In this document: piece by piece, positions 1 to 38,074 of the stretch
How positions within the stretch are numbered: the first letter of the stretch is position 1
Layout: each line of letters starts with the position of its first letter
Source: Pseudomonas sp. B6002
GTDB taxonomy: Bacteria > Pseudomonadota > Gammaproteobacteria > Pseudomonadales > Pseudomonadaceae
Length of the DNA: 38,074 nt
Direction of reading: 5' to 3'
NCBI RefSeq assembly: GCF_013385985.1
Contig: NZ_JACAOY010000042.1
Span: 1 to 38,074, forward strand
Program-made: the position numbers and the translations under genes
The notes under the pieces: model-generated
What the model saw: the letters and a program-made list of their open reading frames with translations, nothing else
Told to the model about the DNA's origin: nothing
Databases searched by the model: none

Positions 1-24
1 AACCATGTGTCCGGTCCGTACACG

Positions 25-93
25 CTTTTCCAAAGTGACCCGCCGTAAGGGCGGAACCCTAAGTAGCCATCACCTAAATTCCGGATATGACCC
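25..93. other. Possible conserved Pseudomonas intergenic element with a GC hairpin
   Basis: Lies just downstream of the MocR-like gene. It holds a perfect hairpin, CCGCC-GTAAG-GGCGG, at 40-54. Translated on the plus strand it reads KVTRRKGGTLSSHHLNSGY. I recall very similar peptide strings recurring in many short hypothetical proteins of Pseudomonas, which would fit a repeated DNA or RNA element being mistranslated rather than a real protein. That recollection cannot be checked here. It may alternatively be part of a terminator for the gene ending at 74. Confidence 0.35.
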
Positions 94-1435
94 CCTTCAA
101 AACCAACACAACCGAGTCAGCCTCCCCAGCCGTACACAAATTGGTAAACCCCATCAACACCCCCTGCCCACCCCCAGCCTCCAGCGTCCACCCCGACAAC
201 GCCTGCACCCCCAACCCCATCTCACCCGCCGCACGGGCTACCACCTCATCGGGCACGTCCACCAACAACCGCGCCAGCAAGTTAATCCCGCCCGCCTGCT
301 CATCCACCCGCAGAAACTCCGCGCAATGCGCCTGCAACGCCGCCACCAACCACCCCCGCCGCTGCGCATACAACTGACGCATCTTCTTCAAATGCCGCGT
401 GAAATGCCCCTGCTCCAAAAAATCCGCCGCCGTCAGCTGCAGCAATTGCGCACTGCGCTGCTGCAACACCCGGGCGCTGCGCTCAAAGGGCTCGACCAAC
501 GCCACCGGCACCACCAGATACCCAAGGCGCAACCCTGGAAACAGCATCTTGCTGAAGCTGCCCGCATAGATCACCCGATCATCGGCATCCTGACTCTTGA
601 GCGCCGCCAGCGGCTGGCCGCGATAGCGGAACTCACTGTCGTAGTCGTCCTCCACCACCCAACTGCCCTGCTCCCGCGCCCAGCCAAGCAAGGCCTGACG
701 CCGCGCCGGGCTCAGCGCCACGCCCAGGGGACTCTGATGCGCCGGTGTGACAATCGCCAGCCGCGCCTGAAGCTCACGCTGCATACCCTGCTCAACATCC
801 AGCCCGTCTTGATCCACGGGCACCGGCACCAGTTCCACGCCCTTGTGCTGGAGCAACTGCCGCGCATGCAGATACCCCGGGTCTTCGAACCAGCAACGCT
901 GCCCCGCCATCTCCAACGCATCGCACAATAACGCCAAGCCCCCCGAATACCCCGCACACACAAACACCTGGGAAGGCGCGCACTCCACGCCCCGGTACAG
1001 CGCCAGGTAGCTGGCGATCGCCACGCGCAGGGCCTGCACGCCACACACATCGCCCATGGCCAGGCTGTCGGCGTCGGTGCGGCGCACTTGCTGGGTGACC
1101 AGCCGCGCCCAGAGTTTGCGCGGGAAGGCATCCAGTGCCGGCAGGCCCATTTGCAGGGGGCGCGGGCCGCAGGTGACAGGGGCCGGCACCGGCACGGGTT
1201 TTAACGCCAACTGCGCCAGCGATTCGGCAACCACCGTGCCCGCCTGCCCACGGGCTTCAAAAAAACCTTCACTGACCAGCAACTGGTACGCCGTTTCCAC
1301 CGTGCCCCGCGCCACCTTGAGTTCCTGGGCCAATGCGCGCACCGACGGCACGCGCTCGCCGGGGCGCAGTTGGCCCTGGTCGATGGCCAGGCGAAAACGC
1401 CGGTAGATTTCCTGGTACTTGGGCAGTGACGACAT
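74..1435 (-). CDS. MocR/PdxR-type GntR regulator with aminotransferase domain
   Basis: About 453 residues if started at the ATG at 1435, just before the winged-helix domain (SLPKYQEIYRRF, then PSVRALAQELKVARGTVETAY, typical GntR). The rest is a class I aminotransferase fold carrying the PLP-lysine motif SFSKMLFPGLRLGY and the VVEDDYDSEFRY segment. MocR proteins are usually 450-500 residues and use PLP as ligand-sensing cofactor. A longer start (ATG at 1477) is possible, but it would overlap the repeats at 1477-1498 that look like its own operator, and neither start has a strong Shine-Dalgarno. It diverges from the AhpD-like operon, so it probably controls that operon and itself. The ligand is unknown. 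Confidence 0.9.
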   Translation of the reverse strand: MSSLPKYQEIYRRFRLAIDQGQLRPGERVPSVRALAQELKVARGTVETAYQLLVSEGFFEARGQAGTVVAESLAQLALKPVPVPAPVTCGPRPLQMGLPALDAFPRKLWARLVTQQVRRTDADSLAMGDVCGVQALRVAIASYLALYRGVECAPSQVFVCAGYSGGLALLCDALEMAGQRCWFEDPGYLHARQLLQHKGVELVPVPVDQDGLDVEQGMQRELQARLAIVTPAHQSPLGVALSPARRQALLGWAREQGSWVVEDDYDSEFRYRGQPLAALKSQDADDRVIYAGSFSKMLFPGLRLGYLVVPVALVEPFERSARVLQQRSAQLLQLTAADFLEQGHFTRHLKKMRQLYAQRRGWLVAALQAHCAEFLRVDEQAGGINLLARLLVDVPDEVVARAAGEMGLGVQALSGWTLEAGGGQGVLMGFTNLCTAGEADSVVLVLKGVISGI

Positions 1436-1476
1436 CGCAATCGGGCTCGGCGGGAAGACAAGGCGAAGTCTGATCA

Positions 1477-1498
1477 TGTCCCAACCCACTTGTCCAAT
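1477..1498. promoter_or_regulatory. Candidate MocR operator (direct repeats) in divergent promoter
   Basis: Direct repeats TGTCCCAA (1477-1484) and TGTCCAAT (1491-1498) start 14 bp apart between the divergent regulator and AhpD-like gene. MocR regulators commonly bind spaced direct repeats in such divergent regions. On the minus strand the second repeat reads TTGGACA, which could double as a -35 element for the regulator. The assignment is inference from position and repeat form. Confidence 0.4.
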
Positions 1499-1568
1499 CA
1501 TGCCCCTGTCGAGCACCGCACCGCCCGCCGAAAATGGCGCATCCCCTGACGAACACAAGGATCGCATC

Positions 1569-2045
1569 ATGAAACACCGCCTCGATTACGCCCTGGCCGC
1601 CCCTGCCGGCTACAAAGCCCTGGGTTCAGTACACAGCTATGTCCACGGCTGCGGCCTGGAAAAAGAACTGATCGACCTGGTGTACCTGCGCGTCTCGCAG
1701 CTCAACGGCTGCGCCTACTGCCTGGACTCCCACTCCCGCGACCTGCTCAAGCTGGGCGTGAGCCTGGAAAAAATCATGCTGCTGGCCGCCTGGCGCGAGG
1801 GCTTGCCGCTGTACACCCCACGTGAGCAAGCCGCTTTGGCCTGGGCCGAGACGGTCACCCACGTGGCGCAGACCCAGATTCCCGATGCCGACTACGCCGA
1901 GGCCACGGCGGTGTTCAGCGAGAAGGAAATCGCCGACCTGACCCTGGCGATTGCCCTGATGAATGCCCTGAACCGCGTCGCCATCAGCTTTCGCAAAGTG
2001 CCGGCGGCGATCAAGGCGCACCTGGAGAACCTCGACCATGAATGA
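1569..2045 (+). CDS. AhpD-like alkylhydroperoxidase / carboxymuconolactone decarboxylase family protein
   Basis: 158 residues from ATG 1569, preceded by AAGGA at 1557-1561; the longer reading frame upstream has no ribosome site and runs through the regulatory region. The motif NGCAYCLDSHSRD holds the CxxC-x2-SH arrangement of AhpD-type peroxidases, in which the two cysteines reduce peroxides and a nearby His takes part in proton relay. The family is all-helical and usually a homo-oligomer. It overlaps the following acetyltransferase by 8 bp, so the two are likely translationally coupled. Divergence from a MocR regulator suggests control by that protein. The physiological substrate is unknown. 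Confidence 0.9.
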   Translation: MKHRLDYALAAPAGYKALGSVHSYVHGCGLEKELIDLVYLRVSQLNGCAYCLDSHSRDLLKLGVSLEKIMLLAAWREGLPLYTPREQAALAWAETVTHVAQTQIPDADYAEATAVFSEKEIADLTLAIALMNALNRVAISFRKVPAAIKAHLENLDHE

Positions 2046-2478
2046 GCACGTCGAATTCACCCCCATGGAAACCGAAGCCGACTGCCTCGCCAGCTTTGTC
2101 GTGATGCAGCAACTGCGCCCGCACCTCACAGATGCGCCAGCGTTTGCCCGGCAAGTCCAGCGCCAGCGGCAGAACGGCTACCACCTGTTGGCCGCCTGCG
2201 AGAACGGCAAGGTGATCGGCCTGATCGGCTACCGGCACACCGAGAACACCCTGTATGGCCGCTTCATCTATGTGGATGACCTGGTAGTAGACGCCGCGCT
2301 GCAACGCCGTCGCCTGGGGGAACAGTTGCTCGACCGCGTGCGCGAAGAAACCCGCGCCCTGGGTTATCGCTACCTGGTCCTGGACACCGGTATGCACATG
2401 GCCCTGGCCCAACGTTTCTACTTCCGCCAGGGCTTGTTGCCCAAGGGCATGCATTTTTCCCAGGACCTGAGCCAATGA
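2038..2478 (+). CDS. GNAT family N-acetyltransferase
   Basis: 146 residues. The acetyl-CoA pyrophosphate loop is visible in VDDLVVDAALQRRRLGEQLLDRV (R-R-x-x-G-x), preceded by the beta-strand segment GRFIYVDD and followed by YLVLDTG and the terminal FYFRQGL strand-helix unit, which is the usual GNAT order. The ATG overlaps the end of the AhpD-like gene by 8 bp, and its stop overlaps the next start by 4 bp, so it is the middle gene of a tight three-gene operon. The acceptor (amine, antibiotic or protein) cannot be told from sequence. Confidence 0.88.
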   Translation: MNEHVEFTPMETEADCLASFVVMQQLRPHLTDAPAFARQVQRQRQNGYHLLAACENGKVIGLIGYRHTENTLYGRFIYVDDLVVDAALQRRRLGEQLLDRVREETRALGYRYLVLDTGMHMALAQRFYFRQGLLPKGMHFSQDLSQ

Positions 2479-3068
2479 CCCGCGCCCTGCTCCTCAGTTT
2501 CAGCCCCCACGGCAAGGCCGCGCACACCTTCAAGCTGGCCCGGGCCTTCTTGAAGGACCTGGTGCCGGGTGCTGAGGTCATCGAGCGCGACTACGGCGGC
2601 CAGGCGCTGCCACCGCTGACCCGCGAGTACGCCAATGCCTTGACCAGTGCGGGCGGGCTGAGTGGAAACGCCACGGCCTTGTCGGAGCAGTTGATCGTTG
2701 AACTGGAGGCCTGCGACCTGCTGATCATTTGCACCCCGGTGCACAATTTCACCGTGCCAGCCGCGCTCAAGGCCTGGATCGACCATGTGGTGCGCATCCA
2801 GCGCAGTTTCACGGTCAATGAACAGTTTGAAAAAGTCGGCCTGCTGGACGACCGGCGCACCTTCGTGCTGGTCAGTTCCGGCAATTCGCGCAAGGGCCAT
2901 GAGCCGGACTTTCTCACCCCCTACATGGCCGCCATCCTCGCCACGGTGGGCATCCGCAGCGTGGAGTTCGTCTACCTGGGCGCCATGGTGCGGGGTGAAG
3001 ACGCGGTCAAACGGGCCGTCGAGCAGGCCCATCGGCAACTGTCGGAGGCAATCAGCACTGGCCTATAA
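2475..3068 (+). CDS. Flavodoxin-fold NAD(P)H oxidoreductase, AzoR-like
   Basis: 197 residues with the flavodoxin-like fold of FMN-dependent NADH-azoreductases and quinone reductases. The N-terminal LLLSFSPHGKAAHTFKLARAFL is the FMN phosphate-binding region, and TPVHNFTVPAALKAWIDHVVR matches the AzoR P-M-x-N-F-x-I-P-x-x-L-K-x-x-x-D motif around the isoalloxazine site. Such enzymes transfer two electrons from NAD(P)H via FMN to quinones, azo or nitro compounds. ATG overlaps the upstream stop by 4 bp, making it the last gene of the operon with the AhpD-like and GNAT proteins; the set fits a small oxidant or electrophile response. It is not located so as to serve the sulfur monooxygenases. Confidence 0.85.
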   Translation: MTRALLLSFSPHGKAAHTFKLARAFLKDLVPGAEVIERDYGGQALPPLTREYANALTSAGGLSGNATALSEQLIVELEACDLLIICTPVHNFTVPAALKAWIDHVVRIQRSFTVNEQFEKVGLLDDRRTFVLVSSGNSRKGHEPDFLTPYMAAILATVGIRSVEFVYLGAMVRGEDAVKRAVEQAHRQLSEAISTGL

Positions 3069-3072
3069 AATT

Positions 3073-3096
3073 AATGGCGCTAGAATCGGCGCCATT
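3073..3096. promoter_or_regulatory. Perfect 8-bp inverted repeat between oxidoreductase and C-S lyase genes
   Basis: AATGGCGC (3073-3080) and GCGCCATT (3089-3096) flank TAGAATCG. The arm is followed by CTTT, so it may be a short terminator for the operon ending at 3068. The loop contains TAGAAT, close to a -10 hexamer, and the AT-rich TATAAAATT lies just upstream, so the same palindrome could be an operator over the promoter of the gene at 3128. Sequence alone does not decide. Confidence 0.4.
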
Positions 3097-3127
3097 CTTT
3101 GCCCGCCTCCCTGACACGAGCCTCTCC

Positions 3128-4279
3128 ATGAGCTTTGATTTCGACACGATCCACCCTCGCCTCGGCACCGGCAGCACCAAGTGGAACCGTTACCCGCAAG
3201 ACGTTTTGCCGATGTGGATCGCCGACATGGACATCGCCGCGCCACCCGCCATCCTGCAGGCGTTGCACGCGCGCCTCGACCAGCAAGTGCTGGGCTACAG
3301 CGTGGCCGGCCCGGACGTACGCGATGCCATCGTCGCGGACCTGTGGGCCAAGTACGCCTGGCGCGTGTTGCCCGAAGAGCTGTTGTTCCTGCCCGGCGTA
3401 GAGCCGGGTTTCAACATGGCCCTGCATGCCTTTGTGCAACCGGGCCAGCCGGTGGTGCTGCAAACCCCCAACTACCGCCCGATCCGCCTGGCGCCCGGCC
3501 ACTGGAACCTGCCGCGTATCGAAGTGCCGTTCGAGCTGATCGACGGCGAATACCACACCCCGCTGCCCGCAATGCGCGAAGCCCTCAAGGGCGCCGGCGC
3601 GCTGCTGCTGAGCAACCCGCACAACCCCATGGGCAAGGTCTTCCCCCGCGAAGAGCTGCAAGCCGTGGCCGATGCGTGCCTGCAAAACGGCGCACTGATC
3701 ATCAGTGATGAAATCCACGCCGAGCTGTGCTTCGACGGCCGCCGTCACATCCCCACCGCCAGCCTCAGCCCGGAGATCGCCCAGCGCACCATCACCCTGA
3801 TGTCGGCGAGCAAGGCCTACAACGTGGCCGGCCTGAAGACCTGTTTCGCCGTGGTGCAGAACGCTGAAATTCGCGAGCGCTTCAACAACGCACGCTGCGG
3901 CATGGTCGACAGCGTCAGCCCCCTGGGCCTGGAAGCCACCCGCGCCGCCTACAGCCAGTGCGGCGAGTGGCTGGACGCGCTGGTGCAGTACCTGCAAGCC
4001 AACCGTGACTACCTGTTGAACGCCGTGCAAACCCGTTTGCCGGGCGTGGTGATGCACGCACCACAAGGCACCTACCTCGCCTGGCTCGATTGCAGCGCCC
4101 TGGGCCTGGACGATCCGCAGCAGTTCTTCCTCGAACAGGGCAAGGTCGGCTTGAGCGCCGGTATCGAGTTCGGTGATGACAGCCAGCAGTTCGTGCGCCT
4201 GAACTTCGGTTGCCCGCGGTCGATGCTGGAGGAAGGCCTGCAACGCATGGAGCAGGCGCTGCGCCACCGCCAGGCCTAA
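3128..4279 (+). CDS. PLP-dependent C-S lyase, MalY/PatB family
   Basis: 383 residues from ATG 3128, matching the usual 385-400 residues of MalY/PatB cystathionine beta-lyases. It begins SFDFDTIHPRLGTGSTKWNRYP and carries PMWIADMD, the cofactor-binding NPHNPMGK and SDEIHAEL, and the PLP lysine in MSASKAYNVAGLK. These enzymes cleave L-cystathionine or cysteine conjugates to pyruvate, ammonia and a thiol; some members are aminotransferases. An extension upstream to 3074 lacks family similarity. The ribosome site is weak. It probably has its own promoter in the palindromic region at 3060-3096. A role in releasing sulfur from cysteine conjugates would match the sulfur genes further along, but it is not linked to them. 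Confidence 0.9.
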   Translation: MSFDFDTIHPRLGTGSTKWNRYPQDVLPMWIADMDIAAPPAILQALHARLDQQVLGYSVAGPDVRDAIVADLWAKYAWRVLPEELLFLPGVEPGFNMALHAFVQPGQPVVLQTPNYRPIRLAPGHWNLPRIEVPFELIDGEYHTPLPAMREALKGAGALLLSNPHNPMGKVFPREELQAVADACLQNGALIISDEIHAELCFDGRRHIPTASLSPEIAQRTITLMSASKAYNVAGLKTCFAVVQNAEIRERFNNARCGMVDSVSPLGLEATRAAYSQCGEWLDALVQYLQANRDYLLNAVQTRLPGVVMHAPQGTYLAWLDCSALGLDDPQQFFLEQGKVGLSAGIEFGDDSQQFVRLNFGCPRSMLEEGLQRMEQALRHRQA

Positions 4280-4310
4280 TTCACAACTTTTCGCAACGAG
4301 TGCCCAACCC

Positions 4311-4354
4311 CTGCTGTTACTGTTTTTACCGCTACGTCCCACCGGTAACAGTAG
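4311..4354. promoter_or_regulatory. Long-armed inverted repeat in leader of the large repeat protein
   Basis: CTGCTGTTAC (4311-4320) pairs with GTAACAGTAG (4345-4354), nine of ten bases, around a 24-nt loop. The right arm runs into the Shine-Dalgarno TAGGAG (4352-4357) of the gene at 4367, so a folded leader would partly mask it. It could instead be a dimeric operator. I searched this gap for an hrp box (GGAACC-N15/16-CCACNNA) and found none. Confidence 0.4.
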
Positions 4355-4366
4355 GAGTTCCATGGC

Positions 4367-7300
4367 ATGACGACACAGCCCCTCGATCGTACGTCCGACC
4401 CCAAAGCCCTTCCCCGCACGCCGCCCAAGTCCGGCGCAGCGTTCCATGTGCTGCTCAAGAACAGCGCCAACAAGAAGGTCGAGGCCCAGGACAAGACGCC
4501 GTCAGGGCTGGATGCCAGCAAGCAGCAAGGCTATGAACTGGCTGCCAAGGACGCCACACCGCCACCGGCCCTCGCCGACTACAAGGCCATCGGCCCACCC
4601 GACGAGGTCGGCCCCGGGCTGATCCGTTATGAAACCCAGGACGGCAAAAAAGTCATCGTCAGCGAGCACGACAGCCCGGAACTGTTCAAGCAAGTCAGCG
4701 AAGACTTCAAGGCGCTCTCCGGCGTGGTCGCCAGCCAGAATGCCGGGTATCAAAGCCTGGGCGGCGACGCCATGGCCCCGGAAAAACTCGCCGACTATAA
4801 ATCCCTAGGCCCACCGGATGAAACCGGCCCGGGCGTGATCCGCTACGAGACCCAGGACGGCAGCAAGTTCGTCGTCAGCCAGCGCGACAACCCCGAAGCG
4901 TTCCAGAAAGCCAAGAACGACTACGAAAGCTTCATGGGCCTCTCCAGCAGTGAAGACGCCGGCTACAAGCGTGCCAGCGACAACGAAGTGTGGCCGCCCT
5001 ACGCCGGCACCACCGTCGGCCCTGAAGATGAAGTGGGCCCGGGCCTGATCCGCTTTGAAAGCAACGGCCAGAAAATGGTCGTGGCCCGCGACGACAACCC
5101 CAAGCTGTTCGACTACCTGGCGGGCTTGCACGAGGTCTACACCCACCCGGACAAAAAAGCCGTGGTCGAAGGCGAACTCAACAACGGCGCGGTGCTCGCC
5201 GATGCCAACACCCCGATTCCAGGGCTGAACGACTACAAGACCTTCAGCTGGAACAACGATCAGAAAGACAGCATCCTCACCTACGAACTGCACGACGGCA
5301 CCAAGGTGGTGGTGTCGTCCGACGTCAGCCCCGAGCTGTTCAAGAACGTCGCGACCGCCCATGACACGTGGGACAAGATCCACACCAGCGAAGACGCCGG
5401 CTACAAGCTGGCCGGGCCGAATGACTTCCTGAAAAACACCGACATCACCTTCGGCTCCCCGGATGAACTGGGTGACGGCCTGATCCGCTATGAAACCAGC
5501 GAAGGCAAGGTCATCGTGTCCAAGGAGCTGAGCCCGCAGCTCTACGACGACGTCAAGGCCAAGTGGGACGCCTTCAGCGCCGGCGCGGTGGACGACACCC
5601 GCAGCAAGCACAACCTGCCCAAGGCCGGCGACCTCGACGTGCTGAACATGGACACCGGCGTGCACGCCGATGAAAAGGACGACAAGTCGCCGACCCTCAG
5701 CGTCAGCGAACTGGCCACCACCCAGTTGATCGACACCTACCGCGCCGGCGTCAAGGACGGCTCGATTCCCAAGGACGATCCTCGAGCCAAGCTGGTCCGC
5801 GCCCTGGAAGCCCAGGCCGCCTACCAGAACGGCCATGGCATCACCGGCTACGAAGAAGCGCGGCGCCCGTTCAACACCACCTGGCGTGAGTTCGATGACA
5901 AGCAGACCGAGCTGACCTCGGCCGACATGCACGACATCATCGACGGCAAGGCCGTGCAGCAACAGATTGGCGAGCTGTTCAAAGACCCGACCGTGCAGGC
6001 CGACTACAAGTCGAAGATGGACGACGCCATCAACAAACTGCCGAACAAGGACGAGATCAAGCAGAAGCTGCTGGACCTCACCGCCAACCCGGACTACGTG
6101 CTGTACCTCAAGGACCTGCAAGACCAGGGCAAGACCTCCGAGGCACAAAAGGACCTCAGCGACACCCTCACCTCGTTGTCGCTGTTCGACCCGGAAGCTG
6201 CAAGCAAAGCTGCGCAGAACATCCAGGCCGACGGCTTGACCACCGACCTCAATGCGATCCTCTCGGACCCGAGCAAGATCTCCGACGAGAACAAGGAACT
6301 GGCAACCAAGGACCTGTTCGGCCTGCTCAAGGGCGTGCTCAAGGGCACGTTGCTCGACCTGCCGCGCCGCTCCCAGGAAACCCTGGAGAAATTCCTCAAC
6401 GAAGGCCTGGAAGGCAAGGAAAAATCCTCCGCCGTCACCAAGGCCCTGGAAGAACTCGGCGAGGTCTACAAGAACAACGGCGTGATCAGCGAAGCCGACC
6501 TCAAGACCGCGCTGAGCAAGCCCTATATCCCGGTGGCTGATCGCGGCATGCTCGGCGAGGTGTTCCACACCCTCAACAGCAAGGGCATTCTCGGCTCCCT
6601 GGGCGCGGGCGTGACCATGTTCTCGGCGATTTACCAACTGGTGGGCAAAGGCGGCAAGCTGGGTGAAACCCCGGCCCAGCGCATGACCATCGCCAAGGAC
6701 TTCCTCAGCTTCGCCGGTGGCTCCAGCCACTTTGTGCGCCTGGGCGACAAGATCGGCGAAACCCTGGGCAAAGGCGGCCTGGTGGACTTCCTTGGGCTGG
6801 ACAAGACCCTGCCGGAAATCTGGGGCAAGACCGGCCTGCAGGAGCCGAACTTCGAGTTCCGCACCAGCGAGTTGCCCACCGAGGTCAAGAACAAGATCGC
6901 TACCGCTCTCGACGCCGTGCCCGACAGCCAATACGACGGCATTTCCAAGCTGTTCGGCGAGGGCGACAAAGCCGTCACCGAGGCCACCGAAGGCCTGGCC
7001 ACTCACCTGGACGACGGCCTGGCCGCCGCGGGCGCGGCCAAGCTGGGCGCGTCCAAGTCAGCCAAGATTGCCGGTTCGGTGATCAAGGTGCTCGGCCCGG
7101 CGACGGACATCGCCGGGGGGTTTGCCGATATCGTGCTGGGCGCCTTGGCGATCAAGAGCGGTGTCGACAGCAAAGACCCATTGGCCCAGGCGGCGGGCGG
7201 CCTGCAAGTGGCAGGCGGTGCGTTCGGCGCCTCCGCCGGGGTACTGGGCGCCGCCGCACTGTTTGGCGCAGGCACGGCGGCGGCGTTGACCGGGCCGTTG

Positions 7301-7714
7301 TTCCTGGTGGGTGTGGTGCTGGCGGTGGTGGGCGGGATCATCGGTTACTTTGTCGACCACAACAAAAAGCAGAAGGCCACCGAGAAGGAAAACGACTGGT
7401 ACCGCGACCTGGCCGGCGACGGTCTGTTGCAGGACAACTGGGCTGACAAGGTCGAGTACGCCCACTACGAAATCCACCACTACGGCGGCCGCGATACACC
7501 GACCGACGACAGTATCTATCGCTTCCAGCAATCGGAATGGGAGCACTTCGACGAAACGCCACAAAAAGGTGGCTCGTCGAGCAATCGGCTGGATGGCGAC
7601 TTGCACAAGCACTACGAAGACCCGAACACGCCGCCCAAGCAGCTGCCGTCGGACGCCCCGCCGGAGAAACCGCAACCCCATCCACCGGGAGGCAGCGGCG
7701 CGAAAATCATCTGA
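4367..7714 (+). CDS. Large cysteine-free repeat protein, HrpK/HrpF/NolX translocator-like
   Basis: 1115 residues without a single cysteine and without a Sec signal peptide. The first ~50 residues are Ser/Thr/Pro/Lys rich and look disordered, as in type III secreted proteins. Residues 55-404 hold five repeats of about 65-70 residues. Residues ~450-840 are charged and helical, with a hydrophobic stretch near 739-760 (GILGSLGAGVTMFSAIYQLVG). Residues ~905-933 and 941-995 are Gly/Ala rich and strongly hydrophobic, ending LVGVVLAVVGGIIGYFVD, followed by a charged and Pro-rich tail. This plan resembles HrpK/HrpF/NolX translocators by memory, not by search. AGGAG at 4353-4357 supports this ATG. No secretion genes are nearby, so function is unproven. 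Confidence 0.6.
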   Translation: MTTQPLDRTSDPKALPRTPPKSGAAFHVLLKNSANKKVEAQDKTPSGLDASKQQGYELAAKDATPPPALADYKAIGPPDEVGPGLIRYETQDGKKVIVSEHDSPELFKQVSEDFKALSGVVASQNAGYQSLGGDAMAPEKLADYKSLGPPDETGPGVIRYETQDGSKFVVSQRDNPEAFQKAKNDYESFMGLSSSEDAGYKRASDNEVWPPYAGTTVGPEDEVGPGLIRFESNGQKMVVARDDNPKLFDYLAGLHEVYTHPDKKAVVEGELNNGAVLADANTPIPGLNDYKTFSWNNDQKDSILTYELHDGTKVVVSSDVSPELFKNVATAHDTWDKIHTSEDAGYKLAGPNDFLKNTDITFGSPDELGDGLIRYETSEGKVIVSKELSPQLYDDVKAKWDAFSAGAVDDTRSKHNLPKAGDLDVLNMDTGVHADEKDDKSPTLSVSELATTQLIDTYRAGVKDGSIPKDDPRAKLVRALEAQAAYQNGHGITGYEEARRPFNTTWREFDDKQTELTSADMHDIIDGKAVQQQIGELFKDPTVQADYKSKMDDAINKLPNKDEIKQKLLDLTANPDYVLYLKDLQDQGKTSEAQKDLSDTLTSLSLFDPEAASKAAQNIQADGLTTDLNAILSDPSKISDENKELATKDLFGLLKGVLKGTLLDLPRRSQETLEKFLNEGLEGKEKSSAVTKALEELGEVYKNNGVISEADLKTALSKPYIPVADRGMLGEVFHTLNSKGILGSLGAGVTMFSAIYQLVGKGGKLGETPAQRMTIAKDFLSFAGGSSHFVRLGDKIGETLGKGGLVDFLGLDKTLPEIWGKTGLQEPNFEFRTSELPTEVKNKIATALDAVPDSQYDGISKLFGEGDKAVTEATEGLATHLDDGLAAAGAAKLGASKSAKIAGSVIKVLGPATDIAGGFADIVLGALAIKSGVDSKDPLAQAAGGLQVAGGAFGASAGVLGAAALFGAGTAAALTGPLFLVGVVLAVVGGIIGYFVDHNKKQKATEKENDWYRDLAGDGLLQDNWADKVEYAHYEIHHYGGRDTPTDDSIYRFQQSEWEHFDETPQKGGSSSNRLDGDLHKHYEDPNTPPKQLPSDAPPEKPQPHPPGGSGAKII
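4529..5578 (+). repeat. Five tandem coding repeats (~70 residues each)
   Basis: Within the large protein, residues ~55-122, 127-192, 199-258, 272-338 and 345-404. The diagnostic core is GP(P/E)DE(V/T/L)G(P/D)G(L/V)IR(Y/F)E, then K-x-(I/V)-V-(S/A), then a P-E-L-F-K-like helix start. Units 1 and 2 are most alike. Unit 4 has lost the GPPDE core (WNNDQKDSILTYELHDG), and units 3 and 5 are intermediate. The pattern fits serial duplication followed by drift. Confidence 0.85.
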
Positions 7715-7740
7715 CCACCTGACAGACTGATACACCCTAA

Positions 7741-7830
7741 TGTGGGAGCTGGCTTGCCTGCGATGACGGAGTCACTGTCGACATTTTTGTCGGCAGGTAC
7801 ATCGCTATCGCAGGCAAGCCAGCTCCCACA
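7741..7830. repeat. REP doublet, GTGGGAGCTGG subtype
   Basis: Forward REP TGTGGGAGCTGGCTTGCC... at 7741-7764 and its inverted copy at 7807-7830, separated by 42 bp. It lies between the ends of the large repeat protein and the minus-strand Mop gene, where it may act as a bidirectional 3' structure. Confidence 0.9.
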
Positions 7831-7851
7831 TTGGGTTTTGGATATTGGGGT

Positions 7852-8067
7852 TTACAACTTGGCGATGGAGACTTCAGTCGACTTCACAAAGGCAATCACT
7901 TCACTGCCCACCTTCAATTCCAGATCACGCACCGAGCGGGTGGTGATCACCGAGGTCACGATACCGGACGCGGTCTGCACGTCGATCTCAGACACCACTT
8001 CCCCCAGCAGGATTTCCTTGATCACGCCCTTGAACTGGTTGCGCACGTTGATCGCTTTGATGGTCAT
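7852..8067 (-). CDS. ssuF: Mop/TOBE molybdopterin-binding protein, SsuF-like
   Basis: 71 residues from ATG 8067, preceded on its strand by AAAAGGAAAG. The sequence TIKAINVRNQFKGVIKEI followed by GEVVSEIDVQTASGIVTSVIT and SEVIAFVKSTEVSI is the single-domain Mop (TOBE) fold that binds oxyanions such as molybdate. SsuF, the Mop protein of the Pseudomonas putida ssuEADCBF sulfonate operon, has this size and family, and here the gene diverges from an SsuA-C-B importer, which supports the name. The precise role of SsuF in sulfonate growth is not well defined. Longer starts reach into the promoter region and are unlikely. Another Mop protein of molybdate transport is the main alternative. Confidence 0.75.
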   Translation of the reverse strand: MTIKAINVRNQFKGVIKEILLGEVVSEIDVQTASGIVTSVITTRSVRDLELKVGSEVIAFVKSTEVSIAKL

Positions 8068-8190
8068 GTCGGCTTTCCTTTTGGCTGTTGGGTCAATCCG
8101 CACGAATGCGCAGGCCCTCAAAATGCGCCAACACAGAAGACATTAAAAGGAATATATAACTCTTTATTTATTCCACAACGATATATACGA

Positions 8191-8210
8191 ACTGTTTGCC
8201 TGCCAACAGT
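8191..8210. promoter_or_regulatory. Candidate enhancer site for sigma54 activator
   Basis: ACTGTTTGCCTGCCAACAGT has perfect 6-bp arms and 15 of 20 bases identical to 32798-32817 in the other divergent sigma54 region. Its centre is about 109 bp upstream of the start expected from the -24/-12 site at 8283, a normal enhancer distance. AT-rich tracts (8145-8190, with TTATTTATTCC) next to it could bind CysB; that is inference. Confidence 0.45.
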
Positions 8211-8282
8211 CGATCAACACTCTGCCCTCTTCCATCACAGTACGCTGAACGTAAAACCCCGCAAATGCGCCTCCGGGCGAGC

Positions 8283-8298
8283 TGGCACAGAGACTGCA
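8283..8298 (+). promoter_or_regulatory. Sigma54 (-24/-12) promoter for SsuA-C-B-like importer
   Basis: TGGCACAGAGACTGCA matches the sigma54 consensus TGGCAC-N5-TTGCW with the invariant GG and GC separated by 10 bp and a C before the first T. Transcription would begin near 8309, about 92 nt before the ATG at 8401. An SfnR-like activator is encoded at 13222-14298. Confidence 0.65.
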
Positions 8299-8400
8299 TA
8301 TTCCTATAAAGCATGATGGAACATGCCGATTCAGTTTTCTGAATATAAGAAAAAGCCTTCTCTCAACGCCTTGTTCGCTTATGTAGCCCGGAGCTGTTCC

Positions 8401-9357
8401 ATGACCCTCTTCACCACACGTTTACTCGGCGCGTGCGCCCTCGCCCTGTGCCTTAAACCCCAAGCATTTGCCGCGGAAACCGACCCGGCCCAAGTCAACC
8501 TGGATTACGCCTACTACTCGCCGGTGAGCCTGGTGCTCAAGCATTTTGGCTGGCTGGAGCAGGCACTGCCGCAGAGCAAAGTCGGCTGGGTACTGAGCCA
8601 GGGCAGCAACCGCTCGCTGGAATACCTGAACAGCGGTGGCGTGGACTTCGCCTCGTCGGCCAGCCTGTCGGCGGTGTTGAGCCGCGCCAATGGCAGCCCG
8701 ATCAAATCGGTGTACGTCTACAGCCGCGCCGAATGGACCGCGCTCGTGGTGCGCAGGGACTCGCCGTTCAAGAGCGTCACCGACCTCAAGGGCAAGAAAA
8801 TCGCCGCCACCAAGGGCACCGACCCGTACCTGTTCACCCTGCGCAGCCTGCAAAAAGCCGGGCTGAAAAAAGACGACGTGGAACTGGTGCACCTGCAACA
8901 CCCGGACGGCCGCACCGCGCTGGAGAAAGGTGACGTGGACGCCTGGGCCGGCCTCGACCCGCACATGGCCGCCAGCGAAATCCAGGCCGGTTCGCGCCTG
9001 CTGTACCGCAACAAGGACTTCAACAGCTACGGCGTGGTCAGCGTCACCGAGAAGTACGCCAAGGAGCACCCGCAGACCATCACCAAGGTACTCGGTGCCT
9101 ATGAAAAAGCTCGCGACTGGGCGGTGAAACACCCGGATGAATTCGCCAAGTTACTCGCCGACGAGTCCGGCCTGCCGCTGGAAGTGGCCAAGCTGCAATT
9201 GTCGCGTACCGACCTGAGCACGCCCTTCCTGAGCAGCAAGGATGTGGTGGCGTCCAAGGCGGCTGCACCGATTTTGGTGTCCGAAGAGTTGGTGCGCAAA
9301 GGCGTGAATGTGGACCAGGTGATCGACCAGTTGATCGACACCTCGTTCGGCCACTGA
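8401..9357 (+). CDS. Sulfonate-type ABC transporter substrate-binding protein (SsuA-like)
   Basis: 318 residues from ATG 8401 with CGGAG 7 nt upstream; the N-terminal extension from 8323 is not conserved in character and is discarded. A Sec signal peptide (MTLFTTRLLGACALALCLKPQAFA, cleavage before AE) leads into an NMT1/SsuA-type binding fold: LDYAYYSPVSLVLKH, GGVDFASSASLSAVLSRANG, DLKGKKIAATKGTDPYLF, GDVDAWAGLDPHMA. Such proteins collect alkanesulfonates, taurine or sulfate esters in the periplasm. It is followed at 10 bp by the permease and then the ATPase, forming a complete importer. The sigma54 site at 8283 implies induction under sulfur limitation. AtsR-like sulfate ester binding is an alternative. 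Confidence 0.88.
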   Translation: MTLFTTRLLGACALALCLKPQAFAAETDPAQVNLDYAYYSPVSLVLKHFGWLEQALPQSKVGWVLSQGSNRSLEYLNSGGVDFASSASLSAVLSRANGSPIKSVYVYSRAEWTALVVRRDSPFKSVTDLKGKKIAATKGTDPYLFTLRSLQKAGLKKDDVELVHLQHPDGRTALEKGDVDAWAGLDPHMAASEIQAGSRLLYRNKDFNSYGVVSVTEKYAKEHPQTITKVLGAYEKARDWAVKHPDEFAKLLADESGLPLEVAKLQLSRTDLSTPFLSSKDVVASKAAAPILVSEELVRKGVNVDQVIDQLIDTSFGH

Positions 9358-9367
9358 GGAACGCACC

Positions 9368-10195
9368 ATGACAGGCAAAACCCAAGCACTGCCCCTTGCC
9401 GCGCCGGCAGTGATTAACCGCAGCGCGTGGCCGCGCCGCCTCAAGGGGCTGGTGTTGCCGGTGCTGATCCTACTGGTGCTGGAGGTGGTGGTGCGTGTGG
9501 GTTGGCTGCCGTCGTACCAGATGCCTGCGCCCAGCGAGATTGCGGCAACCCTCACCGACCTCGCCGAAGGCGCCTTGTGGAAACACATCAGCGCCAGCCT
9601 GTTGCGGGTGCTGCTGGGCTTTGCCATCGGCGCCGGGCTGGCCCTGGTGTTTGCCGCCTGGGTCGGCCTGAGCCGCGAGGCCGAAGCCTACCTGGAACCG
9701 ACCTTCGCCGGGCTGCGCTCAATTCCGAGCCTGGCCTGGGTGCCTTTGTTGCTGCTGTGGCTGGGCATCGATGAAACCTCGAAGATCGTGCTGATCGCGA
9801 TTGGCGCGTTTTTCCCGGTGTATCTCAACGGTGTGGCGGCGATCCGCGACATCGACCGCAAGCTGGTGGAGGTCGGGCAGATGTACGCTTTCAGCAGGCG
9901 CCGGCTGGTACGGCGAATCCTGTTGCCGGCCGCCCTGCCCGGCCTGTTTACCGGGTTGCGCAGTGGTTTGAGCCTGGCGTGGATGTTCCTGGTGGCTGCC
10001 GAGTTGATCGCCGCCACCAAGGGCCTGGGGTATTTGCTCAGTGACGGGCGGGAAACCTCACGGCCAGACATCGTGCTGGCTGCCATCATCGTGTTGGCGG
10101 TACTCGGCAAGATCACCGACGGTCTGTTGGCGGCGCTGGAAAAACGCTGCCTGGCGTGGCGCGACACCTTCAATGGTCAAGGAGCAGAGCAATGA
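9368..10195 (+). CDS. ABC transporter permease (SsuC-like)
   Basis: 275 residues with about six membrane segments, starting LVLPVLILLVLEVVVRVGWL. The cytoplasmic coupling loop reads KLVEVGQMYAFSRRRLVRRILLPAALPGLFTGLRSGLSLAW, the EAA-type motif of the SsuC/TauC/NrtB branch. Other family marks are PAPSEIAATL and SIPSLAWVPLLLLWLGIDETSKI. It starts 10 bp after the binding-protein gene and ends in a 4-bp ATGA overlap with the ATPase gene, so the three are co-transcribed. It forms the transmembrane channel, probably as a homodimer. Confidence 0.92.
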   Translation: MTGKTQALPLAAPAVINRSAWPRRLKGLVLPVLILLVLEVVVRVGWLPSYQMPAPSEIAATLTDLAEGALWKHISASLLRVLLGFAIGAGLALVFAAWVGLSREAEAYLEPTFAGLRSIPSLAWVPLLLLWLGIDETSKIVLIAIGAFFPVYLNGVAAIRDIDRKLVEVGQMYAFSRRRLVRRILLPAALPGLFTGLRSGLSLAWMFLVAAELIAATKGLGYLLSDGRETSRPDIVLAAIIVLAVLGKITDGLLAALEKRCLAWRDTFNGQGAEQ

Positions 10196-10908
10196 GCAGC
10201 CAACCGTTGTTGCAGATCCATGTTCAGCGCAAAAGCTTCGCCACCACCACCGTGCTCAAGGATGTGCGCCTGGCCTTGCAACCGCGTGAGGCCGTCAGCC
10301 TGCTGGGTCCCAGTGGGTGCGGCAAAAGCACACTGCTGCGGATCGTGGCCGGGTTGGAGCAGGACTATCAAGGTGAGCTACGCAGCCCCGAGGGCGAGGT
10401 CGCGTTCGTGTTCCAGGAACCCCGGCTGATGCCTTGGCTCACGGTGGAACAGAACATCGGTTTCAGCGATGACGACCGTTATGACAAAGCCTGGGTCACG
10501 CAATTGATCGAAGAAGTCGGCCTCAAGGGCTTCGCCCAGGCCCTGCCCAAGGCGTTGTCCGGCGGCATGGCGCAACGGGTGGCCATCGCGCGCGGCTTGT
10601 ATTCGCGCCCACAGGTGTTGCTGCTGGATGAGCCGTTCAGTGCGGTGGATGCCTTCACCCGCATGAAGCTGCAGGACTTGCTGCTGCAACTGGCGGCACA
10701 CCATGCCATCGCGTTGCTGCTGGTGACCCATGATGTGGATGAGGCGCTGTATTTAAGTGATCGGGTATTGGTGATGGACAACCGGCCGAGCAGTATTCGT
10801 CAGGAACTCGCGGTGGATTTACCGCACCCGCGTGACCGGCGTGATCCGTTGCTGGCCCAGCTCAAGGCGTTGTCTTTGACCGAGCTGCAACGCGCCCACG
10901 TGATCTGA
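10192..10908 (+). CDS. ABC transporter ATP-binding protein (SsuB-like)
   Basis: 238 residues from ATG 10192 (GGAG at 10181). Complete nucleotide-binding domain: Walker A LLGPSGCGKSTLLRIV, Q-loop FVFQEPRLMPW, signature LSGGMAQRVAIARGL, Walker B VLLLDEPFSAVD, switch His LVTHDVDEAL. The Q-loop RLMPW and the ending are characteristic of SsuB/TauB ATPases. It powers the importer formed with the two upstream genes. The operon carries no monooxygenase or reductase, so desulfonation must be done by enzymes encoded elsewhere, possibly those at 17023, 22510 or 29572. The end converges on FecR across a REP doublet. Confidence 0.93.
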   Translation: MSSQPLLQIHVQRKSFATTTVLKDVRLALQPREAVSLLGPSGCGKSTLLRIVAGLEQDYQGELRSPEGEVAFVFQEPRLMPWLTVEQNIGFSDDDRYDKAWVTQLIEEVGLKGFAQALPKALSGGMAQRVAIARGLYSRPQVLLLDEPFSAVDAFTRMKLQDLLLQLAAHHAIALLLVTHDVDEALYLSDRVLVMDNRPSSIRQELAVDLPHPRDRRDPLLAQLKALSLTELQRAHVI

Positions 10909-10950
10909 CCCGATCCTTGCCGGCGTTGGCGATTTTACTGACGCTGCGCC

Positions 10951-11020
10951 CTGTAGGAGCCCGGCTTGCCGGCGATGGGGCCCTTGAGGACGCCATCGCC
11001 GGCAAGCCGGGCTCCTACAA
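10951..11020. repeat. REP doublet, GTAGGAGCCCGG subtype
   Basis: Forward copy at 10952-10976 and inverted copy at 10995-11019 with a short 18-bp spacer. It separates the convergent SsuB-like and FecR-like genes, which end on either side. Confidence 0.92.
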
Positions 11021-11027
11021 GGTTGTG

Positions 11028-11954
11028 TCAGGCCAGGGATTTGCGGGGGGTCAGGGTGACCCAGTAACGGGTGCGTGCGTGCACTTCCAGGCCGAGGGTT
11101 GAGGCCAACAGGGTGAGGATGCGATCAGTGTCATCCAGGCGAAAACTGCCGGTGACTCGTAGCGCTTCCAGGCTTGGGTCCCAGCGCAACACGCCCGGAC
11201 GATAACGCTCCAGCTCGCGCAGAAAGTCACCCAGCGTTTGGTTCTGCGCCGTCAGCACACCGTCACGCCAGCCCAGTTGCGACACGTCAAACGGTGTCCA
11301 CGCGCCCAGTCCGCTGGCCTTCAGCGACGCTTGCTGGCCCGCCTGCAACGTTGCCATTTGCCCATTCAAGTCGCGCACCTGCACGGAGCCCTTGAGCACC
11401 GACACCCGGCAACCCGCAGCCAGTTGCCGCACGCAAATGTCGGCCTCCCTCACCTCCAACTCGCCGTAGCGCGTGCGCAGCGTCATCGCGGCCACACCGG
11501 GTACGGTCAGCGCCAGCTCACCGTCTACAAGGGTGATACGGTGCTGCGCGAGGTTCACATCCACCGCCGTCGCGGTATTGAGCTGCAAGCTGCCGCCGTC
11601 CGCCAATGGCAGGCGCTTGCGCTCGCCGGTGGCGGTGTGCAGGTCGGCACGCCAGGTCTCGATGGGCAATTGGCGGCTGATCAGCCAGGCCGTCGGCACC
11701 AGTGCCGCGAGGCCCAGCGCACGCTTGAGCACGGCGCGTCGCCCAGGCTGCGGGCGGTCGAGGCTGGCCATCGCCAGCGCCGGGGGCAAGTCGTTGAAAC
11801 GCTGGCGCAATGACTGGGCTTTCTGCCAGGTCTGTTCGTGTTGAGGGTGGCTGTCGCGCCATTGCTGCAAGTTGGCGTGATCGCCTTCGGTGGCTGCGCC
11901 GGATTCCAGCAGCGCCAGCCATTGCGCAGCGGCGCGGGCGACGTCGCGGCTCAC
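11028..11954 (-). CDS. FecR-family anti-sigma factor/regulator
   Basis: 308 residues from GTG 11954, chosen because it overlaps the sigma-factor stop as GTGA and because VSRDVARAAAQWLALLESG is the expected start of the cytoplasmic DUF4880 domain. A single membrane segment follows (AVLKRALGLAALVPTAWLI), then the FecR periplasmic domain (DLHTATGERKRLPLADGGSLQLNTAT...) and a C-terminal STN-like domain ending VHARTRYWVTLTPR. Such proteins sense a transducing TonB receptor and control the cognate ECF sigma factor. No receptor with an N-terminal signalling domain is adjacent; the only TonB receptor in the window (19929) lacks it. Translational coupling to the sigma gene is clear. Confidence 0.92.
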   Translation of the reverse strand: MSRDVARAAAQWLALLESGAATEGDHANLQQWRDSHPQHEQTWQKAQSLRQRFNDLPPALAMASLDRPQPGRRAVLKRALGLAALVPTAWLISRQLPIETWRADLHTATGERKRLPLADGGSLQLNTATAVDVNLAQHRITLVDGELALTVPGVAAMTLRTRYGELEVREADICVRQLAAGCRVSVLKGSVQVRDLNGQMATLQAGQQASLKASGLGAWTPFDVSQLGWRDGVLTAQNQTLGDFLRELERYRPGVLRWDPSLEALRVTGSFRLDDTDRILTLLASTLGLEVHARTRYWVTLTPRKSLA

Positions 11955-12469
11955 AGGTCCACCAGCAAGCAATGCTCGTAGGCCTGGGCCATGTAGCGTT
12001 TTACCGTGCGTTCGGACACCTCCAGCCGCTCGGCAATCTCGCGATAGCCCAAGCCTTCCAGCTGGCTCCACAGAAATGCACGGCGCACCAGCGTCGGCAA
12101 GCCGTCGAGCAACTCATCCAGGGCCTGCAGGGTTTCCAGCAACAGCCAGCGTTGTTCCGGCGACGGCACGCACGCTTCAGGCAGGTTCGCCAAAGCGTTC
12201 AGGTAAGCCTGCTCGAGACTGCGCCGTTGATGAAAATTCACCAGCAGGCGCTTGCCGACCGTCACGAGATACGCCCGGGGCTCCTGCATCTGCGCGACCG
12301 GTTGAGCACTGGCCAGCACCCGCAGGAACGTATCCTGGCTCAGGTCCGCTGCATCCCAGGCGTTACCCAGGCGGCGGCGCAACCAGCTTTCCAGCCAGCT
12401 GCGATGGTCGCGGTACAGGCTCGACAGCGTGTGTTCCGGGGCGTGGGTCGAGGCAACAGCATCATTCAT
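11951..12469 (-). CDS. FecI-family ECF sigma factor
   Basis: 172 residues. Region 2 reads LYRDHRSWLESWLRRRLGNAWDAADLSQDTFLRVLA with the DLxQDTF core-binding helix, followed by PRAYLVTVGKRLLVNFHQRR. Region 4 is LPTLVRRAFLWSQLEGLGYREIAERLEVSERTVKRYMAQAYEHC, a helix-turn-helix for -35 recognition. It belongs to the iron-starvation FecI branch and overlaps its FecR partner by 4 bp. A Fur-box-like sequence at 12500-12518 lies just upstream, so iron repression is likely. Its target promoter is probably outside the window. Confidence 0.93.
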   Translation of the reverse strand: MNDAVASTHAPEHTLSSLYRDHRSWLESWLRRRLGNAWDAADLSQDTFLRVLASAQPVAQMQEPRAYLVTVGKRLLVNFHQRRSLEQAYLNALANLPEACVPSPEQRWLLLETLQALDELLDGLPTLVRRAFLWSQLEGLGYREIAERLEVSERTVKRYMAQAYEHCLLVDL

Positions 12470-12499
12470 GGCAACAGACCTGCGCGGCGCGAGTGAGTC

Positions 12500-12518
12500 T
12501 CAAATGAGATTCATTCTA
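12500..12518. promoter_or_regulatory. Candidate Fur box upstream of fecI-like gene
   Basis: AATGA-GAT-TCATT forms a perfect 5-3-5 palindrome at 12503-12515. The 19-bp window matches 12 of 19 positions of the GATAATGATAATCATTATC consensus by my count. It sits 31 bp before the sigma-factor start, where Fur would block the promoter. Confidence 0.6.
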
Positions 12519-12561
12519 TTTAATAACGCGTCGGCACACCATGCCCTTTTCAACATTGCGT

Positions 12562-13179
12562 TTATGCAGACACCTCTGCATCAAACACCTGCCCGCGTCC
12601 CACCACACGCCCAGGCGCCAGCACGGCACCGGGCGCCAACACCGCATTGGCACCGATGCGGCATTGATCACCGAGCAACGCGCCAAACTTGTCGCAACCC
12701 GTACGCTGCAAATGCCCGTCGACACGCACCAGCACTTCCTTGTCTGCGCGCTCATTGCGGTAGTTGGCAACAATGCTTCCGGCTTCCAGGTTGATGCCAT
12801 GGCCCAGCACCGAATCGCCGACGAAGTTGAAATGCGCCAGCTTGCTGCCACGGAAGACAAAGGAGGTTTTCAGTTCGGCGCCAGGGCCGATGATGCACTG
12901 CGCGTCCAGCCAGCAGCCGCCGCGCAGCAACGAACCACTGGCGATAAAACACTCGGCGCCGATGATCAACGGGCCCTTGAGCAAGGCGCCCGGCTCCACG
13001 ATAGCCGTGCGGTGAACCGCCACGTCGCCGTCGATGTGGTAGTCGTCAGCGGGCAACTCGGCGAGCAGTTGGCGAACGATCGCCGGTGCCTGGGTGACCA
13101 GCGCCCAGGGCGCAAGGTCTGCCCACGGCGCCAGCGCAGAGGTGGAAAAATCGGCGATAAAGTCGCTCAGTCGGATCAA
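12562..13179 (-). CDS. Left-handed beta-helix (hexapeptide) acyltransferase-like protein
   Basis: 205 residues. The start is TTG at 13179, supported by GGAGGG seven bases upstream; there is no ATG in a good place. The middle is hexapeptide repeat: HRTAIVEPGALLKGPLIIGAECFIASGSLLRGGCWL, then GAELKTSFVFRGSKLAHFNFVGDSVLGHGINLEAGSIVANYRN, and a final GANAVLAPGAVLAPGRVVGRGQ. This resembles the acetyltransferase half of GlmU and sugar-nucleotide modifying enzymes, but it has no pyrophosphorylase domain. It begins 42 bp after the SfnR-like gene on the same strand and may be co-transcribed. The substrate cannot be told. Confidence 0.8.
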   Translation of the reverse strand: MIRLSDFIADFSTSALAPWADLAPWALVTQAPAIVRQLLAELPADDYHIDGDVAVHRTAIVEPGALLKGPLIIGAECFIASGSLLRGGCWLDAQCIIGPGAELKTSFVFRGSKLAHFNFVGDSVLGHGINLEAGSIVANYRNERADKEVLVRVDGHLQRTGCDKFGALLGDQCRIGANAVLAPGAVLAPGRVVGRGQVFDAEVSA

Positions 13180-13221
13180 CGTCGAACCCTCCAGTAGTGA
13201 GAGAAGTTCGAAAACCTAGCA

Positions 13222-14298
13222 TTACTGGCCGTCGAGTAATACCGGTTTGCCCAGCTCGCCGATTTTTTCCAGCCGGGCACGCACGATGTTGCGGCTGATA
13301 TTGAGCAGCCGCCCCGTCTGCAATTGGTTGCCGTGGCAGTAGCGATAAGCCGCGCGAAAGATCGTTTCTTCGATGTGCTCGTACAGGTCCGGGATGTTCT
13401 GTTCGAACAACGCATTCAATGCGCTTTCCAGATCCACCGGGCCGCTCAACGCAGGCACTGCATGACTGGCTTCCTCCTGGCGAATGCCCGAAGAACGCAT
13501 GTCCACCAGGTGCAAATCCGCTGGCTGCACCAACTGGTTACGGCACACCAACAGTGCATGGTGGATCGCGTTTTCCAGCTCACGGATATTGCCCGGCCAA
13601 CTGTGTTCGAGCATCTTGCGCTCGGCCTCGCTACTCAGGCTCGCGCGGTTGTAACCCAGGCGCTGGCAGTGTTCCTCCAGGAAGAATTCAGCCAGGGGCA
13701 GGATGTCGCCCGGGCGTTCGCGCAAGGGTGGCAGGCGGATGGTTGCGACGTGCAAACGGTAGAACAGGTCTTCACGAAAATGCCCGGCCACCACCGCATC
13801 GGCCAGGTTGACGTTGGTGGCGGCCACCAGCCGCACATTGATCGGGATCGGTGTGCGCGAGCCCAGGCGCACCACTTCACGCTCCTGCAGCACGCGCAGT
13901 AACTTGACCTGCATGTTCAGCGGCAGGTCGCCGATTTCATCGAGAAACAAGGTGCCGCCATTCGCCGCTTCGAACCAACCGGCCTTGTGGGTGGTAGCGC
14001 CGGTGAAGGCGCCCTTTTCATGGCCGAACAGCTCACTTTCCACCAGGGTTTCAGCAAAGGCGCCGCAGTTGACCGCCACAAACGGTTCCCGCCCGCGACG
14101 GCTCAGGGTGTGGATGTGCCGCGCCACCAATTCCTTGCCGGTGCCGGTCTCGCCGATGATCAAGGTGTTGGCTTCGCTGGGGGCCAGGCGCTCGATGCGC
14201 GCCAGCAATTCCTGGGAGCGCGGGTCCTTGAAGACCAGCACAGTGGCACGCACCGACTTAGTCAATTCACGGGCATTGGGATGGGTGATCAGCGACAT
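13222..14298 (-). CDS. sfnR: SfnR-like sigma54-dependent transcriptional activator
   Basis: 358 residues from ATG 14298 (CAGGAA seven bases upstream); a TTG further out is not needed. Only ~40 residues precede the AAA+ domain, so there is no sensory domain, as in SfnR, the short activator of dimethyl sulfone and organosulfur genes in Pseudomonas. Walker A GETGTGKE (49-56), the sigma54-contact loop GAFTGA (96-101), Walker [13 protein letters not shown] (114-125) and a Fis-type C-terminal helix-turn-helix ([21 protein letters not shown]) are all present. With no sensor, activity is probably set by its expression under CysB and sulfur starvation. Four sigma54 sites nearby are its likely targets. 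Another short activator of the same class remains possible. Confidence 0.8.
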
Positions 14299-14359
14299 GG
14301 TGCATTCCTGGCAGTAAAAGCGCGTGCTCAATAGTGCATGAACTTCTCTAGACCATTTA

Positions 14360-14365
14360 ATTATA
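14360..14365 (-). promoter_or_regulatory. Candidate -10 element for the sfnR-like gene
   Basis: On the minus strand this is an exact TATAAT in an AT-rich stretch. No good -35 lies 16-18 bp upstream, which would fit an activator-dependent promoter such as one under CysB. Start would be near 14353, giving a leader of about 55 nt. Confidence 0.4.
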
Positions 14366-14418
14366 AATTAATATTTATATATTCCCTGATCGAATATACC
14401 AACAACCCGACACCCCGC

Positions 14419-14470
14419 TGCTGCTGGAGCAGCAATCAGCCAGCACTTGCGTGTTTGCTCATCAGCAGCA
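14419..14470. promoter_or_regulatory. Candidate enhancer palindromes upstream of 14544 sigma54 promoter
   Basis: TGCTG-GAG-CAGCA is perfect at 14422-14434, extending to TGCTGC-TGGA-GCAGCA from 14419. A weaker partner, TTGCT-CAT-CAGCA, spans 14455-14467. They sit about 143 and 110 bp upstream of the start expected near 14571. The same TGCTG-N3-CAGCA form recurs at 32823-32835. Confidence 0.5.
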
Positions 14471-14543
14471 CGGGTGAAGCGCCCCCCTGGCCGAATCGTT
14501 GGAACCCTTGCCCCACGCGGGCTAGAGCGATTGTGACAGCGCC

Positions 14544-14559
14544 TGGCATGCAATCTGCT
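14544..14559 (+). promoter_or_regulatory. Sigma54 (-24/-12) promoter for the plus-strand sulfur operon
   Basis: TGGCATGCAATCTGCT has the GG-N10-GC spacing and matches TGGCAC-N5-TTGCW at most positions. Predicted start is near 14571, giving a ~130-nt leader that contains a REP doublet before the ATG at 14701. Confidence 0.6.
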
Positions 14560-14583
14560 CTCTCCCTCCCAACACGATTCCAC

Positions 14584-14669
14584 CTGTAGGAGCCGGCTTG
14601 CCGGCGATGGCGTCTGTTCAGACGTCGCAAGGCTCAAGAGCCTCATCGCCGGCAAGCCGGCTCCTACAG
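14584..14669. repeat. REP doublet inside predicted leader
   Basis: Forward copy at 14585-14608 and inverted copy at 14645-14668. It lies between the sigma54 promoter at 14544 and the ATG at 14701, so it would be transcribed as a stable hairpin in the 5' leader. Confidence 0.92.
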
Positions 14670-14700
14670 GGGATCGCTCATTCAGGTAGGGAGAACGCCC

Positions 14701-15768
14701 ATGAAAAACGTTTGGCGCAAGAGCATCGCGGTGCTGTTCGGGGTGCTGGCATTCAGCGCAGTCCACGCGGAACCGACCTCGGTAAAAATCGCCATCGTCG
14801 CCTACACCCAAGGTGGCAAACCGGTGTTCGGCGGCATCGCCGGGCGGGTGATCGAGGACGGTTGGCTGGAGGCGCAACTGCGCGAACGCGGGGTGAAGCT
14901 CGAATGGATCGCCCTGCCCCACGCCGGCGCCGGCCCGCAGATCAACGAAGGCTTCAGCAACAACAGCCTGGACTTCGCCGTACGCGGTGACTTGCCTTCG
15001 GTGATCGCCGGCGCCGGCGGCGTGCCAGGCAAGTTGATCGTGCCCGGTGGTAGCGGCAACAACATTTACCTGGTGGTGCCCGAAGGCTCCAGCGCCAAGA
15101 CCATCGAAGACCTCAAGGGCAAGCGCCTGGCCCTGCACCGTGGCCGGCCGTGGGAGTTCGCGTTCAGCAACTTCCTGGCGAGCAAAGGTTTGACCCTCGA
15201 CGACTTCAAGATCGCCAACCTCAACCCACAGGTCGGCGCCGCTGCCGTGTCGGCGGGCAAGGTCGATGCCGCCGTGCTGCTCAGCGAGGCTTATGCCCTG
15301 GAAGACAAGGGCGTCGGCAAGATCATCTGGTCGACCAAGCAAGGCAGCAACGACTGGCGCCTGGTCTCCGACCTGTGGGGCACCGAGGCCTTCGTGAAGC
15401 AGTACCCGGACATTACCCAGTTGCTCGCCACCGCCTGGGTGAAGGCGGCGTGGTGGATTTCCCAACCGCAGAACCAGGACGCCTATTACCAATTGTCTTC
15501 CCGTGCCGGCACCGCCGAAAGCGTGCTGCGCCGCGACGATCAAAACGACCCGGTGGCCTGGAAGGAACGCTGGGCACCGAAAAGCGATGCGCAGCTCAAG
15601 GCCCACTACCAGGCGCTCACCGCCTATGCCCTGGCCAACCACCTGATTCGCGACACCTACGACATCGGCCCGTCATTGGCCACCGGCTTTACCAACCAGG
15701 CGCTGATCGACCTGAAACTCACCGACTACTGGCCGGCCCTGCGTGGCCAGGTCAGCACTAATCCGTAA
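14701..15768 (+). CDS. Sulfonate-type ABC substrate-binding protein, first gene of sigma54 operon
   Basis: 355 residues with a Sec signal peptide (MKNVWRKSIAVLFGVLAFSAVHA). The NMT1/SsuA-like fold is seen in VKIAIVAYTQGGKPVFGG, INEGFSNNSLDFAVRGDLPSVIAGAGG, DLKGKRLALHRGRPWEFAFSNFLASKG and GKVDAAVLLSEAYAL. AGGGAG precedes the ATG. No permease or ATPase lies in this operon, so it may deliver its ligand to the SsuC/SsuB-like pair at 9368-10908 or to a transporter elsewhere. The 15-bp gap to the next gene and the upstream sigma54 site argue for one transcript running at least to 19789. Confidence 0.88.
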   Translation: MKNVWRKSIAVLFGVLAFSAVHAEPTSVKIAIVAYTQGGKPVFGGIAGRVIEDGWLEAQLRERGVKLEWIALPHAGAGPQINEGFSNNSLDFAVRGDLPSVIAGAGGVPGKLIVPGGSGNNIYLVVPEGSSAKTIEDLKGKRLALHRGRPWEFAFSNFLASKGLTLDDFKIANLNPQVGAAAVSAGKVDAAVLLSEAYALEDKGVGKIIWSTKQGSNDWRLVSDLWGTEAFVKQYPDITQLLATAWVKAAWWISQPQNQDAYYQLSSRAGTAESVLRRDDQNDPVAWKERWAPKSDAQLKAHYQALTAYALANHLIRDTYDIGPSLATGFTNQALIDLKLTDYWPALRGQVSTNP

Positions 15769-15783
15769 TAGGGAAATGACTGA

Positions 15784-17010
15784 ATGAAACTGCCGCACTT
15801 CTTCGCCTTCGGCCTTAGTGTTCTGAGCCTGTCCATGAGCGCACTCGCTGCTGACGTGTATGCGCCCAAGCCCGACCCACTGCAGGGCGACGGCCGTGTC
15901 TCGGCGTTCTACACCTGGGAAAAAGCCATCCCGGCCACCCCCGGTAAACTGCTGCGCAGCGAGCCGCTGGACAAGACCATCAGCCTGGCCAATGCCGCCA
16001 GTGCCCAGCGCATTCTCTACACCTCCACCAACGGCATCGATAACAAGACCCCAGTGGTGGTCTCCGGCGCGCTGTTCCTGCCCAAGGGCACGCCGCCCAA
16101 AGGTGGCTGGCCGGTGGTGAGCTGGGGCCACGGCACCGTGGGCGTGGCGGACGTGTGCGCACCGTCGTGGCAAGGCCGTTCGTACCGCGATGTGGAATAC
16201 CTCAACCGCTGGCTGGCCGAAGGCTTTGCGATTGTCGCCACCGACTACCAGGGCCTCGGCGTTCCCGGCGGCCACCCGCTGCTGAACAGCCGCATGGCCG
16301 CCTACGGCATTCTCGACGCTGCCAAGGCGGTGGTCGCCGGCGTACCGGGCCTGACGGACAAAGTGCTGATCGTCGGCCAGTCCCAAGGGGGCGCCGGTGC
16401 GTTTGCCGCCGCCGCTTACGCGGCCACCTATGCGCCCGACCTGGGCGTGAAAGGCAGCGTCGGCACCGGCGTGATCTACACCCTCGACTACGCGAAGAAC
16501 CCCAGCGAAGAAGTGCGCAACAAGGTCGACCCGACCCTGGCCTACGGCTTCTACACCTTGCTCGCCGCCCAGCAATACGACCCGAGCATCAACCCGGCTG
16601 ACTTCTACACCGACAAGGCCCTGCCGATCTTCGAACAGGCCCGCACCAGTTGCCTGTTTGCCCTGGAAGGCGACGTGGAAGGCCTCGGCCTGAGCATTGC
16701 CAATACCAAGAAAGACTACAAAGGCAAACAGCTGGCGCCGTGGCTCGCGCAGGTGTCGTACCCCACCCTGAAAACCTCCAAGCCGATCTTCATCGGCACC
16801 GGCGCCGAAGACACCACCCCCGCCGCCGCGACCCAGACCAAGCTGATGCAAGACGCCTGCAACGCAGGCTCCGTGGTCGAGGGCCACCTCTACAAAGGCC
16901 TGGGCCACAGCGCCACGGTCAATGCCTCGCTCAAGGACTCGATCCCGTTCGCCCACAAGGTCATCAACGACCAGCCGATCACCCCGATCTGCGCCCCGAC
17001 CGCCCAGTAA
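15784..17010 (+). CDS. Exported alpha/beta hydrolase, secretory-lipase-like esterase
   Basis: 408 residues with a signal peptide (MKLPHFFAFGLSVLSLSMSALA, cleavage before ADVY). The nucleophile elbow is GQSQGG with Ser200; Asp343 in GAEDTTPA and His375 in GLGHSATV complete a plausible catalytic triad. The early part, VVVSGALFLPKGTPPKGGWPVVSWGHGT, and the long cap match secretory lipases and related esterases. In the periplasm it could hydrolyse an ester so that a sulfur-containing acid or alcohol is released for uptake. It sits 15 bp after the binding-protein gene and 12 bp before a monooxygenase gene. Its presence in a sulfur operon is unusual; substrate unknown. Confidence 0.85.
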   Translation: MKLPHFFAFGLSVLSLSMSALAADVYAPKPDPLQGDGRVSAFYTWEKAIPATPGKLLRSEPLDKTISLANAASAQRILYTSTNGIDNKTPVVVSGALFLPKGTPPKGGWPVVSWGHGTVGVADVCAPSWQGRSYRDVEYLNRWLAEGFAIVATDYQGLGVPGGHPLLNSRMAAYGILDAAKAVVAGVPGLTDKVLIVGQSQGGAGAFAAAAYAATYAPDLGVKGSVGTGVIYTLDYAKNPSEEVRNKVDPTLAYGFYTLLAAQQYDPSINPADFYTDKALPIFEQARTSCLFALEGDVEGLGLSIANTKKDYKGKQLAPWLAQVSYPTLKTSKPIFIGTGAEDTTPAAATQTKLMQDACNAGSVVEGHLYKGLGHSATVNASLKDSIPFAHKVINDQPITPICAPTAQ

Positions 17011-17022
17011 GCAGGAGGCTTC

Positions 17023-18228
17023 ATGAGCATCGAATTCTTCACCCGCCTGCCCTTGCACGGCGAAACCCAGTTTTTACCCGGCGACCCGCGTAACCGGGGC
17101 GACTGGCATCGCGGCGGCGCCAACAGCACCGGCGCGGTCTCGGGGTTCAGCGTGGGCGACCATTTCACCTACATCGACTACCTGGGCCAGATTGCCAAGG
17201 CGGCGGAAATCAATAAATTTGGCGGCGCACTGATGGTCAACGCGCCCACCGGCGAAGAACCCTGGACGGTCTGCTCGCTGCTGGCCCGCGAAACCCGCAC
17301 CCTGCAATTCGTGACCGCGTTCCAGCCCTACCACTACACCCCGTGGGTGGCGGTGCAGCAGGCCGCGACTTACCAGCGCGCCACCGGCAACCGCCTGGTG
17401 TGGAACATCATCAACGGCGGTTCGGACGCGATCCAGCGCCAGGTCGGCGACTACAGCGACCACGATGAACGCTACGAGCGCGCCACCGAATTCATGGACG
17501 TGGTCAAGGGCTATTGGCACAACGAAACCTTCCACTACGACGGCAAGTTTTACAAAGCCGACGGCGGTGGCCTGCGCGGGCCGCTGAAAAAAGCCCAACT
17601 GCCGCTGATCTGCACCGCGGGCTCTTCGGTGGCGGCACGGGAGTTTGCCGCCAAGCACGCCGACTTCTACCTGATGCGCGCCGAGCACCCGGACGAAATC
17701 GCCGCGCTGATCGCCGACCTGCGCCAGCGCGCATTGAAATGGGGGCGCACCGACATTCGCTTCGGCCTGTCGATTGACGTGATCACCCGCGAGACCGAAG
17801 AACTGGCGCGCACCGAAGCCAAGCGTTTCTTCGACGAAGGCATCGCCCGTGGCGCGGTCAAGGCCGTGGCAGCCCACGCCGGGCTGCGCACTGCGCGCAA
17901 ACTCAGCTACGAACATGGCTTTGCCGAAAAGAGCGAAACCCAGGGTTTTGATGACTTCTTCATCCACCCCAACGTGTGGACCGGCTTTGGCTACATCGGC
18001 ATCCCACCGGGCTGCGCGTTGGTGGGCAGCTATGAAAACGTGGTGGCGCGCATCCGCGAGTACAACAGCATCGGCATTGACCTGTTTTTCCTCGCTGGCT
18101 ACCCGCACCTCGAAGAAGCCTATCGCCTCGGCGAGCACATCCTGCCGCACTTTCGCAGCGAGCGTGCCGAGCTGAGCCGCAGTGCCGAGCCCCTGCGCGA
18201 GCTGCACTCGGCCAACGGCGGAGCCTGA
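17023..18228 (+). CDS. Luciferase-like FMNH2-dependent monooxygenase, SsuD/DszA family (1)
   Basis: 401 residues, AGGAGG just upstream of ATG 17023. The (beta/alpha)8 luciferase-like fold of SsuD is clear from TGNRLVWNIINGGSDAIQRQVGDYSDHDERYERATEFMDVV and FFLAGYPHLEEAYRLGEHILPHF. The Tyr and His of the SsuD motif GYPHLEEAYR are kept, but the SsuD RLH pair (Arg226/His228 in E. coli) is replaced, FGLSIDVITRET. It should use FMNH2 and O2 to break a C-S or oxidise a sulfone, with altered substrate choice. No flavin reductase is in the operon, so FMNH2 must come from elsewhere. Confidence 0.9.
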   Translation: MSIEFFTRLPLHGETQFLPGDPRNRGDWHRGGANSTGAVSGFSVGDHFTYIDYLGQIAKAAEINKFGGALMVNAPTGEEPWTVCSLLARETRTLQFVTAFQPYHYTPWVAVQQAATYQRATGNRLVWNIINGGSDAIQRQVGDYSDHDERYERATEFMDVVKGYWHNETFHYDGKFYKADGGGLRGPLKKAQLPLICTAGSSVAAREFAAKHADFYLMRAEHPDEIAALIADLRQRALKWGRTDIRFGLSIDVITRETEELARTEAKRFFDEGIARGAVKAVAAHAGLRTARKLSYEHGFAEKSETQGFDDFFIHPNVWTGFGYIGIPPGCALVGSYENVVARIREYNSIGIDLFFLAGYPHLEEAYRLGEHILPHFRSERAELSRSAEPLRELHSANGGA

Positions 18229-18232
18229 TGCC

Positions 18233-19789
18233 ATGACCTTACTGCTGAGCCGCCGAGACTTTCTCGGCTACAGCGCAACCGTCGGCGGCGGCCTGCTGCT
18301 GGCCGGTTGCGGCCCGAGTGACGCGCCCACCGCCATCGCCGGCAGCGACCAGCCGCGCTATGGCGGGCGTCTGCGCCTGGGCATTCTCGACGGCAACCAG
18401 AGCGGCAACCTGGATGCGCACAAGCCAGTGGGCAGCGGTATCGTTCGCGGCTTTGCGCTGTACAGCAAGCTGTGGGAATGGGACGAGCAGATGCAACCGC
18501 GCCTGGCCCTGGCCGAATTCGCCGAGCCGAATGCCGACGCCAGTGCCTGGACCTTGCGCTTGCGTCCGGGCCTGGAGTTCCACAACGGCAAGACCATCGA
18601 CGCCGACGACCTGATCTTCTCGATTCGCCGCCTCACCGACCCACAACTGGCCTCGCCGTATGCCGCGCTGTTGCACTGGGTCGACCGCGACAACCTGGTG
18701 AAGCTCGACAACCGCACCGTGCGCCTGGGCTTTCGCGAGGGGCGCAGCTACATGCCGCTGGCGGAAACCTGGGTCAACTTTGGCGGCATCGTGCCGGTGG
18801 ATTACCACCCGGTCACCAACCCGGTGGGCGCCGGCCCCTACAAGCTCAAGAGTTTCACCCCGGGACAGCGCTCGCTGTTCACGCGCTTTGAGAACTACTA
18901 CAAGGACGGCAAGCCCTACGCCGATGAGCTGGAAATCATCGACTTCAAGGACCAGGTCGCCCGCCTCGCCGCCTTGCGCGCCGGGCAGATCGACATGGCC
19001 AATGTGATGCCCACCGAGCAACTGCCGATCCTGCAAAAGGACCCGCGCCTTCAGGTGATCAAGTCGGTGACCGGCAATTGGCTGTCCTTCGACATGAACC
19101 TGGACAAGCCGCCGTTCAACGACCCACGGGTACGTGAGGCGTTTCGCCTGCTGGCCGACCGCGAAGAGCTGGTACGCCGCGCCCTCAACGGCCAGGGCCG
19201 GGTGGCCAACGACTTGTATGCGCCCAGCGACCCGACGTTCAACCACAGCCTCGGCCCGCGCCCCCATGACCCGCAACGCGCCGCGCAATTGCTCAAGGAA
19301 GCCGGCCAGGAAAACCTCGAAGTCGAGTTGGTCACCACGCCGGGGCCGGGCTTGAGTTCGGCGCTGGTTTTGGCTGAGCAGGCCAAGCGCATCGGCGTGA
19401 CCCTCAAGGTCAAGCAAGTGGACCTCGCCACCTTCCAGGGCCCGCTGAAGAACGACTGGACCCTGAGTACCGGCGGCAGCATTGGCGCGCCGTTTTTGGC
19501 CAGCGCGATTCATACCGATGCGCCGTTTGCGGTGTCGAACAAGACCCACTTCAACGACCCGCAGTTCAGCGAGCTGTTCCTCGCCGCCATGGCCCAACCC
19601 GACCTGGAGAAACGCAAGGCCCTGGTGCATCAGGTGCAGCAGATCCAGTACGAGCGCGGCGGCATGCTGATCTGGGGCTACGCCGACCTGCTCGACAGCG
19701 TGTCCACACGCGTCGGCGGCGCCAGTGCCGAGGAGTCGCTGTTCAGCACCTGGCGCTTCGAAAAGCTCTGGCTCAAAGACACCGCCTGA
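18233..19789 (+). CDS. Tat-exported lipoprotein, family 5 ABC substrate-binding protein (1)
   Basis: 518 residues from ATG 18233, GGAG nine bases upstream. The N-terminus carries a twin-arginine signal (SRRDFLGYS) followed by a lipobox LLLAGC, so it is a lipoprotein exported folded. The body is an SBP_bac_5 (DppA/OppA) fold: NLDAHKPVGSGIVRGFALYSKLWEW, DLIFSIRRLTDP, NPVGAGPYKLKSFTPGQRSLFTRFENYYK. It is closely similar to the protein at 28012-29568, which has exactly the same length. Unlike that one, no DppBCDF genes follow here, so it may share the transporter encoded at 24383-28019. Ligand unknown; the setting suggests a sulfur compound. Confidence 0.9.
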   Translation: MTLLLSRRDFLGYSATVGGGLLLAGCGPSDAPTAIAGSDQPRYGGRLRLGILDGNQSGNLDAHKPVGSGIVRGFALYSKLWEWDEQMQPRLALAEFAEPNADASAWTLRLRPGLEFHNGKTIDADDLIFSIRRLTDPQLASPYAALLHWVDRDNLVKLDNRTVRLGFREGRSYMPLAETWVNFGGIVPVDYHPVTNPVGAGPYKLKSFTPGQRSLFTRFENYYKDGKPYADELEIIDFKDQVARLAALRAGQIDMANVMPTEQLPILQKDPRLQVIKSVTGNWLSFDMNLDKPPFNDPRVREAFRLLADREELVRRALNGQGRVANDLYAPSDPTFNHSLGPRPHDPQRAAQLLKEAGQENLEVELVTTPGPGLSSALVLAEQAKRIGVTLKVKQVDLATFQGPLKNDWTLSTGGSIGAPFLASAIHTDAPFAVSNKTHFNDPQFSELFLAAMAQPDLEKRKALVHQVQQIQYERGGMLIWGYADLLDSVSTRVGGASAEESLFSTWRFEKLWLKDTA

Positions 19790-19800
19790 TCTCCCACGCT

Positions 19801-19888
19801 CTGTAGGAGCCCGGCTTGCCGGCGATGGCGTCCTTGAACATTGCGCCGAATTCGAGGGCCTCATCGCCGGCAAGCCGGGCTCCTACAA
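19801..19888. repeat. REP doublet, GTAGGAGCCCGG subtype
   Basis: Forward copy 19802-19826 and inverted copy 19863-19887 between the binding-protein gene and the TonB receptor gene. It may uncouple expression of the downstream pair from the first four genes. Confidence 0.92.
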
Positions 19889-19928
19889 GGGTTCTGCGTC
19901 CTTAATTTTTTAATGGGGCATTTCTGCC

Positions 19929-22490
19929 ATGCACGCTATCGCCTTGCGTTTACCCCTGCTGCTGGCTGCAACCCTGCCGCTGCAGGCCTTTGCCGCCGAC
20001 ACCCAACTGCAAACCGTGACGGTGCAAGCCAGCGCCGCCGAGTCCGATGACGACGCCCTGCCCACCCGCCCGCCGACCTCGGTGTACGGCGGCACCGAGG
20101 TTAAGGTGCTCGACACCCCGCGCTCGGTGGTGCAGATCAACGCCGAGCAGTTGGCCAACGGTTCGATCCACAGCGCCGACGACCTGGTCAAATACGCCCC
20201 CGGCATTACCCGGGGCGGTGGCCAGAACGCCGGCATCGCCCCGCAGTTCCGCGCCCAGGGCTCGGAGATCTTCCAGGACGGCCAGCGCGGTTACGCCGTG
20301 CGCCATCCGGCCAATTTCAACGCCTATGAGGGTGCCGACATCGTCGCCGGGCCGTCCTCGGTGACCTACGGCTCGGTGTCCGGCAGCGGCGGTTATGTGA
20401 ATTACCTGAGCAAAAAGCCGGACTTCAATGAATTCAAGACCAAACTCAGTGGCGAACTGGGCTCGTGGGTGCCCGACGGCACCTCGCGCAGTTCAAACAA
20501 GTTCAGCATCGACAACACCGGCCCGCTGACCGATAACCTCGCCTATCGCGTGAGCATCACCAAGCAGCGCCAGCAGGATTTCTACGACAACGTCGATAAC
20601 AACTTCGACGCGTTCTACGGCGCCCTCGCCTGGCGCAACGACAACGTGCGCGTGGACTGGAACGCCAGCTACGACAACTACTACGACTACAACATCACCC
20701 ACGGCTGGAACCGCGCTACCCAGGACCTGGTGGACCACGGCAAGTACTACGCCGGGCGTGCCACGCCGATCATCCAGAACGGCAACACCCTGTGGTCGCC
20801 GGTGCTTGCTTCCGGCGCTGCCGATGCGCCAACCCTGGGTTGGGTGCAGCGCCAGCGCAATGCCCAGGGCCAGTACAGCGTGGTCGATGGCAGCTTCCAG
20901 ACCGCCTCGCCCAACACCCAGGCCAACCCCGGCAGCCTGCGCGGGTGGGTGTATGACCCGACGCTGGCGGGCAATGGCGAGCAGTCGTTGTCGTCACAGA
21001 CCGGGCAACGCAAAGAGGATGAAAGCAGCTCGCGGCGCTTCACCACACAACTGCGCATCGAGGCCGACCTGTCGCCGACCATCACCCTGGCCAACAGCAC
21101 GTTTTATGAGCGCTCCAAGGACATCACCGACGCCGTCGGCGCCTTCCAGGTGCAATCCAAAGACACCATTTTCGACAACCGCTTCGAGTTTCGCTCACGC
21201 AACGAAACCCAAGTGGGCGGTTGGACCTTGCGCGATGAGAGCAACACCGGCCTGATCTATCGCCGCGAGTTCAACCAGTCGATTGCCGCCAACAACAGCT
21301 TCGGCTCGACCATCAACGCCTATGACCTGACCCAGAACCCGTCCGGCAAAAATCCCGGCGACCTGCTCGGCCTCGACGGCAGCAACCCGGCCGGCGGCAA
21401 CGGCGCGTGGATCGGCCAACCGGGCGTGCCGCAGTATTCCAACTATTACGGCTGGCTCAACCTGCCACCGATGTACGCGGCCGGGCATGGTCTTTACGCG
21501 GAATCAGTGGCGCCCTACACCGCCGAAAGCACCTGGACCACCAAGACCCTGTTCAGCCAGCACAACCTCAAGTACGGCGATTACTTCGGCCTGAACATCG
21601 GCGCCAGCCGCAGCTGGATCGAGGCCGAGATCCACAACCCCTTCGCCCTGGCCGGTGGCAACCGGCGCCAGGACAGCGACAACTACCGGCTCTTCGCCTT
21701 CCAGGTCAGCCCCTATGTGAAACCCACCGACAACACCACGCTGTACTACACCTTCGACCGCTCGCTGGCGGTGAACACCGGGTTCTTTTCCAACGGCCTG
21801 GGCTGGGGCAGCGGCAGTGGCGCCAACAGCCTGAACCCGCTGGCGTTCCAGAGCCTGAGCGTGCTGCACGAAGTGGGCGTGAAGGTCGAAGCGGTGCCAA
21901 ACCAGCTGTTCATGACCCTGGCCGCGTTCAAACAAGCCCGGGACCAGGCGCCCGACAGCAATAACAACATCGCGCGGCTGATGATCAAGGGCGTGGAAGC
22001 CACCGTGCGTTATCAGCCGGATGACCACCTGCGCAGCGGCCTCAACCTGTCCAAGCTCAACGCCTACAACGAGTTCACCTCCCAGGCCGGGTTCGCCTCG
22101 GCGGGGTTCATCCCCGATAACGGCACGGTGTTCGGCGACAACAACAGCCTCAATCAGCGGCCGTCCGGGCGCTATGACGCGGTGCAGATCCCCGAATACA
22201 CCGCCAGCGGCTACGTGGACTACCGCTTCGATTCCGGCTTTGGTGCCGAGCTGTCCGGCTGGTGGACCAGCAGTTGGTACTTGAACCTGAGCAAGACCGT
22301 GAAGATTCCCAACGAGTACAACCTCGACCTCGCCCTGTACTACCGCCAGCCGCAATGGAGCACCACGTTGCGCGTGCTCAACCTGACCAACGAACTGAAC
22401 TTCGTCAGCGGGCTGGCCGGCTCCACCAACACCTTTTTGCAACCCATGCCTGGCCGCACCTTACTGGCCCAGGTCGACTATCAATTCTGA
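19929..22490 (+). CDS. TonB-dependent outer-membrane receptor
   Basis: 853 residues with signal peptide (MHAIALRLPLLLAATLPLQAFA). A TonB box-like LQTVTVQAS follows, then the plug domain (TEVKVLDTPRSVVQINAEQLANG, DDLVKYAPGITRGGGQNAGIAPQFRAQG) and a 22-strand barrel ending in aromatic LLAQVDYQF. The plug follows directly on the signal peptide, so there is no STN signalling domain and it should not signal to FecR. Family annotation would be siderophore receptor, but lying inside a sulfur operon it more likely imports an organosulfur compound, as proposed for SftP near sulfate-ester genes. The ribosome site is weak and the REP doublet lies upstream. Confidence 0.93.
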   Translation: MHAIALRLPLLLAATLPLQAFAADTQLQTVTVQASAAESDDDALPTRPPTSVYGGTEVKVLDTPRSVVQINAEQLANGSIHSADDLVKYAPGITRGGGQNAGIAPQFRAQGSEIFQDGQRGYAVRHPANFNAYEGADIVAGPSSVTYGSVSGSGGYVNYLSKKPDFNEFKTKLSGELGSWVPDGTSRSSNKFSIDNTGPLTDNLAYRVSITKQRQQDFYDNVDNNFDAFYGALAWRNDNVRVDWNASYDNYYDYNITHGWNRATQDLVDHGKYYAGRATPIIQNGNTLWSPVLASGAADAPTLGWVQRQRNAQGQYSVVDGSFQTASPNTQANPGSLRGWVYDPTLAGNGEQSLSSQTGQRKEDESSSRRFTTQLRIEADLSPTITLANSTFYERSKDITDAVGAFQVQSKDTIFDNRFEFRSRNETQVGGWTLRDESNTGLIYRREFNQSIAANNSFGSTINAYDLTQNPSGKNPGDLLGLDGSNPAGGNGAWIGQPGVPQYSNYYGWLNLPPMYAAGHGLYAESVAPYTAESTWTTKTLFSQHNLKYGDYFGLNIGASRSWIEAEIHNPFALAGGNRRQDSDNYRLFAFQVSPYVKPTDNTTLYYTFDRSLAVNTGFFSNGLGWGSGSGANSLNPLAFQSLSVLHEVGVKVEAVPNQLFMTLAAFKQARDQAPDSNNNIARLMIKGVEATVRYQPDDHLRSGLNLSKLNAYNEFTSQAGFASAGFIPDNGTVFGDNNSLNQRPSGRYDAVQIPEYTASGYVDYRFDSGFGAELSGWWTSSWYLNLSKTVKIPNEYNLDLALYYRQPQWSTTLRVLNLTNELNFVSGLAGSTNTFLQPMPGRTLLAQVDYQF

Positions 22491-22509
22491 TCCGCACCAG
22501 GAGCGCTCC

Positions 22510-23595
22510 ATGTCCATTGAATTTGTCGGCATGATCTTCCCCCGCCAATGGTCCGAGACCCGTGGCGTTCGCAGCCCGGACTTCGACCTCGACTTCATCC
22601 GCCACCACGCCCGCGCCCACGAGCACGCCGGCTTCGACCGCGTGCTCATTGCCAGCGGCCCCGGCAGCGCCGACAGCCTGCAGATCGCCACCTACGCGGC
22701 CGCGCACACCGAGCGCCTGGGGTTCATGATCGCCCACCGCCCGGGGCTCACCGCGCCGACCGTGGCCGCCCGCGCCTTCGCCACCCTGGACCACACCACC
22801 GGCGGCGGGCGCATTCGCTTGCACGCCATCACCGGCATCACCGCCGAACCCCAGGAAGGCGATTTCCTGCTGGACAAGACCGAACGCTACCAGCGCACCG
22901 ACGAATACCTGGAGATCGTGCGCCGCACCTGGACCGCCGAGGAACCGTTTGATTTCGAGGGCAAGTACTTCAACATCAAGGGCGCGTTTTCACCGGTCAA
23001 GCCGCTGCACCAGCCGCATATCCCGATCTCGTTTGGCGGGTCTTCCGACATTGCCTACCAGATCGCGGTCAAGCATGCGGATTTGTATGCGCTGTGGGGC
23101 GAGCCGTTGAGTGGCGTGGCGGAGCAGATTGCCAAGCTCAAGGCCGCCGCGGCGTCGGCCGGGGTTGGCGCGCCACGGGTGAGTTTGTCGGTACGCTTGA
23201 TTTTGGGCGCGACCGAAGAACTGGCCTGGCAGCGTGCGGAGCAGATCCTCGCGCAGATCAAAGCCAACCCGCAGTTTGCGGCGGGCAGCCCGTGGAGCAA
23301 ACGCATCAAGGGCACCGGCTCGGAACGCTTGCTGGCAGCGGCAGCCTTGGGTGACCGCCATGACCGCGCGTTGTGGATGCCAACCGCCACGGCCGTGGGC
23401 GCGTATGGCGATACCACGGCGCTGGTGGGCACACCTGAAACAGTGGCGCAGGCGTTGTTGGATTACGTCGATTTGGGCGTGACCACGTTTTTGAATCGAG
23501 GCTATGACCCGTTGTACGACACCGTGGATTATGGGCGGTGGATCATTCCGGCGGTGCGGGAAGAGGCACGGCGCAGGAAGGCAAGCGTTGCGTAA
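22510..23595 (+). CDS. Luciferase-like monooxygenase, SsuD family (2)
   Basis: 361 residues, AGGAG before ATG 22510. SsuD-like order: EHAGFDRVLIASGPGSADSLQIATYAAAHTERLGFMIAHRPGLTAPTVAARAFATLDHTTGGGRIRLHAITG, then KTERYQRTDEYLEIVRRTW, HIPISFGGSSDIAYQIAVKHADLYALWGEPL. The SsuD active-site pieces are changed: no Cys54 equivalent, VSLSVRLILGAT instead of the RLH motif, and NRGYDPLYD instead of GYPHLEEA. It follows the TonB receptor by 19 bp and is probably co-transcribed with it. The last third shifts to G/T-ending codons. Substrate likely differs from simple alkanesulfonates. Confidence 0.9.
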   Translation: MSIEFVGMIFPRQWSETRGVRSPDFDLDFIRHHARAHEHAGFDRVLIASGPGSADSLQIATYAAAHTERLGFMIAHRPGLTAPTVAARAFATLDHTTGGGRIRLHAITGITAEPQEGDFLLDKTERYQRTDEYLEIVRRTWTAEEPFDFEGKYFNIKGAFSPVKPLHQPHIPISFGGSSDIAYQIAVKHADLYALWGEPLSGVAEQIAKLKAAAASAGVGAPRVSLSVRLILGATEELAWQRAEQILAQIKANPQFAAGSPWSKRIKGTGSERLLAAAALGDRHDRALWMPTATAVGAYGDTTALVGTPETVAQALLDYVDLGVTTFLNRGYDPLYDTVDYGRWIIPAVREEARRRKASVA

Positions 23596-23609
23596 CGGCG
23601 TATGACGCC

Positions 23610-23699
23610 ATCGCCGGCAAGCCGGCTCCTACAAAGTGCCGTGTTTACCGGGATGTATCGGTACGCCGCAAAACCTGTAGGAGCCGGCTTGCCGGCGAT
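23610..23699. repeat. Inverted-type REP pair, left side of RAYT
   Basis: Reverse copy at 23610-23633 then forward copy at 23676-23699 with a 42-bp spacer. This arrangement (reverse then forward) is opposite to the other doublets in the window and is mirrored at 24271-24360. Confidence 0.9.
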
Positions 23700-23797
23700 G
23701 GCGCCCATCCAGACACATCAGGCACCAAAACCCCACCCCACACTTTCACCCCCCGCACTAGCCTTACCCGCCTGTATTACCAACAGGAGGACAAGGA

Positions 23798-24256
23798 ATG
23801 TCCACGCTTCCCCACGCAAAACATCTACGAACCGGCCGCTATTCCGAAACGGGGCAGATTTACATGCTCACCGCCGTGACCCAGCATCGCGTCCCCGCAT
23901 TTTCCAACTGGCAGGTGGGTCGATTAGTGGTGCATCAATTCCGACAAGCGCAAAACGACGGGCTTGCAGATTCTCTCGCTTGGGTGGTCATGCCGGATCA
24001 TTTTCATTGGCTGGTCGAGCTCAAGCAGAGCACTTTGCCAGCACTGATGCTGGCGACCAAATCCCGTAGCGCTCGCGCCATCAATGCGCGCCTGGGGCGA
24101 ACAGGTCGGTTCTGGCAGAAAGGCTTTCATGACCGAGCCATCAGGCGCGAGGAGGAATTACAGGCCGTAGCGCGCTATATCATCGCCAACCCGTTACGGG
24201 CAGGGCTTGTGAAGCGGGTACATGATTACCCGTTGTGGGATGCGATTTGGGTGTGA
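23798..24256 (+). CDS. REP-associated tyrosine transposase (RAYT, TnpA_REP)
   Basis: 152 residues, ATG 23798 with AGGAGG upstream. It has the Y1/HUH architecture: the metal-binding pair His68/His70 in MPDHFHW and the catalytic Tyr127 in VARYIIANPLRAGLV, with the RAYT-typical GRFWQKGFHDRAIRREEE between. RAYTs are domesticated or semi-mobile relatives of IS200/IS605 transposases that cut single-stranded REP DNA at the GTAG-type tetranucleotide. The gene appears intact and is flanked by REP pairs on both sides, so it probably maintains or spreads the GTAGGAGC-CGG REPs found throughout the window. Confidence 0.95.
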   Translation: MSTLPHAKHLRTGRYSETGQIYMLTAVTQHRVPAFSNWQVGRLVVHQFRQAQNDGLADSLAWVVMPDHFHWLVELKQSTLPALMLATKSRSARAINARLGRTGRFWQKGFHDRAIRREEELQAVARYIIANPLRAGLVKRVHDYPLWDAIWV

Positions 24257-24270
24257 TGTTTTGGGACGCC

Positions 24271-24360
24271 ATCGCCGGCAAGCCGGCTCCTACAGGGTTT
24301 GCGATGTACGCATGAATCTCTGTACACACGATCCACTGTAGGAGCCGGCTTGCCGGCGAT
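24271..24360. repeat. Inverted-type REP pair, right side of RAYT
   Basis: Reverse copy 24271-24294, 42-bp spacer, forward copy 24337-24360. It mirrors 23610-23699 and separates the RAYT from the convergent ABC ATPase gene ending at 24383. Confidence 0.9.
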
Positions 24361-24382
24361 CACCGCACCGCGGTGCCATCCA

Positions 24383-26158
24383 TCACCCCAACGACGGCGA
24401 ATGCTCCAGCAACGTGCGCGTATACGCTGCCTGCGGCCGGTCCAGCACCTCATCCACTGCGCCCTGCTCCACCACCCTGCCCGCCTTGAGCACCAGCACC
24501 CGGTCGGCAATCGCACGGACCACGCCGAGGTCGTGGGTGACGAACAGCAAGGTCAGCCCTTCGCGCTGCAATTGGCGCAGCAGATCGAGGATCGAGGCTT
24601 GCACCGACACATCCAGTGCCGAGGTGATTTCATCGCAGATCAGCAGCTTCGGTTCGCACAGCAGCGCACGGGCGATGGCCACGCGTTGGCGCTCGCCGCC
24701 CGACAAACTTCCGGGGTACAGGTCGGCGACCGAGGCCGGCAGCGACACCCGCGTCAGCACCGCTTCGACCCGTTGCCGCGCCGCTGCCCCCTTCACGCAG
24801 AAGAAGTGTTCCAGGGGCGCACTCAGCGTCTGGTACACCGTCTGCCGTGGGTTCAACGCCCGGTACGGGTTCTGGAAGATGTACTGGATCGGGTGCCGCT
24901 GCCCCGCCTCACGCCGGCGTGCCTGCAAAGGTAACGCCTGCCCCGCGTAACTCAATGCGCCGGTGGCGTTCTCCCCAAGGCCGGCAATGGCCCGGGCCAG
25001 ACTGGTCTTGCCTGAGCCCGACTCGCCCACCAGCGCCAGGCATTCGCCCGGCTGCACTTGCACGTTGATGTCGAACAGCACTTGGCGGTCGTAAGCGACA
25101 TTCAACGCGCTGACCGTCAGCAACGAAGCTTGGGTATGCGCCGTGACGCTTGCAATCGGTGTCAGTGCGACCGCCTGCAACGGTCGCTCATGGGGCGTCC
25201 AACAGGCCACGGCATGGGCGATGTCCACCGGCAAGGTGGGCTCCGCCCGCGAACACGCCTCGGTAAACCGCTCGCAGCGCGGCCCGAAGCTGCACCCCTG
25301 AGGCCGCTGCCCCGGTGCCGGCGCATGCCCGGCAATCGCCTGCAATTCACGCCGGCCCGCCACGTCCGGGATCGCCGCCAGCAACCCTCGGGTGTACGGG
25401 TGGGACGGCCGGCTGAACAGCGCCTCCCGCGTCGCCGTTTCGACGATGCGCCCCGCGTACATCACCATCACCCGGTCCACCAGGTCCTTGATCACCGCCA
25501 GGTCATGGGACACATACACCGCCGCCACCCCCTGGCGCTTGCACAGGCGGCGCAGGGTGTCGAGGATGTGCGCCTGGGTGGTGACGTCGAGGGCGGTGGT
25601 TGGCTCATCCAGTACGATCAGGCGTGGACGCAGCACAAAGGCCAGCGCCAGCATCACACGCTGTTGCTGGCCACCAGACAGCTGGTGGGGAAAACGCCGC
25701 AAGAACTCCGGCTCATCCGGCAAGCCGACATCGCGCAACGTCTGCGTGATACGCAGCTGTTGCGCCTCGCGGTCCAACCCCGAGGGGTGCACCGCCAAGG
25801 TCTCGCGCAACAGGTGACCGATGCGCAGCGCCGGGTTCAGGGCCGTGGCCGGGTCCTGGGCGACATAGCCGATCAGGCCACCTCGGGCGCGGCGCAGGGC
25901 TTCACCGTCAAGGCTCAACAGTGCTTGGCCGCCCACCTGCACCTGGCCGCCGACAATCTGCGCACCGCGCCGCGCATGGGCCAACAATGCGGTGGCCAGG
26001 GTGGTCTTGCCCGAGCCGGACTCACCCACCAGCCCGAGGATCTCCCCCGCTTGCAGGCTGAACGAGATGCCCGACACCACGTCCACCTCGCCGGCCAATT
26101 CAACCCGCAGGTCACGCACCTGCAACACCGCGCTGTCGATTTCGGTCATGGCATTCAT
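24383..26158 (-). CDS. Dual-domain ABC ATPase (DppD-DppF fusion type)
   Basis: 591 residues with two complete nucleotide-binding domains in one chain. Domain 1: GLVGESGSGKTTL, LSGGQQQRVMLALA, LIVLDEPTTALDV, YVSHDLAVI. Domain 2: ALVGESGSGKTSL, LSGGERQRVAIARA, LLICDEITSALDV, FVTHDLGVV. Between them is the oligopeptide-type C-terminal region with four cysteines (CSFGPRCERFTEACSR...VAC), where some relatives are reported to bind an iron-sulfur cluster. It overlaps the upstream permease gene by 4 bp (ATGA) and energises the importer with the two permeases and the Tat-lipoprotein SBP. GsiA is a fused relative. Transport of peptide-like or conjugated sulfur compounds is inferred from context. Confidence 0.93.
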   Translation of the reverse strand: MNAMTEIDSAVLQVRDLRVELAGEVDVVSGISFSLQAGEILGLVGESGSGKTTLATALLAHARRGAQIVGGQVQVGGQALLSLDGEALRRARGGLIGYVAQDPATALNPALRIGHLLRETLAVHPSGLDREAQQLRITQTLRDVGLPDEPEFLRRFPHQLSGGQQQRVMLALAFVLRPRLIVLDEPTTALDVTTQAHILDTLRRLCKRQGVAAVYVSHDLAVIKDLVDRVMVMYAGRIVETATREALFSRPSHPYTRGLLAAIPDVAGRRELQAIAGHAPAPGQRPQGCSFGPRCERFTEACSRAEPTLPVDIAHAVACWTPHERPLQAVALTPIASVTAHTQASLLTVSALNVAYDRQVLFDINVQVQPGECLALVGESGSGKTSLARAIAGLGENATGALSYAGQALPLQARRREAGQRHPIQYIFQNPYRALNPRQTVYQTLSAPLEHFFCVKGAAARQRVEAVLTRVSLPASVADLYPGSLSGGERQRVAIARALLCEPKLLICDEITSALDVSVQASILDLLRQLQREGLTLLFVTHDLGVVRAIADRVLVLKAGRVVEQGAVDEVLDRPQAAYTRTLLEHSPSLG

Positions 26159-26964
26159 GGCTGTTTAGCTCCCGTCCCTGCGCTGCTGCGGCCGATGCCT
26201 TCGGCGAGGATATTGGTGCCGTAGGCAAACACACCGATCAGCACCGCCGGGGCCAGCACCGCCCAGGGTTGTACCAGCAGGCCCGCCTGGTTTTCGTTGA
26301 TCATCAAGCCCCAATCCGCCGTCGGTGGTGCCACGCCGTAGCCGAGAAAACTCAGGCCCGAAAGCATGCCCACGCCCCACGTCAGCAGGTTGCCGAAGTG
26401 CACCAGCAACGGCGTGAGGATGTTCGGCAGAATCTCCTTGAACAGGATGCGCCGACGTGAATACCCCATCATCTGCGCCGCTTCGACAAACTCCTGCCCC
26501 GCCACCGCCACCGCGCTGGCCCGTGCCAGGCGGATCACGCCGGGGATGAACGCAATCGACACCGTCAACACGATCAGCCACGGCGCGCGCCCGAGCATCG
26601 AGACGATCAGCAACACCAAAATCAGGTCGGGAAACGCCAGGGACACGTCCGCCGACCAGGTGATCCACTGGTCCAGCCGCCGCCGCGACAAGCCGGCGAG
26701 CAAACCGAGGGTGGTGCCCACCGCCAGCGCCAGGCTCGCCGCCGCCACCGACATCCACAGCACCGATACGCCACCGCTGAGCAACCGCGACAGCACGTCG
26801 TGTCCCAAAAAGTCATACCCCAGCCACGCCGCGCCCGTGGGGGCGCCGTACACCGGGCCGACCATGTCAGTCGGCCCGTGGGGCGCGAGCCAGGGGCCGA
26901 GCACTGCCACGGCCACCACCAGCAGCGTGATCAACAGGCCCTTGCGGGTTTGCGACTCGTTCAT
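26155..26964 (-). CDS. ABC permease, DppC type
   Basis: 269 residues with an N-terminal membrane helix (LLITLLVVAVAVLGPWLA), a short periplasmic loop with GTDxxGRDxLSRLL-like YDFLGHDVLSRLLSGG, and the BPD_transp_1 region. The coupling loop EFVEAAQMMGYSRRRILFKEILPNILTPLLVH is the standard EAA motif. It ends LSGLSFLGYGVAPPTADWGLMI, the typical DppC tail. It overlaps its neighbours by 4 bp on both sides. It pairs with the DppB-type permease to form the channel. Confidence 0.93.
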   Translation of the reverse strand: MNESQTRKGLLITLLVVAVAVLGPWLAPHGPTDMVGPVYGAPTGAAWLGYDFLGHDVLSRLLSGGVSVLWMSVAAASLALAVGTTLGLLAGLSRRRLDQWITWSADVSLAFPDLILVLLIVSMLGRAPWLIVLTVSIAFIPGVIRLARASAVAVAGQEFVEAAQMMGYSRRRILFKEILPNILTPLLVHFGNLLTWGVGMLSGLSFLGYGVAPPTADWGLMINENQAGLLVQPWAVLAPAVLIGVFAYGTNILAEGIGRSSAGTGAKQP

Positions 26965-28019
26965 GCGTCACCTCGGGAACGGCGCCACCACGGCGTGATG
27001 CCACGGCGGTTGCGTTGGATCAGGTTCACCCGTCGCGCCGTGCGCAGCTTGGGTGTCAGCAGCACGGTCAACAGGTCGGCCAGCAGGTTGATCAGCACCA
27101 CGGCCAAGGTGATCACCAGCACAATCGCCTGCACCATCGGCAGGTCGCGCATCTGGATCGCGGCGTTGAGCGCGGTGCCAATGCCGGGGTAGCTGAAGAT
27201 CACTTCGGCCAGCACCGCGCCGCCAATCAGCGTACGCAAGGTCAATGCGACGCCCTGAATGGCCGGCACCAGCGCATTGGGCAAGGTGTGGCGCCACACG
27301 ATGCGCCGCTCCGGCACCCCGCGCAGCCGGGCGGCAATCACATAGTCGGACGCCAGCGCCTCGATCATGGCGGCGCGCACCATACGGGTCAGGTACGGCA
27401 AGGCGGTGAGGCTCAGGGCCAACACCGGCAGTACCAGAAACCTGAGTTGACGCAGCAGCGACTGGTCCGGGTCGAGGATCGACACAGCCGGCAAAAAATC
27501 CATATGGGGCATGGAGAACAGCAGCACCAGACCGATCGCCAGCAGAAACCCCGGCGTGGCCTTGAGAAAGATCAGCAGCGACAGGCCCCAGCGATCCAGC
27601 CGGCTGTCGCGCCGCAACGCCAACGCCACGCCCAGCGCCAATGCAGTGGGCACCACCACGGCGATGACGCCCGCCAGCAACACCAGGGTGTAGCCAAACC
27701 GGCCCCACAGCAGGTGACTGACCGGCACGTTGGAATCCAGCGACACCCCCAGATCGCCGCGCAAGGCCGCCCCTAGCCAGCGCAGGTATTGCCAGGCAAT
27801 CGGCTGGTCGAGCCCGAGTTGGTGTTGCAGCGTGAGGATGCTGTCGAGCGGCGCGTCCGGGCCGAGGATCACCCGCGCCGGGTCCGACGGCAGCGCCTGG
27901 GTGGCGATAAACACCACCAGGCTGATCACCCAGGCGGTCAGCAGGCCGTAGCCCAGGCGCCCGACAAACCAGGACAGCCACGCAGGTGTGCGTGGGGTGT
28001 TGCAGCGCGGCTCAGACAT
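26961..28019 (-). CDS. ABC permease, DppB type
   Basis: 352 residues. The first helix GYGLLTAWVISLVVFIATQALPSDPARVILGPDA and the QHQLGLDQPIAWQYLRWLGAALRGDLGVSL segment are hallmarks of the DppB family, as is EALASDYVIAARLRGVPERRIVWRHTLPNALVPAIQ (EAA loop). About six membrane spans. The ATG overlaps the end of the SBP gene by 8 bp and its stop overlaps the next start by 4 bp. It is longer than many DppB proteins because of a ~15-residue basic tail after the last helix. Confidence 0.93.
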   Translation of the reverse strand: MSEPRCNTPRTPAWLSWFVGRLGYGLLTAWVISLVVFIATQALPSDPARVILGPDAPLDSILTLQHQLGLDQPIAWQYLRWLGAALRGDLGVSLDSNVPVSHLLWGRFGYTLVLLAGVIAVVVPTALALGVALALRRDSRLDRWGLSLLIFLKATPGFLLAIGLVLLFSMPHMDFLPAVSILDPDQSLLRQLRFLVLPVLALSLTALPYLTRMVRAAMIEALASDYVIAARLRGVPERRIVWRHTLPNALVPAIQGVALTLRTLIGGAVLAEVIFSYPGIGTALNAAIQMRDLPMVQAIVLVITLAVVLINLLADLLTVLLTPKLRTARRVNLIQRNRRGITPWWRRSRGDA

Positions 28020-29568
28020 GGTTCAACCACAACTCGTCAAAGCGCCAGGAGGCGAAGGTGGTCTGTTCCGGCGTGAGGCCGCCGACCTTCACCGAAGCCG
28101 CGTCCAGCACATCACCGAAGCCCCAGATCAACAGGCCGCCACGCGCGTGCTGGATTTGCTGCGCTTCGTGCACCAGACCTTTGCGCAACGCCAGGTCGGG
28201 CTGGGCCAGGGCCTGGCGGTACAGGTCGTCGAAACGCGGGTCATGGAAGTTGCTGCGGTTGTAGATTGCCAGCGGCGCGTCGTTATGCAATGCCGACGCG
28301 AGGAAACCACGGGCCGGTGTGGAGCCCGGCGACACTTGCCATTGCTCGCGTTGCGGGCCGTTGAACACGGCGCCGTCGACTTGGCTGACGCGCACTTCGA
28401 CACCGGCCTTTTTGGCCTGCTGGGCAAACACCAACGCGGCGTTCACGCCCGGCCCCGGCGTGGTGGTCAGTTCCACGCGCAGGTCGGTCTGGCCAGCCTG
28501 GCGCAACAACGCACGCGCCTGCTCCAGGTCATACGGGCGCTGGGCAATCGTATGGTTGTAGGTCGGGTCGTGGGGCGAATAGAGGTCGTTGGCGATACGG
28601 CCAAAACCGTTCAGGCCTCGGTCCACCAATTCCTGCCGATCAGCCAGCAGGCGGAACGCCTGGCGCACCCGCACATCGTCGAACGGCGGCTTGGCCAGGT
28701 TCAGGTTGAAGCCGGTAAACGAGGTGGTCGGCGATACGCTCAATTGCAACCGCGCGTCGGCCTTGAGCAACGCACTGTGCTCGGCCTGCACGCCGCTGGC
28801 GACGTCGATCTGCCCGGCGCGCAAGGCGGCGACGCGGGAGACCTGGTCCTTGAATTCGATGATCTCAAGCTCGTCGGCATAGGGCTGGCCGGGCTTGTAG
28901 TAGTTCTCGAACCGCGTATACAGCGAGCGCTGGCCGGGTACAAAACGCTTGAGCTTATAGGGGCCGGCGCCCACCGGGTTGGTGATCGGGTCATAGTCGG
29001 TGGGCACGATGCCGCCGAAGCTGATCAGGGTTTCATCCAGCGGAAAGAAGCTCTGGCCATGCTTGAAGCGGATTTCGATCGTGCGTTCATCCAGTTTGCG
29101 CAAGGCATTGCGGTCGATGGCCCCCACCAGCCCGGCAAACGGCGAGGCCAGCTTGGGGTCGGTGAGGCGCAACAGCGAAAACAGCATGTCGTCGGCACCG
29201 ATGGTCTTGCCGTGGTGAAACTCCAGGCCCGGCTTGATGCGGATGGTCCAGGCGCTGGCGTCGGCGTTCGGCTCGGCGAATTCGGCCAGGGCCAGGCGCG
29301 TGCTGACGTCGGTGTTCCATTCCCAGAACTTGCTGTACAGCGCCCAGCCGCGAATGATCCCGCCGCCCACCGGTTTGTGGGCGTCCAGGTTGCCGGACTG
29401 GTCACCGTCGATAATGCCGACACGCAAGCGCCCACCGCTGACAGGTTTGCCGGTAAGGACGGCCGCGCGCTGGGTCGCCGCACCACTGTCACAGCCCCCC
29501 AGCAGCAAGCCGCCGCCGATGGCCAGGCTGTTGCCGAGAAACACCCGGCGGGAAAATCCGTCACTCAT
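28012..29568 (-). CDS. Tat-exported lipoprotein, family 5 ABC substrate-binding protein (2)
   Basis: 518 residues from ATG 29568 (a GTG at 29571 is possible); AGAGG lies 8 nt upstream, inside the end of the previous gene. Twin-arginine signal SRRVFLGNS and lipobox LLLGGC. The body parallels the protein at 18233 throughout: NLDAHKPVGGGIIRGWALYSKFWEWN, NPVGAGPYKLKRFVPGQRSLYTRFENYYK, PPFDDVRVRQAFRLLADRQELVDRGLNGFGRIANDLY. The same length and very high similarity mark recent paralogues. Here the gene is followed by its own DppB, DppC and DppDF genes, so this copy has a dedicated importer. Confidence 0.92.
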   Translation of the reverse strand: MSDGFSRRVFLGNSLAIGGGLLLGGCDSGAATQRAAVLTGKPVSGGRLRVGIIDGDQSGNLDAHKPVGGGIIRGWALYSKFWEWNTDVSTRLALAEFAEPNADASAWTIRIKPGLEFHHGKTIGADDMLFSLLRLTDPKLASPFAGLVGAIDRNALRKLDERTIEIRFKHGQSFFPLDETLISFGGIVPTDYDPITNPVGAGPYKLKRFVPGQRSLYTRFENYYKPGQPYADELEIIEFKDQVSRVAALRAGQIDVASGVQAEHSALLKADARLQLSVSPTTSFTGFNLNLAKPPFDDVRVRQAFRLLADRQELVDRGLNGFGRIANDLYSPHDPTYNHTIAQRPYDLEQARALLRQAGQTDLRVELTTTPGPGVNAALVFAQQAKKAGVEVRVSQVDGAVFNGPQREQWQVSPGSTPARGFLASALHNDAPLAIYNRSNFHDPRFDDLYRQALAQPDLALRKGLVHEAQQIQHARGGLLIWGFGDVLDAASVKVGGLTPEQTTFASWRFDELWLNHV

Positions 29569-29571
29569 CAC

Positions 29572-30759
29572 TCAAGCCTCTTCGCGCTGCACGACCGTGT
29601 GGGTGACGCCCAGGCGTGGCACGTCAAAACCGTGGTCCAGGTCGAGCAGCGGGAACAACAGGTCGGCCACACGGTGGGCTTCGTCGATCAGCGGGAAGCC
29701 CGACAAGATGAACGCCGACGTGCCCTGGGCCTCGTATTCACGAATACGCTCGGCCACTTGCTCGGCGCTGCCCACCAGGTAGGTACCGGCTGCCGGGCCG
29801 AGGATATTGAAGCCAAACAGGCTGGGCCCGAGCCACACGTTGGGGTAGATCTCCAGCTCGCGTGCGGTTGGCAAGCGCCCGCTGCGAATAGTGTCGACGT
29901 TGCGCTGGGTTTGCGGGTCGTCGCTGTGGAAATCATCGAAGCTCACACCGGGCGGCAGCTGGCGTTCGATGGCGTTGCGCGCAGTCTGCAACGAGGTGCG
30001 CTGCAGCAGTTTTTCGGCGTGGGCCCAGGCTTCTTCCTCGGTCTCGCGCACGATGATCTGCAGGCGGGTGCCGAAGGTCAGCTCGCGGCCAATCTTCGCG
30101 GCCTCGGCGGCCACCTTGCGGAACTTGTCGCCCAGCTTTGGCGGGGTATTGGCGAAGCTCAGGTACACGTCCAGCAACTGCACCGAATGCTCGACACCTG
30201 GCCCCGACGTGCCCGCGCCCCACAGCGGGATACCGGGCTTCTGGTACGGCGGGTGCCAGCCGCCCAAGGGATGGTTGGCCGCACCCGGCGAACGGGGGGC
30301 GAGCTTGACGTAGTCGCCGTCATAGCCACGGGTATCGCCGGCATAGAAGCCCTGGAACGCCCGCCAGTATTCGAGGCTGAAGGCGTAGCGTTCGTCATGG
30401 GGGTAATGCACGCCCAGTGTCGCCAGGCCCGCGTCATTGCCGTTGACCACGTTGAACAACAGGCGGCCGTTGGAGAACTGGTCGAAGGTCAGCGCCCATT
30501 TGGCCAAGACAGCTGGCGACAGCTCCCCCGGGTGTTGGGCCACCAAAAAGCGCAGGCGTTGGGTGGCGTCGATCAACGAAGCGGCCACGGCCAGGCTTTC
30601 ATTCGGGCTGGAGCCGAGCAAAGAGCCGTAGTAACCCAGGCGATCACTGGCGACGGCCAGTTGCTTGAGGTGGTGGAAATCGGTTTTCCAACGGCCTTCG
30701 GGCTCCCACGGATAAGGGCCGTCGGGCGTGGTGAGGTACCAGAGAATTTTTACGGCCAT
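29572..30759 (-). CDS. Luciferase-like FMNH2-dependent monooxygenase, SsuD family (3)
   Basis: 395 residues from ATG 30759 (AAGGAT upstream). The longer frame to 30879 is an artefact of reading through a REP doublet. It is the most SsuD-like of the three: FNVVNGNDAGLATLGVHYPHDERYAFSLEYWRAF, FGTRLQIIVRETEEEAWAHAEKLL, ELEIYPNVWLGPSLFG, GTYLVGSAEQVAERIREYEAQGTSAFILSGFPLIDEAHRVADLLFPLL. Compared with E. coli SsuD, Arg226 is kept but His228 is Gln, and Tyr331/His333 are Phe/Leu. It ends one base before the SBP gene region and is separated from the upstream aldolase gene by a REP doublet. Confidence 0.9.
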   Translation of the reverse strand: MAVKILWYLTTPDGPYPWEPEGRWKTDFHHLKQLAVASDRLGYYGSLLGSSPNESLAVAASLIDATQRLRFLVAQHPGELSPAVLAKWALTFDQFSNGRLLFNVVNGNDAGLATLGVHYPHDERYAFSLEYWRAFQGFYAGDTRGYDGDYVKLAPRSPGAANHPLGGWHPPYQKPGIPLWGAGTSGPGVEHSVQLLDVYLSFANTPPKLGDKFRKVAAEAAKIGRELTFGTRLQIIVRETEEEAWAHAEKLLQRTSLQTARNAIERQLPPGVSFDDFHSDDPQTQRNVDTIRSGRLPTARELEIYPNVWLGPSLFGFNILGPAAGTYLVGSAEQVAERIREYEAQGTSAFILSGFPLIDEAHRVADLLFPLLDLDHGFDVPRLGVTHTVVQREEA

Positions 30760-30790
30760 GACAACACATCCTTGAATTAAAAAATCCCCC

Positions 30791-30880
30791 TGTAGGAGCC
30801 GGCTTGCCGGCGATGGCGGCGGCACATCCGACATTGATGTCGCCTGGTACACCGCTATCGCAGGCAAGCCAGCTCCCACA
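30791..30880. repeat. Chimeric REP doublet
   Basis: The left arm at 30791-30814 is the GTAGGAGCCGG-CTTGCCGGCGAT form. The right arm at 30857-30880 is the inverted GTGGGAGCTGG-CTTGCCTGCGAT form. The loop resembles that of the doublet at 34297-34388. It interrupts the minus-strand sulfur operon between the aldolase and monooxygenase genes. Confidence 0.9.
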
Positions 30881-30897
30881 GTTGGACCGAGTGAACC

Positions 30898-31629
30898 TTA
30901 GCTACGACGGTCAATCGCCGGCACCAGGCCCAACGCCGTGGCCTGCTCAAACAACCCGCTCATCTTCCATTGCTGGGTCAACACACCCGGACCATAGGCG
31001 CGCGAGCCGCCCAGTGCGTCGGCGAGCAATTGCAGCTGTGCACCCTCCTCCAGCAACAGGATGAATTCCGCCGTGGCGCGCAGCCCTTGCTTGCCCCATA
31101 CCGTGGAGCCGCCGTTGGCTTCGAGGATGGCCAGGTTGAAGGGGTTTTCGGCGATCTTGTCGAGGATGAAGTCCACCTCTTGCTGGCGGCGGTCGATGTA
31201 CACCGGCAGTTCACGCGCCAGCTGGTAGCGCTGCACCGGCACGTAATGAAATGGCAGGGTGCGGTGGGTCTGGGCCCAGGCGCCCAGGTACGGCGAATGC
31301 ACGTGGGACACGGTGGTCACGTCCGGGTGCTGCTGGAACAACTTGGTGTAGCGCCCCAGGCCGCCCTTGCCCTTGCCGAAGATCACGTTGCCGGCAAAGT
31401 CGGTGACGGTGGCCTGCAGCGGCTTGCGGTAGTTCCACGGGCCGCCGTAGTTCACCGACACCAGCAGCTCCTGGCCGGGGACGCGCTCGATAAAGCCAAC
31501 GGTGCCGTTGGCGGTGATGGTGTCTGTTTCGCGGAACACGGTGAAGGCTTCTTCAGCTTCCAGCAGGACCTTGTCGATAAAGGCCTGCAATTCCTGGCTG
31601 ATGGGTTGTGCGTGGACGATGGCAGTCAT
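30898..31629 (-). CDS. Class II aldolase/adducin family protein
   Basis: 243 residues, ATG 31629 preceded by GGAG. The zinc-binding HxH motif is in VSHVHSPYLGAWAQTH, followed by LPVYIDRRQQEVDFILDKIAENPFNLAILEANGGSTVWGKQGLRATAEFILLLEEGAQLQLLADA, the typical end of the family where a further metal His is usually present. Members cleave or rearrange phosphosugars and other hydroxy-carbonyl compounds, or decarboxylate. Placed 15 bp after the DszB-like gene, it may process the carbon skeleton left by desulfination. A class II aldolase-like protein in a desulfurisation operon is uncommon; the reaction is unknown. Confidence 0.87.
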   Translation of the reverse strand: MTAIVHAQPISQELQAFIDKVLLEAEEAFTVFRETDTITANGTVGFIERVPGQELLVSVNYGGPWNYRKPLQATVTDFAGNVIFGKGKGGLGRYTKLFQQHPDVTTVSHVHSPYLGAWAQTHRTLPFHYVPVQRYQLARELPVYIDRRQQEVDFILDKIAENPFNLAILEANGGSTVWGKQGLRATAEFILLLEEGAQLQLLADALGGSRAYGPGVLTQQWKMSGLFEQATALGLVPAIDRRS

Positions 31630-31644
31630 GGGGTGTCTCCAGGT

Positions 31645-32688
31645 TCAGGCGCGGCGCTTGGCCAACAGTTCATGGGCAGCTTGCAGGGGGCGCGGGTCGG
31701 CCCAGTCGGCGATGGCAAAATCGCGCTCCAGGAAGCCGTGCAGGTAAAGGAAAGTCTTCTGGGTGTCGAGGAACGCCAGACGCTGGGCCGACAGGTCCGG
31801 TGCCAGGGTGGTGTGGAAGTCGCCGCGATAAGCCTCGGCCACACCGGCACTGCCCGCGCGGGTTTCTTCTTCAAGAATCGCGTTGAGGCTGTCGCGGTTG
31901 TTCGCGGCCCACTCGGCGGCACTGAGGGTTTGTGCGAGGAAGCGCACCACCAGGTCAAAGTGGTTGTCCAGCAGGCTCTGGTGGACGGTGATCGGACGCG
32001 GCGTGCCGTTGTTGATGCGATAACGCGGCTCGGCGATAAGGTCCAGATCGAGGCCCACCACCAGGCCCAACCGGCGCGCCGCGTCAGCGGCCGAAGCGCC
32101 CTTGACGTACACCGCGTCCACCTCACCGCGCACCAGGTAATCCAGGCCCGACCACAGGCGCTGCAAACCGCGTTGCGGGTCGGGTGCCTGTTCCTGATCC
32201 TGCAACGCCACTTCCACCAGCGTCACGTCATCAAAGCCCAGGCCGGCCAGGCTCAGGGCGCCCTTGTATCCGTGCAGGCTCATGGCCCGGGCAATGCTGC
32301 CCGGCCGGCTCTCGCCCCACGCTGGCAGGGCCAGGCGCTTGCCTTTCAAGTCCTCGGGGCGGGTGATGCCGGAGTCCGGGCGCACGAGGATGGTCTGCCA
32401 TTCTTCGATCCAGGTCAGGCCGATCAGCCGGCTCGGCGCACCGGCCGCACGCGCAGCCAACGCCGGCACATTCCCGCCTTCGCGAAACAGCCCTGGCAGG
32501 TCGTGATCGTAGTGATGGCGACCCAACTGGCGGGCCTCCTGCAAGGTGGACACCGGCAGGCCATCGGGGGCGAACTCTTCAGTCAGCCAGCCCAGTTTGT
32601 AGGCGATGCCGGACGCGGTCGGCACCGGACAACGGGTAAACCAGATCTGCTCAAGCTCAGGCGTGGGCAGGACAGCGGAAAGGGTCAT
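31645..32688 (-). CDS. DszB-like desulfinase (periplasmic-binding-protein fold)
   Basis: 347 residues from ATG 32688 (GGAG seven bases upstream), no signal peptide, so cytoplasmic. It lines up along its length with DszB, the 2'-hydroxybiphenyl-2-sulfinate desulfinase of Rhodococcus. The catalytic Cys27 motif CPVP is here Cys20 in RCPVPTA. His60 and Arg70 correspond to His59 and Arg69 (HYDHDLPGLFREGGNVP), with the same spacing of ten. Further matches are RLIGLT, LVRPDSGITRPEDLKGKRLALP and LDTQKTFLYLHGFLERDFAIADWADP. It probably releases sulfite from a sulfinate made by a monooxygenase of the cluster. A transporter binding protein is unlikely given the missing signal peptide and kept triad. Confidence 0.8.
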   Translation of the reverse strand: MTLSAVLPTPELEQIWFTRCPVPTASGIAYKLGWLTEEFAPDGLPVSTLQEARQLGRHHYDHDLPGLFREGGNVPALAARAAGAPSRLIGLTWIEEWQTILVRPDSGITRPEDLKGKRLALPAWGESRPGSIARAMSLHGYKGALSLAGLGFDDVTLVEVALQDQEQAPDPQRGLQRLWSGLDYLVRGEVDAVYVKGASAADAARRLGLVVGLDLDLIAEPRYRINNGTPRPITVHQSLLDNHFDLVVRFLAQTLSAAEWAANNRDSLNAILEEETRAGSAGVAEAYRGDFHTTLAPDLSAQRLAFLDTQKTFLYLHGFLERDFAIADWADPRPLQAAHELLAKRRA

Positions 32689-32730
32689 CGGCAGCTCCAT
32701 TGAATGGAAAGAGTTGAGTGGAGGGGGTAT

Positions 32731-32746
32731 TGCAGAGGCCGTGCCA
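32731..32746 (-). promoter_or_regulatory. Sigma54 (-24/-12) promoter for minus-strand sulfur operon
   Basis: On the minus strand TGGCACGGCCTCTGCA, matching the sigma54 consensus TGGCACG-N4-TTGCA with one change. Predicted start is near 32720, a leader of about 32 nt before the DszB-like ATG at 32688. Confidence 0.72.
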
Positions 32747-32797
32747 AACGGCCAAAACCCCGGTTTACGGGGCTGATGCGCCGTGCTACGCAACGCG

Positions 32798-32863
32798 ATT
32801 GCTGACCTGCCAACAGCACTGCTGCTGCGCCAGCAGTCGCCTGGGGGTGTTGCTTCTCCAGCA
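32798..32863. promoter_or_regulatory. Candidate shared enhancer cluster between two divergent sigma54 promoters
   Basis: Three elements: 32798-32817, 15 of 20 bases like 8191-8210, sharing CCTGCCAACAG; TGCTG-CGC-CAGCA at 32823-32835, perfect palindrome with longer arms ACTGCTG/CAGCAGT; and TGCTT-CTC-CAGCA at 32851-32863. They lie 80-140 bp from both predicted starts (near 32720 and 32935), so one bound activator could serve both. Confidence 0.5.
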
Positions 32864-32907
32864 GCACCCCGTGTGCCTTAGCCCCCCTGCCATGGGGTTT
32901 CAGGCGT

Positions 32908-32923
32908 TGGCGTGGAACTTGCT
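32908..32923 (+). promoter_or_regulatory. Sigma54 (-24/-12) promoter for SfnB-like gene
   Basis: TGGCGTGGAACTTGCT has GG-N10-GC and a full TTGCT -12 element. Start is expected near 32935, giving a ~118-nt leader that contains the REP doublet at 32952-33018 before the ATG at 33053. Confidence 0.6.
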
Positions 32924-32951
32924 CAAGCCCCCTCAGACACCGCTCGCCCTT

Positions 32952-33018
32952 TGTAGGAGCCCGGCTTGCCGGCGATGACATTTTCAAAGACGCCATCGCC
33001 GGCAAGCCGGGCTCCTAC
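32952..33018. repeat. REP doublet inside predicted leader
   Basis: Forward copy 32952-32976 and inverted copy 32995-33018, short spacer. It lies between the sigma54 site and the start codon, the same placement as the doublet at 14584. Confidence 0.92.
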
Positions 33019-33052
33019 GGGACGGCGCGAACCAAACCAGAAGGATGAATGC

Positions 33053-34285
33053 ATGACTACGTTTGAACAGGCCCCCATACGCCAACTGCACAGCGAAGCC
33101 GAGGCCATCGCCGCCGCCCATGAAATCGCCGTGGAGATCGCTGCCATTGCCGCCGACCACAGGCAAAACGGCCAACTGCCGTGGCGCCAGGCGCAGCTGC
33201 TTTCCGAAAGCGGCATCACAGCCATCGGCGTGCCAGAGGCCTTCGGCGGGCTCGGCGCGTCGGTGCAAACCATCGTCGAGACCGTGCGCATCATCTCGGT
33301 GGCCGATGGCGGCGTGGGGCAATTGCTGCAGATTCACAACGTGATGCTACGTGGCATCTTCAACGGCTACCCCGACGCCGTGCGTGATCGCCTGGTCAGC
33401 GACGTGCTGGCCGGCAAACGCTTCGGCAATGCCCTGGCCGAGGTCGGCGGCAAGAACAAATTCGCGCTCAAGACCCGCGTCGAACGCCGTGACGATGGCG
33501 CCCTGGTGCTCAACGGCAGCAAGTTCTACTCCACCGGTTCCTACCTGGCCGAATGGATCTCCCTCACCGCCGCCTCGGAAGATGGTGGCGCGGGCGTGCT
33601 GCTCAACCGCAATGCGCCAGGCCTGACCCTGGTGGATGACTGGGAGGCGTTCGGCCAGAAGAACTCGGTGAGCGGCACGGTGAATTTCGACAACATCGTG
33701 CTCGATGAAGACTACGTGTCACGGCGCAAAGGCCCGATGAAACGCACCGGGCTGACCTTCCCGCAGATCCTTCACGCGGCCATCGACACCGGCATTGCTG
33801 CCGGCGCCCTGTCGGCCGCCGTGGATTACCTCAAGCACAACGCACGACCGTGGGTGGAAAGCGGCGTCGATCACGCCAATGAAGAGCCGCACATCATCAA
33901 GCAGATCGGCGAATACGCCGTGGCCCTGCGCGCCGCCGAGTCGCTGTTGCGCGATGCGGCACGGGTGTTTGATGCCCATGAGCTGGACCCGGAGAACAAG
34001 CAACTGCAAGACGAACTGATCCTTTCAGTTGCCACCGCCCGCGCCCACTCCGACAGCGCTTCGCTGAAGATCTCCAGCGACATCTTCTCGCTGCTCGGCG
34101 CCAGCGCGTCCCTGAGCAAATGGAACCTCGACCGCTTCTGGCGCAACGCCCGGGTGCACACCACCCACGACCCGATCCGCTGGCGCTTGCACCACGTGGG
34201 CAACTACTACCTCAACGACGTGGACCCGGGCGAATACACCGCGATCCTCAACGCCAAGGAAACCCAGGGCGCCACCCAAAAATAA
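33053..34285 (+). CDS. SfnB/DszC-like flavin monooxygenase (acyl-CoA dehydrogenase fold)
   Basis: 410 residues, AAGGA before ATG 33053. Acyl-CoA dehydrogenase fold of the SfnB sulfur-acquisition family: SEAEAIAAAHEIAVEIAAIAADH, LPWRQAQLLSESGITAIGVPEAFGGLG, RFGNALAEVGGKNKF, LVLNGSKFYSTGSYLAEW, LTLVDDWEAFGQKNSVSGTVNFDNI, LLHAAIDTG-like ILHAAIDTG, and RPWVESGVDHANEEPHIIKQIGEYAVAL. The C-terminal FWRNARVHTTHDPIRW keeps the two His that match DszC His388 and His391. DszC oxidises sulfides to sulfones with FMNH2 and O2, so this enzyme could provide sulfoxide or sulfone substrates for the luciferase-like enzymes. It diverges from the DszB-like operon and shares its regulatory region. Confidence 0.9.
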   Translation: MTTFEQAPIRQLHSEAEAIAAAHEIAVEIAAIAADHRQNGQLPWRQAQLLSESGITAIGVPEAFGGLGASVQTIVETVRIISVADGGVGQLLQIHNVMLRGIFNGYPDAVRDRLVSDVLAGKRFGNALAEVGGKNKFALKTRVERRDDGALVLNGSKFYSTGSYLAEWISLTAASEDGGAGVLLNRNAPGLTLVDDWEAFGQKNSVSGTVNFDNIVLDEDYVSRRKGPMKRTGLTFPQILHAAIDTGIAAGALSAAVDYLKHNARPWVESGVDHANEEPHIIKQIGEYAVALRAAESLLRDAARVFDAHELDPENKQLQDELILSVATARAHSDSASLKISSDIFSLLGASASLSKWNLDRFWRNARVHTTHDPIRWRLHHVGNYYLNDVDPGEYTAILNAKETQGATQK

Positions 34286-34296
34286 CCACACGCCCC

Positions 34297-34388
34297 TGTA
34301 GGAGCCCGGCTTGCCGGCGATGGCGTCGGCACATCCACTACAGATGTCGCCTTGTACACCGCCATCGCCGGCAAGCCGGGCTCCTACA
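34297..34388. repeat. REP doublet, GTAGGAGCCCGG subtype
   Basis: Forward copy 34297-34321 and inverted copy 34364-34388. Its loop (GGCACATCC...GATGTCGCC...GTACACCGC) is homologous to that of the chimeric doublet at 30791. It lies between the SfnB-like gene and the exporter. Confidence 0.92.
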
Positions 34389-34425
34389 ACGGGCGAGTGA
34401 ATTCCTTTTTGCCGATGAGCTTTTC

Positions 34426-36192
34426 ATGATCGAAAGACACCCTCTTCTGCGCAGCCTGGCAATCTACCGGGAAATGCCCTGGCGGTTCAGCCTGGTGGCA
34501 GCGCTGTACATCGCCATCAACCTGGGGCTGGTCTGGCAGCAATGGCTGATAGGCCACGCCGTCAACGACGTCAGCGCCGGCCGTGCCGTAGTGCATCACG
34601 CCGACGGCAGCCTCGACGCCAGCCTGGGTTGGTACTGGCTGGGCCTGATGCTGGCCGTGGCCCTGGGCCGTGGCGTGCTGCAATACGTCGCCAGCGTGCT
34701 GTCGCTGGTGATCAGCCAGGAACTGCTGACACGCCTGCGCGAACGCATCCTGGCCCAGGTGCAAAGCCTGCACCTGGGCTACCACTGGCAGCACGGCATG
34801 GGCGAGATGATCACCCGCACCACCCGGGACGCCGACAAGGTGCGCGACGCGCTGATCACCTTCTGGCGGCAGTTGGTCGAAACGCCGCTGGTGGTACTGG
34901 CCACCGTGGGCTTGCTGAGTTGGTATGACCCACTGCTGGGCTTGGTGCCGCTGCTGCTGACGGTCACGGGCCTGGGCATTTTTGTGCTGCAAACCGAGCG
35001 GCTGGTCGGACTCGACCGTGCCGTCGGCAGCGCTTACGACCGCGTCAATCAGGACCTGAGCGAGGGCATTGGCGGCGTGCGGGTGATCAAATCATTCGCG
35101 CTGGAGCAACCGCGTATCCAGGGTTTTGCCGACCAAGTGGCGGTGTTTGCCACGTTGGCGCGGCAGGCCCTGGCCTATTCCAGTTCACGCATCCCGCTGC
35201 CCCAGGCGGTGGTCGCGCTGGGGCACGTGTGGATCCTGGTGTACGGCGCGCATCTCGTTGCGGCCGGTCAGTTGGGGATTGGTGAGTTGGTCACCTCCCT
35301 GCTGATCGCCACCACGCTGGTATTCCGCATCGAAGGTATCGGCCGGGTGATGCAGACGTTCGCCGACGCCCGCGCCAGTGCCGAGCGCATCTGGCAATTG
35401 CTGGATGCACCGGCCGCGATCCGCAGCGGCACTGCCGCCCTGCCCGCCAGTCCCTTGGGGCTCAAGCTGGACGCGGTGAGTGTCACCGCGCCTGGCGGTG
35501 GCCGCGACATTCTGCAGGGCTGTTCGCTGACCTTGCAGCCCGGTGAGGTCGTCGCATTGGTCGGCGCCACGGGCACTGGCAAGAGCCTGCTGGCCAGCCT
35601 GTTACCCCGCTTGAGCGATGTGACGGCCGGGCGCGTATTGCTGGGCTCGGACCGTCAGGGCTGGCAGGACATCCGCGCGCTACAACTGGGCCCATTGCGC
35701 CAACGGGTGCACGTCGTACCGCAGGAGAGCTTCCTGTTCGCCGGCACCCTCGCCGCCAACCTGCGCCTGACGGCACCCGACGCCAGCGACGAACAACTGC
35801 GCGAAGCCCTGCACCTGGCCGCCGCCGAAGACGTGTTGCAACGCCTGCCCCACGGCCTGGAAACACCCCTGGGCGATCGCGGCGTCACCCTGTCCGGCGG
35901 CCAGCGCCAACGCCTGTGTCTGGCCCGCGCGTTGCTGGGCAAACCGGACATCCTGTGCCTGGACGACGCCACCAGCGCCCTCGACGCCATCAGCGAACGC
36001 CAGGTGCTGCACAACCTGCGGCAGCTGCACGGCACGACGGTGCTGGTGATCTCCAGCAAGCTCTCGACCATCCTGCTGGCCGACCGCGTGCTGATGCTCG
36101 ACGCCGGCCACATCGTCGCCCAGGGCACCCACACCCACCTGCAATCCACCGACGCGGCTTACCGCGACCTGCTGGGGATCGACCATGGCTAA
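34426..36192 (+). CDS. ABC exporter half-transporter with degenerate ATPase site (subunit 1)
   Basis: 588 residues from ATG 34426. Six-helix membrane domain (start FSLVAALYIAINLGLVW) fused to an ATPase domain: Walker A GATGTGKSLL, signature LSGGQRQRLCLARAL. The Walker B catalytic Glu is Asp514 (ILCLDDATSALD) and the switch His is Ser544 (VLVISSKLSTI), so this subunit's own nucleotide site should hydrolyse poorly. Its LSGGQ is intact. The next gene overlaps by 8 bp and has the complementary defects, marking the pair as a heterodimeric exporter of the TM287/288 or BmrCD type. Substrate unknown; lipid or drug export is typical. Confidence 0.92.
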   Translation: MIERHPLLRSLAIYREMPWRFSLVAALYIAINLGLVWQQWLIGHAVNDVSAGRAVVHHADGSLDASLGWYWLGLMLAVALGRGVLQYVASVLSLVISQELLTRLRERILAQVQSLHLGYHWQHGMGEMITRTTRDADKVRDALITFWRQLVETPLVVLATVGLLSWYDPLLGLVPLLLTVTGLGIFVLQTERLVGLDRAVGSAYDRVNQDLSEGIGGVRVIKSFALEQPRIQGFADQVAVFATLARQALAYSSSRIPLPQAVVALGHVWILVYGAHLVAAGQLGIGELVTSLLIATTLVFRIEGIGRVMQTFADARASAERIWQLLDAPAAIRSGTAALPASPLGLKLDAVSVTAPGGGRDILQGCSLTLQPGEVVALVGATGTGKSLLASLLPRLSDVTAGRVLLGSDRQGWQDIRALQLGPLRQRVHVVPQESFLFAGTLAANLRLTAPDASDEQLREALHLAAAEDVLQRLPHGLETPLGDRGVTLSGGQRQRLCLARALLGKPDILCLDDATSALDAISERQVLHNLRQLHGTTVLVISSKLSTILLADRVLMLDAGHIVAQGTHTHLQSTDAAYRDLLGIDHG

Positions 36193-38011
36193 CCCGCTGC
36201 CAGGCAAAGCCTTGAGCGACATCGAAATCGAAGAAATGCTGGCGAAAAAAGCCCTCGACCGGGGCATGTTCAAGCGCTTGCTGCCACTGCTGCGACCGAT
36301 CCGCCGTCAGATCCTGATGGTGATCGGCATCGAGATCCTGCTGGTGTTCACCGTGTTCCTGCGCCCGTGGTTCGTGCGCGAACTGCTTGATCGCGGGTTG
36401 GTGCAGAGCACCGATCATTGGCTGCTGGATGAGCGCCTGGTGTTGTGGCTGGGCCTGGGCCTGGCGGCGAGCTGGCTGGCGCGCTTTCTGTTGGCCGGGG
36501 TCTCGCAGTTCGTCGCCGGCAGCGCGGCGATCCGGGTGCTGAACGCCTTGCGTGTGCAGGTGTTCGCCCATGTGCAGGGCTTGAGCGTGAGCTACTTCGA
36601 CCAGACCCGTGCCGGGCGCATCATTTCCCGGGTCGACCGCGACGTGGACGCCCTTGAGCCGCTGGTGATCCAGGGCCCACCGGAATTACTCGGCGCCGTG
36701 CTGCGTTGCGGCCTTGCGTCGGTGATGCTCTGGCGCATCGACCCACGCTTCTTTCTGAGCCTGGTGGCGACGGTGCCGCTGCTGGTGATCGCCACGTGGA
36801 GCTTCAAGCGCATCTCCCAGCGCAACTGGGCCAAGGTCGCGGAAAACCGCAGCCGGTTTACCGCGCACCTGGTGGAAAGCGTCAGCGGCGCACGCCTGTT
36901 GCAACAGTGCGCCCAGGAAACGCCCAACCTGCAGCGTTATCGCGGGTTGCTGGATGACTTCAACCACGCGTTGATTCGCGGCAGCTTGCGCTCGTCGTGG
37001 TTTGCGCCGTTTACCGCCCTGCTCAGCTCGGCCGGCATTGCACTGTTGTTGCTGGTGGGCGCGTACGGCCTGGCGGCGGGCGACGTGAGTGTGGGCCAGG
37101 TGGCTGAAAGCCTGTTCTACGTGTTTCTGTTCTTGGGGCCGCTGCAGGAACTGTCGGACCTGTTCGAGCGTTACGCCACCGGGTCGGCATCAGCGCAACG
37201 AATCTTCCTGCTGCTCGATACCCGCCCGCAGATCGTCGACAGCCTCACCCCTGAACCGCTGCCGCTGGCACGCGGTGACGTGCAGTTTGACCAGGTGGGA
37301 TTCAGCTACGGGCAGACGCCGGTCCTCACCGGGCTGAACCTGCACATTACGGCGGGTGAAGTGCTGGCGATTGTCGGCCCGTCCGGCCATGGCAAGAGCA
37401 CGCTGGTGCAGTTGCTGACGCGTTTCTACGAAGCCCAGACCGGCGCGGTGCGGCTCGACGGCATTGACGTGCGTGACCTGGCGCAACACACCCTGCGCCG
37501 GCATGTGGGGGTGGTGTTGCAGGACAACGTGTTGTTCAGCGGCAGCATTCTCGACAACCTGCGCCTGGCCGCGCCCCAGGCGTCTGAAGCAGCGTTGATT
37601 GCGGCGGCCCGTGAGCTGGGGGCGGATGAGGTGTTGGAGCGGCTGCCCCACCAGTACCACACCGAAGTGGGGCCGTTGGGGGCGCATTTGAGCCATGGGC
37701 AGCGGCAGTTGGTGTGCCTGGTGCGCGCGTACCTGGCGGACCCCGCGGTGCTGGTGCTGGATGAGGCGACGTCGGCGGTGGATATTCATACGGAGCGGCG
37801 GATTCAGCGGGCGTTGCGAAGGCTGTGTGAGGGGCGCACGGCGATCATCATTGCGCATCGGCTGGCGACGATTCGGGATGCGGATCGGATTGCGGTGGTG
37901 CGGCATGGGCAGGTGGTGGAAGTGGGGGGGCATGGGGAGTTGATGGAGAGGGATGGGGTGTATGCGGGGTTGTATCGGAGTTATTTGTTGAGTGCGGAGG
38001 TGGTCGCGTGA
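36185..38011 (+). CDS. ABC exporter half-transporter with catalytic site (subunit 2)
   Basis: 608 residues, ATG 36185 overlapping the previous gene by 8 bp. An N-terminal ~30-residue helix precedes the six-helix domain (QILMVIGIEILLVFTVFLRPWFV). ATPase: Walker A GPSGHGKSTL, Walker B VLVLDEATSAVD with the catalytic Glu, switch His in IIIAHRLATI. The signature is altered to LSHGQ (His504 for Gly). In a heterodimer the degenerate signature here would face the degenerate Walker B of subunit 1, leaving one working site formed by this Walker A/B and the partner's LSGGQ. Codons in the last ~300 bases shift strongly to G/T endings. Confidence 0.93.
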   Translation: MANPLPGKALSDIEIEEMLAKKALDRGMFKRLLPLLRPIRRQILMVIGIEILLVFTVFLRPWFVRELLDRGLVQSTDHWLLDERLVLWLGLGLAASWLARFLLAGVSQFVAGSAAIRVLNALRVQVFAHVQGLSVSYFDQTRAGRIISRVDRDVDALEPLVIQGPPELLGAVLRCGLASVMLWRIDPRFFLSLVATVPLLVIATWSFKRISQRNWAKVAENRSRFTAHLVESVSGARLLQQCAQETPNLQRYRGLLDDFNHALIRGSLRSSWFAPFTALLSSAGIALLLLVGAYGLAAGDVSVGQVAESLFYVFLFLGPLQELSDLFERYATGSASAQRIFLLLDTRPQIVDSLTPEPLPLARGDVQFDQVGFSYGQTPVLTGLNLHITAGEVLAIVGPSGHGKSTLVQLLTRFYEAQTGAVRLDGIDVRDLAQHTLRRHVGVVLQDNVLFSGSILDNLRLAAPQASEAALIAAARELGADEVLERLPHQYHTEVGPLGAHLSHGQRQLVCLVRAYLADPAVLVLDEATSAVDIHTERRIQRALRRLCEGRTAIIIAHRLATIRDADRIAVVRHGQVVEVGGHGELMERDGVYAGLYRSYLLSAEVVA

Positions 38012-38074
38012 TTGTGTGGTGGGGGCATATCCGTTATCTGGATGATGGCTGGAATTGGTTCCGCTCTTACAGCG
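38008..38074 (+). CDS. Start of a gene running off the window (unidentified)
   Basis: A GTG at 38008 overlaps the exporter stop as GTGA and has GGAGG seven bases upstream, both strong signs of a coupled start. The frame stays open to the end of the window (MIVWWGHIRYLDDGWNWF...). Too short to assign a family. Confidence 0.5.
   Translation, partial: MIVWWGHIRYLDDGWNWFRSYS

What the first reader, a model, noticed from the sequence alone, without database searches (positions are those of the whole stretch)
31645..32688. DszB-like desulfinase with intact catalytic triad in a Pseudomonas-type organosulfur operon
The sequence lines up with Rhodococcus DszB from CPVP to the C-terminus and keeps Cys, His and Arg equivalent to Cys27, His60 and Arg70 (here Cys20, His59, Arg69). 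It has no signal peptide, so it is not a transporter binding protein despite the fold. With a DszC-like enzyme divergent at 33053 and SsuD/DszA-like enzymes downstream, the window encodes a full Dsz-like logic (C, A, B steps) but with a class II aldolase and Tat-lipoprotein importer added. I know of no characterised pathway with this set.
Basis: partly seen in the sequence, partly recalled or inferred. Interest (0 to 1): 0.75.

Follow-up and report, generated by a model that had tools for sequence, protein, structure and literature searches.

The report
DszB-sister desulfinase in sulfur-starvation cluster
The gene most likely encodes a cytoplasmic enzyme that strips sulfite from an unknown sulfur compound; it is a distant sister of the fuel-desulfurising enzyme DszB, often annotated as a transport protein, and sits in a cluster that looks switched on by sulfur starvation.

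Summary
The minus-strand gene 31645-32688 (347 aa) aligns with DszB nearly end to end, with Cys20/His59/Arg69 at Cys27/His60/Arg70; Thr18 (Ser25) and Gly71-Gly72 (Gly72-Gly73) also match. DszB is its nearest solved relative (profile 118.9 bits against 26.1 for SsuA; first Foldseek hit). In a tree it groups with DszB away from binding proteins, but as a sister family (25% identity). The triad is intact in 147 of 183 distinct relatives. Glu96, Arg224, Pro230 and Arg231, lacking in DszB, are invariant (195 of 195 rows), so the substrate is probably not hydroxybiphenyl sulfinate. Sigma-54-type elements precede the gene in 58 of 90 relatives (background 30 of 720). It shares operons with a class II aldolase-fold protein, luciferase-type monooxygenases and importers. 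The "full Dsz logic" is only partly supported: SfnB1 is DszC-like, but the adjacent monooxygenase is SsuD-like and the "aldolase" lacks the third metal histidine. New: the genome holds two tandem paralogues, one with Cys changed to Ser in 24 of 24 distinct Pseudomonas-type copies, yet closely conserved; their operon also has a sigma-54-type element (25 of 26). Activity, substrate and active-site distances remain untested.

The parts
31645..32688 (-). DszB-sister protein (called DszB1 here), 347 aa: Cys20, His59, Arg69, Thr18, Gly71-Gly72; family-specific Glu96, Arg224, Pro230, Arg231
32731..32746 (-). -24/-12 (sigma-54 type) element TGGCACGGCCTCTGCA, GG-N10-GC, about 43 nt before the DszB1 ATG
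   Evidence: score >=10 upstream of 58 of 90 DszB1-type genes against 30 of 720 random windows
32908..32923 (+). divergent -24/-12-like element TGGCGTGGAACTTGCT before SfnB1
   Evidence: score >=10 before 30 of 35 SfnB1-type genes
30898..31629 (-). class II aldolase-fold protein (AldII), 15 nt downstream of DszB1; HxH kept, third metal His replaced (invariant N172-G173-G174)
29572..30759 (-). LLM3, SsuD/MsuD-like flavin-dependent monooxygenase (ATG at 30759; the searches used 30762)
   Evidence: SsuD model 270.1 bits, cutoff 518.2; weak local match to DszA; start codon
28012..29571 (-). oligopeptide-type (SBP_bac_5) binding protein with a twin-arginine and lipobox N-terminus by inspection
26961..28019 (-). 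OppB-type permease
26155..26964 (-). OppC-type permease
24383..26158 (-). fused OppD-OppF-type ATPase
33053..34285 (+). SfnB1, SfnB/DszC-like group D flavin monooxygenase, divergent from DszB1
   Evidence: SfnB model 392.7 bits, cutoff 430.9; 33% to DszC
34426..36192 (+). ABC half-transporter 1 (exporter type); 34426 is my choice among in-frame starts (ORF opens at 34120; searches used 34357)
   Evidence: an exporter half-transporter lies in 45 of 80 relative loci
36185..38011 (+). ABC half-transporter 2
13222..14331 (-). sigma-54 activator with AAA+ domain; no receiver domain reported; candidate regulator
   Evidence: homologue in 27 of 80 relative loci
17023..18228 (+). LLM1, a second SsuD-type monooxygenase of the wider cluster
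22510..23595 (+). LLM2, a third SsuD-type monooxygenase
18182..19789 (+). second SBP_bac_5 binding protein of the wider cluster
19929..22490 (+). TonB-dependent receptor of the wider cluster

Best explanation
DszB1 is a cytoplasmic C-S bond-cleaving enzyme of the DszB chemistry (a desulfinase). It binds an organic sulfinate with Arg69 and the Gly71-Gly72 loop. Cys20, tuned by His59 and Thr18, gives its proton to the sulfur-bearing carbon, and SO2/sulfite leaves for cysteine synthesis. The sulfinate would be made by the co-encoded flavin monooxygenases (SfnB1 to sulfoxide or sulfone; an LLM enzyme to cleave the sulfone) from a compound brought in by the TonB receptor and the Opp-type importer. 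The cluster is switched on by sigma-54 with an SfnR-like activator when sulfate is scarce. The invariant Glu96, Arg224, Pro230 and Arg231, absent from DszB, point to a substrate more polar than hydroxybiphenyl sulfinate; by the DszB mechanism it should carry sulfur on an aromatic or otherwise unsaturated carbon. Shown here: homology, active-site register, fold, sister position, synteny, conserved promoter-like elements. Inferred: the reaction, the order of steps, the regulator, the response to sulfate, the substrate class.
For: DszB is the best solved relative by profile and the first by Foldseek E-value. The residues named for DszB catalysis in the passages I saw (C27, H60, S25, R70, G73) are conserved or conservatively replaced (passages of PMC6100217 and PMC12168087). 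The triad is intact in 147 of 183 distinct relatives, and in 89 of 90 DszB1-type copies, the other being cut off by the end of its locus. The reciprocal search with DszB in the plasmid collection returns an annotated desulfinase first and then places of this family. Sigma-54-type elements precede the gene in gamma-, beta- and alphaproteobacteria, and the paralogue operon in 25 of 26. Flavin monooxygenases lie in 71 of 80 loci and AldII in 70 of 80. An MsuE-type flavin reductase above its cutoff is in the genome.
Against: No activity is known for any member in what I read. Distances between Cys20, His59 and Arg69 were not measured. TM-scores to SsuA are about as high as to DszB. The adjacent LLM3 is SsuD-like, and an SsuD-type enzyme could release sulfite from a sulfonate without any desulfinase. 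SfnB1 is in only 7 of 43 loci outside Pseudomonas. DszB residues G99/W225/S253 become E96/K196/R231. 32 of 90 DszB1 upstream regions do not reach the sigma-54 score. Thi5 and MqnD also appear in the fold search, so the fold alone does not give the reaction.
Confidence: 0.6

Rival explanations
1. Same fold and same Cys/His/Arg site but another reaction: for example decarboxylation or another protonation-driven bond cleavage of an aromatic or enolic intermediate in an organosulfur pathway. Sulfite release would then be done by the SsuD-like monooxygenases.
For: Other enzymes of this binding-protein fold (Thi5, MqnD) are in the Foldseek list, and 4,5-dihydroxyphthalate decarboxylase appears weakly by sequence (E 0.74). 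Residues differ from DszB at E96, K196, R224, R231. SsuD-type enzymes lie nearby.
Against: The DszB residue set including the Ser25/Thr18 position is kept, and DszB is far closer by sequence profile than the other fold members.
Confidence: 0.2
2. A cytoplasmic ligand-binding protein or sensor without catalysis, derived from a sulfonate-binding protein.
For: Binding-protein fold (SsuA E 4e-14, TM 0.74 by target). One paralogue type has Ser for Cys in 24 of 24 distinct copies and is still well conserved. Sphingomonad copies have His to Asp.
Against: DszB1 itself keeps Cys-His-Arg in 89 of 90 distinct copies.
Confidence: 0.13
3. A misplaced or secreted ABC transporter binding protein, as public records often call it.
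For: Pfam NMT1 and a sub-cutoff SsuA-family match. Of the 13 listed plasmid places with an annotated gene (40 of 92 records listed), 12 are called ABC transporter substrate-binding protein and 1 monooxygenase.
Against: No signal segment by inspection, SsuA-family score far below cutoff, the tree splits it from binding proteins at 100/99, and binding proteins with their own N-terminal leaders (by inspection) sit in the same cluster.
Confidence: 0.03

Closest known systems
[quoted passage not shown] PDB 2de2/2de3/2de4)
   Same: Fold, Cys/His/Arg and Gly-Gly active-site register, Ser25 position (Thr here), no evident signal peptide, company of a DszC-like and luciferase-type monooxygenases.
   Different: 25% identity, sister clade, four family-invariant residues (E96, R224, P230, R231) absent from DszB, no true DszA neighbour, AldII and Opp importer added, sigma-54-type promoter element.
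bdsABC benzothiophene desulfurisation operon of Gordonia terrae C-6 (PMC3868597)
   Same: A desulfinase-annotated gene with an FMNH2-dependent and an alkanesulfonate-annotated monooxygenase, and sulfonate-type transporter genes with neighbouring locus numbers, induced on an organosulfur source; low homology to the DBT 4S enzymes as stated there (passages read).
   Different: No AldII, Opp importer or sigma-54 promoter mentioned in the passages read; its BdsA sequence is not held here, so kinship with this family is untested.
sfn/msu dimethyl sulfone pathway of Pseudomonas and the DMS route of Acinetobacter baylyi ADP1 (PMC13352529; abstract and passages read)
   Same: MsuC/SfnB-type and SsuD/SfnG-type two-component monooxygenases, MsuE reductase; sigma-54 activator SfnR (in that paper's reference titles).
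   Different: In that route sulfinate is oxidised to sulfonate and cut by a monooxygenase; DszB and desulfinase are not found in its text.
SsuA/TauA sulfonate-binding proteins (TIGR01728)
   Same: Overall fold, organosulfur context.
   Different: Score below cutoff, no signal segment, active-site residues of DszB present.

Membership tests
DszB (EC 3.13.1.3) | Catalytic Cys27, His60, Arg70 and Gly73, with Ser25 hydrogen-bonded to His60 | tested here: met
   C20, H59, R69, G72, T18 in register; roles from PMC6100217 and PMC12168087 passages
DszB (EC 3.13.1.3) | Fold of DszB | tested here: met
   Foldseek ranks 1-3, TM 0.72-0.74, 24% identity; SsuA has like TM-scores at weaker E
DszB (EC 3.13.1.3) | Active-site residues close in space | tested here: inconclusive
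   Good model but no coordinates could be opened; pdb_via not available
DszB (EC 3.13.1.3) | Falls inside the DszB clade | tested here: not met
   Outside the clade of two DszB sequences (100/100); long branches warned of
DszB (EC 3.13.1.3) | DszB residues besides the triad at family-invariant or near-invariant positions | tested here: not met
   G99, W225, A252, S253 of DszB are E96, K196, P230, R231 here; that they line the pocket is not shown
DszB (EC 3.13.1.3) | dszABC operon | tested here: not met
   DszC-like gene divergent; adjacent LLM3 is SsuD-like, not DszA
DszB (EC 3.13.1.3) | Sulfite release from 2'-hydroxybiphenyl-2-sulfinate | not testable with these tools
   needs an assay
SsuA-type ABC binding protein (TIGR01728) | Score over the curated cutoff of 163.5 | tested here: not met
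   59.9 bits; the window's SBP at 8323 scores 261.8. That at 14701 scores 94.0, also under the cutoff
SsuA-type ABC binding protein (TIGR01728) | Export signal | tested here: not met
   By inspection only; ribosome site and promoter element place the start at 32688
Sigma-54 (SfnR-type) sulfur regulon | -24/-12 element before the operon, conserved | tested here: met
Sigma-54 (SfnR-type) sulfur regulon | Activation by SfnR on sulfate limitation | not testable with these tools
   needs expression data
Class II (zinc) aldolase, for AldII | Three metal His and catalytic Glu (recalled from FucA) | tested here: not met
   HxH invariant in 26 rows; third His aligns with Gly; the Glu position looks lost too, read from one alignment only

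The most novel reading that the evidence does not exclude
A 4S-like but distinct sulfur-scavenging route in soil bacteria, run by an unrecognised family of DszB-sister desulfinases on polar, probably aromatic or unsaturated sulfinates. The genome carries three family members, one of which (DszB3) has natural Ser for the catalytic Cys and works as a dedicated partner, carrier or new Ser enzyme. The AldII protein, stripped of the usual metal site, does a new step.
Probability: 0.3. Interest if true: 0.72.

Novelty: new variant of a known kind. Interest (0 to 1): 0.55.

Why it matters
[quoted passage not shown] A sister family found in Pseudomonas, Acinetobacter, Massilia, methylotrophs, sphingomonads and some actinomycetes, and often labelled as transporter proteins, would give new enzymes to test, would suggest which sulfur compounds soil bacteria use when sulfate is short, and offers a natural Cys-to-Ser version of an enzyme whose engineered C27S form was crystallised with substrate.

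Tried and rejected
Transporter binding protein: rejected. True DszB: rejected by tree, residues and operon. Canonical aldolase for the neighbour: rejected on the third metal His; structural neighbours include epimerase, aldolases, a pyridine dicarboxylate decarboxylase and non-haem iron enzymes, so no function is assigned. Upstream in-frame TTG at 32793 as start: rejected, because the -24/-12 element lies inside that stretch and a ribosome site precedes 32688. Whether Gordonia BdsA belongs to the family: approached through two searches of 396 actinobacterial genomes each, which both gave only the seed and one other genome; left open. Literature: ten searches of the open PMC library showed no characterised member in their listings or in the passages read; subscription papers and supplements were not seen, so absence from print is not shown. 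PMC12316311 (COG1104 cysteine sulfinate desulfinase) and PMC10179380 (a reference title) are irrelevant. PMC6362003 only says that a class II aldolase, DhbB, takes part in a decarboxylation: a lead for AldII, not evidence. PMC12581299 (P. aeruginosa sulfur starvation) does not mention the three PA25xx/PA26xx locus numbers I recalled as possible homologues; that was a guess from memory.

Loci fetched twice were merged only (183 distinct of 192 rows; the 195 are these 192 and the three own-genome copies); the 18 loci with both paralogues still hold one genome twice (L054/L128). L090 (titled Paucimonas MAG) was counted with Pseudomonas. In one search the 250 nt were taken before the tblastn match, not before a verified start. 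In one search LLM4 gave 1 of 22, but its start had been set 66 codons too early; with the likelier start it is 25 of 26.

Full report
What is there. The finding lies on the minus strand: a 347-aa ORF from ATG 32688 to 31645 with GGAG six bases before the ATG. It heads a run of seven genes in one direction: DszB1, AldII (15 nt on), LLM3, an SBP_bac_5 binding protein, OppB, OppC and a fused OppDF, ending at 24383. SfnB1 and two exporter-type ABC half-transporters run the other way from 33053 to 38011.

The DszB likeness. With one sequence, DszB is the first PDB match (E 5.9e-17). With a 48-row family profile it scores 118.9 bits against 26.1 for SsuA. The AlphaFold model (pLDDT 91.3, pTM 0.90) has three DszB chains as its first Foldseek matches, then SsuA and Thi5; by TM-score SsuA is about as near as DszB. 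In register, T18, C20, H59, R69, G71, G72, Q98, D191 and W260 stand where DszB has S25, C27, H60, R70, G72, G73, Q101, D220 and W282. In PMC6100217 (passages seen) Cys27 is the proton donor, stabilised by His60, whose charge is set by Ser25; PMC12168087 (passages seen) has His60 and Arg70 holding the sulfinate. Distances could not be measured.

Not DszB itself. In a maximum-likelihood tree of 56 rows the five binding proteins split from the rest at 100/99, the two DszB sequences form a clade at 100/100, and the window family is a separate clade (96/96 for its 48 rows); the program warns that long branches meet near the root. BLAST identity to a Mycobacterium DszB is 25%. Across 195 aligned rows (192 matches and the three own-genome copies) R69, G72, E96, Q98, D191, R224, P230 and R231 are invariant. 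E96, P230 and R231 face other residues in DszB, and R224 a gap. I read this as a different, more polar ligand; that these residues line the pocket was not shown. The search back with DszB found an annotated desulfinase (66%) and then, among the 30 of 81 records listed, places also found with DszB1, such as those of Sphingobium and Streptomyces. In 396 actinobacterial genomes DszB found only the two genomes that also matched the family profile.

Distribution. In genome samples it is patchy: 23 of 150 of the same genus and 7 of 398 of the same phylum, own genome included in both, and 2 of 396 in the phylum of an actinobacterial seed, seed included. Among 40 of 92 plasmid records listed, 13 have a gene annotated at the place: 12 are called ABC transporter substrate-binding protein and 1 monooxygenase.

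Gene company. In the 80 loci a luciferase-type monooxygenase is present in 71, AldII in 70, an exporter half-transporter in 45, SfnB in 41, Opp-type genes in 40, Ssu-type genes in 34, the sigma-54 activator in 27 and a TonB receptor in 21. In the 43 loci outside Pseudomonas AldII is in 36 and SfnB in only 7. AldII lies within 300 nt of DszB1 in 55 of 80 and 28 of 43. In the 10 Acinetobacter loci the order DszB1-AldII-LLM3-SBP-OppB-OppC-OppDF is kept at 52-68% identity, with LLM3 found in 9 and SfnB1 after it in 7. The three actinobacterial loci among the 80 carry DszB1 with Ssu-type transport genes and monooxygenases but no AldII.

Regulation. TGGCACGGCCTCTGCA at 32746-32731 has the GG-N10-GC spacing of a -24/-12 promoter. 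A score of 10 or more occurs before 58 of 90 DszB1-type genes, 5 of 40 DszB2, 0 of 14 DszB3 and in 30 of 720 random windows. By gene class it is high at SfnB1 (30 of 35) and DszB1 (58 of 90), intermediate at TonB3 (6 of 14), LLM1 (15 of 37), AldII (20 of 70) and SBPb (9 of 36), lower at OppDF (5 of 35) and atp1 (4 of 31), and 0 for LLM3 (of 38), OppB (40), OppC (40) and the exporters (41 and 38); background 47 of 1498. LLM4, which heads the DszB2-DszB3 operon, has it in 25 of 26 once its start is set right; the own copy has one at L034 11706-11691, before a start at 11637. The rows are related, so these are not independent events, but sites occur in Pseudomonas, Acinetobacter, sphingomonads, Massilia and Janthinobacterium. 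The window also encodes a sigma-54 activator for which no receiver domain was reported (13222-14331). The titles of the SfnR papers (Endoh 2003, 2005) in the reference list of PMC13352529 are the precedent; SfnR identity was not tested.

Paralogues. The own genome has a tandem pair on another contig (C25; 41% and 38% identity). In relatives such as L045 and L048 the pair lies beyond the exporter genes, with LLM4, so an assembly gap probably separates them here. DszB2 keeps Cys in 42 of 42 distinct copies; DszB3 has Ser in 24 of 24. Among 18 loci with both (one genome twice), DszB3 is closer than DszB2 to its own-genome copy in 14, equal in 3, less close in 1, so it seems under constraint. PMC6100217 says its mechanism agrees with the activity assays of the C27S mutant; that this mutant is inactive is recalled. 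Sphingomonad loci instead have His59 to Asp beside an intact copy.

The neighbour AldII has H109 and H111 invariant but Gly where FucA has its third metal His, and invariant R49, R134, R147, E170, N172 in 26 rows. Its model (pLDDT 89.0) is nearest to ribulose-phosphate epimerase, fuculose aldolase and a pyridine dicarboxylate decarboxylase, and non-haem iron enzymes (TqaM, POD, NovR) follow. No NCBIfam model reaches its cutoff in the window member.

Mechanism and rivals. I favour sulfite release from a sulfinate by Cys20 protonation (0.6). Rivals are another reaction on the same site (0.2), a non-catalytic binding protein (0.13) and a transporter protein (0.03). The DszB mechanism of proton attack on an aromatic carbon argues for an aryl or unsaturated sulfinate. 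The nearest described system I saw is bdsABC of Gordonia terrae C-6, where extracts with three genes including a desulfinase turned benzothiophene into o-hydroxystyrene (PMC3868597, passages); whether BdsA belongs here is open.

Noticed in passing
L034:8245-9300 and 9419-10465 (own genome contig C25): Tandem family paralogues next to LLM4, two TonB receptors and SsuBC-like genes; one has Ser for the catalytic Cys in 24 of 24 distinct Pseudomonas-type copies.
   Followed up: yes
window 30898-31629: Class II aldolase-fold protein with only two of three metal histidines and a conserved EANGG in the place of the third; an unassigned branch of the fold.
   Followed up: partly
sphingomonad loci, e.g. 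L110:5431, L127:6831, L035:12537: Family members with Cys kept but His59 changed to Asp, upstream of an intact copy.
   Followed up: partly
window 7742-7829, 14586-14667, 23611-23698, 24272-24359, 30792-30879: Five inverted pairs of the REP-like sequence GTAGGAGCCGGCTTGCCGGCGA (10 matches with up to 3 mismatches, mean 0.00 expected); one lies between AldII and LLM3.
   Followed up: partly
window 23798-24256: 152-aa IS200-like transposase (Pfam Y1_Tnp, 41 bits) between two REP pairs, as expected of a REP-associated transposase.
   Followed up: partly
window 4367-7714: 1115-aa protein with repeated LADYKSLGPPDE..GPG.IRYETQDG segments and a hydrophobic region near its C-terminus; no Pfam match at 0.01.
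   Followed up: no
window 8283-8298 and 14544-14559: Further -24/-12-like elements before two SsuA-type binding protein genes, suggesting one regulon over the window.
   Followed up: partly
L140:6835-13059 (Rhizobium sp. ACO-34A plasmid): Five consecutive genes called hypothetical; the last is a DszB-like protein that branches below the family, has Cys/His/Arg and Glu96 but not Arg231.
   Followed up: no
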